A stretch of DNA of 64,000 nt from Massilia agilis (GTDB taxonomy: Bacteria > Pseudomonadota > Gammaproteobacteria > Burkholderiales > Burkholderiaceae_D): contig NZ_JANUHB010000006.1 of assembly GCF_024756255.1 (NCBI RefSeq), forward strand, positions 62,001-126,000, read 5' to 3'. Below, in pieces: positions 1-64,000 of the stretch (positions are counted from its first letter, which is position 1; each line of letters opens with the position of its first letter). Under the pieces are notes generated by a model that saw nothing but the letters and a program-made list of their open reading frames with translations, was not told the origin of the DNA and did no database searches. The translations under genes and the position numbers were made by a program.

Positions 1-1286
1 CAGTGGACAAGTACACGCTGCGCATCCGCCTGGCCGAGCCGGACAACAATTTCCTGTATTACCTCGCCATCCCCGCCTCCGGCGTGGTTGCGCGCGAAGT
101 GGTCGAAGCCTACCCCGGCCAGGCCGGCAACCACCCGGTCGGCACCGGCCCGTTCATGATCGGCGACTGGAAGCGCAGCGACCGCATCGTGCTGCTGGCC
201 AATCCGTACTCGAGCGCCGTGTTCCATGCCACCCCGAGCGCGGACCCCGTGGACAAGCAAATCGACGCTGCGCTCGAAGGCAAGCGCCTGCCGCGCGTGG
301 ACCGCGTCGAAGTGAAGATCGCCGAAGAATTCCAGGGCCGCATGCTCGGCTTCCTGAACGGCGAATACGACTACATCGAACAGGTGCCCGAATCGATGAC
401 CGACATGGTCATCAAGGACGGCAAGCTCAAGCCCGAGCTGGCCAAGCGCGGCATGCAGCTGTACCGCTTCCCGGTGCTCCAGACCTACTACATGTGGATG
501 AACATGGAGAACCCGCTGATCGGCGGCTACGGCAAGGACAAGGTGGCGCTGCGCCGCGCAATCTCGATGGCGTACAACAACGCCGAGGACATCGCCCTGC
601 TCAAGAAAGGCATGGCCACCAAGGCCGACTCGCCGCTGCCCCAGGACGCGATCGGCTATGACCCCAACTACCGCAGCCCGGTGCCCTACGACCCTGCGCT
701 GGCCAACGCCCTGCTCGACAAGTTCGGCTACGACCAGCGCGACCCCGACGGCTTTCGCCGCGCCCCCGGCGGCCAGCCGCTGACGCTGACCATGCACAGC
801 GAAGCGACGGTCGGTGGCCGCCTGCGCGACGAACTGTGGCGCAAATGCCTGAATTCGATCGGGCTGCGCGTCGTCTTCAAGTCCGACAAGAAGACCGAGA
901 TCATCAAGGCCTCGCGCCTGGGCAAGGTGATGATGTTCGAGAGCAACTGGGTGGCCGACTTCCCCGATGGCGACAATTTCTACCAGTTGTTGTACGGCCC
1001 CAACGCCGGCCGCGCCAACTACGCCCGCTTCAACCTGCCCGCCTATAACGAACGCTATGAGAAGGCGCGCGCCCTCCCGGACGGTCCCGAGCGCAAAAAG
1101 CTGTATTTCGAGATGAACCAGCTGATCCACGCCTACAACCCGTGGGTGCCGCTGACCCACGTGCTCTCCGCCGATATCCGCCAACCGTGGCTTAAAAACT
1201 ACAAGCGCCACCCCGTCGAATTCACCAACTGGCGTTATCTGGATGTCGATGTTGCGGAAAGGGAACGGACTACCCACTCTGAGTGA
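1..1286 (+). CDS. ABC transporter substrate-binding protein, family 5 (peptide type), 5' truncated
   Basis: This is the C-terminal ~428 residues of a periplasmic solute-binding protein for a peptide/nickel-type ABC importer. The reading frame is open to the left edge, so the true start lies outside the window; the GTG at position 3 is an internal valine. The motif HPVGTGPFMIGDW and the tail pattern (pairs of Y/R around KLYFEMNQLIHAYNPWVPLTH) are typical of SBP_bac_5 proteins that bind oligopeptides. No permease or ATPase gene follows, so the partners are either upstream of the window or elsewhere. The next gene, a TonB-dependent receptor, could feed the same periplasmic substrate pool, but that is inference from adjacency. 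Ligand unknown. Confidence 0.9.
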   Translation, partial: VDKYTLRIRLAEPDNNFLYYLAIPASGVVAREVVEAYPGQAGNHPVGTGPFMIGDWKRSDRIVLLANPYSSAVFHATPSADPVDKQIDAALEGKRLPRVDRVEVKIAEEFQGRMLGFLNGEYDYIEQVPESMTDMVIKDGKLKPELAKRGMQLYRFPVLQTYYMWMNMENPLIGGYGKDKVALRRAISMAYNNAEDIALLKKGMATKADSPLPQDAIGYDPNYRSPVPYDPALANALLDKFGYDQRDPDGFRRAPGGQPLTLTMHSEATVGGRLRDELWRKCLNSIGLRVVFKSDKKTEIIKASRLGKVMMFESNWVADFPDGDNFYQLLYGPNAGRANYARFNLPAYNERYEKARALPDGPERKKLYFEMNQLIHAYNPWVPLTHVLSADIRQPWLKNYKRHPVEFTNWRYLDVDVAERERTTHSE

Positions 1287-1475
1287 GCGTTTCGGCGCGT
1301 TTTATTCTGGGTAATCATTCCGCGAAGTTATACTTCCCGCCAGATATTTCATTTGGTAGAGCTTCCCTGCTGCCTTACCTTTTGAACAAAACATAACGTA
1401 ATGCCTTGACATTACACCCAGATCATCTCGGCCGTCGGCGAGACCACTGCCCAAGCACACCCCAAGGAGAGACGC

Positions 1476-4235
1476 GTGAAGTTAAAGAAACTAGCACATT
1501 TGATCGCCCTGATCGGCGTTGCCGCACCTGCCTTCGCGCAGTCCAGTGCGGACCAGCCTGAAGGCCCGATCCAGCGTGTTGAAATCACCGGTAGTAGCAT
1601 CAAGCGCGTGGCCAAGGAAGGCGCGCTGCCGGTGCAGGTGATCTCGTTCGACCAGTTGCAGAAGCAGGGCATCACCTCGGCCGAACAGCTGATGCGCGTG
1701 ATCTCGGCCAACGGTACCGGCGCCGACAACCCGACTTCGGGCAACAACGTGTTCGGCCCGGATGCAGACCGCGTCAGCGGCGGCGCATCGTTCGCCTCGT
1801 TCCGCGGCCTGGGCCCGAACAGCACCCTGGTGCTGATCAACGGCCGCCGCGCACCGACCCACGGCAAGAGCGGCAAGGCGGTCGACCTGAACTCGATCCC
1901 GATGGCCGCGATCCAGCGCATCGAGATCCTGAAGGATGGCGCCTCGGCGATCTACGGCACCGACGCGATCGGTGGCGTGATGAACATCATCCTCAAGAGC
2001 AATTACCAGGGCCTGGAGGCGACCGGCTCGACCAACGTGACGGAAGCCGGCGGCGGCAACATCCACCGCGCTTCGCTGCTGGCCGGTAAGGGCGACCTGG
2101 AGACCGACGGCTACAACATCATGGGCACGTTCTCGTTCACCAAGAACGAAGAGCTCGACTCGCGCCAGCGCAGCTTTGCCAACGGCTTCCAGCCGGCGCG
2201 CGGCCTGTCGCCGGACACCACCGGCACCCCGTTCGCGAACCAGCTGACCGGCGCCGGCAGCGCGCTGGGCACCGGCTTCACGATGCCGGGCGATCCGAAC
2301 AAGTATCTCCAGGCCGGCCTCTTGAGCCTGCAGAACAAGTGCGACTCCTATCCGGGCATGTCGCAATACCAGTCCGACCTGTGGAAAGACGTCACCTCGC
2401 CGCTGCGCTCGAAGTATTCGTGCGCGTATGACTACGGCGCGGACTACGTGATGCAGTCGCCGTCCAAGCAGGGCAACTTCCTGGTGCGCGGCACCTACAA
2501 GCTGGCGCCGGACCACAAGGTGTTCGCCGAAGCGATTGGCTCGAAATCGGACGTCACCTCGATCCTGACCCCGGCCCAGATCTCGACTTCGTTCGCCAAC
2601 GGCAACGCCTATCCGGTCGGCGGCCCGTACTACCAGGACCTGTCGGCCTTCATCCCGACCTTCGACAAGACCAAGCCGATCCTGTACAAGTGGCGCGCCA
2701 ACCCGGTCGGCAACCGCACCCAGGACAATACGACGCAGAGCGGCCGCCTGCTGATCGGCGCCGAAGGCACGATCAAGAACTGGGACTACCGCGTCGGCCT
2801 GTCGCGCGCGGTCAGCACCACCAAGATGGACCTGCTGGACGGTTACGCCTACACCAAGGCCCTGTACAGCGTGCTGGGCAGCGGCATCGTGAACCCGTGG
2901 GCGCTGCCGGGCCAGGGCCAGACCCAGGCCGCGATGGACGCGATCAACAAGACCAAGTACATCGGCAGCTTCCAGACTGGCCGCACCACCCTCGACCAGC
3001 TGGACGGCAACATCTCCGGCCAGATCTTCGACCTGCCGGCCGGCCCGCTGGCCATGGCCGCCGGCTTCGACCTGCGCCGCGAAAGCTACATGTACCACCA
3101 GGACGTGGCCGCCGAGGACATCCTGCTGGCACCGGGCAACGCCAACCTGAACCAGTCGTACCGCTACGTGCGCGCTGTCTACACCGAGCTGATTGCCCCG
3201 GTGACCAAGGACCTCGAACTGCAACTGGCCGTGCGCCACGACGAGTACAGCGTCATCGGCGGCACCACCAACCCGAAGATCGCCTTCCGTTACCAGCCGG
3301 CCCCGTGGCTGCTGTTCCGCGGCTCGGCCAACAAGGGCTTCCTGGCCCCGAGCTTCACCCAGCTCTACACCGGCGCGCTGAGCCAGGAGCTGTCCAGCGG
3401 CGTGGTTGACACCGTGGGTTGCGCGCAGCACCCGGGCGACGCCCGCTTCTGCGCGCCGGAGAAGTTCGGCTACATGTCGGGCGGCAACCCGAACCTGCGT
3501 CCGGAAACCTCCAAGCAGGGCACGCTGGGTGTCGTGGTCGAGCCGTTCAAGGGCTTCTCGGCATCGCTCGACTACTGGGCGATCAACATGAAGGACCGCA
3601 TCCTGAACCGCAGTGCGAGCATCGTGCTGGCTAACCCGGTTGCGCTGGCTGGCAACATCATCCGCAACCCGGACGGCACCATCCAGTACGTCCAGGCCGG
3701 CTGGATCAACGTGGCTGGCGCCAAGACCCGCGGCGCCGACCTCGGCCTGCGTGGCGACGGCAAGTTCGACGGTGGCTACAAGTGGAACGCCACCTTGGAC
3801 GGCACCTGGACCCAGAGCTACAAGTTCGCGGAAATCGGCAACTACGAAGAATATGTCGGCAAGTTCTTCACCCGCGACCTGTACCTGCGCTGGAAGCACA
3901 GCGCCACCTTCAGCGTGAGCCGTGGTGACTGGAGCGTCCTGCTGAGCAACACGTTTGCCTCGGGCTACAAGGACCAGCTGCCGAACGCCGGCAAGGGCAC
4001 GCCGCCGGCCGGCTTCAACCCGGACGTCGCCAGCTACACCACCTTCGGCCTGTCCACCACGTACACCGGCCTGAAGAACACGACGATCACGTTCGGCATC
4101 CAGAACCTGTTCGACCGCAACCCGCCGTTCACCGCCCACAACGTGGACGACGTCGTCGGCGCCGGCTGGGATCCGCGCGTGGCCGATCCGCGTGGCCGTG
4201 CCTACACGCTGAACGTGAACTACAAGTTCTTCTGA
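1476..4235 (+). CDS. TonB-dependent outer-membrane receptor
   Basis: A 919-residue outer-membrane active transporter. A GTG start is chosen because AAGGAGA lies 5-6 bases upstream and a clean signal peptide follows (MKLKKLAHLIALIG, cleavage after AFA at about residue 21). The N-terminal plug spans roughly residues 40-170, with VEITGSSIKR, SFRGLGPNSTLVLINGRR and the plug hallmark IEILKDGASAIYGTDAIGGV. The rest is the 22-strand barrel, ending in the expected aromatic C-terminus (NVNYKFF). The VEITGSSIKR start is typical of a broad receptor class often linked with peptides or plant-derived sugars. The substrate is not determinable here. A strong hairpin terminator follows, so it is probably transcribed alone from its own promoter in the preceding 190 bp. 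Confidence 0.95.
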   Translation: MKLKKLAHLIALIGVAAPAFAQSSADQPEGPIQRVEITGSSIKRVAKEGALPVQVISFDQLQKQGITSAEQLMRVISANGTGADNPTSGNNVFGPDADRVSGGASFASFRGLGPNSTLVLINGRRAPTHGKSGKAVDLNSIPMAAIQRIEILKDGASAIYGTDAIGGVMNIILKSNYQGLEATGSTNVTEAGGGNIHRASLLAGKGDLETDGYNIMGTFSFTKNEELDSRQRSFANGFQPARGLSPDTTGTPFANQLTGAGSALGTGFTMPGDPNKYLQAGLLSLQNKCDSYPGMSQYQSDLWKDVTSPLRSKYSCAYDYGADYVMQSPSKQGNFLVRGTYKLAPDHKVFAEAIGSKSDVTSILTPAQISTSFANGNAYPVGGPYYQDLSAFIPTFDKTKPILYKWRANPVGNRTQDNTTQSGRLLIGAEGTIKNWDYRVGLSRAVSTTKMDLLDGYAYTKALYSVLGSGIVNPWALPGQGQTQAAMDAINKTKYIGSFQTGRTTLDQLDGNISGQIFDLPAGPLAMAAGFDLRRESYMYHQDVAAEDILLAPGNANLNQSYRYVRAVYTELIAPVTKDLELQLAVRHDEYSVIGGTTNPKIAFRYQPAPWLLFRGSANKGFLAPSFTQLYTGALSQELSSGVVDTVGCAQHPGDARFCAPEKFGYMSGGNPNLRPETSKQGTLGVVVEPFKGFSASLDYWAINMKDRILNRSASIVLANPVALAGNIIRNPDGTIQYVQAGWINVAGAKTRGADLGLRGDGKFDGGYKWNATLDGTWTQSYKFAEIGNYEEYVGKFFTRDLYLRWKHSATFSVSRGDWSVLLSNTFASGYKDQLPNAGKGTPPAGFNPDVASYTTFGLSTTYTGLKNTTITFGIQNLFDRNPPFTAHNVDDVVGAGWDPRVADPRGRAYTLNVNYKFF

Positions 4236-4284
4236 CAGCCTTGGCCTGCAGGGCCCGTGCGACAAGGAGGCGTTCCGCGCCTCC

Positions 4285-4304
4285 GGCCCGCGCGGGCCTT
4301 TTTT
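4285..4304 (+). terminator. Rho-independent terminator after the TonB receptor
   Basis: The palindrome GGCCCGCGCGGGCC at 4285-4298 runs straight into six T residues at 4299-4304. A second stem, GGAGGCG/CGCCTCC, sits just before it at about 4267-4284. Together they end the receptor transcript 15 bases before the next start codon. Confidence 0.8.
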
Positions 4305-4318
4305 ATTTCGAGGGCAGC

Positions 4319-5404
4319 ATGTCCAACAGTAAGATCAGCAGGCGCGCGTTCGGATCCCTGATCGCGGCAGCGGCACTGGCCCCGGCCGGCCCCGCGCTGG
4401 CGGCCGCGCCGCGCCGCGCACGCGCCTCCCACCCGCAGCAACGACCCATGAAACACCTGATCAAACCACCGCGCCTGGCACAGGGCGACACCATCGGCCT
4501 GATCGCGCCCGCCGGGCACGTCAGCGACAAGACCATCGAGAAATCCGTGCAGCACATCGAAGCGCTCGGCTTCAAGGTCAAGGTGGGGCGCTACATCCGC
4601 GAAGTGTTCGGCAAGTACGCCGGCTCGGTCGACATGCGGCTGGCCGACCTGCACGGCATGTTCCTCGACCCCGAAATCAAGGCGCTGTGGTGCATCCGCG
4701 GCGGCTCGGGTGCGATCTCGCTGCTCAAGCACATCGATTACGAACTGATCCGCAACCATCCGAAGATCCTGCTCGGCTATTCGGACATCACCGCGCTGCA
4801 CCTGGCGATCCGCCGACATAGCGGCCTGGTCACCTTCCACGGCCCGGTCGCCGCATCGACCCCGTGCGACTACTCCAACGAGCACATGCTGGCGGTGCTG
4901 ACCGACCCGCAGCCGACCTACACCATCCAGATGGCGCAGGAGAACGCGCTGCATGCGCAGGAAGAGCCGCACTACGCGGTGCGCACGGTACACGGCGGCG
5001 TGGCGACCGGCCCGCTCATCGGCGGCAACCTGTCGCTGGTCGCCGCCCTGGCCGGCACCGAGTATGCGGCCGATTTTCGCAACAGCATCCTGTTCCTGGA
5101 AGAGGTCAACGAAGAGCCCTACCGCATCGACCGCTGGATGACCCAGCTCGACCTGGCCGTGGGCTTCGACAAGGCGGCCGCGCTGATGGTCGGCATTTGC
5201 GACAAATGCGGCCCGGACGAGCACGACGAGTCGCTCACGCTCGACCAGACCTTCGACGTCCACCTCACCCCGCTCAGGGTGCCGGCGGTGACCGGCTGGT
5301 CGTTCGGCCACATCCGCAACCAGTTCACGATCCCGGTCGGCGTCAAGGCCACGCTCGACGCCGACAAACAGACGCTCACGCTCCTCGAACCGGCGGTGAG
5401 CTGA
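4319..5404 (+). CDS. LD-carboxypeptidase, peptidase S66 family, with Tat-type signal
   Basis: A 361-residue serine peptidase of the S66 (LdcA-like) family. These enzymes remove the terminal D-alanine from muropeptide tetrapeptides in murein recycling. Family signatures are visible: IGLIAPAG near the start of the mature part, RGGSGAISLL, the nucleophile-bearing GYSDITALHLA, the acid in LFLEEVNEEPYRIDR, and the histidine in FGHIRNQFTIPVG. The first 30 residues carry SRRAFGS followed by an Ala-rich hydrophobic stretch and AAA, which reads as a twin-arginine signal. A second in-frame ATG at 4448 begins MKHLIKPPRL, the usual start of cytosolic members, so a dual product is possible. It follows a terminator and therefore has its own promoter or reads from leak-through. 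Confidence 0.92.
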   Translation: MSNSKISRRAFGSLIAAAALAPAGPALAAAPRRARASHPQQRPMKHLIKPPRLAQGDTIGLIAPAGHVSDKTIEKSVQHIEALGFKVKVGRYIREVFGKYAGSVDMRLADLHGMFLDPEIKALWCIRGGSGAISLLKHIDYELIRNHPKILLGYSDITALHLAIRRHSGLVTFHGPVAASTPCDYSNEHMLAVLTDPQPTYTIQMAQENALHAQEEPHYAVRTVHGGVATGPLIGGNLSLVAALAGTEYAADFRNSILFLEEVNEEPYRIDRWMTQLDLAVGFDKAAALMVGICDKCGPDEHDESLTLDQTFDVHLTPLRVPAVTGWSFGHIRNQFTIPVGVKATLDADKQTLTLLEPAVS

Positions 5405-5423
5405 CCGTTTTACAGGGAACCCC

Positions 5424-5858
5424 ATGAAGACGCTCCCGTTGTTCTGTGCGGCCGTGCTGGCCGCCATCATGCCGCTCGCGTTCGCTGCCGACCCGCTGCT
5501 CGCCGCGCGCGATGCGTCGTGGAACGAGCTGCGCAAGCGCGCCGACGTGGCGGGGCTGGATAAGCTGATCGATCCCGGTTTCGTGCTGGTCCACTCCGAT
5601 GGCCGCGTGCAGCGCAAGGTGGATTACCTGGGCGACCTGAGCAGCAAGAGCCGCGTCAACGGCCGGATCGAAAACCGTGACGTGGTGATCCGCGAATACG
5701 GCGACACCGCCGTGGTCAATGGCGTGAGCGTGCAGTCGGGCGTCTCGAACGGCCAGCCGTGGAGCGGACAATTCCGCTTCACGCGCGTGTGGATCAGGCG
5801 TGGCGGCGAGTGGACCATCGTGTCCTCGCATTCCTCGCGCATCACCGAAGGGCAGTAA
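5424..5858 (+). CDS. Secreted NTF2-like (DUF4440/SnoaL-fold) protein
   Basis: A 144-residue protein with a Sec signal peptide (hydrophobic core to about residue 20, AFA-A cleavage). It then has the small alpha+beta cone fold pattern of DUF4440 proteins: WNELRKRADVAGLDKLIDPGFVLVHSDG near the N-terminus and FRFTRVWIRRGGEWTIVSSH at the C-terminus. Proteins of this type are common small periplasmic or ketosteroid-isomerase-like ligand binders, and no specific reaction can be assigned. It begins 19 bases after the S66 peptidase stop, with AGGGA upstream of the ATG, so the two are probably co-transcribed. Confidence 0.85.
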   Translation: MKTLPLFCAAVLAAIMPLAFAADPLLAARDASWNELRKRADVAGLDKLIDPGFVLVHSDGRVQRKVDYLGDLSSKSRVNGRIENRDVVIREYGDTAVVNGVSVQSGVSNGQPWSGQFRFTRVWIRRGGEWTIVSSHSSRITEGQ

Positions 5859-6102
5859 TCGCTCCTGCGGCCGCCTGCGCTGGCGGCCCGTTAAACCGAA
5901 GCACCAAATCCGGTTGTCTATTGGACACGGAACGCCAGTTTCATTTCCGTTGCTCTACGAGTCACCGGTGCGAACCCGACAATTCGCACACAGGTTGTGG
6001 CCGCATAAAGCGTCCGCGCCGGGCTCGCCTATGTTCAACGCTGAGCTCGACCTCCACCGTCCAGCTCTCCGACGACATCCACAAGCAAACAACGGAGAAA
6101 AA

Positions 6103-8658
6103 ATGAACCTGAATAAGAGATTGCTTGCCGCATCGATGGCGGCTGTTCCCCTGTTGCTGGGAACCACGGTTGAAGCGGCGAGCCGGGCTCCCAGCGGCCC
6201 GGGCATGTCGATGCGGATGAGCGGCCCGGTCGCGCCCAATCCGCAGCAGGTCGTTGTGCTGCAGAGCAAACTGCTCGACACCCGCGCCAAGTACGGACTC
6301 GACCAGGACCACGGCTTCCTGCTCGCAGCCCAGCATCCCGGCAGCGACGGCACCTACGTAAGCCGCTTTGCCCACACCTACAAGGGCGTGCGCGTGTACC
6401 AGTCCGAATCGGTGGTGGTGAGCGATGCGGCTGGCAACATCGTCAGCGAATCGGCGGCCGACCGGCGCGCGGGCCTGGGGCGTGGCGCCTCGGCGGCCAG
6501 CCTGGGCCAGCGCTTTGCCAACTTCGACGTCACGCCGGCGCTCACGCCACAGGGCGCCATCGAGCAGCTCGTGCGCACCGGCGCGCCGGGTGCATCCCAT
6601 GTCTCGCCGCCCACCGCCGAGCTGGTGATCTACCCGGTGCTCAAGCGCGTGCGCATCCCGTCCGCCTTCCACAAGCGCGAAAGCCAGCTCAACGCCACCG
6701 ACCTTGTCACCCAGGTCGCCGGCTACGAGCTCGCCTACCTGGTCAAGACGCGCATGATCAACGCCGACCGGCCGCTGCACCGCGACGCCATCGTCAGCGC
6801 GGTGGACGGACGCGTGCTGCAGCAATGGAACGCGCTGCAGACCGAGACCGGCGTGGGCAAGAGCCAGTACAACGGCCAGGTTCCGGTCAGCACCTCGTCC
6901 TCCGGCGGCAGCTTTGTGATGAAAGACCCGCTGCGCGGCACCGGCGGCAGGTACGGCGCCAACACCATCACCAATGCCGACCACGGCAGCACCGCGGGCG
7001 AGGTGTACACCAACGGCACCAACACCTGGGGCGATGGCCAACAGTATGTGGCGGGCGGCTCCACCACCAACGCCAATGGCCAGACCGCGGCGGTGAACGC
7101 GTTGTGGGGCATGATGAACACCTACGACACGCTCAAGAACGTGCTCGGATGGCACTCGCTGGACGGCAACAACACCGCCACCTACATCGCCGCCCACGTC
7201 TATAACAACTACGACAACGCCTACTACAGCGACAGCTGCAAGTGCATGTTCATCGGCGACGGCGGCACCTACTTCTACTCGCTCGGCTCGGTCGACGTGA
7301 TCGGCCACGAGATGGGGCACGGGGTCACGGCGGCCACCTCCAACCTCGCGTATTACGGCGAATCCGGCGGCCTGAACGAGTCGGCCTCGGACATCAACGG
7401 CGAGATGACCGAGGCCTACGCGCGCGGCGGCGGCACCGGCAGCACCGTCCCGTCCGGCAACGACTGGCTGATCGGCATGGAGATCAGCCGCTCCAGCGAC
7501 CCGCTGCGCTGGATGTACAAGCCGAGCAAGGACGGCAGCAGCCCGGACGCCTGGAGCAGCTCGATCGGCGGGCTGGACGTGCACTACAGCAGCGGTCCGA
7601 ACAACCGCATGTTCTACTTCCTGTCGCAGGGTTCCAAGGCCGACAGCGGCAGCGACTACTACAGCCCCTACCTGACCAAGTCGCCGCGCGCGATGACCGG
7701 CATTGGCAACGACAAGGCCTACCGCATCTGGTTCCGAGCGCTGACCACCAAGTTCACCTCGTCCACCGACTACGCCGACGCGCGCGCGAAGGTGATCCAG
7801 GCCGCGCAGGAGCTGTACGGCGCCGGCAGCCGCGAGGCCATTGCCGTGCAGCGCGCCTACGCGGCGATCAATGTCGGCGCCGACGTCGATGAGAATACGA
7901 CGGGCGGCCCGCTGGTCATCAACGCGCAGCCGCAGAGCGTGACGGTGGCGCCGGGCGCGCTGGCGAGCTTCTCGGTGGGGGCCATTGGCGGCAAGCCGCC
8001 ATACAAGTACCAGTGGATGCGCAACGGCGCCGACATCGCCGGAGCGAACAATGCCAGCTACAGTCTGCAGGCTGCGGCAAACGACAACGGAGCGCGTTTC
8101 TCGGCCAGGGTGACCGATTCGGCGTCGCCCGCCGGCACCGCCTCCAGCAGCGCCGCGACGCTGACAGTGGAGGCCAGCACGCCCTTCGAGCGCATCACCA
8201 ACGGCGGCTTCGAATCGCAGGCGGCAGGGTGGTTCGGCACCACCGGGGTGATCGGCAGCTGGGTGGGCTACAACAACGAGGTGCCGTACGAGGGCCGCTA
8301 TTTCGCCTACCTGGGCGGCAACGGCAGGACCGCCACCGAGTCGCTGCGCCAGACGGTCAATATCCCGCCGTCCACGAAATCGGCCACGCTGACCTACGCG
8401 CTGCACATCGACACCGACGAGTTCAGCGGCTCGATCGCGTACGACAAGCTGGTGGTGACGGTCAAGAACTCGGCCGGCACCCTGCTCGGAACGCTGGCGA
8501 CTTACAGCAACCTGGACAAGGCGCCCGGCTACCAGCTGCGCAGCTTCGACCTGACGCCATACAAGGGGCAGCTCGTGACCATTTCGTTTGAGATGAACGA
8601 GGACTATTCGCTGCAGACCTCGTTCACCCTCGATAAGGTGAGCGTGATCACGCAGTAA
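6103..8658 (+). CDS. Secreted M4 (thermolysin-like) metalloprotease with Ig-like and C-terminal jelly-roll domains
   Basis: An 851-residue extracellular zinc protease. The ATG at 6103 is chosen because GGAG lies 6-8 bases upstream and a Sec signal peptide follows (cleavage near residue 26). The order is signal, FTP/PepSY-type propeptide (about 50-240), and M4 catalytic domain. The zinc site HEMGH has ligands H402 and H406 and catalytic E403, and the third ligand E426 lies in LNESASD. LDVHYSSGPNN supplies the family proton donor. After about residue 610 comes an Ig-like domain (YQWMRNGADIAGANN). A terminal beta-sandwich starting NGGFES follows; this type occurs on secreted enzymes and helps substrate binding or secretion. 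It is followed by a strong terminator and is monocistronic. Confidence 0.95.
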   Translation: MNLNKRLLAASMAAVPLLLGTTVEAASRAPSGPGMSMRMSGPVAPNPQQVVVLQSKLLDTRAKYGLDQDHGFLLAAQHPGSDGTYVSRFAHTYKGVRVYQSESVVVSDAAGNIVSESAADRRAGLGRGASAASLGQRFANFDVTPALTPQGAIEQLVRTGAPGASHVSPPTAELVIYPVLKRVRIPSAFHKRESQLNATDLVTQVAGYELAYLVKTRMINADRPLHRDAIVSAVDGRVLQQWNALQTETGVGKSQYNGQVPVSTSSSGGSFVMKDPLRGTGGRYGANTITNADHGSTAGEVYTNGTNTWGDGQQYVAGGSTTNANGQTAAVNALWGMMNTYDTLKNVLGWHSLDGNNTATYIAAHVYNNYDNAYYSDSCKCMFIGDGGTYFYSLGSVDVIGHEMGHGVTAATSNLAYYGESGGLNESASDINGEMTEAYARGGGTGSTVPSGNDWLIGMEISRSSDPLRWMYKPSKDGSSPDAWSSSIGGLDVHYSSGPNNRMFYFLSQGSKADSGSDYYSPYLTKSPRAMTGIGNDKAYRIWFRALTTKFTSSTDYADARAKVIQAAQELYGAGSREAIAVQRAYAAINVGADVDENTTGGPLVINAQPQSVTVAPGALASFSVGAIGGKPPYKYQWMRNGADIAGANNASYSLQAAANDNGARFSARVTDSASPAGTASSSAATLTVEASTPFERITNGGFESQAAGWFGTTGVIGSWVGYNNEVPYEGRYFAYLGGNGRTATESLRQTVNIPPSTKSATLTYALHIDTDEFSGSIAYDKLVVTVKNSAGTLLGTLATYSNLDKAPGYQLRSFDLTPYKGQLVTISFEMNEDYSLQTSFTLDKVSVITQ

Positions 8659-8674
8659 GGTTTGATGGGGGGAC

Positions 8675-8702
8675 GGGGAGCCTTCCGGCTCCCCACTTTT
8701 TT
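8675..8702 (+). terminator. Rho-independent terminator after the M4 protease
   Basis: A perfect 8-bp stem GGGGAGCC (8675-8682) / GGCTCCCC (8687-8694) with loop TTCC is followed by AC and six T residues (8697-8702), starting 16 bases after the protease stop codon. Confidence 0.9.
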
Positions 8703-8825
8703 GTAGGGTGGGCGGGTCGTTCAGCTGGCCACTGGCCATCTTCACCCCACGCGTCCAGACAGAGCACGCGTGGCCTGAACGCATGCCGTGGTTGAACGCG
8801 TGGGCGGGAGACCCGCCCACCCTAC
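8703..8825. repeat. GTAG-type REP element, copy 1 (inverted pair)
   Basis: The element starts GTAGGGTGGGCGGGT at 8703 and ends with its exact 15-bp reverse complement at 8825. The right half, read on the minus strand, is a full unit: GTAG, the hairpin GTGGGCGGG / TCT / CCCGCCCAC (8820-8800), then the tail GCGTTCAAC. The left half keeps only the GTAG end and the first stem arm. It lies between convergent genes, directly after the protease terminator. The other copies are at 32491-32566 and 56890-56933. Confidence 0.85.
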
Positions 8826-8832
8826 CGGTCTC

Positions 8833-9960
8833 TTACAGCGCCCGCGCGATCAGGATCTTCTGGATGTCGCTGGTGCCTTCGTAGATCTGGCACACGCGCA
8901 CGTCGCGGTAAATGCGCTCGATCGGGAAATCGGCCACGTAGCCGTAGCCGCCGAACACCTGCATCGCGTTCGACACCACGCGCTCGGCCATTTCGGACGC
9001 GAACAGCTTGGCCATCGCGGCTTCCTTCAGGCAGGGCAGGCCCGCGTCCTTCATCGATGCCGCGTGCAGGATCAGCTGGCGCGCGGCCTCGACCTGCATC
9101 GCCATCTCGGACAGGCGGAACTGCACCGCCTGGTGCTCGAACAGCGGCTTGCCGAAGCTCTCGCGCTCCTTCGCGTAGGCCAGCGCCGCTTCAAACGCGG
9201 CGCGCGCCATGCCCACCGACTGCGAGGCGATGCCGATGCGCCCGCCTTCCAGGCCCGACAGCGCGATCTTGTAGCCCATGCCTTCTTCGCCGATCAAGTT
9301 CTCGGCCGGGATGCGGCAGTTCTCGAACACGATCTGCGCCGTGTCCGACGAGTGCTGGCCCATCTTCTGCTCGATGCCGGCCACGACGTAGCCGGGCGTA
9401 TTGGTCGGCACCCAGAATGCGCTGATGCCTTTCTTGCCGGCCGCCTTGTCGGTGACTGCCATGACGATCGCCACGTCGCCGTTCTTGCCGCTCGTGATGA
9501 ACTGCTTGGTACCGTTCAGGACGTATTCGTTCCCGTCGCGCACGGCGGTGGTGCGCAGCGCGGACGCGTCGCTGCCGGTGTGCGGCTCGGTCAGCGCGAA
9601 CGCGCCCAGCAGCTCGCCCTGCGCCAGCGGCACCAGCCAGCGCTGCTTCTGTTCCTCGTTCGCGTACATCATCGCGATCGAGCACACCGGGCAGTTGTTG
9701 ACCGAGATGATGGTCGAGGTGCCGCCGTCGCCGGCCGCGATCTCTTCCAGCACCAGCGCCAGCGACACGTAGTCCAGGCCCGCGCCGCCGTATTCTTCAG
9801 GCACCGCCACGCCGAACGCGCCGAGCTGGGCGAGCTCCTTCAGTTCAGCTTTCGGAAAGTAATGCTCGCGGTCCCAACGGGCGGCGTTGGGGGCCAGGCG
9901 CTCCTGCGCAAAAGCGCGCAGGGCGTCGCGGATCATCTGGTGTTCTTCGGTCAGGATCAT
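8833..9960 (-). CDS. Acyl-CoA dehydrogenase (short/branched-chain type)
   Basis: A 375-residue FAD enzyme that introduces the alpha-beta double bond into acyl-CoA. The ATG at 9960 (MILTEEHQMIRDALR) is chosen over an upstream in-frame extension that only runs into the next gene. Seen motifs: FALTEPHTGSDASALRT and KQFITSGKNGDV in the FAD-binding middle domain, and MQVFGGYGYVADFPIERIYRD in the C-terminal helical domain. CQIYEGTSDIQ carries the catalytic glutamate in the position used by butyryl/short-chain and 2-methyl-branched enzymes. It lies 19 bases downstream of the SDR stop on the same strand and is probably the last gene of that unit. The exact chain length cannot be settled by eye. Confidence 0.93.
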   Translation of the reverse strand: MILTEEHQMIRDALRAFAQERLAPNAARWDREHYFPKAELKELAQLGAFGVAVPEEYGGAGLDYVSLALVLEEIAAGDGGTSTIISVNNCPVCSIAMMYANEEQKQRWLVPLAQGELLGAFALTEPHTGSDASALRTTAVRDGNEYVLNGTKQFITSGKNGDVAIVMAVTDKAAGKKGISAFWVPTNTPGYVVAGIEQKMGQHSSDTAQIVFENCRIPAENLIGEEGMGYKIALSGLEGGRIGIASQSVGMARAAFEAALAYAKERESFGKPLFEHQAVQFRLSEMAMQVEAARQLILHAASMKDAGLPCLKEAAMAKLFASEMAERVVSNAMQVFGGYGYVADFPIERIYRDVRVCQIYEGTSDIQKILIARAL

Positions 9961-9979
9961 ATGGTTTCGTAAAAAAAGA

Positions 9980-10648
9980 CTACCACTGCAAAGGTTTGCC
10001 GTCGTGGTTGAGGAAGCTGCCGTTGGCCGACGCGTCCAGCCGCGCCAGCGTGGCGCGCAGGTTGGATACGCTGGTGGCAACCGGCATCGGCGCGTTCTTG
10101 CTGCCCATGTCGGTCTGCACCCAGCCCGGGTGGAAGGCCACGCAGGTCGCGCCTTGCGGCCCGTAGATCAGGGCGGCATCGACCAGCACCGAATTGAGCG
10201 CGGCCTTGCTGGCCCGGTACAACGAAGCGCCGGCCTGGCTGCGGTGGCCGAGCGAAGCCATGTTCGACGACATCACGGCCAGCTTGCCACGCGTGGCAGC
10301 GACCAGCGGCCCGACGATCGGGATCAGCCGCATCGCGGCCAGCACGTTGGTGTGCATGACCTCGTCGAATTCCTGCTCGGTCGGGAAGCCGTCATGGCGC
10401 GGGCCATAGACACCGGCCACCAGCCAGGCGGCATCGATCTTCTCGTCGTCCAGCCTCCAGCCCATGCCGGCAATGGAGTCGGCACTGGTCACGTCCAGCG
10501 GGTGCGCTTCGGCGCCGAGCCGGGCGAGCTTGTCGATGTCTTCGGCCTTGCGCGCGGTCGCGATCACGCGCCAGCCGTCCTGCTTGTACTGGCGCGCCAG
10601 CTCGAAGCCGATGCCGCGCGACGCGCCGAGGATGAGTGCTGTGGGCAT
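9980..10648 (-). CDS. SDR family oxidoreductase
   Basis: A 222-residue short-chain dehydrogenase/reductase. The ATG at 10648 (MPTALILGASRGIG) is chosen: AGGGAG sits 6-7 bases upstream, while the frame extends two codons further only to a TTG. The N-terminal cofactor motif GASRGIG, an NV in MHTNVLAAMR, an active-site serine in AVMSSNMAS and the YRASKAAL tetrad are all present. Basic residues after beta-2 (TARK) suggest an NADP(H) preference. The substrate is unknown. It is co-directional with the acyl-CoA dehydrogenase that follows, and a repeat pair separates it from the upstream thiolase gene. Confidence 0.9.
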   Translation of the reverse strand: MPTALILGASRGIGFELARQYKQDGWRVIATARKAEDIDKLARLGAEAHPLDVTSADSIAGMGWRLDDEKIDAAWLVAGVYGPRHDGFPTEQEFDEVMHTNVLAAMRLIPIVGPLVAATRGKLAVMSSNMASLGHRSQAGASLYRASKAALNSVLVDAALIYGPQGATCVAFHPGWVQTDMGSKNAPMPVATSVSNLRATLARLDASANGSFLNHDGKPLQW

Positions 10649-10666
10649 TTCCAACTCCCTAAACGC

Positions 10667-10772
10667 CGTCGTCCCCGCACAGGCGGGGACCCATGCTGAG
10701 CTTGCTCGACTTGCGGCTGATGGTGCGGCCGGTCAAGCGGTCCATGGGTTCCCGCCTCCGCGGGAACGACGG
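10667..10772. repeat. Family A palindromic repeat pair, copy 1
   Basis: Two head-to-head units flank a ~40-bp spacer. The left unit (10667-10700) has stem GTCCCCGC / GCGGGGAC followed by CCATGCTGAG. The right unit (10742-10772) is its inverted counterpart, with stem GTTCCCGC / GCGGGAAC. It lies between the SDR start and the thiolase end. Confidence 0.85.
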
Positions 10773-10790
10773 ATCATACGCGAGTGGTCG

Positions 10791-11990
10791 TTACACCATC
10801 TCGATCGCCATCGCGGTCGCTTCACCACCGCCGATGCACAGCGATGCCACGCCGCGCTTGCCGCCGGTGCGCTTGAGCGCACCCAGCAGGGTGACGATGA
10901 TGCGCGCGCCCGAGGCGCCGATCGGGTGGCCCAGCGCGCAGGCGCCGCCGTGCACGTTCACCTTGCTGTGCGGGATGTCGAGGTCGCGCATGGCTGCCAT
11001 CGGCACTGCGGCAAACGCCTCGTTGATCTCGAACAGGTCCACGTCGGCCGCGGTCCAGCCGGTCTTCTTGAACAGCTTCTGCATCGCGCCGATCGGTGCG
11101 GTGGTGAACCAGTTCGGTTCCTGCGCGTGGGTGGCGTGGCCGAGCACGCGGGCGATCGGGGTCAGGCCCAGTTCCTTGGCCTTCGATTCGCGCATCATCA
11201 CCAGCGCGGCGGCGCCGTCGTTGATCGACGAGCTCGAGGCGGCGGTCACGGTGCCGTCCTTCTTGAACGCCGGCTTGAGCGCCGGGATTTTGTCGAGCTT
11301 GGCCTTGAGCGGGCCTTCGTCCTTGTCCACCACCACGTCGCCCGCGCGCGAGGACACCGTCACCGGGGCCACTTCCCACTTGAAGTAGCCCTCTTTGGTC
11401 GCTTCCTGCGCGCGCTTCACCGACGCGATCGCGAAGTTGTCCTGGTCTTCACGCGAGAACTGGTACTTGGCCACGCACTCCTCGGCAAAGGTGCCCATCG
11501 AGCGGCCGCCGCCGGTCTTCTCGTCCTTGCTGTAGGCGTCTTCCAGGCCGTCGAGCATCATGTGGTCGAACATCATGCCGTGGCCGATGCGGTAGCCGCC
11601 GCGTGCCTTCGGGATCAGGTAGGGCGCGTTGGTCATCGACTCCATGCCGCCGGCCACCACGATGTCGGCGCTGCCGGCCAGCAGCTGGTCATGCGCGAAG
11701 ATGGCGGCCTGCATTGCCGAGCCGCACATCTTGGACAGGGTCACCGCGCCGGTGGACAGCGGCAGGCCGGCCTTAATCAGCGCCTGGCGTGCCGGGGCCT
11801 GGCCCTGGCCAGCCATCAGGCAGTTGCCGAAATAGACGTGCTCGACCGACTCCGGCTTGACGCCGGCGCGCTCCACCGCGGCCTTGATCGCCACCGCGCC
11901 GAGGTCGCTTGCAGCCTTCGAGGAAAAATCGCCCTGGAACGCGCCCATCGGGGTACGGGCGGCGCCAACGATAACGATCGGATCATTCAT
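10791..11990 (-). CDS. Acetyl-CoA C-acetyltransferase (thiolase)
   Basis: A 399-residue thiolase of the beta-ketothiolase/AtoB/PhaA type. It condenses or cleaves acetoacetyl-CoA and related 3-ketoacyl-CoAs. The catalytic triad is visible: the acyl-accepting Cys89 in [11 protein letters not shown], the histidine in [15 protein letters not shown], and the second cysteine in [17 protein letters not shown] is also conserved. The start at 11990 overlaps the end of aceK by 8 bp, with GGAG about 9 bases upstream inside aceK, so the two are translationally linked. With the nearby acyl-CoA dehydrogenases it fits fatty-acid, branched-chain amino-acid or polyhydroxyalkanoate metabolism; neighbours do not decide between these. 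Confidence 0.94.
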
Positions 11991-13806
11991 TGTGTAGGTT
12001 CTCCAAATAGGACGGCGAATAGACCGCCGGGATGGCGGCCGCCTGGTTACTGAATCGAATCTGCTGCGGGTACGGGAAGACGTCTTCGACGACGCCTGCG
12101 AGTATCCGCTCCTTGTGTGACTGCCAGTACGCGCGGGTCAACAAGTCCGCGTGGTGCTTCAAGAAATAATGCCGTATTTTCGCATTCCCGAGCAGGAAGC
12201 TCTCAAATTGCTCGGGAAACACGTCGTGCTTGCCAACCGGGTACCAGACCTCGGCCGACATCTCGTCTTCTTCGTTCATCGCCTGCGGGATGTCGCGGAA
12301 CTGGCAATCGGTCAGGTACTCGATCTCGTCGTAGTCGTAGAACACCACCCGGCCGTGGCGCGTGACGCCGAAGTTCTTGTACAGCATGTCGCCGGGGAAG
12401 ATGTTGGCCGCGACCAGGTCCTTGATCGCGTTGCCGTATTCGACGATCGCGTGCTCGACCAGCTCGTCGTTGCCGCTTTGCTCGGCGCGCGTCAGGAAAA
12501 TGTTGAGCGGCACCATGCGGCGCTCGATGTACAGGTGCCGGATGATGATGCGCTCGCCTTCGATGTCCACCTGCGACGGGCAGTCGCGCTGCAGCTGGGC
12601 CAGCAGCTCCTCGGAAAAACGCGCCAGCGGGAACGCCACGTTCGAGTATTCGAGCGTGTCGGCCATGCGGCCCACGCGGTCGTGGTGCTTGACCAGCAGG
12701 TACTTCTCCTTGATTTGCGCGCGCGTCGTTTCCTTGGGCGGCGGGTAGAAGTCCTTGATCACCTTGAACACGTACGGGAACGAGGGCAGCTCGAACACCA
12801 GCATCACCAGGCCCGGAATGCCGGGGGCGATGCCGAAATCGTCGGAGCTGTGTTTCAGGTGCTGCAAAAAGTCGCGGTAAAACAGCGTCTTGCCCTGCTT
12901 TTGCAGGCCGAGGATGGTGTAGAGCTCGCTGCGCGGCTTGCGCGGCATCAGGCTCCTCAAGAACTGCACGTAGGCCGAGGGCACTTCCATATCCACGAGG
13001 AAGTAGGCGCGCGTGAACGAGAACAGGATCGTGATCATTTCCTGGTCCGTGATCACGGTGTCGAGCACCAGCTGGCCGCGGCGGTTGTGCAGGACCGGGA
13101 TCACGAACGGGTACACCTGCGGCCCGTTGATGGCCTTGCCGACGATGTAGGCGCCCTTGTTGCGGAAGAACAGGCTGGACAGCACCTGCAGCTGCTGGTT
13201 GGCCTCGCGCTTTTCCAGGCCGAACTGGGCGGCCATGCGCGCTTCGACCAGCTCGATGTCGCGGCCCAGGTTGGCAAATTGCGCGTCGAGCTGGAAGTTG
13301 GTCACGATGCGCTTGAGCGCAAAGCGCAGGCCGTCCGCCGCCGGGTAGTACACGCGGTAGGTCGGCTGCAGCTCCTCGGTCTCGAGGTACTCGGTCGACA
13401 CCGTCGGGCGCACGAACAGGTGGTCGTTGTTGAAGTATTCGCGGTGCAGGATCTGGCAGCTGACCGAGTTGAAGAAGGTTTCGGCCAGTTCCGGCTGCTT
13501 GTGGTGCGACAGCAGGCCGATGTAGTGCAGCTTGACCTCGCGCCAGACCGCGTCGGTCAGTTCCTCGGGCGCATACTCGTCCTCGAGGGCGTGGACGCAT
13601 TCCTGCACGCGGCGGTCGTAGTAACCGATGCGCTCGCGCGCGGCCTGCTGGGCGGTGGGCCAGGCGCCGATCTCGAAATAGCGCTTGGCGGTCTTGCTGG
13701 CGTGACGGAACAGGCGGTAGTGCTTGTCGAAGCCGTCGAGGATGGCGCGCGCGATGTCGAATGCTATCTGGGACGATAGCAGTTTCGGGAACGGAACTTT
13801 AGTCAT
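11983..13806 (-). CDS. aceK: Isocitrate dehydrogenase kinase/phosphatase
   Basis: A 607-residue bifunctional enzyme that phosphorylates and dephosphorylates isocitrate dehydrogenase. It switches carbon between the TCA cycle and the glyoxylate bypass. Length and architecture match AceK: an N-terminal regulatory half ([37 protein letters not shown]) and a C-terminal kinase-fold half with [32 protein letters not shown] and [11 protein letters not shown], whose aspartates are the metal and catalytic residues of the family. Its 3' end overlaps the thiolase start. Coupling to thiolase rather than to aceA/aceB makes sense when acetyl-CoA comes from fatty or amino acids, but this link is inference. 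Confidence 0.97.
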
Positions 13807-13862
13807 CGTTCGTCTCGCGCGCGTCGTTGAGCGGACATTCTATTTCATTGCTACCGCTTGCA

Positions 13863-13966
13863 TCGTCGTCCCGGCGAAAGCCGGGACCCATGCCGAGGTA
13901 CCGAAGCCGGTAGCGCCAGTAGTGCTGCGCATTCAGCATGGATCCCGGCCTGCGCCGGGATGACGG
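13863..13966. repeat. Family A palindromic repeat pair, copy 2
   Basis: The left unit (13863-13896) has GTCCCGGC / GCCGGGAC followed by CCATGCCGAG. The right inverted unit (13933-13966) starts TCAGCATGGATCCCGG and ends CCGGGATGACGG. It lies between aceK and liuA. Confidence 0.85.
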
Positions 13967-14005
13967 CTTTTGGGCTAATGATAGAAGGCGCCGCTAACGC
14001 CCTGC

Positions 14006-15190
14006 TTACATCGTCTCGCCAAACAGCTCGCGGCCAATCAGCATGCGGCGGATCTCGCTGGTGCCTGCGCCGATTTCGTAGAGCTTCGCATCGCGCCAGA
14101 GACGACCGACCGGATACTCGTTGATGTAGCCATTGCCCCCCAGCGTCTGGATCGCTTCGCCGGCCATCCAGGTGGCCTTCTCGGCGCTGTACAGGATGGC
14201 GCCGGCGGCGTCCTTGCGCAGTGCGCGCACCTGCTCCGGGCTGGTCGCGCGGTCGCACGCCTGGCCGACCGCGTACACATAGGCGCGGCAGGCCATCATG
14301 GTCGAATACATGTCGGCGATCTTGCCCTGCATGAGCTGGAACTCGCCGATCGCCTGGCCGAACTGCTTGCGCTCGTGGATGTACGGCACCACCACGTCCA
14401 TGCAGGCGCTCATGATCCCCAGCGGGCCGCCCGACAGCACGGTGCGCTCGAAGTCCAGGCCCGACATCAGCACGTTCACGCCCTTGCCCACGCCGCCCAG
14501 CACGTTCTCGACCGGCACTTCGCAATCCTGGAACACCAGCTCGCCCGTGTGCGAGCCGCGCATGCCCAGCTTGTCGAGCTTCTGCGCGATCGAAAAGCCC
14601 TTGAAGCCCTTCTCGATCAGGAACGCGGTCATGCCGCGCGGGCCGGCCTCGAGGTCGGTCTTGGCGTACACCACCAGGGTGTCGGCGTCCGGGCCGTTGG
14701 TGATCCACATCTTGGTGCCGTTCAGCACGTAACGGTCACCCTTGAGGTCGGCACGCAGCTTCATGCTCACCACGTCGGAGCCGGCGTTCGGCTCGGACAT
14801 GGCCAGCGCGCCCACGTGCTCGCCCGAGATCAGCTTGGGCAGGTACTTGCGCTTCTGCTCTTCGTTGCCGTTGCGCTTGATCTGGTTGACGCACAGGTTC
14901 GAGTGCGCCCCGTACGACAGGCCAACCGACGCCGACGCGCGCGAGATTTCTTCCATCGCGACGATGTGGGCCAGGTAGCCCATATTGCTGCCGCCGTATT
15001 CCTCGCTCACCGTGATGCCCAAGAGGCCCAGCTCGCCCATTTTCTTCCACAGGTCCATCGGGAACTGGTCGGTACGGTCGATCTCGGCGGCGCGCGGCGC
15101 GATTTCCGCCTCGGCGAACTGTTGCACTGCCTCGCGCAGCGCGGCGATGTCCTCGCCATGGTCAAAGGTCAAGCCAGGAAGATGCAGCAT
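14006..15190 (-). CDS. liuA: Isovaleryl-CoA dehydrogenase
   Basis: A 394-residue FAD flavoprotein of leucine degradation that oxidises isovaleryl-CoA to 3-methylcrotonyl-CoA. The start at 15190 follows GAGGA at 6-base spacing; a longer frame upstream has no support. Diagnostic features separate it from other acyl-CoA dehydrogenases. The catalytic glutamate sits in [16 protein letters not shown], and the usual C-terminal glutamate is replaced by glycine in [27 protein letters not shown] and [12 protein letters not shown] are also present. A 16-bp perfect palindrome typical of LiuR control lies about 65 bases upstream. The methylcrotonyl-CoA carboxylase genes that often follow are absent; aceK is next instead. 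Confidence 0.95.
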
Positions 15191-15253
15191 GTCGTCGTCC
15201 TCACGGTGTGGGGGTGGCGGAATTGCCAGAAAGGGCATGATACCGCAGTGCTG

Positions 15254-15269
15254 ACGTTTACGTAAACGT
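15254..15269. promoter_or_regulatory. LiuR-type operator upstream of liuA
   Basis: A perfect 16-bp palindrome, ACGTTTACGTAAACGT, lies in the promoter region of liuA. Read on the minus strand it gives TTTACGTTTACGTAAA, close to the second site at 15953-15968 (TTGACGTTGACGTAAA). MerR-family LiuR proteins bind sites of this kind upstream of leucine-degradation genes. Confidence 0.75.
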
Positions 15270-15321
15270 AAAGCATAAGCGGCATTGCTGTGGCACAGCA
15301 AAATGCATTGTTAGCGCCAGC

Positions 15322-15446
15322 ACGTCGTTCCCGGACTCGCCGTCCGCCTTGGCGGGAACCCATAGACAGAATGCGTCGCTGCAAAGTTGCCGACGCCGCA
15401 GGTGGAGGCGCCTCAGCATGGGTCCCCGCCTCCGCGGGGACGACGT
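15322..15446. repeat. Family A palindromic repeat pair, copy 3 (extended-stem variant)
   Basis: The left unit (15322-15363) is an extended form with about 10 extra bases around CTCGCCGTCCGCC before the closing arm GGCGGGAACCC. The right inverted unit (15412-15446) is a standard one (TCAGCATGGGTCCCCGCC...GGGGACGACG). It separates liuR from liuA. Confidence 0.82.
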
Positions 15447-15471
15447 TGTTGGGGAATGAGAGACTAATTAA

Positions 15472-15879
15472 TCAAGCCGCCTTGCTGGCGCTGCCTGGCG
15501 CGCTCTCGGCCAGCAGGCGCCGGCATTCCTCTTCGTGCGCGGTGATCTCGGCCAGCGCCACCTCGATGTCGGCGCGCTGCTGCTCCAGCGTCTCGCGCTG
15601 CTTGGCCAGCACCCCGAGGAAGCGGTTGATCTGCGCCACCGTGTCCTTGGGTGACTCGTACATGTCCATGATGCTCTTGATTTCCGAGAGCGTCAGGCCA
15701 AGCCGCTTGCCGCGCAGCGTCAGCTTCAGGCGGGTGCGGTCGCGCGCCGTGTACACGCGGTTGCGTCCGCCCTGGCCCTCGCGCATGGGGCTGAGCAATC
15801 CCTGGTCTTCGTAAAACCGGATCGCACGCGCCGTGATGTCGAATTCGCGCGCCAGTTCGGCGATGCTGTAAGTGGCCAT
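15472..15879 (-). CDS. liuR: MerR-family transcriptional regulator of leucine/isovalerate catabolism
   Basis: A 135-residue MerR-type regulator. The start at 15879 (MATYSIAELAREF) is chosen because the family begins exactly there; the longer frame upstream is low-quality. The N-terminal winged helix contains SIAELAREFDITARAIRFYEDQGLLSP, then YTARDRTRLKLTLRGKRLGLTLSEI. A long dimerisation helix follows (residues about 80-120) and the effector domain is very short, as in LiuR. Its own promoter carries a matching operator at 15953-15968, so autoregulation is likely. It sits upstream of liuA with a repeat pair in between, and divergent from an MBL hydrolase. Confidence 0.92.
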   Translation of the reverse strand: MATYSIAELAREFDITARAIRFYEDQGLLSPMREGQGGRNRVYTARDRTRLKLTLRGKRLGLTLSEIKSIMDMYESPKDTVAQINRFLGVLAKQRETLEQQRADIEVALAEITAHEEECRRLLAESAPGSASKAA

Positions 15880-15952
15880 GAGGTCTACCGCGGTAAAGGG
15901 AGAGGCAAGGGACGTAAATCGCTTAGAATCAAGACACCCGATCCGTTTTCCG

Positions 15953-15968
15953 TTTACGTCAACGTCAA
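15953..15968. promoter_or_regulatory. LiuR-type operator between liuR and the MBL hydrolase gene
   Basis: TTTACGTCAACGTCAA lies in the 134-bp divergent gap. Its reverse complement, TTGACGTTGACGTAAA, matches 14 of 16 positions with the liuA operator. It is placed to control both liuR and the divergent hydrolase. Confidence 0.7.
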
Positions 15969-16013
15969 GCGCATTGTAGCGCGCCGCCCGCCCGAATACG
16001 AAGGTCTTTCCGC

Positions 16014-17066
16014 ATGAATCCACTCGAGTCCCAGCTCGCCTACCCGTTTGGCGACCTCCTGCCCGCGCCGGGCAACCTGCACGAAGTAGCGCCAGGCGTG
16101 CGCTGGCTGCGCATGCCGCTGCCATTCGCGCTCGACCACATCAACCTGTGGCTGCTGGACGACCAGGCCGAGGGCCGCGACGGCTTTGCGCTGGTGGACT
16201 GCGGCGTGGCGACCGACCCTACCCGCAGCGCATGGGAAGCGCTGTTCACCGGGCCGATGGCCGGCCTGCCGCTCCTGCGCGTGCTGGCCACGCACTGCCA
16301 CCCGGACCACGTCGGCCTGTCGGGCTGGCTGTGCGAGCGCTTTGCGGCGCCGTTCTGGGCCACGGCCGGCGAGTTCGCGTTCGCGCGCATGATGGCGGCC
16401 GGCTTGCCCGGCGTCGATGGTCCCTCGGCCGTCCCGCACTTCCAGCGGCACGGGCTGGCCGACCCGGAGATGCTCGAGAAGATGAAGAGCCGCCACAACT
16501 ACTATCCGTCGCTGGTGCCGTCCGTACCCGCGTCCTACACCCGCCTGCAGGACGGCCAGCTGGTGCGCATCGGCCAGCACGACTGGCGCGTCATCACCGG
16601 CTTTGGCCATTCGCCGGAACACGCGGCCCTGTATTGCGATGCGCTGCGGCTGTTGGTGTCGGGCGACATGGTGCTGCCGCGCATCTCGACCAACGTGTCG
16701 GTGTTTGCCGTCGAGCCCGAAGGCAACCCGCTCCAGCTCTACCTTGATTCCCTCGGCAAGTTCGCCGGCCTGCCGGAAGACACGCTGGTGCTGCCTTCGC
16801 ACGGCCGCCCGTTCCGCGGCTTGCACACGCGCATCGCGCAACTGCGCGCACACCACGAGGCGCGCCTGGCCGAAGTGTTGGTTGCGTGCAACGAGCCGCG
16901 TTCGGCAGTTGACATTGTGCCGATCATGTTTCGCCGCCAGCTCGACGCCCACCAGCTCAGTTTTGCCCTCGGCGAGGCGCTGGCCCATCTGCATAAATTG
17001 TGGAAAGACGGTAAGTTACGGCGGCTAACCGGTCCAGACGGCGTTATCCGCTTCGCATTGTCCTGA
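16014..17066 (+). CDS. MBL-fold metallo-hydrolase
   Basis: A 350-residue metallo-beta-lactamase-fold protein. The dinuclear metal site is complete: THCHPDHVG at residues 93-101 (H94, H96, D98, H99), then the histidine in GFGHSPEHAALY, the bridging aspartate in LVSGDMVLP and the last histidine in LPSHGRPFRG. A C-terminal helical region follows. Glyoxalase-II-like and LACTB2-like hydrolases have this plan, so a thioester or lactone substrate is plausible. Its promoter region is shared with liuR and contains a LiuR-type operator, which suggests a role in acyl-CoA or leucine catabolism. No direct evidence names the substrate. Confidence 0.9.
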   Translation: MNPLESQLAYPFGDLLPAPGNLHEVAPGVRWLRMPLPFALDHINLWLLDDQAEGRDGFALVDCGVATDPTRSAWEALFTGPMAGLPLLRVLATHCHPDHVGLSGWLCERFAAPFWATAGEFAFARMMAAGLPGVDGPSAVPHFQRHGLADPEMLEKMKSRHNYYPSLVPSVPASYTRLQDGQLVRIGQHDWRVITGFGHSPEHAALYCDALRLLVSGDMVLPRISTNVSVFAVEPEGNPLQLYLDSLGKFAGLPEDTLVLPSHGRPFRGLHTRIAQLRAHHEARLAEVLVACNEPRSAVDIVPIMFRRQLDAHQLSFALGEALAHLHKLWKDGKLRRLTGPDGVIRFALS

Positions 17067-17292
17067 GCCAAGATTCTCACCTCACATGGCGCCGCCAGAC
17101 GTGGCGCCGTGAGATTCTCTCCACCGCTTCGTCGGGCCAGCTCCCGTCATCAGGCAATTTAGTTTTCCCGTACCCACGTTTTCGCAGCGGTTCATGCTAA
17201 GCCGGCCGTTTTCCTGTATTGTTCGATCTGGTTGGAAAATCTCTTCAATCTCCACATTTTTGTTACTTGAAGACCGCGTCGAGGATGCAGTT

Positions 17293-17313
17293 AGTCTCTT
17301 CCATGGAGAGACT
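17293..17313. promoter_or_regulatory. Inverted repeat upstream of the HTH regulator
   Basis: A perfect 7-bp dyad AGTCTCT / AGAGACT with a 7-base centre (TCCATGG) ends 33 bases before the HTH gene start. Its position would suit an operator for the small regulator that follows. The rest of the 280-bp gap (17067-17346) holds an imperfect GGCGCC hairpin at about 17077-17113 after the hydrolase and an AT-richer stretch. Confidence 0.4.
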
Positions 17314-17346
17314 GACTTTCAGGTCCCGGCGTGAAATAGTGCACTC

Positions 17347-17751
17347 ATGAATTCAACAAACGAACGGGAAGGCTTCAGCGAACGCCTGCAGCAGGCCCTG
17401 AAAAACGCCCACTACTCCCCCGACAGTCCCACCCGCCTCGCCCGCGAATTTAACATTCGTTTCGAAGGCCGACCGATCACCGTGCACGCCGCGCGCAAGT
17501 GGCTGGTCGGCGAGGCCATCCCGACCCAGGAAAAACTGCGCATGATCGCCCAGTGGCTGGGCGTGCCGGCCGACTGGCTGCGTTTCGGCGGCGACGCCGG
17601 CGCTGCCAACGGTGATGGCGGCAACGCCAGCGCGCGTTTCGAGTCGGCCGACGTCAAGCTGATCGCCGACCTGCAGCGCCTGGACGAGCACCACCGCCAG
17701 CTGGCCCGCGAGTTCATCCGGATGCTGGTGCGGATGAACCACCAGAAGTAG
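17347..17751 (+). CDS. Small helix-turn-helix (XRE/CI-like) transcriptional regulator
   Basis: A 134-residue putative DNA-binding protein. Residues 8-80 form a lambda-repressor-like HTH (FSERLQQALKNAHY, then PTRLAREFNIRF, VHAARKWLVGEAIPTQEKLRMIAQWLGV, DWLRFG). After a Gly/Asn/Ala-rich linker comes a short helical tail (LIADLQRLDEHHRQLAREFIRMLVRM) likely used for dimerisation. There is no effector or peptidase domain. Such proteins are common single-gene regulators in Oxalobacteraceae. The dyad at 17293-17313 may be its operator. Target genes are unknown. Confidence 0.85.
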   Translation: MNSTNEREGFSERLQQALKNAHYSPDSPTRLAREFNIRFEGRPITVHAARKWLVGEAIPTQEKLRMIAQWLGVPADWLRFGGDAGAANGDGGNASARFESADVKLIADLQRLDEHHRQLAREFIRMLVRMNHQK

Positions 17752-17878
17752 TGCTTGTGCCTTGCCTTTATTGAAAATTTATTTCATTAAGGCAGCACAA
17801 AACGGGCAGAGTGCCTCATAATCTACGCGGCAACGGCAGTACGCCACCTTGTAACTGAACAGCATCGAGGGCAGCCGC

Positions 17879-18055
17879 ATGATGAAAAGTAACTACAGCA
17901 ACACCGCCCAGCTCAAGGACCTGATGACTGCACCGCCGATGTCGGCGGCGCGCCATGCCGAAGTGATGCGAAAACGGATCGAGCAGCGGCGCATGCTGGA
18001 GGAAGCGCGCGATCTGAAGCGCGCGATCGGCGACGTGCTTTCCGACAAGCGCTAG
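17879..18055 (+). CDS. Small basic protein of 58 residues, unknown function
   Basis: The frame starts with tandem ATGs at 17879 and 17882 and encodes 58 residues. GAGGG lies about 8-10 bases upstream. The second half is strongly helical and charged (EVMRKRIEQRRMLEEARDLKRAIGDVL), resembling the short basic helical proteins that sit near envelope or regulatory genes in proteobacteria. Codon use is typical of the region (G/C at most third positions). No membrane segment or signal is seen. It follows the HTH regulator by 127 bp with an AT-rich gap, so it may have its own promoter. I do not recognise a family with confidence. Confidence 0.65.
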   Translation: MMKSNYSNTAQLKDLMTAPPMSAARHAEVMRKRIEQRRMLEEARDLKRAIGDVLSDKR

Positions 18056-18062
18056 TCCTGCC

Positions 18063-18084
18063 TCCCGCTGCCAGCGGGAATCTT
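18063..18084 (+). terminator. Hairpin between convergent genes (weak terminator)
   Basis: A 7-bp stem TCCCGCT / AGCGGGA with a 3-base loop (18063-18079) is followed by ATCTT. It sits 8 bases after the 58-residue ORF and before the convergent ubiX end. The T tract is poor. Confidence 0.45.
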
Positions 18085-18106
18085 GCTGTCGAGGCGGCGG
18101 CCGGGC

Positions 18107-18709
18107 TCAGTTCCCGCTGACGTCCTTCATGCCTGCCCAGCGCGGCGCCAGCGCGTGCTCGATCCCGAACAGGTCGATCACGCGTGCGACCGTGTGGTCC
18201 ACCATCTCGTCGATGCTCGCCGGCTTGTGGTAGAAGTTCGGCAGCGGCGGGAACACGATCCCGCCCATCTCCGTCACGGCCGTCATATTGCGCAGGTGCG
18301 CGAGATTGAACGGCGTTTCCCTGACCATCAGCACCAGCCGGCGGCGCTCCTTGAGCGTCACGTCGGCCGCGCGCGCGATCAGGTTGTCGGACAAGGCATG
18401 GGCCACCGACGCCAGCGTCTTCATGGAGCAGGGGGCGATCACCATGCCGTCGGTCTGGAACGAGCCGCTGGCAATCGAGGCGCCCACGTCACGGTTGCGA
18501 TGCACCACGTGCGCCAGCGCTTCCACGTCGCGGCGCTGCATGCCGGCTTCCTGGTGCAGGGTGAGGGAGGCGGCATCCGAGACCACCAGATGGGTCTCGA
18601 TGCCCGGTGTGGCGCCCAGCTGCTGCAGCAGCCGCACGCCGTAGATGGCGCCGGTGGCGCCGGTGATGGCGACGACCAGCCGCCGCGGCTTGTCCTTACT
18701 TGCCGCCAT
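18107..18709 (-). CDS. ubiX: Flavin prenyltransferase UbiX
   Basis: A 200-residue enzyme that joins a dimethylallyl group to FMN to make prenyl-FMN, the cofactor of the UbiD decarboxylase in ubiquinone synthesis. The N-terminus carries the flavin-binding [20 protein letters not shown]. The middle has [37 protein letters not shown], with the serine/cysteine region of the phosphate and FMN site, and [20 protein letters not shown] is the family's most conserved block. Its start lies inside the 3' end of grxD (14-bp overlap), so the two are one transcript. UbiD is not in this window. Confidence 0.96.
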
Positions 18710-19013
18710 TGAGCAGAGCTTGCAGCTCGCCCGATTCGTACATCTCGTTCATGATGTCCGAGCCGCCGATGAATTCGCCGTTGACGTACAGCTGCGGGAT
18801 GGTCGGCCAGTTCGAGAATTCCTTGATGCCCTGGCGCACTTCCGCGTCTTCCAGCACGTTGACGGTGGCGATGTTCTCGACGCCGCAGGCCTTCAGGATC
18901 TGGATTGCGCGGCCGGAAAACCCGCACTGCGGGAACTGGGCGGTGCCCTTCATGAACAGCACGACCGGCGTGGTGGTCACGGTTTCTTTAATCCAGGTTT
19001 GAACGTCGCTCAT
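18696..19013 (-). CDS. grxD: Monothiol glutaredoxin, Grx4/GrxD family
   Basis: A 105-residue monothiol glutaredoxin. The active site QCGFSGRA (Cys30) is the CGFS signature of proteins that bind a glutathione-ligated [2Fe-2S] cluster and hand it on, usually with BolA partners. [19 protein letters not shown] is the conserved GSH-binding cis-proline region. The start at 19013 ([12 protein letters not shown]) is chosen because the 15 codons upstream lack family similarity. A BolA/IbaG homologue at 45755 in this same window is a likely partner. It is the first gene of a grxD-ubiX pair. Confidence 0.95.
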
Positions 19014-19232
19014 GGTGTGATCTGCCTTCGGGTAAAAAATGTATTTGAATGGCGTCATTTTATAAGAAAACCGCCGCCCCGGTTGGCTAGTGGCGGGAAG
19101 CCCACACAGGCAGCGTGGCTACGGTGCCGCTTGATTGTTATTGGAAGTGGAATTTTGAAGTCAGTATGGAAGAGATTATCTTTCTGCCGATATCAATCAT
19201 CATGGCCTCATCGTCAACCCGAGGAGGTCAAC

Positions 19233-19985
19233 ATGAATACCGAACACAATACCCAGCCAAGCCGCATCGCCCTGGTGACCGGCGCATCGCGCGGGATCGG
19301 CGCGGCCGTCGCGCGCCGCCTGGCCGCGGACGGCTATGCGATAGGGGTCAACTACGCCAGCAACGCGACTGAGGCCGAAGCGGTCGTGGAGGCGATCCGG
19401 CAGGCCGGCGGCCGCGCGCTTGCCGTGCAGGCGGACGTGGCCAACCCCCAGGACGTCAAGCGCATGTTCGACCTGGTCGAAGCCGAACTGGGCCGGATCG
19501 ATGTCCTGGTCAACAATGCCGGCGTGCTGCCCTACGTGAGCATCGCGGCCACCAGCGACGAGGTGTTTGCCCGCACCTTCGCGATCAACGTGCAGGGCAC
19601 GTTCAACACGATGCGCGAGTCGGCAACCCGCCTGAACGATGCAGGGCGCATCATCAATTTTTCGACCAGCGTGCTGCACGCCGCGCCGCCCACCTACGGC
19701 GTGTACGTCGGCACCAAGGCAGCGGTCGAAGCCATGACGCGCGTGTTCGCCAAAGAACTGCGTGGCCGCGGCATCACCTGCAATGCAGTGGCGCCGGGCC
19801 CGGTCGCGACCGAGCTGTTCCTGAGCGGGAAGTCGGAGGAACAGATCGAGCAGTTTGCCAGGATGGCGCCGCTGGAACGCCTCGGCCAGCCGCAGGACAT
19901 CGCCGGCGTGGTCGCCTTCCTCGCCGGCCCGGACGGCGGCTGGGTCAACGGGCAGGTGCTGCGCGCGAACGGCGGGGCCGTCTGA
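19233..19985 (+). CDS. SDR family oxidoreductase (FabG-like)
   Basis: A 250-residue classical short-chain dehydrogenase. The ATG at 19233 follows GAGGAGG at 5-6 base spacing. Present are the TGASRGIG cofactor loop, DVLVNNAGV, the catalytic serine in INFSTSVLHA, the tyrosine/lysine in YGVYVGTKAAVEAM, and the C-terminal GWVNGQVLRANGG. NYASNA after beta-2 lacks the acid of NAD enzymes, so NADP(H) is likely. A LysR regulator starts 65 bases after its stop on the same strand. No substrate can be named; 3-oxoacyl or quinone-type substrates are common. Confidence 0.92.
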   Translation: MNTEHNTQPSRIALVTGASRGIGAAVARRLAADGYAIGVNYASNATEAEAVVEAIRQAGGRALAVQADVANPQDVKRMFDLVEAELGRIDVLVNNAGVLPYVSIAATSDEVFARTFAINVQGTFNTMRESATRLNDAGRIINFSTSVLHAAPPTYGVYVGTKAAVEAMTRVFAKELRGRGITCNAVAPGPVATELFLSGKSEEQIEQFARMAPLERLGQPQDIAGVVAFLAGPDGGWVNGQVLRANGGAV

Positions 19986-20050
19986 GCTATCCGGAGGCAC
20001 GGCCGTGGGGCGGCGCCACCCGGCCGTATAATGCCGGGCAGGGGGTGGCG

Positions 20051-20947
20051 ATGACGCAGATGGACCGGTTTCACGAGATGCAGATTTTCGTGCGCATCGT
20101 CGCGCGCCGCAGCTTCACGCAGGCGGCCGAAGAGCTCATGATTCCGCGCGCTACCGCCACCAACGCCATCAAGCGCCTCGAGAGCCGGCTCGGCACCCGC
20201 CTGCTCGACCGCACCACGCGCGCCGTCGCGCCCACGCAGGACGGAGCCGCATATTACGAGCGGTGCGTGCGCCTGCTGGCCGACCTGGATGAAGCCGAGG
20301 GCGCGTTCCGCGGAACGGAACCCGCCGGGCTGCTGCGCGTGAACCTGCAGCCCACGCTGGCGCGCCACTTCGTGTTTCCCGCCCTGCCGGCGTTCCTGGC
20401 ACGCTATCCACGCCTCCAGCTGCACGTGGGCGAGGACGACCGCCTGGTCGACCTGGTGCGCGAAGGCGTCGATTGTGTGCTGCGCGTCGGCCAGTTGCAG
20501 GACTCGTCGATGGTGGCGCGGCGCGCGGCCAAGCTGGAACAACTGACCGTCGCCAGTGGGGCCTACCTGGACCGGCACGGAACGCCCACCACGCTCGCCG
20601 ACCTGGCCCGGCATCGGGCGGTCCACTACGTCTCCACCGCCACCGGCCGGCCCTATCCGCTCGAATTCGTGACCGGGTCTGGCATCGAGCTTGCCACGCC
20701 GCCGGGTGTGGTGTCCGTCACAGGCACGGAAGCCTATACGGCCGCGGCGATCGCCGGCCTTGGCCTGGTCCAGGTACCGCGCTACCGCATTGCCGACCAG
20801 TTGGCCACGGGCCTGTTGCGCCCCGTGCTGGCCGATATGCCGCCGCCCCCGATCCCGGTGTCGGTGCTGTATCCGCGCCAGCGCCAGCTGTCGGCGCGCG
20901 TGCGCGTGTTCGCCGACTGGCTGGTACAGCTGTTCCGCGACAGCTGA
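20051..20947 (+). CDS. LysR-family transcriptional regulator
   Basis: A 298-residue LysR-type regulator. The ATG at 20051 is used because AGGGGG lies 5 bases upstream; the family's usual start (MDRFHEMQIFVRIV) is three codons further at 20060. The N-terminal winged HTH has RRSFTQAAEELMIPRATATNAIKRLESRLGTRLLDRTTR at residues about 20-60, and the periplasmic-binding-like effector domain covers residues about 90-298. It follows an SDR gene on the same strand, unlike the usual divergent arrangement, so it may regulate either that gene or a distant target. It is convergent with tex across a 31-bp gap holding a hairpin. Confidence 0.93.
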   Translation: MTQMDRFHEMQIFVRIVARRSFTQAAEELMIPRATATNAIKRLESRLGTRLLDRTTRAVAPTQDGAAYYERCVRLLADLDEAEGAFRGTEPAGLLRVNLQPTLARHFVFPALPAFLARYPRLQLHVGEDDRLVDLVREGVDCVLRVGQLQDSSMVARRAAKLEQLTVASGAYLDRHGTPTTLADLARHRAVHYVSTATGRPYPLEFVTGSGIELATPPGVVSVTGTEAYTAAAIAGLGLVQVPRYRIADQLATGLLRPVLADMPPPPIPVSVLYPRQRQLSARVRVFADWLVQLFRDS

Positions 20948-20949
20948 AG

Positions 20950-20969
20950 GCCAGCCGGCGGCGGCTGGC
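20950..20969. terminator. Symmetric hairpin between convergent lysR and tex
   Basis: A perfect 8-bp stem GCCAGCCG (20950-20957) / CGGCTGGC (20962-20969) with loop GCGG fills most of the 31-bp gap between the two convergent stop codons. It lacks T tracts but could act on both strands. Confidence 0.5.
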
Positions 20970-20978
20970 GCAATCGGC

Positions 20979-23333
20979 TTACTTCTTCAGCTTTGCAAAC
21001 GCGGCGGCCATCGCCCCGCCAGCCGCAGGGGCCGCGCGCTCCTGCTGGCGCTGGTGTTGTGCCAGCCGCTTGCCGTCGTTGCGGTCGCCCCGCTGCTCCG
21101 GGCGCGAGCCCGGCTGCGGCGCGCTGTCGGTCAGGCGCATGGTGAGCGCAATGCGCTTGCGCTTCACGTCCACTTCCAGCACCTTGACCTTGACCACCTG
21201 CCCCGCCTTCACCACCGTGTGCGGGTCCTTCACGTAGCTGTTGGACAGCGCCGAGATGTGCACCAGCCCGTCCTGGTGCACGCCGATGTCCACGAACGCG
21301 CCGAACGCGGCCACGTTGGTCACCACGCCTTCCAGGATCATGTCGGGCTTCAGGTCCGAGATCTCTTCCACCCCTTCCTTGAAAGTGGCGGTGGTGAATT
21401 CGGGGCGCGGGTCGCGGCCCGGCTTTTCCAGCTCCTTCAAAATGTCGGTCACGGTCGGCACGCCGAACTTCTCGTCCGCGTACTTGGACGCGTTGAGCGA
21501 CTTGAGCAGCTTGCCGTCCCCGATCACGCCCTTGATGTCGCGCTTGATGTCAGCGAGGATCTTCTCGACCACCGGGTACGACTCCGGGTGCACCGCGGAC
21601 GCGTCGAGCGGGTTCTCGCCGTTCATGATGCGCAGGAAGCCGGCCGCCTGCTCGAAGGTCTTGTCGCCCAGCCGCGGCACGCTCTTCAAGGCCGCGCGCG
21701 AGGTGAACGCGCCCTTCATGTCGCGGTACGACACGATGCTCTGCGCCACCGACGACGACAGGCCGGACACGCGCGCCAGCAGCGGCGCCGAGGCGGTGTT
21801 CACGTCCACGCCCACCGCGTTCACGCAGTCTTCCACCACCGCGTCGAGCGAGCGCGCCAGCTGGGTCTGCGACACGTCGTGCTGGTACTGGCCCACGCCG
21901 ATCGACTTGGGATCGATCTTCACCAGTTCGGCCAGCGGGTCCTGCAGGCGGCGCGCGATCGAGACCGCGCCGCGCAGCGACACGTCCAGTTCGGGCAGCT
22001 CGCGCGAGGCAAATTCCGACGCCGAGTACACCGACGCGCCGGCCTCGGACACGACGATCTTGGTGAGCTTGAGCTCGGGGCGGCGCTTGATCAGCTCCTG
22101 CGCCAGCTTGTCCGTTTCGCGCGAGGCGGTGCCGTTGCCGATCGAGATCAGCGAGACCTTGTGCTTTTCCGCCAGCTGGCCGAGCACGTGCAGGGCGCCT
22201 TCCCAGTCGTTGCGCGGCTGGTGCGGGTAGATGGTCGAGGTGTCCACCACCTTGCCGGTCGCGTCCACCACGGCCACCTTCACGCCGGTGCGCAGGCCCG
22301 GGTCCAGGCCCATCGTCGCGCGTGGGCCGGCCGGCGCGGCCAGCAGCAGGTCCTTGAGGTTGCGCGCGAACACCTGGATCGCCTCGAGCTCGGCGCGCTC
22401 GCGCAAGGCGCCCATCAGTTCGGTCTCCAGGTGCATGAAGCTCTTCACGCGCCAGGTCCAGCGCGCGGTGTCGAGCAGCCATTTGTCGGCCGGGCGGCCC
22501 ATGCCCTTGATGCCGAACTGCGCGGCGATGCGGTTTTCGCACGGGTTGTGCGGCGCGTCCCACTTCGGTTTTTCGGGCTCGGAATCCAGGCGCAGCGTCA
22601 CGTCGAGCACACCCTCGCGCCGGCCGCGCATGAGCGCCAGCGCGCGGTGCGAGGGCACGGTGGACAGCGGCTCCGAGTAGTCGAAGTAGTCGGCGAACTT
22701 CTCGCCTTCGTCCTGCTTGCCTTCGATGACCTTGGACTCGACCACGCCATGCTCCTGCACGTACTCGCGCAGCGACTGCAGCAGCGTGGCGTCTTCGGCG
22801 AAGCGCTCCATCAGGATCTGGCGCGCGCCGTCCAGGGCCGCTTTGGTGTCCGGCACGCCGGGGTTGGCAACGCCGTCGGCATTGGTGAAGGCCTCGCGCA
22901 GGTACTTGGCGGCTTCCTCTTCGGGATTGCGGGTCGGGTCGGCCAGCAGGTCCTCGGCCAGCGGCGCCAGGCCCGCTTCCACCGCGATCTGGGCCTTGGT
23001 GCGGCGCTTCTGCTTGTACGGCAGGTACAGGTCTTCCAGGCGGGTCTTGTCTTCGGCGTGGGTGACGGCGTCGAGCAGTTCCGGCGTCATCTTGCCCTGT
23101 TCGGTGATCGAGGCGATGATCGCCGCGCGCCGCTCTTCCAGCTCGCGCAGGTAGCGCAGGCGCTCTTCCAGCAGGCGCAGCTGGGTGTCGTCCAGGCCGC
23201 CGGTGGCTTCCTTGCGGTAGCGGGCGATGAACGGCACGGTCGCGCCTTCGTCGAGCAGGGCGACGGCAGCGGCAACCTGGGCCGGCTTGGCGGACAGTTC
23301 AAGGGCAAGGCGTTGTTCGATGGATGGCAGCAT
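20979..23333 (-). CDS. tex: RNA-binding transcription accessory protein Tex
   Basis: A 784-residue cytoplasmic nucleic-acid-binding protein of the Tex/YhgF family, implicated in transcription and tolerance to stress. The order is Tex N-terminal helical domain ([30 protein letters not shown] at about 35-52), YqgF/RNase H-like domain ([17 protein letters not shown] written here as [10 protein letters not shown]), helix-hairpin-helix motifs ([16 protein letters not shown]), and an S1 domain near the C-terminus ([20 protein letters not shown]). A Gln/Arg/Ala-rich tail follows. The ATG at 23333 is taken; three further codons upstream lead only to a TTG. Confidence 0.96.
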
Positions 23334-23423
23334 TGGTTCCAAACGGTGTCAGTCAAGCGGCCAATGATACGCAAACAGCGCCGTAGTGCCAGTCTTGACA
23401 GTACCGGCGGCGTGTGCAAATCC

Positions 23424-26201
23424 TCAGGCCAGGGGCTCGCCGCGCAGCGACGCGAGCGACTGCCGCGCCGCCTCGCGCAGCTGCACGGCGTCGGCCCAGC
23501 CGGCGCCGGACGGGCGCAGCATGGGCCCGACTTCCAGCGCGATGCGCGCATGGCGCGGCCGCCAGCTGCCGGCGCGCAGCGCTTCGCGCGTGCCGGACAG
23601 GGCAGCCACCACGACGGGCGCGCGCGCCTGCGCTGCCGCCATGAACGCGCCGGAATGGAATGCGAGGATGCCGGACTCGCGGGTGAATGTCCCCTCCGGG
23701 AAAACCACCAGGCGCTCGCCGCGTCGCAGTGCGGCCACGAGCGCGCCCACATCCTCGGCGCCACGCCGCGCGTCGGTGCGCTCGACGAACACGCCGCCGA
23801 CCCCGGTGACGAGCCGTTTCATCCACCACTGGCGCGCGAATTCGCGCTTGGCGGTGAAGGCGTAGCCGGGCGTGGCCGGCAGCACCGCGGCCAGCACGAT
23901 CGCATCGAGGTAGCTGGAATGGTTGACCAGCAAAATATGCGGCTCGGGTGGCAGGCGCGCGAGGCCCTGCGCCTGCGGGACCGCGCCAAGCAGCCGCATG
24001 GCCAGCCGCGCGCCGGCGCGCACCATGCGCCTGCCGGGCGCTGGGCGCTGCAAGGCGATCACCGGCGCGCCGAACGCGAGCAGCACGAGCGCAAACACGA
24101 ACCAGGCGTAGCCGGCATACAGCCAGGCCAGCGCGCGCCTGCCCGTCACCTGTGCCCGTGCCAGCAGCGCCTTTGCTGCCAGCTGGGCGCCGTGCAGCCA
24201 CGGCCGCTGCTCCGGCCGGGCGAGCGTGCCCTGCTCGTAAGCCTCGCGGCTGGCAAATCGCCGGATCTTGCCGCTCGATGTCTTGAGCACCGAGTGCGGC
24301 GGCGCCAGCACGATGTCGTCCGGCGGCATGCCGATCACGTCCACCGCCTTCTCGTTCAGCTGCCGGCGCAGGCGCGCGCGATCGAGCTCGGACGTGGCGC
24401 GCGTCTCGGCCACCACCACCAGCCGCTCGCTGCCGGTGGCCGGGTCCGGGCTGCCGAATACGGCGACGCAGCCCTTGCGGATGCCCGCTATCTCGCCGAT
24501 CGCCTGCTCCAGGTCGTAGGGGTACAGGTTGCGCCCGCCGCGCTTGATCAGGTCCTTGACGCGCCCGGCCGGGAACACCTCGCCATCCGCAATGTAGGCG
24601 TGGTCGCCGGTGTCGAGCCAGTCGCCGTGCTTGAGCAGCCGCGTGGCATCAAGGTTGCGGTAGTAGCCGCTGGTGGACGAAGGCCCGCGAAACTCGAGCC
24701 GGCCCACCTCGCGTTCCGGCAGCTCGGCGCCGGTGTCGTCCACCACGCGTATCTCGTGCCCCGGCAGCGCCATGCCGCAACCCACCAGCGCGATGGTGTC
24801 GCTCGCGCCGCGCGGCGCCGGCACCGCGCGTCGTTCGCGCACGAAGGGTTCGCGCAAGATGGTGTCGATGCGCGGGCCGCGCCCCGGTGGCGGAAACGCC
24901 AGCCCCACCGACGACTCGGCCAGCCCGTACACCGGAGCCAGCGCTTCGCGCCGCAGGCCGCAGCGCGCAAAGCGTTCGGCAAACGCTGCCAGTGTGGCCG
25001 GGCTCACCGGCTCGGCGCCGTTCAACGCCAGGCGCCAGCACGACAGGTCGAGCTGGCGCAGCGTCTCGTCGCCAACGTGGCGCGCGCACAGCTCGTAGGC
25101 GAAATTCGGCGCCGCCGAGATCGTGCCGCGATGGCGCGAGATCGTCTCCAGCCACAGCGCCGGCCGCGCCAGGAAGGCCAGCGGCGACATCAGCACCAGC
25201 GGAATGCCCGCGTACAGCGACCCGAACCAGGCGCCGATCAGCCCCATGTCGTGGTAGAGCGGCAGCCACGAGACGAAGCGGTCGCCGGGGCCGGCGCGTG
25301 CGGCCTGCACCAGCGCACGAATATTGGCCAGCAGGTTGGCGTGCGTGAGCGTGACGCCCTTTGGCGCGCCGGTGCTGCCCGAGGTGTACTGCAGGAACGC
25401 GATGTCGCCGCTGCCCGGCCGCTGCGCCGGCAGGTGCTCCGAACCGTGCAGCTCGGCCGGGGTGACGATGGCGCCGAGCGAGGGCACCGCCGCCTGCAGC
25501 ATCACCGCCACCGGCTTGCCCGCCTCCACGGTGATGATGAGTGCCGCCTGTGCGTTGGCCAGGATACCGGCGTGTCGCTTGAGGTGGTCTTCGATGTTGG
25601 CCAGCCGCGCCGGCGGATAGATCGGCACCGGAATGCCGCCCGCGAGCATCACGCCGAAGAAGCAGGACAGGTAGTCGCGGCCGGTCGGCAGCATCAGCGC
25701 CACTGTCTGGCGCGGGCGCAGCCCGTGCGCCAGCAGGCCGGCGGCCACCTCGCGCGCCGCGGCGAACAGCTCGCCATGGGTGATCGGCACTTCGCGCCCG
25801 TGCTCGTCGCGCAGCAGAATGTGCACCCGGTCCGGCGCGCGGCTGGCGTGCCAGTCCAGCACCTCCAGCAGCGTTTCGGCCTGGGCGGGGACCGCGGCGC
25901 CGCCTTGCGTTGGCAGCGCCGCCGTGCGCAAGTCCTCGTAGCGGCGCGGCGACAAGAAGCGCAGCAGTTCCAGCGGCGTGTCGGCTTCGGCCAGCGCCTG
26001 CGGCGGCAGCTCGACCGCAAACGCGCGCCCCACGCGCTGGACCAGCTCGACCCGCGCCAGGCTGTCCAGCCCCAGTTCGCGCTCGAACGAGCTGTGCCCG
26101 GTGACGGCATAGGCTTGCCCCGGATGGTTCTCGCGCGCGACCTGCTCGACGATCCCCAGCAATTGGTCGATGGCGGCGGAAGAGGTGACGGTATCGTTCA
26201 C
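23424..26201 (-). CDS. Three-domain ACP - fatty-acyl-AMP ligase - acyltransferase fusion
   Basis: A 925-residue protein with an unusual combination. Residues 1-85 form an acyl carrier domain, with the phosphopantetheine serine in ELGLDSLARVEL (S47). Residues about 105-655 form an adenylation domain of the FAAL type: P-loop QYTSGSTGAPKG at 271-282, LPLYHDMGLIG, YGLAESSVGL, DTGDHAYI, GRVKDLIKRGGRN and the C-terminal lysine in KTSSGKIRR. Residues about 693-716 are a membrane segment. Residues about 750-920 are a PlsC-type acyltransferase with NHSSYLD (760-766) and FPEGTF. It likely activates a fatty acid, loads it on its own ACP and passes it to a lysolipid or other acceptor at the inner membrane. 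E. coli Aas has related parts in the opposite order and no ACP domain. Confidence 0.88.
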   Translation of the reverse strand: MNDTVTSSAAIDQLLGIVEQVARENHPGQAYAVTGHSSFERELGLDSLARVELVQRVGRAFAVELPPQALAEADTPLELLRFLSPRRYEDLRTAALPTQGGAAVPAQAETLLEVLDWHASRAPDRVHILLRDEHGREVPITHGELFAAAREVAAGLLAHGLRPRQTVALMLPTGRDYLSCFFGVMLAGGIPVPIYPPARLANIEDHLKRHAGILANAQAALIITVEAGKPVAVMLQAAVPSLGAIVTPAELHGSEHLPAQRPGSGDIAFLQYTSGSTGAPKGVTLTHANLLANIRALVQAARAGPGDRFVSWLPLYHDMGLIGAWFGSLYAGIPLVLMSPLAFLARPALWLETISRHRGTISAAPNFAYELCARHVGDETLRQLDLSCWRLALNGAEPVSPATLAAFAERFARCGLRREALAPVYGLAESSVGLAFPPPGRGPRIDTILREPFVRERRAVPAPRGASDTIALVGCGMALPGHEIRVVDDTGAELPEREVGRLEFRGPSSTSGYYRNLDATRLLKHGDWLDTGDHAYIADGEVFPAGRVKDLIKRGGRNLYPYDLEQAIGEIAGIRKGCVAVFGSPDPATGSERLVVVAETRATSELDRARLRRQLNEKAVDVIGMPPDDIVLAPPHSVLKTSSGKIRRFASREAYEQGTLARPEQRPWLHGAQLAAKALLARAQVTGRRALAWLYAGYAWFVFALVLLAFGAPVIALQRPAPGRRMVRAGARLAMRLLGAVPQAQGLARLPPEPHILLVNHSSYLDAIVLAAVLPATPGYAFTAKREFARQWWMKRLVTGVGGVFVERTDARRGAEDVGALVAALRRGERLVVFPEGTFTRESGILAFHSGAFMAAAQARAPVVVAALSGTREALRAGSWRPRHARIALEVGPMLRPSGAGWADAVQLREAARQSLASLRGEPLA

Positions 26202-26483
26202 GGCATTCGGCCCGGACCCGGTGTCCGGCCACCTTAGAACGTCGCCGCGACCGGATTTTGCGCTGCATCACGCCGTTGCGGGAACTGCATTTTGGCCGAA
26301 CCGGCTGATCAGCGGGGTGTCGAAGCGCAGGAACAGCCCGGGCCGCCCGCGGGTTTGCTCTGCTTCAGTGCAATTTCGTGTTGAAAAGATTTCTTGGGAA
26401 GGTGCGATTCCGAACAAAACAGAAGTGGCCGTATGAAGGATAATAGCGTTTGTTGTGTTTTTTGATACAGGCTCAAGGGACCC

Positions 26484-29400
26484 ATGCACACTGTTGATTT
26501 CCAACGCGACGGCACCAGCGAAGCAGCTCCTTCGGCGCGCGCCCCCGCGCGCACGACGGCCCTGCCCGCCCCGGTGACGAGCTGGCTGCAACGGGTCGAG
26601 GCGGCGGCGCACCCGCGCCCCCGGCTGACCGCCGAAGCGACGGACCCGAAGGCTGTCCAATTTAAATTCGTATACGTGATGGCCCCGACGTCCGGCGGCC
26701 GCCACGTTGCCATCTGCCTGTGCAAGGCCAAGCTGCGCCCGAATGGCGAGGTGGCCTCGGCCGCCCCGGTCAGCGAAGTGTTCTCGCTGCTGTCGGCGCC
26801 GCCCGCCTACCTGGAGGGCGACGACGTTGACCTGGTGCGCTTTTTCATCGCCATGCGCAGCGGCGCGTCGCAGGGCACCAGCGCCACCGAACCCAAGGGC
26901 AAGGTCGGTGCGATCCTGCTGCAGATGCTGCTTGAACAAGAGAAACTACTCTGGGCCAACTCGTGGCAGGACATGGCCAACGGCCTGGTGTACCCGCTGC
27001 AGGCCGGCCCGGTGCGTCGCGCCAACCTGGCCTGGCGCGACGAAGGCCGCGCCGCCAAGCTCGGCTGGTCGGTGGAGCCGGCCAAGGGCGTGAACCACCC
27101 GGGCGCCGACCAGATCGACTACATGCTGCCGACCGACCCGCCGTGGTATGTGGACAACCTGTCCTGCGGCCCGCTCGAGCTCAACCGCGGCGGGGTGGAC
27201 ATCTCGCTGGCCGAGCTGCAGGCGCTGGTCGCGCAGGCGCCTGTGCTCACCGGCAACGACAAGAAGCGCGTCTCGCAGCTGCTGCTGGCGCACGGCCTGC
27301 AGCAGCTGATGCCGCTGCCGCAGCCGCTGTCGCAGCGCGTGCGCAACGACGTCAAGCCGGTGCCGCACCTCTTGCTCGATTCGGTGCAACTGCCTGACGT
27401 TAACGGCCAGCGCTGGCACGACTACGCCGTGCTGTCCTACGACTACGACGGCCAGCAAATCTCGTTCGACCCGGCCCAGCGCGTGGTGCGCCAGGTGGGC
27501 GACATCACCGAAGTCATCGACCGCGACGATGCCGCCGAGGCCGACGCGCTGGCGCTGCTGCACAAGCTGGGCTTCCGCAAGCCGGCCACCGCACCGCTCA
27601 GCGGCGTGGTGGGCGCGCTGCAGCTGGACAGCCAGGCGCACTGGCTGCGCTTTGCCGAAAGCGACCTGGACGGCCTGATCGACGCCGGCTGGCACTTGCA
27701 GAAGTCCGCCAAGTACCGCTACGACGTGGTGCCGGTGGACGACTGGTACGCCCGCATCGATGAGCCCGAGGAAGCGGGCAAGGCCTGGTTCGAGCTGGAA
27801 CTGGGCATCTCGGTCAACGGCAAGCCGGTGCCGCTGCTGCCGGTGCTGGTGCAGCTGATCCGCAGCGCGCCGACCGACTTCAACCCCGAGGTGCTGGCCG
27901 CCCACGCCGAGGACGACCAGATGCTGGCCACCCTGCCGGACGGCGTGCGCGTGGCGCTGCCGTGGGGCCGCGTCAAGCCCATCCTGGCGACGCTGGGCGA
28001 GCTGTATTTCAACGAAAAGCTCAAGGACAAGGTCCGCCTGTCCACGCTGGACGCGGCGCGGCTGGACGACTTGGCGCGCGGCGTTGCGCTGCGCTGGTCC
28101 GGTGGCGAGCAACTGCGCGAGACCGGCCGCAAGCTGGCCAGCTTCGGCTCCGTCAAGAAAGTGGCGGCCCCAGCCGGCCTGCGCGCCACCCTGCGCGACT
28201 ACCAGCTGGACGGCTTGTCGTGGATGCAGTTCCTGCGCGAATACGACCTGGGCGGCATCCTCGCCGACGACATGGGCCTGGGCAAGACGGTGCAGACGCT
28301 GGCCCACATCCTGGCAGAAAAGGAAGCCGGCCGCCTGACCAGCCCGGCGCTGGTGATCGCGCCGACCAGCCTGATGACCAACTGGGTCGAGGAAGCCAGC
28401 CGCTTTGCGCCCGACCTCAAGGTGCTGCTGCTGCAGGGCAAGGAGCGCATGGAGCTGTTCGACCAGATCGACCAGGCCGACCTGGTGCTGACCACCTACG
28501 CACTGTTGCCGCGCGACGAGGAAAAGCTGCGCGAGCACCACTACCACCTGGTGATCCTGGACGAATCGCACTACATCAAGAACACGCGCTCCAAGGCGGC
28601 GCAGACGGCCGGCATGCTCAACGCCCGCCACCGCCTGTGCCTGACCGGCACGCCGCTGGAAAACCACCTGGGCGAACTGTGGTCGCAGTTCCATTTCCTG
28701 CTGCCGGGCCTGCTCGGTGACGAAAAGACCTTCAACGCCCAGTTCCGCCACCCGATCGAGCGCCAGGACGACCCGGTGCGCCGCGGTTTGCTCAATCGCC
28801 GCATCCGTCCGTTCCTGTTGCGCCGGACCAAGGACAACGTGGCCAAGGAGCTGCCCGAGAAGACCGAGATGGTGCGCAAGGTCGAGCTCACCGGCGCCCA
28901 GCGCGACCTGTACGAAACGGTGCGCCTGGCCATGGACAAGAAAGTGCGCGAGGAAATCGACCGCAAGGGCGTGGCGCGCAGCCAGATCGTCATCCTGGAA
29001 GCGCTGCTCAAGTTGCGCCAGGTCTGCTGCGACCCGCGCCTGGTCAAGGCATTGCCGTCCAAAAAGCAGCCGGTCTCGGCCAAGCTGGCCGACCTGATGC
29101 AAATGGTGGACGACCTGCTCGAGGAAGGCCGCAAGATCCTCGTGTTCTCGCAGTTCACCAGCATGCTGGGGCTGATCGAGGAGGAGCTGGACGCGCGCAA
29201 CATTCCCTACGCCATCCTCACCGGCGAGACACGCGACCGCTCGGCCCAGGTCGCTGCGTTCCAGCAGGGCGCGGTGCCGATCTTCCTGATCAGCCTGAAG
29301 GCGGGCGGGGTGGGCCTGAACCTGACCGCGGCCGACACCGTGATCCACTACGACCCGTGGTGGAACCCGGCGGCCGAGAACCAGGCCACCGACCGCGCCT

Positions 29401-29600
29401 GGCGCATCGGCCAGGACAAGCCGGTGTTCGTCTACAAGCTGATCGCCAAGGGCACGCTGGAAGAAAAGATCCAGCAGCTGCAACAGAAGAAGTCCGAGCT
29501 GGCCCAATCGATCCTGGCCGAAGGCGAATCGCAGAAGATGGCGCTCACGCAGGAAGACCTGCAGGCGATCTTCGCGCCGCTCGAGGACGCCTCGTCGTAA
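26484..29600 (+). CDS. SNF2-family DEAD/DEAH-box helicase
   Basis: A 1038-residue Swi2/Snf2 ATPase. The ATG follows AAGGGA. The N-terminal ~550 residues are a family-specific region without a clear SWIM zinc finger. Then come helicase lobe 1 with YQLDGLSWMQFL, Walker A DDMGLGKTVQ (about 593-602), Walker B DESHYIKN (about 692) and LTGTPLENHLGELW, and lobe 2 with ILVFSQFTSML, LISLKAGGVGLNLTAAD and the arginine fingers in ATDRAWRIGQ. These proteins translocate on duplex DNA and remodel protein-DNA or polymerase complexes; the bacterial role is mostly untested. An 11-bp hairpin follows the stop, then a kinase/regulator pair on the same strand. Confidence 0.94.
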   Translation: MHTVDFQRDGTSEAAPSARAPARTTALPAPVTSWLQRVEAAAHPRPRLTAEATDPKAVQFKFVYVMAPTSGGRHVAICLCKAKLRPNGEVASAAPVSEVFSLLSAPPAYLEGDDVDLVRFFIAMRSGASQGTSATEPKGKVGAILLQMLLEQEKLLWANSWQDMANGLVYPLQAGPVRRANLAWRDEGRAAKLGWSVEPAKGVNHPGADQIDYMLPTDPPWYVDNLSCGPLELNRGGVDISLAELQALVAQAPVLTGNDKKRVSQLLLAHGLQQLMPLPQPLSQRVRNDVKPVPHLLLDSVQLPDVNGQRWHDYAVLSYDYDGQQISFDPAQRVVRQVGDITEVIDRDDAAEADALALLHKLGFRKPATAPLSGVVGALQLDSQAHWLRFAESDLDGLIDAGWHLQKSAKYRYDVVPVDDWYARIDEPEEAGKAWFELELGISVNGKPVPLLPVLVQLIRSAPTDFNPEVLAAHAEDDQMLATLPDGVRVALPWGRVKPILATLGELYFNEKLKDKVRLSTLDAARLDDLARGVALRWSGGEQLRETGRKLASFGSVKKVAAPAGLRATLRDYQLDGLSWMQFLREYDLGGILADDMGLGKTVQTLAHILAEKEAGRLTSPALVIAPTSLMTNWVEEASRFAPDLKVLLLQGKERMELFDQIDQADLVLTTYALLPRDEEKLREHHYHLVILDESHYIKNTRSKAAQTAGMLNARHRLCLTGTPLENHLGELWSQFHFLLPGLLGDEKTFNAQFRHPIERQDDPVRRGLLNRRIRPFLLRRTKDNVAKELPEKTEMVRKVELTGAQRDLYETVRLAMDKKVREEIDRKGVARSQIVILEALLKLRQVCCDPRLVKALPSKKQPVSAKLADLMQMVDDLLEEGRKILVFSQFTSMLGLIEEELDARNIPYAILTGETRDRSAQVAAFQQGAVPIFLISLKAGGVGLNLTAADTVIHYDPWWNPAAENQATDRAWRIGQDKPVFVYKLIAKGTLEEKIQQLQQKKSELAQSILAEGESQKMALTQEDLQAIFAPLEDASS

Positions 29601-29605
29601 AGCGC

Positions 29606-29632
29606 GGCAACGGTGCGGCCTGCACCGTTGCC
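29606..29632. terminator. Perfect 11-bp hairpin after the SNF2 gene
   Basis: GGCAACGGTGC (29606-29616), loop GGCCT, and GCACCGTTGCC (29622-29632) form a perfect stem starting 6 bases after the stop codon. No T tract follows, so it is a candidate 3'-end stabiliser or factor-assisted terminator rather than a textbook intrinsic terminator. Confidence 0.6.
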
Positions 29633-29728
29633 CGCTCCTGTTGCCGCACCGCTGCGCTTGTCTATACACAGGCGCAGCCTGGACGATATACTGACTGGCG
29701 CTAGTGTCACTTTTGAAAAGGCCAGTCC

Positions 29729-30883
29729 ATGGATCGCAGCGCGTGCAGCAACGGTTCAGGCCCCGCGGCGCTGAAGACGCCGGGCGCGGCCGATGCTTTC
29801 CGCGCCATTGCCGAGATTGCCGGCGACATCGCCTTCATCGTCAATTGCCCGTCGGGTGATCTGCGCTACATCAGTCCTTCGGTCGAACAACTGCTCGGCC
29901 ATTCCCCAGCCGCCCTCAAGCAACAGCTCGCTTGCCCCACCCAGGATGGCCCGCTGCGCGCGCTGTGTGCCGGATTGCCGCAGCGGCTGGCGCGCTACGC
30001 CGCCGGCGACACCTCGCGCCTGCGCCTGGTGCGCGAATGGGAGGTGCCAGCGGCCTCAGGGCAGGCGGTGCCCGTCGAAGTCATCTCTACACTGATCCTT
30101 GATGCCGACGGCGCGCCGCTGGCACTGGCCGGCATGATCCGCGACCAGTCGCCCAGGCGCGCGCTTGCGGCGGAGCAAAAGCGCTTCGCCAGCATGCTCA
30201 ACCACGAGTTCCGCACCCCGCTCTCGACCATCGACGGCGCCATCCAGCGACTGGAAGCCACCAGCGGCAACGCCGACGAGGCCACGCGCCAGCGCTATCG
30301 CAAGATCGGCGCCGCGGTGGACCGGCTGATCGGCATGCTGGATGAATACCTGTCGCCCGACCGGATGGCCGCGCTCGGTCGCAGCAAGCCCCCGGCCGGG
30401 ATCGCGCCGCGCCAGTTGCTCGATGAGGCGGCCCAGCTGCTGCGCTCTGCCGGGCGGCCGGTGCGCATCCAGGCCGACGCCTTGCCGGCCACACTGCGCG
30501 GCGACCCGCAGGGATTGCGGCTGGCCGTCAAGGTATTGGTGGACAACGCGCTCGCGTTTTCGCCGGCCGGCAGCGAGGTCGCCTTGTTCGGGCAGGCCGT
30601 CGCCAACGGCACCGAGCTGGCGGTCGCGGACCAGGGCGCGGGCGTTCCCGCGGGCGATGCAGCACGCATATTTGACAAGGGTTTTCGCGGCAGTAATGCA
30701 GCTGGCATACCGGGCAACGGACTCGGTCTTTACATGGCGCGTTCGGTGCTGGAGGTGCATGGAGGCACGATCGAGCTCGTCGAAAGCCCGTTTGGTGGCG
30801 CAATGTTCAAAATCTGGTTGCCAACACCGGTTGAACGCGGGAAAGTTGTTGATTCGCAGGAGCCCAACCGTGATAATCGTTAA
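29729..30883 (+). CDS. Soluble PAS-domain sensor histidine kinase
   Basis: A 384-residue kinase with no signal peptide or membrane helix, so the input is cytoplasmic. Residues about 22-140 form a PAS domain (AFIVNCPSGDLRYISPSVEQLLGHSP). The HisKA H-box is MLNHEFRTPLSTIDGA with the phospho-acceptor H159. The catalytic ATPase domain shows VLVDNALAFSPAG (N box), VADQGAGVP (G1), RIFDKGFRGS (F) and GNGLGLYMAR (G2). It is 64 bases upstream of the response regulator gene, so the two form a two-component system. It follows the SNF2 helicase gene by 128 bp with a hairpin between. The signal is unknown; a flavin- or heme-binding PAS cannot be told by eye. Confidence 0.93.
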   Translation: MDRSACSNGSGPAALKTPGAADAFRAIAEIAGDIAFIVNCPSGDLRYISPSVEQLLGHSPAALKQQLACPTQDGPLRALCAGLPQRLARYAAGDTSRLRLVREWEVPAASGQAVPVEVISTLILDADGAPLALAGMIRDQSPRRALAAEQKRFASMLNHEFRTPLSTIDGAIQRLEATSGNADEATRQRYRKIGAAVDRLIGMLDEYLSPDRMAALGRSKPPAGIAPRQLLDEAAQLLRSAGRPVRIQADALPATLRGDPQGLRLAVKVLVDNALAFSPAGSEVALFGQAVANGTELAVADQGAGVPAGDAARIFDKGFRGSNAAGIPGNGLGLYMARSVLEVHGGTIELVESPFGGAMFKIWLPTPVERGKVVDSQEPNRDNR

Positions 30884-30947
30884 ACCCAGGCCGGGGTGGA
30901 CGCCCCAATTGGCGCCCATACCACAATGACAACAATGGCCAATCTCC

Positions 30948-31628
30948 ATGACGCAAATCCTGATTGTTGAAGACAACGGCGATTACGCCGGCGACATGGC
31001 CGAGTTCCTGAGGGAGCTCGACCACGAAGTGAACGTCGCGACCACTGCGAGCGAAATGTGGGCCGCGCTGACCCGCACGCCGACCGCGGTCGTGGTACTC
31101 GACCTCGGCCTGCCTGACGAGGACGGCTTCAATGTGATCCCGCGCATGCGCCAGCTCTACCCGGAAATCGGCCTGCTGGTCCTGACCGGGCGGGTTGCCT
31201 TCGATAACCGCATCCTCGGCCTGCGGCTGGGTGCCGACCACTACCTGACCAAGCCGATCAAATTCCCCGAACTGGCCGCCCACATCGAGGCGCTGGACCG
31301 CCGCGTGCGCCCGCAGGAGCCGGCGCCGGCGCCCAGCAAATGGGTGCTGCGCGTGAGTGCCCGCCAGCTCGAGCTGATGGGCAGGGTGATCGACCTGACC
31401 GAGAAAGAATGCAATTTCCTGCACCTGCTGACCATTAACACCCGGCCGGTCCCGCGCCAGGTCATCGTGGCCGGCATGGGCGGGGACGACCCCGAGGCCA
31501 GCCGCCGCGTCGACATGCTGGTCTACCGCCTGCGCAAGAAGGCCCGCAGCGGCCTGGGCCAGGACCTGCCGCTGCGCAGCGCCTATGGCGAGGGCTACAG
31601 CCTCTCGGCCGGCTTTACCTTGTCCTGA
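30948..31628 (+). CDS. OmpR-type response regulator
   Basis: A 226-residue two-component response regulator. The receiver domain has the acidic pocket E8/D9, the phospho-acceptor D52 in VVVLDLGLPDEDGF, and K102 in YLTKPIKFPEL. After a Pro/Ala linker (QEPAPAPS) the winged-helix output domain runs from about 128 to the end (LTEKECNFLHLLTI, VDMLVYRLRKKA, LRSAYGEGYSLS). It pairs with the soluble kinase just upstream. Targets are unknown. The next gene downstream is a transposase island, so no operon partner follows. Confidence 0.93.
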   Translation: MTQILIVEDNGDYAGDMAEFLRELDHEVNVATTASEMWAALTRTPTAVVVLDLGLPDEDGFNVIPRMRQLYPEIGLLVLTGRVAFDNRILGLRLGADHYLTKPIKFPELAAHIEALDRRVRPQEPAPAPSKWVLRVSARQLELMGRVIDLTEKECNFLHLLTINTRPVPRQVIVAGMGGDDPEASRRVDMLVYRLRKKARSGLGQDLPLRSAYGEGYSLSAGFTLS

Positions 31629-31783
31629 CCCGCAATCGGGGACAGGGTGCTGGCGCATCCGTGCCGTCTCCGGTGATTATTGGGGACACAGTCGCCTGAA
31701 AATATTGAACGGCTGGACGGAAATGGGGACAGGGTGGCCATTGTGGGGTACAATGCCCTGCAATCCGATCCTGCACCGACGCC

Positions 31784-32485
31784 ATGGCCCGCCAGTCCCG
31801 CCTCATCCTGCCCAACCAGCCGCACCACGTCATCCACCGCGGCAACGACAACCAGCTCATCTTCCGTGAGCCTGAAGACTACGAGCGCCTCGTTGGCTGG
31901 CTCAAGGAATCGGCCCGGTTCTACAACGTGGCCGTGCACGCCTATGTGCTGATGCCCAATCACTTCCACCTGCTGGCCACGCCGAGCGACGGCACGGGCC
32001 TGGCGCTGATGATGCAAAAGATCGGCCGCCTGTACGTGCCCTGGTTTAATCAAAAATACAACAGGAGCGGCAGCCTGTTCCAGGGGAGGTTCCGCACCTC
32101 GCTGGTCGAAGCCGACAAGTATTTCCTCGCCTGCTGCCGCTACATCGAACTCAATCCCGTGCGCGCCCAGCTGGCAGCCGACCCGGCCGAATACCCCTGG
32201 TCGAGCTATCGCCACCACGCGGGGCTGCGGCCGGACCCGGTAGTGAGCGATCACTCGCTCTACTGGTCGCTGGGCAATACCCCGTTCCAGCGCGAGGCTG
32301 CCTACATCGAACTGGTGCAGCAAGGGCTCCCGGAGCAGGAGCTCAGGCAGATCGACGAGGCGGTGCGCAAGGGCTGGCCGCTGGCCACCGACACCTTCAA
32401 GGCCGAGCTGGAGCGCAAGACCAGCCGACGCATCCTGCCGGCCAAGCGCGGCCGGCCCTTCAAACAGGCGCCGCCGGCGGCTTGA
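31784..32485 (+). CDS. REP-associated tyrosine transposase (RAYT, Y1/HUH type)
   Basis: A 233-residue single-strand DNA transposase of the IS200/IS605-like Y1 group. The HUH metal site is NHFHLL (H60, H62) in VLMPNHFHLLATP. The nucleophile is Y120 in CCRYIELNPVRA, the hallmark of RAYTs. HHVIHRGNDNQLIF and SLFQGRFRTSLVEAD are also family-typical. The basic C-terminal tail (KTSRRILPAKRGRPFK) is likely DNA-binding. RAYTs usually occur as single genes next to REP sequences, which they are thought to recognise and spread; here a GTAG-type REP begins 6 bp after the stop. The gene is intact. Confidence 0.92.
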   Translation: MARQSRLILPNQPHHVIHRGNDNQLIFREPEDYERLVGWLKESARFYNVAVHAYVLMPNHFHLLATPSDGTGLALMMQKIGRLYVPWFNQKYNRSGSLFQGRFRTSLVEADKYFLACCRYIELNPVRAQLAADPAEYPWSSYRHHAGLRPDPVVSDHSLYWSLGNTPFQREAAYIELVQQGLPEQELRQIDEAVRKGWPLATDTFKAELERKTSRRILPAKRGRPFKQAPPAA

Positions 32486-32490
32486 GTGGC

Positions 32491-32566
32491 GTAGGGTGGC
32501 CCTGGCCTGCGTCGCATCCAATCTTCCGTAAGTTGAACGCGTGGGCAGGAGACCTGCCCACCCTAC
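32491..32566. repeat. GTAG-type REP element, copy 2, beside the RAYT gene
   Basis: The left end is a partial unit (GTAGGGTGG) and the right end, read on the minus strand, is a full unit: GTAGG, hairpin GTGGGCAGG / TCT / CCTGCCCAC (32561-32541), then GCGTTCAAC. Relative to copies 1 and 3 the stem has a G-to-A change matched by C-to-T on the other arm, so pairing is kept. Confidence 0.85.
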
Positions 32567-32683
32567 ATCGCGTCCGCAGGCTGGGCGGGTCCAACAATAA
32601 TTCGCGCTGCTTCACCATGTCCCCAATTATCCAGTGAGTGGAAAAGTACTCCAATAATTCGACTCCGACCCTAATTATTCTCG

Positions 32684-32712
32684 TTGAACTTTCTGTTGCG
32701 TTGCACTATTCT
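32684..32712 (+). promoter_or_regulatory. Sigma-70-type promoter candidate for gltB
   Basis: TTGAAC (32684-32689) and TATTCT (32707-32712) are separated by exactly 17 bases, ending 38 bases before the gltB start. Confidence 0.55.
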
Positions 32713-32750
32713 CGGCCTTCAACCCCCAAAAAAGCTGTTGGAGAAGCCTC

Positions 32751-35700
32751 ATGATTGCCCAAGGTTTGTACGATCCAGTCAATGAACACGACGCGTGTGG
32801 CGTCGGTTTCGTCGCCCATATCAAGGGCAACAAGAGCCATTCGATCATCGAGCAAGGCCTGATGATCCTGAAGAACCTCGACCACCGGGGCGCCGTCGGC
32901 GCAGACCCGCTGATGGGCGACGGTGCCGGCATCCTGATCCAGATCCCGGACCAGTACTTCCGCGACGAGATGGCCAAGCAGGGCATCGAACTGCCCCCGC
33001 CGGGCGAATATGGCGTGGGCATGGTGTTCCTGCCGAAGGAACACGCCTCGCGCATCGCCTGTGAGCAGGAAATCGAGCGCGCCGTGCGCATCGAAGGCCA
33101 GGTGGTGCTCGGCTGGCGCGACGTACCGGTCGACGAGACCATGCCGATGTCGCCGACCGTCAAGGCCAAGGAGCCGGTGATCCGCCAGATCTTCATCGGC
33201 CGCGGCCCGGACATCATGGTCACCGACGCGCTCGAGCGCAAACTGTACGTGATCCGCAAATCGTCCGGCCACGCGATCCAGGCGCTCAAGCTCATCCACG
33301 GCAAGGAATTCTTCGTGCCGTCGATGTCGGCGCGCACCATCGTGTACAAGGGCCTGCTGCTGGCCGACCAAGTGGGCGTGTACTTCAAGGACCTGCAGGA
33401 CTCGCGCTGCATCTCGGCCCTGGCCCTGGTGCACCAACGCTTCTCCACCAACACCTTCCCGGAGTGGCCGCTGGCCCACCCGTACCGCCTGATCGCGCAC
33501 AACGGCGAGATCAACACCGTCAAGGGCAACTTCAACTGGACCCGCGCCCGCGAAGGCATGCTCAAGTCGGCCGTGCTGGGCGACGACCTGCCCAAGCTGT
33601 TCCCGCTGATTTACGAAGGCCAGTCCGACACCGCCTGCTTCGACAACGCGCTCGAACTGCTGGTCATGTCCGGCTACCCGATTGCCCAAGCGATGATGAT
33701 GATGATCCCGGAAGCCTGGGAAAACCACTCGCTGATGGACGACAACCGCCGCGCCTTCTACGAATACCACGCCGCGATGATGGAACCGTGGGACGGCCCG
33801 GCCGCCATGGCCTTCACCGATGGCCGCCACATCGGCGGCACCCTCGACCGCAACGGCCTGCGCCCGGCGCGCTACGTTGTCACCGAGGACGACCTCGTCG
33901 TGATGGCGTCCGAGTCCGGCGTGCTGCCGATTCCCGAATCGAAGATCGTCAAGAAATGGCGCCTGCAGCCGGGCAAGATGTTCCTGATCGACCTGGAAGC
34001 CGGCCGCATCATCGACGACAAGGAGCTCAAGGACACCTACGCCAACGCCAAGCCGTACAAGGCATGGATCAAGTCGGTGCGCATCAAGCTGGGCGACATC
34101 AAGCTGGCAGGCAGCCACGCCGCCGCCCAGGCCCAGGGCGAGAAGGCCGCCGCATCGCTGCTCGACCGCCAGCAGGCCTTCGGCTACACCCAGGAAGACC
34201 TGAAGTTCCTGATGGCGCCGATGGCCCTGCTGGCAGAGGAAGCCACGGGCTCGATGGGCAACGACTCGCCGCTGGCGGTCATGTCCAACAAGCTCAAGCC
34301 CCTGTACAACTACTTCAAGCAGCTGTTCGCGCAGGTGACCAACCCGCCGATCGACCCGATCCGCGAAGCGATGGTGATGTCGCTGGTGTCCTTCATCGGC
34401 CCCAAGCCCAACCTGCTGGACACCAACAACGTCAACCCGCCGATGCGCCTGGAAGTGTCGCAGCCGATCCTTGGCTTCGAGGACATGGCGCGCCTGCGTA
34501 ACATCAGCTCGCACACCGGCGGCAAGTTCAAGTCCTACGAACTGAACATCTGCTACCCGGTTTCGTGGGGCAAGGAAGGCATCGAAGCCTCGCTCGCCTC
34601 GCTGTGCGCCGAGGCCGTGGACGCGGTCAAGTCGGGCCACAACATCCTGATCGTCTCGGACCGCAAGGTCGATGCCGGCCAGGTCGCGATTCCCGCCCTG
34701 CTGGCCACCTCGACCATCCACCAGCACCTGGTGGCGCGCGGTGTGCGCGCCTCGACCGGCCTGGTCGTCGAAACCGGCTCGGCACGCGAGACCCACCACT
34801 TCGCCCTGCTGGCCGGCTACGGCGCCGAAGCCGTGCACCCTTACCTCGCGCTCGAGACGCTGGCCGAACTGGCTGCCCACCTGCCGCACGAGATGTCGGC
34901 CGAGAAGGCGATCGCCAACTACACCAAGGCCATCGGCAAGGGCCTGATGAAGGTGATGTCCAAGATGGGCATCTCGACCTACATGTCGTACTGCGGCGCG
35001 CAGATCTTCGAAGCCGTGGGCCTGAACAAGGAACTGGTGAACAAGTACTTCCGCGGCACCGCCTCGGGCGTGGAAGGCATCGGCCTGTTCGACGTGGCCG
35101 AGGAAGCGCTGCGCCTGCACGGCCTGGCCTTCGGCAAGGACCCGCTGCTGGCCAATGCGCTGGACGTGGGCGGCGAATACGCCTACCGCGTGCGCGGCGA
35201 AGACCACGTCTGGACGCCGGATGCGATCGCCAAGCTGCAGCACTCCACGCGCGCCAACAACTTCAACACCTACAAGGAATACGCCCAGATCATCAACGAC
35301 CAGAGCCGCCGCCACCTGACCCTGCGCGGCCTGTTCGAATTCAAGATCGATCCGGCCAAGGCGATTCCGCTGGACGAAGTGGAACCGGCCAAGGAGATCG
35401 TCAAGCGCTTCGCCACCGGCGCCATGTCGCTCGGCTCGATTTCCACCGAGGCGCACGCCACGCTGGCCGTCGCGATGAACCGCATCGGCGGCAAGAGCAA
35501 CACCGGCGAAGGCGGCGAGGACCCGCTGCGCTACGTGAACGAGTTCAAGGGCATCAAGATCAGCAAGGGCGAGACCCTCGCCTCGGTGCTCGGCAAGGAC
35601 CGCGTGGTCGCCGACATCCCGCTGCTGGAAGGCGATTCGCTGCGCTCGAAGATCAAGCAGGTCGCATCGGGCCGCTTCGGCGTGACCGCCGAGTACCTGA

Positions 35701-37457
35701 ACTCGGCCGACCAGATCCAGATCAAGATGGCGCAGGGCGCCAAGCCGGGCGAAGGCGGCCAGCTGCCGGGCCACAAGGTGTCGGAATACATCGCGTCCTT
35801 GCGCTTCTCGGTGCCGGGCGTGGGCCTGATCTCGCCGCCGCCGCACCACGACATCTACTCGATCGAGGACCTGGCGCAGCTGATCCACGACCTGAAGAAC
35901 GCCAACCCGACCGCGTCGATCTCGGTCAAGCTGGTGTCCGAAGTGGGCATCGGCACCGTGGCCGCGGGCGTGTCCAAGGCCAAGGCCGACCACCTGGTGG
36001 TGGCTGGCCATGACGGCGGCACCGGCGCTTCGCCGCTGTCGTCGGTCAAGCACGCCGGCACGCCGTGGGAGCTGGGCCTGGCCGAAACCCAGCAGACGCT
36101 GGTGCTCAACGGCCTGCGCAGCCGCATCCGCGTGCAGGCTGACGGCCAGATGAAGACCGGCCGCGACGTCGTCATCGCCGCCATGCTGGGCGCGGACGAA
36201 ATCGGCTTTGCGACCGCGCCGCTGGTGGTGGAAGGCTGCGTCATGATGCGCAAGTGCCACCTGAACACCTGCCCGGTGGGCGTGGCCACGCAGGACCCGG
36301 TGCTGCGCGCCAAGTTCTCGGGCAAGCCGGAGCACGTGGTGAACTACTTCTTCTTCGTGGCCGAGGAAGCCCGCCAGCTCATGGCGCAGCTGGGCATCCG
36401 CTCCTACGACGAACTGATCGGCCGCGCCGACCTGCTCGACAAGTCGAAGGCGATCAACCACTGGAAGGCGCAGGGCCTGGACTTCTCGAACATCTTCTTC
36501 CAGCCGAAGACCGACACGCGTCACCAGATCTACCACAGCGACGCGCAGGACCACGGCCTGGACCGCGCGCTCGACCACAAGCTGATCGCGCAGGCCAAGG
36601 CCGCGCTGGAGAAGGGCGAGCGCGTCTCGTTCATCTCGCCGGTGCGCAACGTCAACCGCACCGTCGGCACCATGCTGTCGGGCGAAGTGGCCAAGCGCTA
36701 CGGTCACGCCGGCCTGCCGGACGACTCGATCCACATCCAGCTGCAAGGCACCGCCGGCCAGTCGGCTGCGGCCTTCCTGGCGAGCGGCATCACGATCGAC
36801 CTGGTCGGCGAAGGCAACGACTACGTGGGCAAGGGCCTGTCGGGCGGCCGCATCATCGTGCGCCCGAACACCGAGTTCCGCGGCTGGGCGGTGGATAACA
36901 TCATCGTCGGCAACACCGTGCTGTACGGCGCGATCGCGGGCGAAGCCTTCTTCAACGGCGTGGCCGGCGAGCGCTTCGCGGTGCGTAACTCGGGCGCCAC
37001 CACGGTGGTGGAAGGCTGCGGCGACCACGGCTGCGAGTACATGACCGGCGGTACGGTCGTGGTGCTGGGCGACACCGGGCGCAACTTTGCGGCCGGCATG
37101 TCGGGCGGCGTGGCCTACGTGTACGACCCGAAAGGCGAGTTCGCCGGCAAGTGCAACACCGCGATGGTGGACCTGGTGCCGGTGCTGCCCGAGAAGGAGC
37201 AGAAAGACGTGGCCGGCTGGCACAGCCAAACCCGCGGCGGCGAGCGCGAGCCGGACGAAGTCATCCTGCGTCGCCTGATCGAGCGTCACTTCAAGCACAC
37301 CGGCAGCACGCGCGCGCGCAACCTGCTGGACGACTGGGCCAACAGCCGCGGCAAGTTCGTGAAGGTCTTCCCGACCGAATACAAGCGTGCGCTGGAAGAG
37401 ATGCACAACAGCAGCATGGAAGAGGCCAACGACGCGGCCGAGCAGGAAGCGGCGTAA
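32751..37457 (+). CDS. gltB: Glutamate synthase (NADPH) large subunit
   Basis: A 1568-residue alpha subunit of NADPH-glutamate synthase, which makes two glutamates from glutamine and 2-oxoglutarate. Domains in order: the class-II glutaminase domain, whose nucleophile C16 ([13 protein letters not shown]) is exposed after propeptide removal; a central linker domain; the FMN/synthase barrel with [10 protein letters not shown] and [17 protein letters not shown]; the [3Fe-4S] cysteines C1163, C1169 and C1174 in [15 protein letters not shown]; and the C-terminal right-handed beta-helix ([27 protein letters not shown]). A promoter candidate lies just upstream. gltD follows after 152 bp containing a repeat pair. 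Confidence 0.98.
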
Positions 37458-37477
37458 GCATTAGACGAAAAGTGAGC

Positions 37478-37580
37478 ACGTCGTCCCCGCGTAGGCGGGG
37501 ACCCATAGACCGGGCGCAGTACTGCCAGGGTCGCGTTTCACGAAACTCAGCATGGGTCCCCGCCTTCGCGGGGACGACGT
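37478..37580. repeat. Family A palindromic repeat pair, copy 4, between gltB and gltD
   Basis: The left unit (37478-37510) has stem GTCCCCGC / GCGGGGAC and the right inverted unit (37547-37580) has TCAGCATGGGTCCCCGCC / GCGGGGACGACG. It fills the gap between the two subunit genes of one enzyme. Confidence 0.88.
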
Positions 37581-37609
37581 GCAGAGGGTGCGAATAAAGG
37601 ACAAAACAC

Positions 37610-39073
37610 GTGGGTAAAATCACAGGCTTCATGGAATTTCAGCGTCAGGAAGAGGGCCACCTCGACCCGACCCAACGCGTCAAGAACTACAAGGAGTTCG
37701 TACTGACGCTGACCGATGCGCAGGCCAAGGTGCAGGGCGCGCGCTGCATGGATTGCGGCATCCCGTTCTGCAACACCGGCTGCCCGGTCAACAACCAGAT
37801 CCCGGACTGGAACGACCTGGTCTATCACGGCAACTACCGTGGGGCGCTGGACAACCTGCACTCGACCAACAACTTCCCCGAGGTCACCGGCCGCATCTGC
37901 CCGGCCCCGTGCGAGGCCGCCTGCACGCTGAACTTCAACAGCGAGGCAGTCGGCATCAAGTCGATCGAGCGCAAGATCGCCGACACCGGCTGGGAGCATG
38001 GCTGGATCGTGCCGCAGCCGGCGCTCGAAAAGACTGGCAAGAAGGTCGCCGTGGTCGGCTCCGGCCCCGCGGGCCTGGCTGCCGCACAACAGCTGGCACG
38101 CGCCGGCCACGACGTGACCGTGTTCGAGAAGAGCGACCGCATCGGCGGCCTGCTGCGCTACGGCATCCCTGACTTCAAGATGGAGAAGGGCCTGATCGAC
38201 CGCCGCGTCGAGCAGATGAAAGCCGAAGGCGTGACCTTCCGCACCAGCACCCTGATCGGCAAGGACTTCCCGGCCACCGTGTCGAACATGGCGCGCGAGA
38301 CCATCTTCCCGGAAGACCTGGAAGGCCAGTTTGACGCCATCATCCTGGCCGGCGGCGCCGAGCAGCCGCGCGACTTGCCGGTGCCGGGCCGCGAGCTCAA
38401 GGGCGTGCACTTCGCGATGGATTTCCTGCCGCAGCAGAACCGCGTGAACGCCGGCGACAAGGTCAAGGACCAGATCAAGGCCACCGGCAAGCACGTGGTC
38501 GTGATCGGCGGCGGCGACACCGGCTCCGACTGTGTGGGCACCTCCAACCGCCACGGCGCGGCCTCGATCACCCAGTTCGAGCTGATGCCGATGCCGCCCG
38601 AGCACGAGAACAAGCCGCTGGTGTGGCCGTACTGGCCGACCAAGCTGCGTACCTCGTCCTCGCACGAAGAGGGCTGCGAGCGCGAATTTGCGGTCGCGAC
38701 CAAGCGCTTCGAGGGCAAGAACGGCAAGGTCGAGAAGCTCATCGCCTGCCACGTCGAGTGGAAGGACGGCAAGATGACCGAAGTGCCGAACTCGGAATTC
38801 GAGATGAAGGCCGACCTGGTGTTCCTGGCCATGGGCTTCGTTTCGCCGGTGCAGCAGGTGCTGGACGCATTCGGCGTGCAGAAGGACGCGCGCGGCAACG
38901 CCCGTGCGACGGTGGACGGCGAGAACGCCTACGCAACCTCGTCGCCCAAGATCTTCGCGGCCGGCGACATGCGCCGCGGCCAGTCGCTGGTGGTGTGGGC
39001 GATCCGCGAAGGCCGCCAGTGTGCGCGCGCAGTGGACGAGTTCCTGATGGGCTCGTCGGTATTGCCGCGCTAA
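37610..39073 (+). CDS. gltD: Glutamate synthase (NADPH) small subunit
   Basis: A 487-residue beta subunit that takes electrons from NADPH and passes them through FAD and iron-sulfur centres to GltB. The N-terminal cysteines (C46, C49, C54, C58 in [16 protein letters not shown], plus CPAPCEAAC) ligate [4Fe-4S] clusters. The FAD site [15 protein letters not shown] and the NADPH site [12 protein letters not shown] follow, and the C-terminal [21 protein letters not shown] closes the FAD site. The GTG at 37610 ([11 protein letters not shown]) is the start. It reads in the same direction as gltB and is convergent, with only a 2-base gap, to the small membrane protein gene downstream. Confidence 0.97.
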
Positions 39074-39075
39074 GG

Positions 39076-39411
39076 CTATTTCGGTGGGACGGGTGCCGGC
39101 GCAACGCCGGCCCCGCCCGGGATCGTAATGATGATCGGCGCCGGCTGGGGTTGCGGCGCCTTGCTGAAGTAGGTCAGCAAGCCAACCGTCAGGCCGACCA
39201 CGGCGATGGCCAGGCCGATGGCCCACTTGATCAGGTCCGCCGTATTCTTGTGCATCTCGGCACGCATCTCTGCGCGCAGCACCGCCATCTCTGCACGCAG
39301 CTCGGCGAAACCGGTCCTGACGACTCCTTCGAAGTCGGCCAGGCGAGCATATACCTCGGCTTTCACGGCCGTTACCTTTGCATCCACTTCTTCGCGCGTC
39401 ACGTCGCTCAT
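39076..39411 (-). CDS. Small coiled-coil, single-pass membrane protein
   Basis: A 111-residue protein if started at the ATG at 39411 (MSDVTREEVDAKV). Residues about 5-60 form a charged heptad-type coiled coil (VKAEVYARLADFEGVV, LRAEMAVLRAEMRAEM). One membrane helix follows (LIKWAIGLAIAVVGLTVGLLTYF, about 68-90) and then a Pro/Ala-rich tail (PQPQPAPIIITIPGG). The layout resembles DUF1640-like or phage-associated coiled-coil membrane proteins, but I cannot name a function. Its stop is 2 bases from the gltD stop on the opposite strand. Confidence 0.75.
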   Translation of the reverse strand: MSDVTREEVDAKVTAVKAEVYARLADFEGVVRTGFAELRAEMAVLRAEMRAEMHKNTADLIKWAIGLAIAVVGLTVGLLTYFSKAPQPQPAPIIITIPGGAGVAPAPVPPK

Positions 39412-39829
39412 GAAGCCATGATTCGGTCTTAAGAAAGGAATGTCAATCGTGCCAGGCATGGGTTAGCGCACGGTCAAGCCGGTTGCCGCCGTGCACGCAA
39501 AGAAGCCGGTCGCAGCCCGCTCGCTTCTTGCCCCATGGAAATAACTGTCAACCTCGTACCCACCCTTAATAGTGCACGCACGCACCATTATTGACGCACC
39601 GCAACAGGAGCTAACCTTCGCGAATGTATGTTAAAATCCCTCGCCGTTTTGAAGCTTGGGAAATATGCATATCTCAAGAAAAACAACTACTTACGGTGCG
39701 GAAATATCTGACTCGACGGTTATTAATGTTGTATTATCACGTCGATATCGCCTGCTAGATTGAGGTGTCGCCAGCAGAGATTGCCGTTTCTGCACTACAA
39801 TACGTGATTCCCCAAAAACCAATAGCACT
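39412..39829. other. 418-bp intergenic region upstream of the mla operon
   Basis: This gap is visibly more A+T-rich than its surroundings, especially 39,600-39,800. It contains an imperfect dyad around TAATAGTGC...CACCATTATT (about 39567-39595) and TACAAT at 39796-39801 as a possible -10 box about 30 bases before the mlaF GTG, with no good -35. A 44-codon frame at 39624-39758 has no convincing ribosome site. I see no RNA gene or repeat. It probably holds the promoters of the mla operon and of the divergent small membrane protein. Confidence 0.5.
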
Positions 39830-40633
39830 GTGTCCAATCTTGTCGAAATCCGCGACCTGCATTTCGCGTACGGGTCGCGCCCCATCCTGCAGAACCTGCG
39901 CATGGACTTCCCGCGCGGCAAGCTCATTGCCGTCATGGGCGGGTCGGGCTGCGGCAAGACCACGGTGCTGCGCCTGATCGGTGGCCAGATCCGCGCCCAG
40001 CAGGGCACGATCAAGGTGGCCGGCAAGGTCGTCGGCGACCTCGACACCGAGGAGCTGTACGGCCTGCGCCGCAAGATGGGCATGCTGTTCCAGTTCGGCG
40101 CGCTGTTCACCGACCTGTCCGTATTCGACAACGTGGCGTTCCCGCTGCGCGAGCACACCGACCTGCCGGAAGAGCTCATCCGCGACCTGGTGCTGATGAA
40201 GCTGCACGCGGTCGGCCTGCGCAACGCGCACAAGCTCAAGCCCAGCGAGATCTCGGGCGGCATGGCGCGCCGCGTGGCGCTGGCGCGCGCCATCGCGCTC
40301 GACCCCGAGCTGATCATGTACGACGAGCCGTTCGCCGGCCTGGACCCGATCTCGATGGGCGTCACCGCGAACCTGATCCGCAACCTGAACGACACCCTCG
40401 GCTCGACCTCGATCCTGGTTTCGCATGACGTGCACGAAACCTTCGCGATCGCCGATTACGTTTATTTCATGTCGTCAGGAAAAATCGTCGCCGAGGGCAC
40501 GCCGGCCGAAATGCGCGCCTCGGACGATCCGTACGTGAAACAATTCGTGAACGCTGCCCCCGATGGCCCGGTGCCGTTCCATTATCCCGGCAAGTCGCTG
40601 GCCGAGGACCTTGGCCTTGGGAGCCCGGCATGA
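39830..40633 (+). CDS. mlaF: Phospholipid transport ATPase MlaF
   Basis: A 267-residue ABC ATPase of the Mla system, which moves phospholipids between the outer and inner membranes. Walker A GGSGCGKTT, Q-loop FQFGALFTDLSVFDNVAFP (the phrase typical of MlaF), signature SGGMARRVALARA, Walker B LIMYDEPFAGLD and the H-loop SHDVHE are all present. It starts with GTG and no clear Shine-Dalgarno. Its TGA overlaps the mlaE ATG by 4 bases. The C-terminal tail (FHYPGKSLAEDL) is also family-typical. It is the first gene of the mlaFEDACB operon. Confidence 0.97.
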   Translation: MSNLVEIRDLHFAYGSRPILQNLRMDFPRGKLIAVMGGSGCGKTTVLRLIGGQIRAQQGTIKVAGKVVGDLDTEELYGLRRKMGMLFQFGALFTDLSVFDNVAFPLREHTDLPEELIRDLVLMKLHAVGLRNAHKLKPSEISGGMARRVALARAIALDPELIMYDEPFAGLDPISMGVTANLIRNLNDTLGSTSILVSHDVHETFAIADYVYFMSSGKIVAEGTPAEMRASDDPYVKQFVNAAPDGPVPFHYPGKSLAEDLGLGSPA

Positions 40634-41412
40634 TCACCGATACGCTGGCCTTCATCGGCGACTTCGTGCTGGGCCTGTTCGCCCGGATCGGCTTCGTCAC
40701 CCGCTCGTTCTTCAACCTGCTGGGCAAGATGCCGGGGGCGCTGCGGCGTCCGGCCCTGATTTCTGAACAGATCCATTTCATCGGCAACTATTCCTTGCTG
40801 ATCATTGCCGTGTCCGGCATGTTCGTCGGCATGGTGCTGGCCTTGCAGGGTTACTACATCCTGAGCCAGTTCGGCGCCTCCGAAAAACTGGGGGAAATGG
40901 TGGCCCTGTCGCTGCTGCGCGAGCTTGGCCCGGTGGTCACGGCGCTGCTGTTCGCCGGCCGCGCCGGGACCTCGCTCACCGCCGAGATCGGCCTGATGAA
41001 GGCCGGCGAGCAGCTGTCGGCGATGGAAATGATGGCGGTCAATCCGATCCAGCGCGTGCTGGCGCCCCGTTTCTGGGGTGGACTGGTCGCCATGCCGATC
41101 CTGGCCACCGTGTTCTCCGCCATTGGCGTGATCGGCGGCTACGTGGTCGGCGTGCAGTTGATCGGCGTGGACGAGGGCGCGTTCTGGTCGCAGATGCAGG
41201 CCAATATCGACGTGCAGTACGACGTGCTGAACGGGGTGCTCAAGAGCGTTGTGTTTGGCGCGGCCGTGACCTTCACCGCGCTGTTCCAGGGTTACGAGGC
41301 GCAGCCGACGCCGGAGGGAGTCTCGCGCGCCACCACCCGCACCGTCGTGGTGGCCTCGCTGATGGTGCTTGGGCTGGACTTCATCATGACCGCCCTGATG
41401 TTCAACAGGTAA
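40630..41412 (+). CDS. mlaE: Phospholipid transport permease MlaE
   Basis: A 260-residue inner-membrane permease with about five or six hydrophobic segments. Family phrases: NYSLLIIAVSGMFVGMVLALQGYY, VALSLLRELGPVVTALLFAGRAGTSLTAEIG and the conserved EIGLMKAGEQLSAMEMMAVNP coupling region that contacts MlaF. It overlaps mlaF by 4 bases (ATGA), so translation is coupled. It works as a dimer with two MlaF and a hexamer of MlaD. The gap to mlaD is 44 bases with AGGAAAA before the next ATG. Confidence 0.97.
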   Translation: MITDTLAFIGDFVLGLFARIGFVTRSFFNLLGKMPGALRRPALISEQIHFIGNYSLLIIAVSGMFVGMVLALQGYYILSQFGASEKLGEMVALSLLRELGPVVTALLFAGRAGTSLTAEIGLMKAGEQLSAMEMMAVNPIQRVLAPRFWGGLVAMPILATVFSAIGVIGGYVVGVQLIGVDEGAFWSQMQANIDVQYDVLNGVLKSVVFGAAVTFTALFQGYEAQPTPEGVSRATTRTVVVASLMVLGLDFIMTALMFNR

Positions 41413-41456
41413 ATGTGTTGGCTGCGCGCGGCGCGGCTCTCTGATTAGGAAAAAGT

Positions 41457-41939
41457 ATGCATCGCAAAATTATCGACGTCTGGGTGGGCCTGTTTGTCGT
41501 GCTCGGCGCCTTGGCCTTGCTGTTCCTGGCCCTGAAGGCCGGCAACATGAGCACCATCTCGTTCACCAAGACCTATGCCGTCACCGCCAAGTTCGACAAC
41601 ATCGGCGGCCTCAAGCCGCAGGCGCCGGTCAAGAGCGCGGGCGTGGTGGTCGGGCGCGTGGGCGACATCAATTTTGACGACAAGTCCTTCCAGGCCCTGG
41701 TGCGCCTCGACCTGCAGCCGCAGTACAAGTTTCCCAAGGATAGCTCGCTGAAGATCCTGACCGCGGGCCTCTTGGGCGAGCAGTACGTCGGCATCGAGCC
41801 GGGCGGCGACACCAACAACCTGGTCGATGGCGATCGCATTGCCCACACCCAGTCCGCCGCGGTGCTGGAAGACCTGATCAACCAGTTCATCTACAACAAG
41901 GCTGCCGAAGGCGGCAAGGAAGGGGGCGCCCAGCAATGA
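41457..41939 (+). CDS. mlaD: Phospholipid-binding MCE protein MlaD
   Basis: A 160-residue periplasmic MCE-domain protein anchored by one N-terminal helix (VWVGLFVVLGALALLFLALKAG). The MCE core runs from about 38 to 115 (YAVTAKFDNIGGLKPQAPVKSAGVVVGRV, LTAGLLGEQYVGIEPGG), and a short C-terminal helix (AAVLEDLINQFIYNKA) forms the central pore of the hexamer. Its TGA overlaps the mlaA ATG by 4 bases. It lies in the fixed F-E-D-A-C-B order. Confidence 0.97.
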   Translation: MHRKIIDVWVGLFVVLGALALLFLALKAGNMSTISFTKTYAVTAKFDNIGGLKPQAPVKSAGVVVGRVGDINFDDKSFQALVRLDLQPQYKFPKDSSLKILTAGLLGEQYVGIEPGGDTNNLVDGDRIAHTQSAAVLEDLINQFIYNKAAEGGKEGGAQQ

Positions 41940-42814
41940 TCCGCCAGCTGTCCCTCTTCGGTGGCGTGGCCGCCTCCGTCCTGCTCACCGGCTGCGCAAC
42001 GCCGGCCAACCCGCAGGACCCGCTCGAGAAGTTCAACCGCGCCGTGTTCACCTTCAACGACACCGTGGACCGCGCCGCGCTCAAGCCGGCCGCCACGCTG
42101 TACAAGGAGCACACCCCGAGCTTTGTGCAGACCGGGGTGAACAATTTCTTCGGCAACCTGACCGATGCCTGGAGCGGGGTGAACAATCTTGCCCAGGCAA
42201 AAGGGCGAGATGGCATGAACGACCTGACCCGTTTTGCCTTCAACTCGACCTTCGGCATTTTCGGGGTGCTCGACATTGCCACCCCCGCAGGGTTGCGTAA
42301 ACACAACGAAGACCTGGGCCAGACGCTCGGCTACTGGGGCGTGCCAAGCGGGCCCTACTTGATGTTGCCGATCCTGGGCCCATCTACCGTGCGTGATACC
42401 GTTGCCCTTCCGGCCGACTTGTGGGGCGACCCGTGGTCGCACAAGATGCCGGTCAACTGGCGCAACGTCGGCATCGGCGTGCGTGCGGTGGACCAGCGCG
42501 CATCGATCCTGGACGCGTCCAACTTGCTGGAAGAGGCAGCGCTCGACCGCTACGAGTTCATCCGCGACGGCTACCTGCAGCGCCGCGCCAGCCGCGTCTA
42601 CGACGACGAGCGCTCGCAGGAAAAGCACGAGAAGCGGCTGCGCCAGCAGGGGCAGCATGAAGAGCAGGAGCCCAGCGGCAAGGTCGATATGAAAGACGCC
42701 TACGGCGACGACGAGGCCAGCGGCAAGGTCGACATGAAGAAGGCCTACGGCGACGAGGGCGATGCTGCGCCGCCGCCGCAGGCTGCGCCGTCATCCAAAG
42801 AACCGCAAAAGTAG
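41936..42814 (+). CDS. mlaA: MlaA/VacJ outer-membrane lipoprotein with repeat tail
   Basis: A 292-residue lipoprotein that removes misplaced phospholipids from the outer leaflet. The lipobox LLTGC puts the lipidated cysteine at about residue 20. The VacJ core follows: DPLEKFNRAVFTFNDTVDRAALKP, FFGNLTDAWSGVNNLAQ, FNSTFGIFGVLDIAT, LGYWGVPSGPYLMLPILGPSTVRD and LDASNLLEEAALDRYEFIRDGYLQRR. After about residue 220 comes an unusual acidic/basic tail with a tandem repeat (SGKVDMKDAYGDDEA / SGKVDMKKAYGDEGD) and a Pro/Ala end. It overlaps mlaD by 4 bases. A GC-rich hairpin of about 30 bases lies in the 68-bp gap before mlaC. Confidence 0.96.
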   Translation: MIRQLSLFGGVAASVLLTGCATPANPQDPLEKFNRAVFTFNDTVDRAALKPAATLYKEHTPSFVQTGVNNFFGNLTDAWSGVNNLAQAKGRDGMNDLTRFAFNSTFGIFGVLDIATPAGLRKHNEDLGQTLGYWGVPSGPYLMLPILGPSTVRDTVALPADLWGDPWSHKMPVNWRNVGIGVRAVDQRASILDASNLLEEAALDRYEFIRDGYLQRRASRVYDDERSQEKHEKRLRQQGQHEEQEPSGKVDMKDAYGDDEASGKVDMKKAYGDEGDAAPPPQAAPSSKEPQK

Positions 42815-42882
42815 TTAACACGCCACTGCCGCGCGCCACGAACCGAGCGCGGGCAGCCCCGCTAACGAATGGAAGAATATTT

Positions 42883-43533
42883 ATGAAACCTATCGCACAA
42901 CTGATCGTTACCGTCCCCGCCGCCATGTTCGCGACCGCCGTGCTGGCCGCTCCCGCGCCGGCCTCCGCCGAGGCGCCGGACGTGCTGGTCAAGCGCATCG
43001 CCACCGACGTGATCGACTCGGTCAAGTCGGACAAGGACATCCAGGCCGGCAACCGCAACAAGATCATGGACCTGGTCAACGAGAAGATCCTGCCCTACGT
43101 GGACTCGCAGAAGATGACCCAGCTGGCCGCCGGCCGCTTCTGGCGCCAGGCCACGCCGGAACAGCAGAAGGCCCTGGCCGACGAGTTCCGCACCCTGCTG
43201 GTGTACACCTACTCGGGCGCGCTGGCGCAGATCCGCAACGAGACGCTCGAATTCAAGCCGTTCCGCGCCGACCCGGCCGATACCGAAGTCGAGGTGCGCT
43301 CGCAGGTGAACATGACCCGCGGCGAACCGATCACGCTGAACTACCGCCTGTCCAAGACGCCGCAGGGCTGGAAGATCTTCGACCTGAACGTGCTGGGCGC
43401 GTGGCTGGTCGAGACCTACAAGAGCACCTTCGCGTCCGAGATCAGCAAGGGCGGCGTCGATGGCCTGATCAAGAAGCTCCACGAGCGCAACCAGCAGCTG
43501 GCCAGCAAGCCGCTGCAGGCGCCGAAGAGGTAA
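42883..43533 (+). CDS. mlaC: Periplasmic phospholipid carrier MlaC
   Basis: A 216-residue secreted protein that shuttles phospholipids between MlaA and MlaFEDB. A signal peptide of about 22-29 residues precedes the Tox-REase-like/MlaC core: NKIMDLVNEKILPYVDSQKMTQLAAGRFWRQATPEQQKALADEFRTLLVYTYSGAL, NYRLSKTPQGWKIFDLNVLGAWLVETYKSTFASEI and GGVDGLIKKLHERNQQL, all standard (listed separately, not contiguous). GGAAGA lies upstream of the ATG. mlaB follows 5 bases after the stop. Confidence 0.96.
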   Translation: MKPIAQLIVTVPAAMFATAVLAAPAPASAEAPDVLVKRIATDVIDSVKSDKDIQAGNRNKIMDLVNEKILPYVDSQKMTQLAAGRFWRQATPEQQKALADEFRTLLVYTYSGALAQIRNETLEFKPFRADPADTEVEVRSQVNMTRGEPITLNYRLSKTPQGWKIFDLNVLGAWLVETYKSTFASEISKGGVDGLIKKLHERNQQLASKPLQAPKR

Positions 43534-43538
43534 CCTCC

Positions 43539-43814
43539 ATGGCCGAAGCGAACCCGATGCTGTCGCTCGATGCGCTGACCTTCGCGTCCGGCCGCGCCGC
43601 GCTCGACCAGGGCCTGGCCGCGATCGCCGCCGGCGAGACCGTGTTCGACCTGGGTGGCGTGAAGGCGGCCGATTCGACCGGCGTTGCGGTGATGCTGGCC
43701 TGGCAGCGCCGGGCGCTGGCGGCCGGGCAGCGGCTGTCCTTCATCCACGTGCCGGCCAACGTGCACTCGCTGGCGCGCCTGTACGGCGTGGACGACCTGC
43801 TGCCGGGCAGCTGA
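43539..43814 (+). CDS. mlaB: STAS-domain protein MlaB
   Basis: A 91-residue cytoplasmic STAS-domain protein, the small regulatory subunit that binds MlaF. The family phrase is VFDLGGVKAADSTGVAVMLAWQRRA, with the conserved DSTG loop; RLSFIHVPANVHSLARLYGVDDLLP follows. The ATG at 43539 is chosen: it lies 5 bases after mlaC with AGAGGTAACC upstream. It closes the six-gene mla operon; a repeat pair follows. Confidence 0.93.
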   Translation: MAEANPMLSLDALTFASGRAALDQGLAAIAAGETVFDLGGVKAADSTGVAVMLAWQRRALAAGQRLSFIHVPANVHSLARLYGVDDLLPGS

Positions 43815-43833
43815 AAAACCGGCGCCTTCAGCC

Positions 43834-43953
43834 TCGTCGTCCCGGCGAAGGCCGGGACCCATGCTGAGCTGGCGGGCCTGCGGCGTCAACGCGCATTCAA
43901 CCACGCGGTCCATGGGTCCCCGCCAAGGCGGACGGCGAGTCCGGGGACGACGT
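43834..43953. repeat. Family A palindromic repeat pair, copy 5 (extended-stem variant)
   Basis: The left unit (43834-43868) is standard (GTCCCGGC / GCCGGGAC, CCATGCTGAG). The right unit (43907-43953) is an extended form with AAGGCGGACGGCGAGTCCGG inside, the exact reverse complement of the extension seen in copy 3 at 15333-15352. It lies between mlaB and the ABC exporter. Confidence 0.85.
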
Positions 43954-44057
43954 GGCGCATGTCGTAAATATCCCCACCAGCCTCTTCCAGTTTCGATTTC
44001 CCCTATAATGGGTCGTTTCCCCGCAAGGCGGCCGCTCCTGGCCGGCCTCGAACAAGA

Positions 44058-44965
<908 letters not shown>

Positions 44966-44969
<4 letters not shown>

Positions 44970-45733
44970 GCATGCTGTCCGTGGGTTTCCGCACCCTGTT
45001 CTACAAGGAGACGCTGCGCTTCTGGAAGGTGGCCACGCAGACCATCGCCGCGCCGATCGTCACCTCGATGCTGTACCTCCTCATCTTCGGCAACGTGCTC
45101 GAAGGCCGGGTCGAAATGCTCGAAGGCGTGACCTACACCGCCTTCCTGATCCCGGGCCTGGTGATGATGAGCGTGCTGCAGAACGCGTTCGCCAACTCCT
45201 CGTCCTCGCTGATCCAGTCCAAAATCACCGGCAACCTGGTGTTCATCCTGCTGCCGCCCCTGTCGCATTGGGAGATCATCTCCGCCTACGTGGCGGCCTC
45301 GGTGGTGCGCGGCATCGCGGTGGGCGCCGGTGTCTTTTTGATCACGGCCTGGTTCGCGCACCTGGCGTTCACGGCGCCGCTGTGGATCCTGGTGTTTGCC
45401 TTCCTGGGCGCCGCGATCCTGGGCACGATGGGCGTGATCGCCGGTATCTGGGCCGAGAAATTCGACCAGCTGGCCGCGTTCCAGAACTTCCTGATCATGC
45501 CTGCCACCTTCCTGGCCGGTGTATTCTATTCAATCAAGAAGCTGCCGCCGTTCTGGCTGGCAGTCTCGCATTTCAATCCGTTCTTTTATATGATTGACGG
45601 GTTCCGCTACGGCTTCTTCGGCAAGTCGGATGTCTCGCCCTGGACCAGCCTTGCCATTGTCGCCGTGTTTTTCGCGGTGCTGGCAGCCGTCGCCATCAAC
45701 CTGCTCAAGCGCGGCTACAAGCTGCGCCACTAA
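44966..45733 (+). CDS. ABC-2 type exporter permease (YadH-like)
   Basis: A 255-residue inner-membrane permease with six predicted helices (for example [21 protein letters not shown] region near 140-165). ABC-2 features: [11 protein letters not shown] amphipathic start, [25 protein letters not shown], and [19 protein letters not shown] near the C-terminus. The ATG at 44966 overlaps the ATPase stop. The bolA-like gene starts 21 bases downstream, with AAGGA upstream of its GTG, so co-transcription onward into murA and his is likely. Confidence 0.94.
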
Positions 45734-45754
45734 GAACGCTTTCAAGGAATTATC

Positions 45755-45991
45755 GTGGCGACCACTCCCGAACTGATCCACAGTTACATCAAGAACGGCC
45801 TCGAATGCACCCACCTCGAGGTGGAAGGCGACGGCCAGCACTTCTTCGCGACCATCGTCTCGCCGGCCTTCGAAGGCAAGCGCCTGATCCAGCGCCACCA
45901 GCTGGTGTACGCGGCGCTGGGCGAGCGCATGCGCGAAGAGATCCACGCGCTGTCGATGAAAACCCTGACCCCGGCCGAATACCAAGGATAA
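45755..45991 (+). CDS. ibaG: BolA family protein (IbaG-like)
   Basis: A 78-residue BolA/IbaG-type protein. GTG start, AAGGAATT upstream. The BolA core is visible: [49 protein letters not shown] with the conserved histidine that ligates a shared Fe-S cluster with Grx4, and a short C-terminal helix. In many proteobacteria this small BolA precedes murA, as here (3-base gap). It probably works with the CGFS glutaredoxin encoded at 18696-19013. Confidence 0.93.
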
Positions 45992-45993
45992 GC

Positions 45994-47244
45994 ATGGACA
46001 AGCTGCAGATCGTGGGCGGCAAGCGCCTGCAGGGCGAAATCGCCATCTCCGGCGCCAAGAACGCGGCGCTGCCGATCCTGTGCGCGGGCCTGTTGACCGC
46101 GCAGGACGTGAAACTGACGAACGTGCCGCACCTGCACGACGTGAAGACCATGCTCAAGCTGCTGGCCCAGACCGGCCTGTCGGTGGAGCAGGACGGCGAG
46201 AACGTCACGCTCAACGGCGCCAACATCGACAACCTGGTTGCGCCTTACGAAATGGTCAAGACCATGCGCGCCTCGATCCTGGTGCTCGGCCCGCTCTTGG
46301 CGCGCTTCGGCGAAGCCAAGGTCTCGCTGCCGGGCGGCTGCGCGATCGGCTCGCGCCCGGTGGACCAGCACATCAAGGGCCTGCGCCAGATGGGCGCCGA
46401 GATCAGCATCGAAGGCGGCTACATCCACGCCAAGTGCGCCCGCCTGAAGGGCGCGCGCATCCACACCGACATGATCACCGTGACCGGCACCGAGAACCTG
46501 TTGATGGCAGCCGTGCTGGCCGAGGGCGAAACGGTGCTGGAAAACGCCGCACGCGAGCCCGAGGTGACCGACCTGGCGCACCTCTTGGTGAAGATGGGCG
46601 CGAAGATCGACGGCATCGGCACCGACCGCCTGGTGATCCAGGGCGTGAACGCGCTGAACGGCGCAAGCCACGGCGTGATCTCCGACCGCATCGAGGCCGG
46701 CACCTTCCTGTGCGCGGTGGCGGCCACCGGCGGCGACATCGTGCTCACCCGCACCCGCACCGACATCCTCGACGTGGCGCTGGACAAGCTGCGCGAGATG
46801 GGACTGGACCTGACCCTGGGCGAGAACACGATCCGCGCGCGCATGGACAAGCGCCCGCGCGCGGTCTCGTTCCGCACCACCGAGTACCCGGGCTTCCCGA
46901 CCGACATGCAGGCGCAGTTCATGGCGGTGAACGCCATCGCCGAGGGCGCCAGCCGCGTCACCGAGACGATTTTCGAGAACCGCTTCATGCACGTGCAGGA
47001 GCTCAACCGCCTGGGCGCCGCGATTGAAATCGACGGTAACACCGCCTTCATCCAAGGCGTGGACCGGCTGGTGGGCGCGCCCGTGATGGCAACCGACTTG
47101 CGCGCCTCGGCGTCGCTAGTCATCGCCGGCATAGCGGCCCAGGGCACCACCCTGATCGACCGCATTTACCACCTCGACCGCGGCTACGACCAGATGGAAG
47201 TGAAGCTGTCGGCAGTGGGCGCGGATATCGTCCGCATCAAGTAA
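45994..47244 (+). CDS. murA: UDP-N-acetylglucosamine 1-carboxyvinyltransferase
   Basis: A 416-residue cytoplasmic enzyme for the first committed step of peptidoglycan synthesis, transferring enolpyruvate from PEP to UDP-GlcNAc. The two-domain inside-out barrel is indicated by [12 protein letters not shown] at the start, the active-site loop [17 protein letters not shown] with C116 (the fosfomycin target), [36 protein letters not shown] and [13 protein letters not shown] near the end. The ATG at 45994 is chosen 3 bases after the bolA stop. hisG follows after 8 bases, so murA leads into the histidine operon. Confidence 0.98.
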
Positions 47245-47252
47245 CGATTTAT

Positions 47253-47924
47253 ATGAATAACACCAATACGGCTGAACCACAGCTCATCCTGGCGCTGTCG
47301 AAGGGCCGCATTTTCGAAGACACCCTGCCGCTGCTGGCGGCAGCCGGGATCACGGTCACCGAGAACCCGGAGACCTCGCGCAAGCTGATCCTGCCCACCA
47401 ACGACCCCGGCGTGCGCGTGCTGATCGTGCGCGCCAGCGACGTGCCGACCTACGTGCAGCATGGCGCCGCCGACTTCGGCGTGGCCGGCAAGGACGTGCT
47501 GCTCGAGCACGGCGGCGAGGGCCTGTACCAGCCGATCGACCTGAATATCGCGCGCTGCCGCCTGTCGGTGGCCGTCAACGCCGGCTTCGACTACGAAACC
47601 GCGGTGCGCCAGGGCGCGCGCCTGCGCGTGGCCACCAAGTTCGTGCACACCGCGCGCGAGCACTTCGCGTCCAAGGGCGTGCACGTGGACCTGATCAAGC
47701 TGTACGGCTCGATGGAGCTGGCGCCGCTGGTGGGCCTGTCCGACGCGATCGTGGACGTGGTCTCGACCGGCGGCACGCTGCGCGCCAACAACCTGGTCGA
47801 AGTCGAAAAGATCATGGAAATCTCGTCGCGGCTGGTGGTGAACCAGGCCGCGCTCAAGCTCAAGCGCGAGCGGCTGCAGCCGATTCTCGACGCCTTCGAG
47901 CGCGCATCAAGGACACAAGGCTGA
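47253..47924 (+). CDS. hisG: ATP phosphoribosyltransferase, short form
   Basis: A 223-residue catalytic subunit for the first step of histidine synthesis, coupling ATP and PRPP. It is the short HisG form, lacking the C-terminal ACT-like regulatory domain of long HisG, so it needs the HisZ regulatory subunit; hisZ is not in this window. [40 protein letters not shown] and [31 protein letters not shown] contain the substrate and PRPP sites. hisD begins after 2 bases. Confidence 0.97.
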
Positions 47925-47926
47925 TC

Positions 47927-49249
47927 ATGGCAGTACAAATCCGCAAACTCGACTCCACCGCGCCCGGCTTTCAGCAAACCCTGTCGGCACTGCTGGCCTT
48001 CGAGGCCGAGACCGACGATGCGATCGAAGGCGCGGTCGCCAGGATCCTCGCGGACGTGAAAAAACGCGGCGACGCCGCGGTGCTCGAATACACCAACCGT
48101 TTCGATCGCATTCCGGGCGGCGCCGCCAGCATGGCCGCGTTTGACCTGCAGCAGCAGGAACTGGACGAGGCCTTGGCCGCGCTGCCCGAAGCGCAGCGCA
48201 AGGCACTGCAGACCGCGGCCGAGCGCATCCGCGTGTTCCACGAACGCCAGAAGCAGGAACTGAACGGCTTCACCTACACCGAGCCTGATGGCACCGTGCT
48301 GGGCCAGCGCGTCACGCCGCTGGACCGCGTCGGCATCTACGTCCCGGGCGGCAAGGCCGCCTATCCGTCGTCGGTGCTGATGAACGCGATTCCGGCACAG
48401 GTGGCGGGCGTGAAGGAAATCGTGATGGTGGTGCCGACCCCGGACGGCGTGAAGAACCAGATGGTGCTGGCGGCTGCCGCGATCGCGGGCGTCACCCGCG
48501 TGATCACCATCGGCGGCGCGCAGGCGGTTGGCGCGCTGGCTTACGGCACCGAGACCATTCCGGCGGTGGACAAGATCGTCGGCCCCGGCAATGCCTACGT
48601 GGCCGCCGCCAAGCGCCGCGTGTTCGGCACCGTGGGCATCGACATGATCGCCGGCCCGTCCGAGATCCTGGTGCTGTGCGACGGCACCACCGACCCGGAC
48701 TGGGTGGCGATGGACCTGTTCTCGCAGGCCGAGCACGACGAGCTGGCGCAGGCCATCCTGCTGTGTCCGGACGCGGACTACATCGCCAGGGTGGAAGCGA
48801 GCATCCACAAGCTGCTGCCGACCATGCCGCGCAGCGCGACGATCGAGACCTCGCTGTCGGACCGTGGCGCGCTGATCAAGGTGCGCGACATGGATGAAGC
48901 CTGCGCGATCGCCAACGCCATCGCCGCCGAGCACCTGGAGATCTCTGCCGAGCACCCGCAGCAGTGGGCCGACAAGATCCGCCACGCCGGCGCCATGTTC
49001 CTCGGCCGCTTCTCGTCCGAGTCGCTGGGCGACTACTGCTGCGGCCCGAACCACGTGCTGCCGACTTCGCGCACCGCGCGTTTTTCGTCGCCGCTGGGCG
49101 TGTACGATTTCCAGAAGCGCTCCTCGATCATCAACGTGAGCGAGGCCGGGGCGCAGACGCTCGGCCGCGTGGCCGCCGAGCTGGCTTACGGCGAAGGGCT
49201 GCAGGCCCACGCCAGGAGCGCGGAGCTGCGCCTGAAGCCCGCCTCATGA
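47927..49249 (+). CDS. hisD: Histidinol dehydrogenase
   Basis: A 440-residue zinc- and NAD-dependent enzyme that carries out the last two steps of histidine synthesis. Signatures: [97 protein letters not shown] (with zinc and active-site residues; quoted in parts), and the C-terminal [18 protein letters not shown]. Its stop overlaps the start of a DNA methyltransferase gene (ATGA), which separates it from hisC. Confidence 0.98.
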
Positions 49250-50076
49250 GTGCGGGCTGGGTCAACCAGGTCTTCTGCGAGGATGCGCTGGCCGGCATGG
49301 CGCGCATCCCGGATGCTTCGATCGACCTGATCCTGACCGACCCGCCCTACAACCTCGGCAAGGACTACGGCAACGCCTCGGACCAGCAGAGCGTGGAGGA
49401 CTACCTGGCCTGGACCGAGCAGTGGATCGACACCGCGCTCCCAAAGCTCAAGCCCAACGGCAGCCTGTACATCTTCCTCACCTGGCGCTTTGCGCCGGAG
49501 ATCTTCGTGATGCTGAAAAAGCGCATGACGATGATGAACGAGATTATCTGGGACCGCCGCGTGCCCTCGATGGGCGGCAGCACCCGCAGCTTCTCGTCGG
49601 TGCACGACACCATCGGCTTCTTTGTCAAGCGCCGCGATTACTACTTCGACCTGGACGCAGTGCGCATCCCGTACGACCCCGAGACCAAGAAGGCGCGCTC
49701 GCGCTCGATCTTCGTCGGCGCCAAGTGGCTGGAAGTGGGCTACAACCCCAAGGACGTGTGGAGCGTGTCGCGCCTGCACCGCGAGCATCCCGAGCGCGCC
49801 GACCACCCGACCCAAAAGCCGCTCGAGATCATCGAGCGCATGGTCAAGGCATCGTGCCCGCCGGGCGGCACCGTGCTCGACCCGTTCATGGGCAGTGGCA
49901 CCACCGCGCTCGCGGCCAAGCGAACGGGCCGCAATTTCACCGGTTTTGAACTGAATCCCGCCTACTGCGAGATCATCGAAGCGCGGCTGGCCGCGCCCGA
50001 CATGGCGCCGGCAGTCGCCAGGAAACGCAAGGCCGCGGCCAAGGCCGCGCCGCTACAAAAGGAGGGAACGGCATGA
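49246..50076 (+). CDS. DNA methyltransferase (adenine- or cytosine-amino, beta class) inside the his operon
   Basis: A 276-residue amino-methyltransferase. Motif [13 protein letters not shown] lies at residues 32-42, and the AdoMet-binding motif [21 protein letters not shown] at 212-231. The order IV...TRD...I makes it beta class, like CcrM. The target-recognition part includes [35 protein letters not shown] is the usual lead-in to motif I. The tail is Lys/Ala-rich ([12 protein letters not shown]). There is no restriction gene nearby, so it is an orphan. It overlaps hisD and hisC by 4 bases on each side and has the same base composition as its neighbours, so it is a settled member of the operon. 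Target site unknown. Confidence 0.93.
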
Positions 50077-51164
50077 GCTTTCTCGATAACCTGATCGCCA
50101 ACACCATTCGCGCCGACGTGCGCGCCGAGAAGGGCTACCACGTGCCCGACGCCAGCGGCTACATCAAGCTGGACGCGATGGAAAACCCGTACGAGCTGCC
50201 GCGCGAGCTGCGCCGCGAGCTCGGCGAACGCCTGGCCGAGGTGGTGATCAACCGCTACCCGCTGGCCTCGTACACCACCCTCAAGGAGCGCGTGTGCGCC
50301 AAGATGGGCGTACCGGCCGGCTATGACGTCTTGCTTGGCAACGGCTCCGATGAGCTGATCAGCATCATCGACACCGCGCTGGCGCGCCAGGACCGCCGCG
50401 CCGTGGTGCTGGCGCCGTACCCGTCGTTCGTGATGTTCGAGCGCAGCGCCCGCCTCACCGGCATGGACTTCGTCAGCGTGCCGGTCAAGGAAGACTTCAC
50501 GCTCGACATGCCGGCCATGCTGGCCGCCATTGCCGAGCACAAGCCGGTGGTGGTGTACCTGGCCTACCCGAACAACCCGACCGGCAACCTGCCGGACGAC
50601 GAAGACGTGGTGCGCATCGCCCAAGCCCAGGGCGAGCATGGCCTGCTGGTGGTGGACGAAGCCTACCAGCCGTTCGCCCGCAAGAGCTTCATGGGCCGCC
50701 TGCCGCAGCACCCGAACATGATCGTGATGCGCACCCTGTCCAAGCTGGGCCTGGCCGGCATCCGCCTTGGCTACATGTCGGCCGCGCCGGAACTGCTGGC
50801 GCAGTTCGAAAAGGTGCGCCCGCCCTACAACGTGAACGTGCTGACCCAGGCCGCGGCCGAGTTCGCGCTCGACCACGTCGGCGTGCTCGACGAACAAGCC
50901 GCGCGCCTGAACGAGGAACGCACCCGGCTGCAGCGCGAACTGTCGGCCCTGCCGGGCGTGCAGGTGTTCCCGTCGGCCGCCAATTTCCTGCTTGTGCGGG
51001 TACCCGATGCGGATAAGACTGTCGACAAACTGCTCGCGGAGCGGGTGCTGATCAAAAATTTGAGTAAAATGGGCAAACTGCTGTCCGGCTGCATCCGCGT
51101 CACGGTCAGCACGCCGGAAGAGAATTCCGTATTCCTGAATGCCCTGAAGGCATCACTGGGTTGA
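50073..51164 (+). CDS. hisC: Histidinol-phosphate aminotransferase
   Basis: A 363-residue PLP enzyme converting imidazole-acetol phosphate to histidinol phosphate. Class I/II aminotransferase marks: [42 protein letters not shown] and the PLP lysine K224 in [15 protein letters not shown]. The ATG overlaps the methyltransferase TGA by 4 bases, with GGAGGGAACGGC upstream. hisB follows after 20 bases. Confidence 0.97.
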
Positions 51165-51184
51165 ACTGACAGAGCATTTCCATC

Positions 51185-51775
51185 ATGAGCCGCACCGCTG
51201 AAATCACGCGCAACACCAACGAGACGCAGATCCGCGTCGCGATCAACCTCGACGGCACCGGCAAGCAAAAGCTGAACACCGGCGTGCCCTTCCTCGACCA
51301 CATGCTCGACCAGATCGCCCGCCATGGCCTGATCGACCTCGAGGTGGAGGCGGTTGGCGACCTGCATATCGACGCGCACCACACGGTCGAGGACACCGGC
51401 ATCACGCTGGGCATGGCCGTGGCCAAGGCGATCGGCGACAAGAAGGGTATCCGCCGCTACGGCCATGCCTACGTGCCGCTGGACGAGGCGCTCTCGCGCG
51501 TGGTGATCGACTTTTCCGGTCGCCCGGGCCTGGAACTGCACGTGCCGTTCACGCGCGCCATGATCGGCACCTTCGACGTGGACCTGACCGGCGAATTCTT
51601 CCGCGGCTTCGTCAACCATGCCGGCGTGACCCTGCACATCGATAACCTGCGCGGCCAGAACGCGCACCACCAGTGCGAGACCGTGTTCAAGGCATTCGGC
51701 CGCGCGCTGCGCATGGCCACCGAGCTTGACGAACGCGCCGCTGGCACCATCCCGTCCACCAAAGGCAGCCTGTAA
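51185..51775 (+). CDS. hisB: Imidazoleglycerol-phosphate dehydratase
   Basis: A 196-residue monofunctional IGPD, without the phosphatase domain fused in enterobacteria. The two metal-binding histidine clusters are [15 protein letters not shown] and [20 protein letters not shown], and [21 protein letters not shown] near the N-terminus is also diagnostic. The histidinol-phosphatase function must come from another gene. It lies between hisC and hisH in the operon. Confidence 0.98.
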
Positions 51776-51803
51776 CCAGACACCGGCCCCCGGATTTTCA
51801 GAT

Positions 51804-52442
51804 ATGAACAAGATAGTAGTGGTCGACTACGGCATGGGTAACCTGCGCTCCGTGGCGCAGGCCTTGTCCGCGGTCGCGCCCGAGGCCAGCGTCGTCATTT
51901 CGGGCGAGGTGGCCACCATCGACAGCGCCGACCGCATCGTGCTGCCCGGCCAGGGCGCCATGCGCGACTGCATGAAGAGCCTGCGCGAGTCAGGCGTCGA
52001 GGAAGCCCTGCTGCGCGCCGCCAAAACGCGCCCGATGATGGGCGTGTGCGTGGGCGAGCAGATGCTGTTCGACCGCAGCGAGGAAGGCGACACGCCCGGC
52101 CTGGGCCTGCTGCCCGGGCGCGTGGTGCGCTTCGCGCTGGACGGCAAGCTGCAGCCCGACGGCTCCCGTTTCAAGGTCCCGCAGATGGGATGGAACCGCG
52201 TGAAGCAGGTGCGCGCGCACCCGCTGTGGGACGGCATCCCTGACGACAGCTATTTCTACTTCGTGCACAGCTACTACGCGGTGCCGGCAGATGCGGCCGA
52301 CACGATCGGCGAGACCGACTACGGCGCGCCGTTCTGCTGCGCGGTGGCGAAGGACAATGTCGTCGCCACCCAATTCCACCCCGAGAAAAGCGCGGCCGCC
52401 GGCCTGCGCCTGTATCGCAATTTCGTCCACTGGAATCCTTGA
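51804..52442 (+). CDS. hisH: Imidazole glycerol phosphate synthase, glutaminase subunit
   Basis: A 212-residue class-I glutamine amidotransferase that supplies ammonia to HisF. The ATG at 51804 ([16 protein letters not shown]) is the family start. The nucleophile is C82 in [10 protein letters not shown], and the histidine/glutamate pair is in [20 protein letters not shown] and [10 protein letters not shown] are conserved. It works as a complex with HisF, encoded two genes downstream. Gap to hisA 31 bases. Confidence 0.97.
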
Positions 52443-52473
52443 TCCCAACCTGTCCAACCCAACGTCAACGACC

Positions 52474-53250
52474 ATGCTGCTGATTCCCGCCATCGACCTG
52501 AAAGACGGTCACTGCGTTCGCCTGAAACAGGGCGACATGGACCTCGCCACCGTGTTTTCCGAAGATCCCGCCGAGATGGCGCTGCACTGGCTGAAGAAAG
52601 GCGCGCGCCGCCTGCACCTGGTGGACCTGAACGGTGCCTTTGCCGGCAAGCCCAAGAACGAAGCGGCGGTCAAGTCCATCCTCAAGGTGGTGCAGGACTT
52701 CGCCGTCGAGAACGAAGTCGACGAGATCCCGGTCCAGCTGGGCGGCGGCATCCGCGACCTCGACACCATCGAGCGCTACCTCGACGACGGCATCAGCTAC
52801 ATCATCATCGGCACCGCGGCGGTCAAGAGCCCGGGCTTCCTGCACGACGCCTGCGGCGCCTTCCCGGGCCACATCATCGTCGGCCTGGACGCCAAGGACG
52901 GCAAGGTCGCCACCGACGGCTGGAGCAAGATGTCCGGCCACGAGGTCATCGACCTGGCCCGCAAGTTCGAGGGCTACGGCGTGGAATCGATCGTGTACAC
53001 CGACATCGGCCGCGACGGCATGATGGCCGGCGTGAACATCGACGCCACCGTCAAGCTGGCCAAGGCGGTCAAGGTGCCGATCATCGCCTCCGGCGGTGTA
53101 CACAACCTGTCCGACGTCGAGGCACTGTGCGCCGTGCAGGACGAAGGCATCGAGGGCGTCATCTGCGGCCGTTCGATCTACGAGGGCACGCTCGACCTGA
53201 CCAGCGCGCAGCAGCGCGCCGATGAACTGACCGAGGGCACCGAAGCCTAA
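52474..53250 (+). CDS. hisA: ProFAR isomerase (phosphoribosylformimino-AICAR-P isomerase)
   Basis: A 258-residue TIM-barrel enzyme of histidine synthesis. [20 protein letters not shown] carries the first catalytic aspartate. [20 protein letters not shown] is the first phosphate-binding repeat and [16 protein letters not shown] the second; [15 protein letters not shown] holds the second catalytic aspartate. The ATG at 52474 is the family start. hisF begins after 4 bases. Confidence 0.98.
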
Positions 53251-53254
53251 GCTT

Positions 53255-54016
<762 letters not shown>

Positions 54017-54026
54017 AGGAACAACG

Positions 54027-54446
54027 ATGGCACCGACAACCGCGGCGGCGAACGCCAAGTGGCTCAAGAAGATCAAGTGGGACGAGCACGGCCTGGTGCC
54101 GGTGATCGCCCAGGAAGCGGCGACTGGCGACGTGGTCATGTTCGCCTGGATGAACCGCGACGCGCTCGCCAAAACGGTGGAGCTGGGCGAGGCGGTGTAC
54201 TGGAGCCGCTCGCGCAAGAAGCTGTGGCACAAGGGCGAGGAGTCCGGCCATGTGCAGAAGGTGCTCGAGATTCGCCTGGACTGCGACGACGACGTGGTGC
54301 TGCTCAAAATCGAGCAAGCCGGCGGCATCGCCTGCCATACCGGGCGCCATTCGTGCTTCTTCCAGAAGTTCGAGGGCGACGACTGGCACACCGTGGAGCC
54401 AGTGCTGCGCGATCCGGAAATGATTTATACCAACCCGAAGAAATAA
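54027..54446 (+). CDS. hisI: Phosphoribosyl-AMP cyclohydrolase
   Basis: A 139-residue zinc enzyme opening the adenine ring of PR-AMP. Family marks: [47 protein letters not shown] and the zinc cysteines in [13 protein letters not shown]. It is the stand-alone form; the pyrophosphohydrolase HisE is encoded separately by the next gene, 1 base after the stop. Confidence 0.97.
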
Positions 54447-54447
54447 C

Positions 54448-54786
54448 ATGAGCACAACCCTGGCGCGCATTGCGCAGGTGATCGAATCGCGCAAGATCGA
54501 GAACGGCGGCGATCCGGCCAAGTCGTATGTGGCCAAGCTGTTCGCCAAGGGCGACGACGCCATCCTCAAGAAGATTGGCGAGGAAGCCACCGAGACCGTG
54601 ATGGCGGCCAAGGACGCGCGCGTGTCTGGCGACGCGTCCAAGGTGCTGTACGAATGCGCCGACCTCTGGTTCCACTCGATGGTGATGCTGGCCAACTTTG
54701 GCCTGACGCCGCAGCAGGTGCTGGACGAGCTGGCCCGGCGCGAAGGGCTGTCGGGCCTTGAAGAAAAAGCAGCGCGCAAGGAATGA
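54448..54786 (+). CDS. hisE: Phosphoribosyl-ATP diphosphatase
   Basis: A 112-residue MazG-fold pyrophosphohydrolase converting PR-ATP to [36 protein letters not shown] carries the metal-binding EExxE motif (quoted in parts) and [16 protein letters not shown] the helical core. It is the last his gene of the operon. A repeat pair separates it from the HIT gene. Confidence 0.96.
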
Positions 54787-54800
54787 CGAAACATTAAACA

Positions 54801-54903
54801 ACGTCATTCCCGCGCAGGCGGGAATCCATGCTGAGTTTGCGACCAAGTTGGCGCTTCCATACCGCACACTCAGCATGGGTCCCCGCCTTCGCGGGGACGA
54901 CGC
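54801..54903. repeat. Family A palindromic repeat pair, copy 6
   Basis: The left unit (54801-54835) has CATTCCCGC / GCGGGAATCC then ATGCTGAG. The right inverted unit (54869-54903) has TCAGCATGGGTCCCCGCC / GCGGGGACGACG. It lies between hisE and the HIT gene, where mRNA from the his operon would fold it. Confidence 0.87.
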
Positions 54904-54915
54904 ACGGAGGACAAC

Positions 54916-55290
54916 ATGGACAACTGCATCTTCTGCAAGATCGCCGCAAAACAAATTCCCTCCACCACCGTCTATGAGGACGACGACCTGCTCGCCTTCA
55001 AGGACATCAACCCGGCCGCCCCGGTGCACCTGCTGGTGATCCCAAAACAACACATCGCCACGTTGTCTGATTGCAATGACAGCCACGCCGCGCTGCTGGG
55101 CAAGATGCTGGCGCTGGCCCCGAAACTGGCCGCCGAGCACGGTATTGCAGTGCAGCAGGATGCCGACGGCAAGCTCAGCGGCGGTTTCAAGACCCTGATC
55201 AACAGCGGCCCGAACGGCGGCCAGGAGGTCTACCACCTGCACCTGCACGTCTACGGCGGCCCGCGTCCGTGGCGCGGACTCGGAACTTAA
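54916..55290 (+). CDS. HIT family protein (HinT-like purine nucleoside phosphoramidase)
   Basis: A 124-residue histidine-triad protein. The triad HLHLHVYGG uses H107, H109 and H111. CIFCKIAAKQIPSTTVYEDDDLLAF is the conserved N-terminus and GQEVYHLHLH the catalytic region. HinT proteins hydrolyse nucleoside phosphoramidates. In many beta- and gammaproteobacteria this gene lies by hisE and tatA, as here. CGGAGGA precedes the ATG. Confidence 0.94.
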   Translation: MDNCIFCKIAAKQIPSTTVYEDDDLLAFKDINPAAPVHLLVIPKQHIATLSDCNDSHAALLGKMLALAPKLAAEHGIAVQQDADGKLSGGFKTLINSGPNGGQEVYHLHLHVYGGPRPWRGLGT

Positions 55291-55374
55291 CCCTGGTTCT
55301 GTCCACGGCAGCAGCGCATCGCTTATACTGTCGGTTGGTTCTTGGGCGGGATGCGCCCTTGCAAGGAGAAAACA

Positions 55375-55620
55375 ATGGGTTCGTTAAGTATTGGCCACTG
55401 GCTGATCGTGCTGGTGGTGGTAGTGCTGATCTTCGGCACCAAGAAGCTGGGTAACGTCGGTTCCGACCTGGGCAAGGCGGTCAAGGGCTTCAAGGACGGC
55501 ATGAAGAACGACGAGGAAAAGCAGCCGGCTGCCAGCCAGCAGGCCCAGCCGCAGCCGCCGCAGCAGGTAGCTGACCAGACGACCATCGACGTGGAAACGC
55601 GCGAAAAGACTCGTCACTGA
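55375..55620 (+). CDS. tatA: Twin-arginine translocase subunit TatA
   Basis: An 81-residue pore-forming subunit. One N-terminal membrane helix ([20 protein letters not shown]), then the [23 protein letters not shown] amphipathic helix (in parts), and a Gln/Pro-rich hydrophilic tail. AAGGAG lies 6 bases upstream of the ATG at 55375. It is the first gene of tatABC, with 16 bases to tatB. TATACT at 55324-55329 is a possible -10 box. Confidence 0.96.
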
Positions 55621-55636
55621 TACCTGACCGCGTTCC

Positions 55637-56128
55637 ATGATCGATCTCGGTCTTTCCAAGCTCGCGCTGATTGGCGTGGTGGCGCTGGTGGTGATCGGCC
55701 CTGAAAAGCTGCCCAAGGTGGCGCGCATGGCCGGCACCTTGTACGGTCGCGCCCAGCGTTACCTGAACGAGGTCAAATCCGAAGTCAGCCGCGAAATCGA
55801 GCTGGAGGAGTTGCGCAACCTGCAAAAGGACGTCGAGCAGACCGCGCAGTCGTTCAAGGAAGAGGTTGAGAAAAGCGTCTCCAGCAGCATCGGCGAGGTC
55901 GAATCGGCCTGGCGTGGCGACGTTCCGGCGGCCCCGCCGGCGCCCTCGGCCACCGTCACCGACCTCGAGCGCAAGGCGCGCGACTTCCGCCGCAAGAAGC
56001 TGGTTCGCAGCTCCGCCATTCCGGCCTGGTACAAGAGCCGCAACGGCGTGCGTGGCCGGGTGATGTCGGGCGCCGCGCGCGTGCGCAAGTACCGCCCCGC
56101 CGCCAAATCCAACAGATCGTTTTTCTAG
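55637..56128 (+). CDS. tatB: Twin-arginine translocase subunit TatB
   Basis: A 163-residue receptor-complex subunit. The N-terminus MIDLGLSKLALIGVVALVV is the short membrane anchor, with GPEKLPKVARMAGTLYGRAQRYLNEVK as hinge and amphipathic helix (in parts). The longer charged tail ends in a basic stretch (GRVMSGAARVRKYRP). tatC begins on the base after the stop codon. Confidence 0.96.
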   Translation: MIDLGLSKLALIGVVALVVIGPEKLPKVARMAGTLYGRAQRYLNEVKSEVSREIELEELRNLQKDVEQTAQSFKEEVEKSVSSSIGEVESAWRGDVPAAPPAPSATVTDLERKARDFRRKKLVRSSAIPAWYKSRNGVRGRVMSGAARVRKYRPAAKSNRSFF

Positions 56129-56884
56129 ATGACCGACCAAGCCTCGGGCGAAGAGTCCTTCATTTCCCACCTGATCGAGCTGCGTGACCGCCTGGTCAAG
56201 GCGATGATCGGCGTTGCCCTCGTCTGCCTGGTGCTGCTCCTGTGGCCGGGGCCGGCGCAAATCTATGACTTTTTGGCCACGCCGATGATCGAGTCGCTGC
56301 CGGTCGGGTCCAAGATGATCGCCACCGGCGTGGTGGCGCCTTTTTTTGTGCCGTTCAAGCTCACGCTGCTGCTGGGCCTGATCATCGCGCTGCCGTGGGT
56401 GTTCTACCAGATCTGGGCGTTCGTCGCGCCGGGCCTGTACGCGCACGAAAAGCGGCTGGTACTGCCGCTGGTGATCTCGTCGTCGCTGCTGTTCGTGCTC
56501 GGCGTGGCGTTCTGCTACGTGTTCGTGTTCAAGCGCGTGTTCCACTTCATCAGCGAGTTCGCGCCCACCTCGATCGCCGTCACGCCGGACGTGGACAACT
56601 ACCTCGACTTCGTCATGTCCATGTGCCTGGCCTTCGGCGCCACGTTCGAGGTGCCGGTGGTGGTGGTGATCCTGGTGCGCATGGGCATCGTCAGCCTGCA
56701 GAAGCTGCGTTCGATCCGCCCTTACGTGGTGGTCGGCGCCTTCGTGGTCGCGGCCATCGTCACGCCGCCGGACATCGTCAGCCAGCTGTCGCTGGCCATT
56801 CCGATGTGCCTGCTGTACGAGCTGGGTATGCTGGTCGCCCCGATTTTCGTGCGCGCCACGCGCTCGCCGGAAGAGACCGCCTGA
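56129..56884 (+). CDS. tatC: Twin-arginine translocase subunit TatC
   Basis: A 251-residue, six-helix receptor for twin-arginine signals. SFISHLIELRDRLVKAM is the family's N-terminal hallmark. ALPWVFYQIWAFVAPGLYAHEKR is the conserved periplasmic/first-cytoplasmic region (in parts), and YLDFVMSMCLAFGATFEVPVV and VIVTPPDIVSQLSLAIPM follow. It closes the tat operon and, with a 54-base gap holding a REP copy, meets the convergent CsgG-like gene. The S66 peptidase at 4319 is a candidate client. Confidence 0.97.
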   Translation: MTDQASGEESFISHLIELRDRLVKAMIGVALVCLVLLLWPGPAQIYDFLATPMIESLPVGSKMIATGVVAPFFVPFKLTLLLGLIIALPWVFYQIWAFVAPGLYAHEKRLVLPLVISSSLLFVLGVAFCYVFVFKRVFHFISEFAPTSIAVTPDVDNYLDFVMSMCLAFGATFEVPVVVVILVRMGIVSLQKLRSIRPYVVVGAFVVAAIVTPPDIVSQLSLAIPMCLLYELGMLVAPIFVRATRSPEETA

Positions 56885-56889
56885 GCACC

Positions 56890-56933
56890 GTAGGGTGGGC
56901 GGGTTTCCCGCCCACGCGTTCAACCGCCGTATG
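56890..56933. repeat. GTAG-type REP element, copy 3 (single unit)
   Basis: A single full unit on the plus strand: GTAGG, then hairpin GTGGGCGGG (56895-56903) / TTT / CCCGCCCAC (56907-56915), then GCGTTCAAC. It fills the gap between the convergent tatC and CsgG-like genes and could also stop transcription from either side. Confidence 0.85.
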
Positions 56934-56938
56934 CAGGC

Positions 56939-57736
56939 TCAGTTCGTCTTGAGCATCCCACCATTGCCCAGCCCCCCGGCCACCGACTGCGCCCGGTAAT
57001 TGCGCACGGCGCGCACCATCTGGTTGTACGAATCCATGAACGATGCCGCCAGCACCTTGCCCTGCGGCGTGTTCGAAAATCCGTTCGCGCCCGCCAGGCC
57101 CCGGTCGAAGAAGGTGCCCATCATCCCGATGTCCCAGTTGCGGGCGCTGCCCTCGGCGGCCGCCAGCTGGATGCCGGAGCGGTTATCGACCAGCAACAGC
57201 ATGGTCGAGGCCTCGTTCGACTTCATCGACCCCGTCAGCAGCGAGGCCACCGAACCGATGCGCCCGCCCAACAGGCCGCCGACGCCACCGGTATTTTTCT
57301 GGCTGAAGGTGATCGACGGCGTCATCGTGTAGTCGGCCGCGACCATCTGCCCCTTGCCAAAGTTGCTGGTGCGGCGCAGTTCGCCGCCCTGCATCAGGGC
57401 GCGCTCGGTCTGCATGTTGGCCATCGCCTGGCCACGCTCGACGATCACGAAGCAGTTCGATTGCTGGACGATCATGCGCAGCAGCGGCACCGTGCTGCGC
57501 AGCCGGTAGTCGGCCGACATCTGCTGCAGCCAGGGCTGGCTGGCCTCTTCCACGATCGACATCGTGCCCAAGGATTGCGGACAGTGCTCGAGCTGGCTGT
57601 TGACGTTTTCGCCAGTCGCGCCTGCCGCCGCACCGGTGGCGACGGTCTTCGCGCCCGACGAGCCGATCGACGGGGTGGTGGCGCAGGCGGCCAGCAGCAT
57701 GGGAAGGAACAAGCAGGCGATCCGGGGCGGCTTCAT
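56939..57736 (-). CDS. CsgG/HfaB-like outer-membrane lipoprotein
   Basis: A 265-residue lipoprotein. The signal ends in the lipobox LLAACATTPS, lipidated at about C18. The rest has the CsgG-like layout: QPWLQQMSADYRLRSTVPLLRMIVQQSNCFVIVERGQAMANMQTERALM (the helix and the FxVVER motif, in parts), MVAADYTMTPSITFSQ, and MLLLVDNRSGIQLAAAEGSA. CsgG forms a secretion pore for curli, but no curli genes are near, so this is a stand-alone family member of unknown role. It is on the minus strand, downstream of a DUF885 gene with a repeat pair between. Confidence 0.82.
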   Translation of the reverse strand: MKPPRIACLFLPMLLAACATTPSIGSSGAKTVATGAAAGATGENVNSQLEHCPQSLGTMSIVEEASQPWLQQMSADYRLRSTVPLLRMIVQQSNCFVIVERGQAMANMQTERALMQGGELRRTSNFGKGQMVAADYTMTPSITFSQKNTGGVGGLLGGRIGSVASLLTGSMKSNEASTMLLLVDNRSGIQLAAAEGSARNWDIGMMGTFFDRGLAGANGFSNTPQGKVLAASFMDSYNQMVRAVRNYRAQSVAGGLGNGGMLKTN

Positions 57737-57842
57737 GAGATACCTTTCGGAAATGTTGGCGGGGGACTTTGGCTATCGTATCCACCAGAAAACATTTCCT
57801 GCTTGTTCGGACGCAAGCTGCTGCCTTGAGGCAAGCCGAGAA

Positions 57843-57939
57843 CCGTCGTCCCGACGAGAGTCGGGACCCATGCTGAGTAAAACGGGGCAGCAGCGCGTGC
57901 CAGCTCAGCAAGGGTCCCGTCGTGCGACGGGACGACGGC
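57843..57939. repeat. Family A palindromic repeat pair, copy 7
   Basis: The left unit (57843-57878) has GTCCCGAC / GTCGGGAC then CCATGCTGAG. The right inverted unit (57903-57939) has CTCAGCAAGGGTCCCGTC / GACGGGACGACGG. Both stems differ from the other copies, with pairing kept. It lies between the DUF885 and CsgG-like genes. Confidence 0.86.
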
Positions 57940-57946
57940 GGTGGGG

Positions 57947-59854
57947 CTATTGTTGCTGCATCAGCTCGCCGATCACGCGCACCGGCGCGTTGCCGTAGCT
58001 GAGGAACTGCTCGTTGAACTGGCGCAGGTCGAAGCGTTCGCCCAGCGCCTGCTTGCGTTTCTCGCGCAGTTCCATGATGTCGCTGTAGCCGCTGAAGTAG
58101 CTGGTCAGCTGCACCGACGACAGCTGCACCCGGCGCCACTTCTCCTCGGCTTCCTGGCGCGTCTGGAAGGCCTGGCGCACCAGCAGGTCCAGCGCCTGCT
58201 CCTGCGTCATGCCCAGCACGTGCACGCTGTAGTCGAGGATGGTGTTGGTCACGCTGCGCAGGTTCCACTTGCACCACATGAGCCACATCTCCGGCGCATT
58301 GTCGCCATAGCCGGCGTCGAGCATCAGGCGCTCGCCGTACACCGCCCAGCCCTCGATCATGGCGCCGTTACCGAACAGCGACTTGACCAGCGACGGCGAG
58401 CGGTTCGCGTACACCAGCTGCGCGTAGTGGCCCGGAATCGCCTCGTGCATGTTCAGGATTTGCAGCATCCAGTCGTTGTACTCGCGCAGGCTGCTCTCGG
58501 CCTGGGCCGCGCTCATGCCGTCCATCGGCGTGACGTTGTACCAGGTCTTGTCACGCGGGCGATACGGCCCCGGCGCATCGATGCTGGCGCCAGCCACGCC
58601 ACGCTGGTAGATCGGCGTTTCGCGCACTTCCAGCGGCTTCTTCGGGTCCAGCGCGAGCAGGTTGTGCGAGGTCACCCACTCCTGCAGCTGCGGGATCTGG
58701 CGGCGGATCTCGGGGAAGAAGTTCTCGCGCGTGGTGTGGTGCTCGGACAGCTTGTCGATCACCATACCGATCTTCTTGATGCGATCCTCGGGCTTGGCCG
58801 TGCTGCCCATGGTTTTGGTCCACAGCTGGTCGGCCAGCGTGTCCATGCGCGCCAGGAGCTCGTCGCGCGCGGCCAGCGCCTTGCGGTAGGTCTGCTCGGC
58901 GGTGGACGACGACTGGATCTCGAGCGCGAACTTCTGCTCATACAGCTGCTTGCCGATCCTGAACGAGCGCGCGTGCTGCATCTGCTGCTGCGACTTGTCC
59001 AGGTCCGCCAGGTACTCCACCCACGCCAGCAGCGCGCTGCCCGCGTTGGCCACGCGCTGCGCGAAGATCGCCTTTTCCTGCGGCGTGAGGCTGGTGTCGT
59101 CCTGCGCCGCCTTGCCCAGGTCGGCCAGCACCACCAGCGTGCCCGGCGCCTGCGACAGCGCCAGCAGCGTGTGCTCGTGGGTCGGGTTGACGATCGACGA
59201 CTGCGCTGCGCGATAGTAGTCGGGCACGCGCGCCAGGCGCTTCAAGATCGTGCGCAGCCGCTGCGGCTTGGCCGCGTACTCGGTGTTCATGATCAGGTCG
59301 AGCGATTGGGCCACGTTGTACTGCGCCGGGTTCCACTCGAACTCCTTGAACGTGGCCAGGCGCCAGCGGTCGTTCTCCAGCTTGTTGATCAGGAGCGCCT
59401 GGTCGGTGCGCTGCTTGGCCGACAGCCGCTCCGATTTCAACGCGCGCAGCTTCTCCAGCCATTCTTCGGTAAAGGCCAGGCGCTTGGCGCGCGTCTCGCG
59501 GTCGGGAATGGTCACGCGTGCGGCGGTGTCGAACTTGCCCACTTCGATCGCGCCCTCGGGGTCGATGCGCCACAGCGCGGTCAGGAACTGCATGGACAGG
59601 TTGTCGAACTGCCGGTCGGGCCAGCGTTCGGCTGCCGGCTGCACTGCGGCGGCTTTCGCCGGTGCTGCCTTGGGGGCGCTCTCTTTCACCACGCTCGCTT
59701 TCGCGGCGGCGTGCTTCGTCGATTTGCCGGACGCCTTGGCTTTGACGACCTTCGCTGGTTTGGCCTTGCCTGCCTTGCCATGCTTGGCGGCGCTCGCTGG
59801 CGCCAGCGCAAAGGTGGACAGCAGCACTGCCACGGCGATCTTCGTTTTCATCAT
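57947..59854 (-). CDS. Secreted DUF885 family protein
   Basis: A 635-residue secreted protein. The start at 59854 (MMKTKIAVAVLL) gives a Sec signal with ASA cleavage near residue 22. A 50-residue Lys/Ala-rich linker follows (about 23-75), then a helical DUF885 domain. The HExxxH-type motif HEAIPGHY and EGWAVYGERLM are the invariant blocks and suggest a metal-dependent peptidase-like fold; some family members are described as metallopeptidase-related. No substrate is known. It is on the minus strand 104 bases after the SNF2 helicase gene. Confidence 0.88.
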   Translation of the reverse strand: MMKTKIAVAVLLSTFALAPASAAKHGKAGKAKPAKVVKAKASGKSTKHAAAKASVVKESAPKAAPAKAAAVQPAAERWPDRQFDNLSMQFLTALWRIDPEGAIEVGKFDTAARVTIPDRETRAKRLAFTEEWLEKLRALKSERLSAKQRTDQALLINKLENDRWRLATFKEFEWNPAQYNVAQSLDLIMNTEYAAKPQRLRTILKRLARVPDYYRAAQSSIVNPTHEHTLLALSQAPGTLVVLADLGKAAQDDTSLTPQEKAIFAQRVANAGSALLAWVEYLADLDKSQQQMQHARSFRIGKQLYEQKFALEIQSSSTAEQTYRKALAARDELLARMDTLADQLWTKTMGSTAKPEDRIKKIGMVIDKLSEHHTTRENFFPEIRRQIPQLQEWVTSHNLLALDPKKPLEVRETPIYQRGVAGASIDAPGPYRPRDKTWYNVTPMDGMSAAQAESSLREYNDWMLQILNMHEAIPGHYAQLVYANRSPSLVKSLFGNGAMIEGWAVYGERLMLDAGYGDNAPEMWLMWCKWNLRSVTNTILDYSVHVLGMTQEQALDLLVRQAFQTRQEAEEKWRRVQLSSVQLTSYFSGYSDIMELREKRKQALGERFDLRQFNEQFLSYGNAPVRVIGELMQQQ

Positions 59855-59958
59855 CTCTGCGGCCTTGTAGTTACGCGCGGAGCCCAGAACTGCCGGGTCC
59901 GCAAAAACCGCATGATCACATGGAACGCGCCGCCGCGCCAGCACCGGGGCCGGCCAGG

Positions 59959-62900
59959 TCAGCGTGCCAGGCCCTGGCCAAGCATCGCCAGCATGTCCTG
60001 CGGCGACATGCGCGCTGCCGCGTCGGTCCCTTCCAGCAGGCTGTCGGCCAGCTCGCGTTTGTGCTGGTGCAGTTCGACGATGCCTTCCTCGATCGTGCCG
60101 CGCGCGACCAGCCGGTAGATGGTGACGGGACGCTGCTGGCCCATGCGGTGCGCGCGGTCCGAGGCCTGGTCTTCGACCGCGGGGTTCCACCACGGGTCCA
60201 TGTGGATCACATAATCGGCCGCGGTGAGGTTGATGCCCACGCCGCCGGCTTTCAAACTGATCAGGAACACGTCGCCATCGCCGGCCTGGAATGCGTCCAC
60301 GCGCCGCTTGCGCTCCTGCATGGGCGTTGCGCCATCGAGGTACTGGTACGCGATGCCGCGCTCGTCCAGGTGCTTGCGGATCAGCGACAGGTGATCGACG
60401 AACTGGCTGAACACCAGCACCTTGTGATGGTTCTCGAGCAGGTCGTCGAGCAGGTGCGCGAATGCGGCCAGCTTGCTGCTGGCGATGCCAAGGCCGGGCG
60501 CGGCCAGCTCCGGATTGCAGCAGGCACGGCGCAGCTTCATCATCTCGGCCAGGATCGCGATCGCCTTCTGGCTTTGCGGCGCTTCAAGCGAAGCCAGCTT
60601 GTCCAGCGCCTCGCGCCGCAGCGATTCGTACAGCGCCCGCTCCTGCTCCGACAGCTCGACCGGCAGCACGATCTCGGTGCGCGGCGGCAGCTCGGCCAAG
60701 ACCTGTGCCTTGGTGCGGCGCAGGATGAACGGCTGGGTCAGGCGCCGCAGGCGCGCGCGGGCGCTGCTTTCGGCCCGCTTATCCTGTGCTTTTTCGATGG
60801 GGCCGGCAAAGCGCAGCTGGAACTGGTCGGCCGTGCCCAGCAGGCCGGGGTTGATGAACCTGAACAGGTTCCACAGCTCGCCCAGGTGGTTTTCCAGCGG
60901 CGTGCCGGTGGCGACCATGCGAAAGTCACCCTGCAGCGCCATCACCGCTTTCGAGCGCTGCGTGTTCGCATTCTTGATGGCCTGTGCTTCGTCCAGCACG
61001 ATGGTGTGCCAGTGCTTGTTCGCAAACAGCGGCGCTTCCAGCTGCAGCAGGCCGTAGCTGGCCACGATCAGGTCGAATGGGCCGGCGTCCTCCAGCATCG
61101 GCGCGCGCTCGCCCGGGCCGAACAGCTTCACGTTCAGCGTGGGCGCAAAGCGCGCCGCTTCGGCGATCCAGTTGGTGCACACCGAGGTGGGCGCAACCAC
61201 CAGTACCGGGCCCTCCGGCGCGCGCGACAGGATCAGGGCCAGCGCCTGCAGCGTCTTGCCAAGTCCCATGTCGTCGGCCAGGCACGCGCCCACGCCCCAG
61301 TGCGCCAGCCGGGCGAGCCAGTTGAAGCCGTCGAGCTGGTAGTCGCGCAGCTCGGCCTGCAGCGTGCCCGGCAGCCTGGGCACGAAGGTCTCGATCTCCT
61401 GCATGCGCGACAGGTGCTCGCGCCATGCCTTGTCGGTCTTGACGCTGCCAGCCTCGCGCGCCAGTTCTTCCAGCGCAAAGCTGGCCAGCGCATGCACGCG
61501 CACGCCGTCGCCTTTCAGTTCGCCAAAGCCGGCCAGGTCCATCAGGCGCCGGTGCAGCTCGGCCGACAACGCCACGAACTCGTTCTCGCCCAAAGCGACA
61601 AAGCGGCCGTCGCCTTCGCGCAGGCGCTTGAGCAGGGCACGCAGGTCCAGCACCTTGTTCTCGTCCACCACCAGGCTGCCCTCGGCCGCGAACCAGTCCT
61701 TGTCGCGCTTGATGTTGATGCGCACCGACTTGGCCTCGACCCGCTTGCTGACCTTGAACGACTGGCCGTCCGGCCACGCCACCACGACCTTGCCGGCGTC
61801 CAGCTCCTGCAGCTCGGCCAGCAGTTCCAGGCAGCGCAGCGGCTGGGCCAGCAGCCATTCTCCGTGTTCGAATTCGGCATGTTCGAGCGCGTGGCAGCTG
61901 CCGACCAGCGCGCGTTCGGCGTCGCGCTCGCCGTTCAGGTCGCGCCGCGCTTCCAGGCGCACGCCGGATACGTCGGCGATCACGCTTTCGGCGCCTTCGC
62001 CCGGCCGGTAGTAGGGGCCGGCGTCGGGCAGCGGGCGCACCAGCACCTGCATGCGCAGGCCCTGCTGGTAGGGCAGCAGGTGCACGTGCAGGCGTGCGTC
62101 GGCCTCCACCTGTTCAATGTCCGCCGCGCTGCTGCCGATGTCGGACTGCACCGTCACGATGGACGACACCGCGCCGATGGCTTTCAGCACCTGCCGTTCG
62201 GCTTCCAGCGGCACCACCAGGCCATCGCCGACGATGGCTGCGATGCGCCGGTGCTCTTCCTTGATGCGCACGATGCGCAGGCGCGTGGGCGTCTCGCGCG
62301 TGATGACGACCTCGCCGCGCTGCTCGCGCAGCGGCGGCTGCAGCGTGATCGTGACCTTGCCGTGCCCGGCCTTGACCAGGAGCTCCGGTTCGCCCGGCAG
62401 CAGCTCCACCCGCGTGCCCGGCGCGTCCATCCAGAACAGCAGCGGGTGGCCGGCCAGCGCGGCCAGCGCCTTGTCCAGGTCGAACTCGTAGCGCACGCCG
62501 CTGCCGTAGTAGCGGTAACCGCCGATGGCGCTGGCTGCCTGCATGTCCTGCGCGGTCAAAAAGTCGAGCGTGGCCGCCTCTTCGACCAGGCGCTTCAGGC
62601 CCAGGGCGCGCCCGCGTGTCCAGTTGCCCTGTGCGTCGCGCTTCTGCTCGCGCGGTTCGATGTCGCGCACGCCCAGGTGTGAGTCGTAGGCGATCAGCCA
62701 CACCAGCCGCGATTCCTGCTCCGCCGGGGCGGCCGGGGTCTCGGCCTGCAGGCTGATGAGCGCGTTGAGCTGGCGTTCCCACGGCTGCTCGCGCTCGAAC
62801 CACAGCGCCATATCCGAAAAGCGGTGCCGCTGGCGCAGCTCGATCGCCTCGCGCTCGCGGCCCACCGCGCCAAGGCCGCCCAGCACCGATGCCAGTTGCG

Positions 62901-64000
62901 CCGCAACGAAGTCGAAGCCCGCCTGCCGCGCCAGTTCGATGTTCTGTTCGGCCTGCGCCCGTCGCTCGGCGGACAGCGGCACGCCAAGCCAGAAATGCAG
63001 CAGGGCGCGGAACATGAACGGCTGCAGCGCGCTTTCCCAGTTGCGCGAGGCGAGCACCTCGGCGTCGACCATGCCGCCGCGGATCTGGCGCAGCATCGAC
63101 AGCTGCTGGTACACCGCCGTGTCGTGGCTTTGCACCGCGCGCGTGGCTGTGTCGAGGTAGGCGTCCAGCGCCTTCTGGTGTTTGGCCGCGCCGCTCCTCA
63201 TCATGGCCGTCGCGTACAGGTGGCCGCCGATGCCTTCGAAGATGGCCTTGCGCTTGCCGGTCTCGCGGCGCAGCGCCTTGAGCGCCTTGTCCAGCGTGTC
63301 CAGCGCGGGGTCGAGCTCGTCGCGCAGCAGGAGTAGCAGGCCGCGAAAGAGCAGGTCGGCCGAATCGTCCAGGTCGTGCAGCAGGGCTTCCATCTCCGTG
63401 AGGCGAGCGCACAGCAGCAGCTGCTCGGCCAGCGCCACCCGCAGCGCCATGGAGGCGCCGCCCTGCGCCACGTAGTCGATGGCATGCTCGCGGATGGCCG
63501 GTGCGGCGGCCGGTTCGCGCTGGACGTTCTTGACGAGGACGGCCAGCACGTCGTCGCGCAGGACCGGGTTGATGCGGTCGAGCAGCGCCGGTTCGAACGG
63601 CCGGGCGCAGATCTCCACCAGCGGGTGCAGGTAGGCGGCCTCATGGCAGCGCAGGCACGCGGCCAGCAGCGGACCCACGATCTTTGGCCCCTCGCCGCCG
63701 ACCAGCGCCAGGCGTAGCAAGGCCAGCCCTTGCCGGTAACTGCGCAGCATCGGCGTGCCCTGCCAGTCCAGCCGCAGCGGCATCATCTGGGCGTACACCT
63801 CGCGGAACTCGTCCAGCCTGCGCTCCCTGAGCACCTGTTCGATCGCCGGCCAGGTCGCGTCCGGCGCCGCGACCACGCCGCGGCCCGTCACCATGGTTGC
63901 AAGGCCCAGTTCCTGCAGCCGCGCCAGGTCCGCGGCAAGGTCTTCTTCCGAGGCGAAGGCGTCAAGCGAAGTGATGTGGCTGAACAGGCGGCTCCTGCCC
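59959..64000 (-). CDS. Large SNF2-family helicase, 5' truncated at the window edge
   Basis: At least 1346 residues are present, and the frame is open to the right edge, so the true start is outside. An ATG at 63894 lies in mid-frame, with about 35 more in-frame codons upstream. The N-terminal ~870 residues are a large helical, Arg/Leu/Ala-rich region without clear motifs. Then come YQLDGFNWLARL, Walker A DDMGLGKTLQ, Walker B DEAQAIKN, TGTPLENHLGELWN, LVFSQFVDHLSLI, LISLKAGGVGINLTAAD and ASDRAHRMGQQ. It is paralogous to the protein at 26484 but with a different, longer N-terminal half. DUF885 lies downstream on the same strand. Confidence 0.93.
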   Translation of the reverse strand, partial: GRSRLFSHITSLDAFASEEDLAADLARLQELGLATMVTGRGVVAAPDATWPAIEQVLRERRLDEFREVYAQMMPLRLDWQGTPMLRSYRQGLALLRLALVGGEGPKIVGPLLAACLRCHEAAYLHPLVEICARPFEPALLDRINPVLRDDVLAVLVKNVQREPAAAPAIREHAIDYVAQGGASMALRVALAEQLLLCARLTEMEALLHDLDDSADLLFRGLLLLLRDELDPALDTLDKALKALRRETGKRKAIFEGIGGHLYATAMMRSGAAKHQKALDAYLDTATRAVQSHDTAVYQQLSMLRQIRGGMVDAEVLASRNWESALQPFMFRALLHFWLGVPLSAERRAQAEQNIELARQAGFDFVAAQLASVLGGLGAVGREREAIELRQRHRFSDMALWFEREQPWERQLNALISLQAETPAAPAEQESRLVWLIAYDSHLGVRDIEPREQKRDAQGNWTRGRALGLKRLVEEAATLDFLTAQDMQAASAIGGYRYYGSGVRYEFDLDKALAALAGHPLLFWMDAPGTRVELLPGEPELLVKAGHGKVTITLQPPLREQRGEVVITRETPTRLRIVRIKEEHRRIAAIVGDGLVVPLEAERQVLKAIGAVSSIVTVQSDIGSSAADIEQVEADARLHVHLLPYQQGLRMQVLVRPLPDAGPYYRPGEGAESVIADVSGVRLEARRDLNGERDAERALVGSCHALEHAEFEHGEWLLAQPLRCLELLAELQELDAGKVVVAWPDGQSFKVSKRVEAKSVRINIKRDKDWFAAEGSLVVDENKVLDLRALLKRLREGDGRFVALGENEFVALSAELHRRLMDLAGFGELKGDGVRVHALASFALEELAREAGSVKTDKAWREHLSRMQEIETFVPRLPGTLQAELRDYQLDGFNWLARLAHWGVGACLADDMGLGKTLQALALILSRAPEGPVLVVAPTSVCTNWIAEAARFAPTLNVKLFGPGERAPMLEDAGPFDLIVASYGLLQLEAPLFANKHWHTIVLDEAQAIKNANTQRSKAVMALQGDFRMVATGTPLENHLGELWNLFRFINPGLLGTADQFQLRFAGPIEKAQDKRAESSARARLRRLTQPFILRRTKAQVLAELPPRTEIVLPVELSEQERALYESLRREALDKLASLEAPQSQKAIAILAEMMKLRRACCNPELAAPGLGIASSKLAAFAHLLDDLLENHHKVLVFSQFVDHLSLIRKHLDERGIAYQYLDGATPMQERKRRVDAFQAGDGDVFLISLKAGGVGINLTAADYVIHMDPWWNPAVEDQASDRAHRMGQQRPVTIYRLVARGTIEEGIVELHQHKRELADSLLEGTDAAARMSPQDMLAMLGQGLAR

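Follow-up and report, generated by a model that had tools for sequence, protein, structure and literature searches.

Aas forms acyl-ACP and then acylates a lysophospholipid, using free holo-ACP (as described in part of PMC11416262). According to Pfam, E. coli Aas consists of an Acyltransferase domain (residues 15–137) followed by an AMP-binding domain (residues 233–568), and no PP-binding match was found in it at E ≤ 1e-5. In FAAL-ACP didomain loaders of PKS/NRPS and olefin synthase pathways, the FAAL (fatty acyl-AMP ligase) activates a fatty acid and loads the fused ACP (according to a section of PMC11837247). The residues and elements by which FAALs reject CoA are named in the relevant sections of PMC8460268 (eLife 2021). 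Bacterial FAAL-lysophospholipid acyltransferase fusions are named there in one phrase of the Conclusions, and, compared by that phrase alone, they apparently have the same architecture as the protein described here; their sequence, any ACP domain, their distribution, and their function are not given in the sections concerned. The design is not unique, being mentioned in print there and having full-length relatives in other genomes and plasmids. No experimental study of an ACP-FAAL-acyltransferase fusion was found in searches of an open-access library.

The window, that is, the whole stretch of 64,000 nucleotides that was analyzed, contains one gene encoding such a fusion. The coordinates of the gene, its parts, and its two neighbors are collected in Table 1.

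Table 1. Positions of the fusion gene, its domains, and adjacent genes in the window
Feature	Position	Strand	Basis or remark
ACP-FAAL-PlsC fusion, whole gene	23424..26201	-	925 aa, GTG start at 26201 (ORF listing)
Carrier (PP-binding) domain, residues 33-83	25953..26105	-	PF00550, E 5.1e-9
Phosphopantetheine serine S47 of the carrier domain	26061-26063	-	Conservation in alignment, start of model helix
FAAL-type adenylation domain, residues about 116-660, N- and C-terminal subdomains	24222..25856	-	PF00501, 3pbk alignment
FAAL-specific insertion region, residues 430-475	24777..24914	-	46 residues between E429 and G476
Helical hairpin, residues 667-738, PlsC-type N-terminal two-helix motif	23988..24203	-	AlphaFold models, TmPlsC alignment
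PlsC acyltransferase core, residues 745-866	23604..23969	-	PF01553, motifs, fold
tex gene (Tex_N, Tex_YqgF, S1)	20979..23342	-	Neighbor 81 bp downstream of the fusion, same strand
SNF2-family helicase gene	26484..29600	+	Divergent neighbor, 282 bp from the fusion

The original prediction had placed a carrier domain with S47 as its serine, a FAAL-type adenylation domain, a membrane helix, and a PlsC-type acyltransferase with NHSSYLD and FPEGTF motifs in one polypeptide. Pfam bore out the three domains in one chain: PP-binding, AMP-binding (PF00501, residues 116–514, E 1.8e-68), and Acyltransferase (PF01553, E 2.3e-24) all scored above their curated cut-offs, and no further Pfam domain was found. 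The predicted carrier serine lies in a GLDSL motif starting at residue 44, and both transferase motifs were confirmed as well (NHSSYLD at 760–766, FPEGTF at 834–839). In addition, KTSSGK of the adenylation domain was located at residues 640–645 and a further transferase motif, FVER, at 805–808. The AlphaFold model of the whole protein had a pLDDT of 88 and a pTM of 0.75.

The gene was compared with its orthologue in Massilia solisilvae, in which 135 codons differed (86 synonymous and 49 non-synonymous) and the base differences at codon positions 1, 2, and 3 were 31, 20, and 96. Because of this third-position excess and the mostly synonymous changes, the minus-strand frame was accepted as real, and the gene, judged from this comparison, is under purifying selection. 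An open frame of 1848 aa on the plus strand spans the same stretch. It was taken for an antisense artefact, the minus-strand frame being the one that bears the marks of selection.

Full-length relatives were found in six of the 61 genomes of the genus and order, three of the six being among the 37 genomes of the genus, and in six of the 398 genomes of a phylum sample, the source genome being included in each count; one of the six phylum-sample matches spans only residues 215–923 and lies on a short contig. At least 80% of the query was covered in nine plasmid records. Four phage records matched the adenylation part, none of them spanning over 80% of the query, and no near DNA match to the gene was found in E. 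coli genomes. From a scan of named genomes, the best 80 of at least 575 stretches encoding any relative (E ≤ 1e-3) were retained; the remaining 495 need not be fusions. The labels among these best 80 of at least 575 included Beta-, Gamma-, and Alphaproteobacteria, Desulfobacterota-type names, and Candidatus Entotheonella, as well as a few of Acidobacteriota, Planctomycetia, Nitrospira, Mycobacterium, and Rhodococcus. Taxon labels may err, as many of the records are metagenome bins. The fusion is sporadic yet spread across several phyla. The survey of this domain order, named as a check in the original prediction, thus returned full-length relatives in other genomes and plasmids.

The tex gene is present in all 37 genomes of the genus. 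Thirty tex loci were inspected, two with the fusion and 28 without it. Among the latter, tex and the SNF2 gene were adjacent in 20 (214–557 bp between the protein-match starts), separated by about 1.2 kb in two, and in six no SNF2 match was found within the stretch. In one genome (G017), the tex site was empty and the fusion was on another contig. A single-gene insertion between tex and the SNF2 gene is the simplest account, repeated loss being the alternative. The two neighbors tell nothing of the function of the fusion and are not thought to be part of it.

Flanking ORFs were clustered over 85 stretches (80 loci, four plasmid loci, and the window). No cluster occurred in more than 10 of them, and a conserved operon around the fusion was rejected. 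The commonest clusters, whose names were taken from a single representative per cluster, included ABC ATPases, AMP-binding enzymes, and dehydrogenase E1 parts, and probably reflect chance or local stress islands. The wider neighborhoods were analyzed by clustering, with ten cluster representatives annotated. The genes directly adjacent to the relatives (96 genes from the 80 loci, called by a codon-usage script) contained 178 Pfam families, of which the 25 commonest were inspected; no PKS or NRPS family was among these 25. His_Phos_1 was found beside the fusion in 4 of the 96 adjacent genes.

We consider it probable, on the strength of sequence and structural models, that the protein is a CoA-independent, self-contained acyl-activating lipid acyltransferase acting on lysophospholipid or lysophosphatidate; it can probably build free fatty acid into membrane lipid without coenzyme A. 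A phosphopantetheinyl transferase would turn S47 into the holo form. The FAAL domain, as expected from its family, would use ATP to adenylate a free long-chain fatty acid, giving acyl-AMP. The acyl group would then be passed to the enzyme's own phosphopantetheine arm, as an acyl thioester on its own ACP, because the residues of the CoA pocket appear to block CoA. Finally, the PlsC domain, which its N-terminal hairpin would anchor in the inner membrane, would esterify the acyl chain onto a lysolipid, likeliest a lysophospholipid or lysophosphatidate; this is the most tentative step. The role would resemble that of E. coli Aas, free fatty acids being scavenged or recycled into phospholipid, with a tethered ACP in place of the shared one and a ligase from another lineage. 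This reading is preferred because three intact domains lie in one ORF, with key catalytic residues kept in 81 sequences and S47 in all rows that have the position; because the FAAL marks given in the sections concerned of PMC8460268 are present, most of them being absent from FadD and Aas, and FAALs are the nearest solved structures; because the transferase has a PlsC fold, its nearest structure being that of an LPA acyltransferase, and because of its best partial NCBIfam matches given below; because the source genome has PPTase matches and no Aas-like ligase-transferase; and because of the neighbor families and the purifying selection described above. The originally predicted route from acyl-AMP over the protein's own ACP to a lipid, with no CoA step, is partly supported: the FAAL type, the loadable carrier, the intact transferase motifs, and their being kept together across wide divergence are borne out by sequence and model, whereas self-loading in cis, use of the resulting acyl-ACP by the protein's own transferase, and the acceptor are predicted.

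HX4D and FPEGT are the defining motifs of PlsC. In the alignment of the 80 relatives and the window protein, H761, D766, E836, and G837 were each present in 81/81 rows, F834 and T838 in 79/81, and P835 in 68/81. S47, T273–T277, K645, H761, D766, E836, and G837 were invariant also in a second alignment, of 72 rows (the window protein and those 71 of the 80 loci that are complete), but P835 was not. The model of the isolated transferase domain (pLDDT 91) aligned with Thermotoga maritima PlsC (5kym) over 225 residues (Z 23.5, rmsd 2.7), and the structural matches that followed had Z 15.4 and lower. With both motifs and a PlsC fold, the domain belongs to the PlsC/LPLAT type. The TmPlsC alignment comprised residues 1–240 of that protein, from about residue 687 on the fusion side, and thus took in its N-terminal two-helix region. 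Two model helices, 667–717 and 720–738, make up the putative membrane helix region. Because of the TmPlsC alignment, the predicted membrane helix was reinterpreted: the helices are present in the model, but as the N-terminal two-helix part of the PlsC domain and not as a separate element. This hairpin is the presumed membrane anchor. In contrast to the fusion, the TmPlsC chain consists of one domain only (its structure comprises 241 residues), and the fusion's domain scored below the AGP_acyltrn cut-off of NCBIfam (85 and 103 bits).

The acceptor was not named by NCBIfam or PDB searches with the transferase alone. Its best partial NCBIfam matches were AGP_acyltrn, acyl-ACP--phospholipid O-acyltransferases, and OlsA. 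With the same activation chemistry, the acceptor might be other than a glycerophospholipid, for example a lyso-aminolipid, as in an OlsA-like step, or another specialized lipid or alcohol. We regard this as unlikely: the OlsA models, at 51 bits, came near the Aas-type models (43–56 bits), yet AGP_acyltrn scored higher, if below its cut-off, and no aminolipid N-acyltransferase was among the 25 commonest of the 178 Pfam families of the adjacent genes.

The DSL motif is typical of FAS/PKS carriers. Position 47 was serine in 79/79 rows having that position; in the two rows with a gap there (L040 and L102), the match lies close to the start of a contig and does not begin until query residue 104. 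D46 was kept in 77/79 rows. In the AlphaFold model, helix 47–60 starts at S47, and the domain thus has the features of an acyl carrier, with the serine of the DSL motif opening helix II and PF00550 above its cut-off. Two PPTase family matches were found in the source genome, and we infer that S47 is phosphopantetheinylated by a phosphopantetheinyl transferase. The pairwise identities of 76 sequences correlated between domains with Spearman rho of 0.21 (ACP and adenylation domain), 0.36 (ACP and transferase), and 0.47 (adenylation domain and transferase). The ACP accordingly seems, at the sequence level, to diverge out of step with the adenylation domain, which fits a small, weakly constrained carrier and may also reflect domain exchange. 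The correlation, being only moderate, was counted against the lipid-acyltransferase reading.

It also agrees with an arrangement in which the FAAL and ACP supply acyl-ACP to other enzymes, the transferase mainly uses acyl-ACP from fatty acid synthesis, and the fusion serves co-localization at the membrane. Such a role has a precedent in FAAL-ACP didomains that load fatty acids for other enzymes (the same section of PMC11837247). Nevertheless, the three active sites are retained together across the relatives and no widely conserved partner enzyme gene accompanies the fusion, and we judge this arrangement distinctly improbable. The fusion further differs from the didomain loaders in its N-terminal ACP and in the expected fate of the acyl group, which would become a lipid ester through the fused PlsC domain.

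FAAL positions were mapped onto the fusion through an alignment with EcFAAL (3pbk), which extends to residue 659. This alignment covers the C-terminal region, though the Pfam model of the C-terminal AMP-binding domain had no match in the fusion. The insertion region, counted between E429 and G476, is 42–54 residues long across the 81 rows, compared with 19 in FadD and 18 in Aas. The CoA-pocket-blocking residues of EcFAAL (F279, W224, and M231) correspond to F367 (81/81), W312 (81/81), and M319 (78/81, the remaining three Leu); E. coli FadD has T, A, and F and Aas F, A, and F at these positions. The FAAL-specific helix (FSH) at the pocket entrance is present at residues 340–346 (helix 340–345 in the model), with F343 in 81/81 rows (I in FadD, Y in Aas) and P340 in 81/81 (Pro in both FadD and Aas). 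The proline-lined alternative pocket (EcFAAL P107 and P226) is represented by P197 (80/81) and P314 (81/81). P314 and P340 are common to FadD and Aas and F367 to Aas, so none of these discriminates alone, and of the two pocket prolines only P197 does. T273–T277 (TSGST) and K645 were present in 81/81 rows.

The nearest solved structures of the fusion model were FAALs, with 3pbk at the top (TM 0.90 on the target) and the olefin synthase FAAL 7r7f among them. In NCBIfam, none of the 25 matches listed, of 108 to the protein, reached its cut-off, the best being fatty acyl-AMP ligase PRK09192 (433.9 bits, cut-off 600); this shortfall was counted against the preferred reading. The domain is thus a FAAL by its features, outside that named subfamily. 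Together, the insertion, the pocket residues, and the nearest structures uphold the predicted FAAL-type domain, which looks like a CoA-rejecting one in both sequence and model. If it were instead an acyl-CoA ligase (FACL) sharing a chain with a transferase and a vestigial carrier, its general membership of the AMP-binding superfamily, the lower-scoring matches to many CoA ligases, and the lack of any listed FAAL model above its cut-off would fit. That identity is disfavored by the residue and insertion tests and is very improbable: the insertion, the FSH, W312, M319, F367, and P197 are all present, the top matches in both sequence and structure are FAALs, and S47 is invariant wherever the position exists.

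A horizontally acquired gene that is decaying or non-functional, as its sporadic presence, the common empty sites, and a Sinorhizobium fredii copy in which positions 1–234 of the AMP-binding profile are missing might suggest, is hardly credible, since the window copy is intact with its third-position substitution excess and the reading frame is complete, with a start close to the match, in the stretches retrieved for 71 of the best 80 relatives.

The fusion and E. coli Aas both join a ligase and a PlsC-type transferase in one chain. Their order is reversed, ACP-ligase-transferase in the fusion and transferase-ligase in Aas, where Pfam detected no carrier, just as predicted. The Aas ligase also differs in being without the FAAL insertion and most FAAL pocket residues, and the transferases share just 29% identity over 111 residues. 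Aas models scored far below their cut-offs against the whole fusion (PRK08633, 155.9 of 1221 bits; PRK06814, 143.9 of 1349 bits) and against the transferase alone (PRK08043, 43.3 of 886 bits). Given the other order, the other ligase lineage, and these scores, the fusion is not an Aas, though it may be Aas-like in action.

In the source genome, no Aas-like chain with both halves was found (best E 4.2e-29, ligase part only). The genome holds a 627-aa MFS-acyltransferase (LplT-PlsC-like) fusion, which matched the first half of LplT-Aas models (524 bits, cut-off 1349) and the LplT model (101 bits, cut-off 297), and two further acyltransferase genes. The LplT-PlsC-like fusion could itself handle lysolipids, which counts against the lipid-acyltransferase reading. 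Aas-like genes were present in 5/19 carriers at E ≤ 1e-60 and in 152/396 phylum-sample genomes, a count that includes ligase-only matches (Fisher p 0.34); the 19 carriers, 12 without and seven with a MAG label, had been picked out of the 80 loci. Aas-like genes were not significantly rarer in carriers, so the fusion does not clearly replace Aas, and replacement is not supported.

An ATG22-like MFS gene accounted for five of the 96 adjacent genes (L056, L077, L085, L092, and L105), which resembles the pairing of LplT with Aas. It lay upstream or downstream of the fusion, once on the other strand, at a distance of 5–149 bp, with an overlap in L056; the five fusions are 46–53% identical, i.e., the loci are divergent. 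There is about one copy of the ATG22-like gene per genome having it, so that adjacency to the fusion is unlikely to arise by chance (estimated for about 4000 genes per genome). One clear copy was found in 18/25 carriers and in 130/396 phylum-sample genomes; the five adjacent loci are among the 25 carriers, and the adjacency was why three of the five had been added. Without the five loci, the count was 13/20 (Fisher p 0.006, confounded by relatedness). The likeness to LplT is limited: the tested protein (L092) did not resemble LplT of E. coli (best E 4.1), and the source genome had no ATG22-like gene at E ≤ 1e-10. None of the five proteins matched an NCBIfam model at E ≤ 1e-10. The partner is kept as a lead only. 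As a tentative extension, which we hold to be possible rather than probable, the fusion may form a second, independently built Aas-like system that scavenges fatty acids into membrane lipid independently of CoA with a tethered ACP, a single-gene cassette in several phyla that is accompanied in some lineages by an ATG22-like MFS protein acting as lysolipid flippase.

If the lipid-acyltransferase reading is true, bacteria of several phyla would possess an enzyme for lipid repair or fatty-acid scavenging that is independent of CoA and of the shared ACP pool. The FAAL domain, which is familiar mainly from the making of natural products, would thereby enter primary membrane metabolism. The protein would offer a model, in one chain amenable to purification and assay, for activation, carriage, and transfer, and genes filed just as "AMP-binding protein", such as those in plasmid records H1, H4, and H8, would be given content.

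On the Cupriavidus sp. USMAHM13 plasmid, the ACP-FAAL-PlsC fusion overlapped an upstream AMP-binding gene. Downstream of the fusion lay acsA, genes for pyruvate dehydrogenase E1/E2, and a distinct gene encoding an acyl carrier protein. E1-type genes were found in the fetched flanks of 7 of the 85 stretches compared (80 loci, 4 plasmid loci, and the window). In four loci (L038, L045, L051, and L089), a histidine phosphatase (His_Phos_1) gene was located at most approximately 210 bp from the fusion. In the copy on the Sinorhizobium fredii plasmid, positions 1-234 of the AMP-binding profile were missing. The carrier and acyltransferase domains were both retained, as was the second part of the AMP-binding domain, and Hsp20, FtsH, USP, and BON genes were present in the region around this copy.

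In genome G017, a 17-kb contig (C98) carried two fusion copies with equal scores in inverted orientation, and the site between tex and the SNF2 helicase gene, located away from this contig, was empty.

Coordinates of the fusion copies and related features
Feature	Location	Positions
MFS-acyltransferase fusion	L124 (G000:C1), Massilia agilis	1474-3357
Stretch related to the fusion	L002 (G000:C23), Massilia agilis	161453-163270
Fusion, first copy	G017:C98	1739-4510
Fusion, second copy	G017:C98	12815-15586
Fusion copy with incomplete AMP-binding domain	L023, plasmid pSF45436d	7533-9818
Fusion neighborhood	L021, Cupriavidus plasmid	6242-16204

The host genome contained a further stretch sharing 39% identity with residues 54-669 of the fusion; it contained a single in-frame TGA, and one of its pieces gave an AMP-binding match. 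An MFS-acyltransferase fusion of 627 aa without a ligase was also encoded in the host genome and matched the first half of the NCBIfam LplT-Aas models. The acyl donor of this protein must come from another source.
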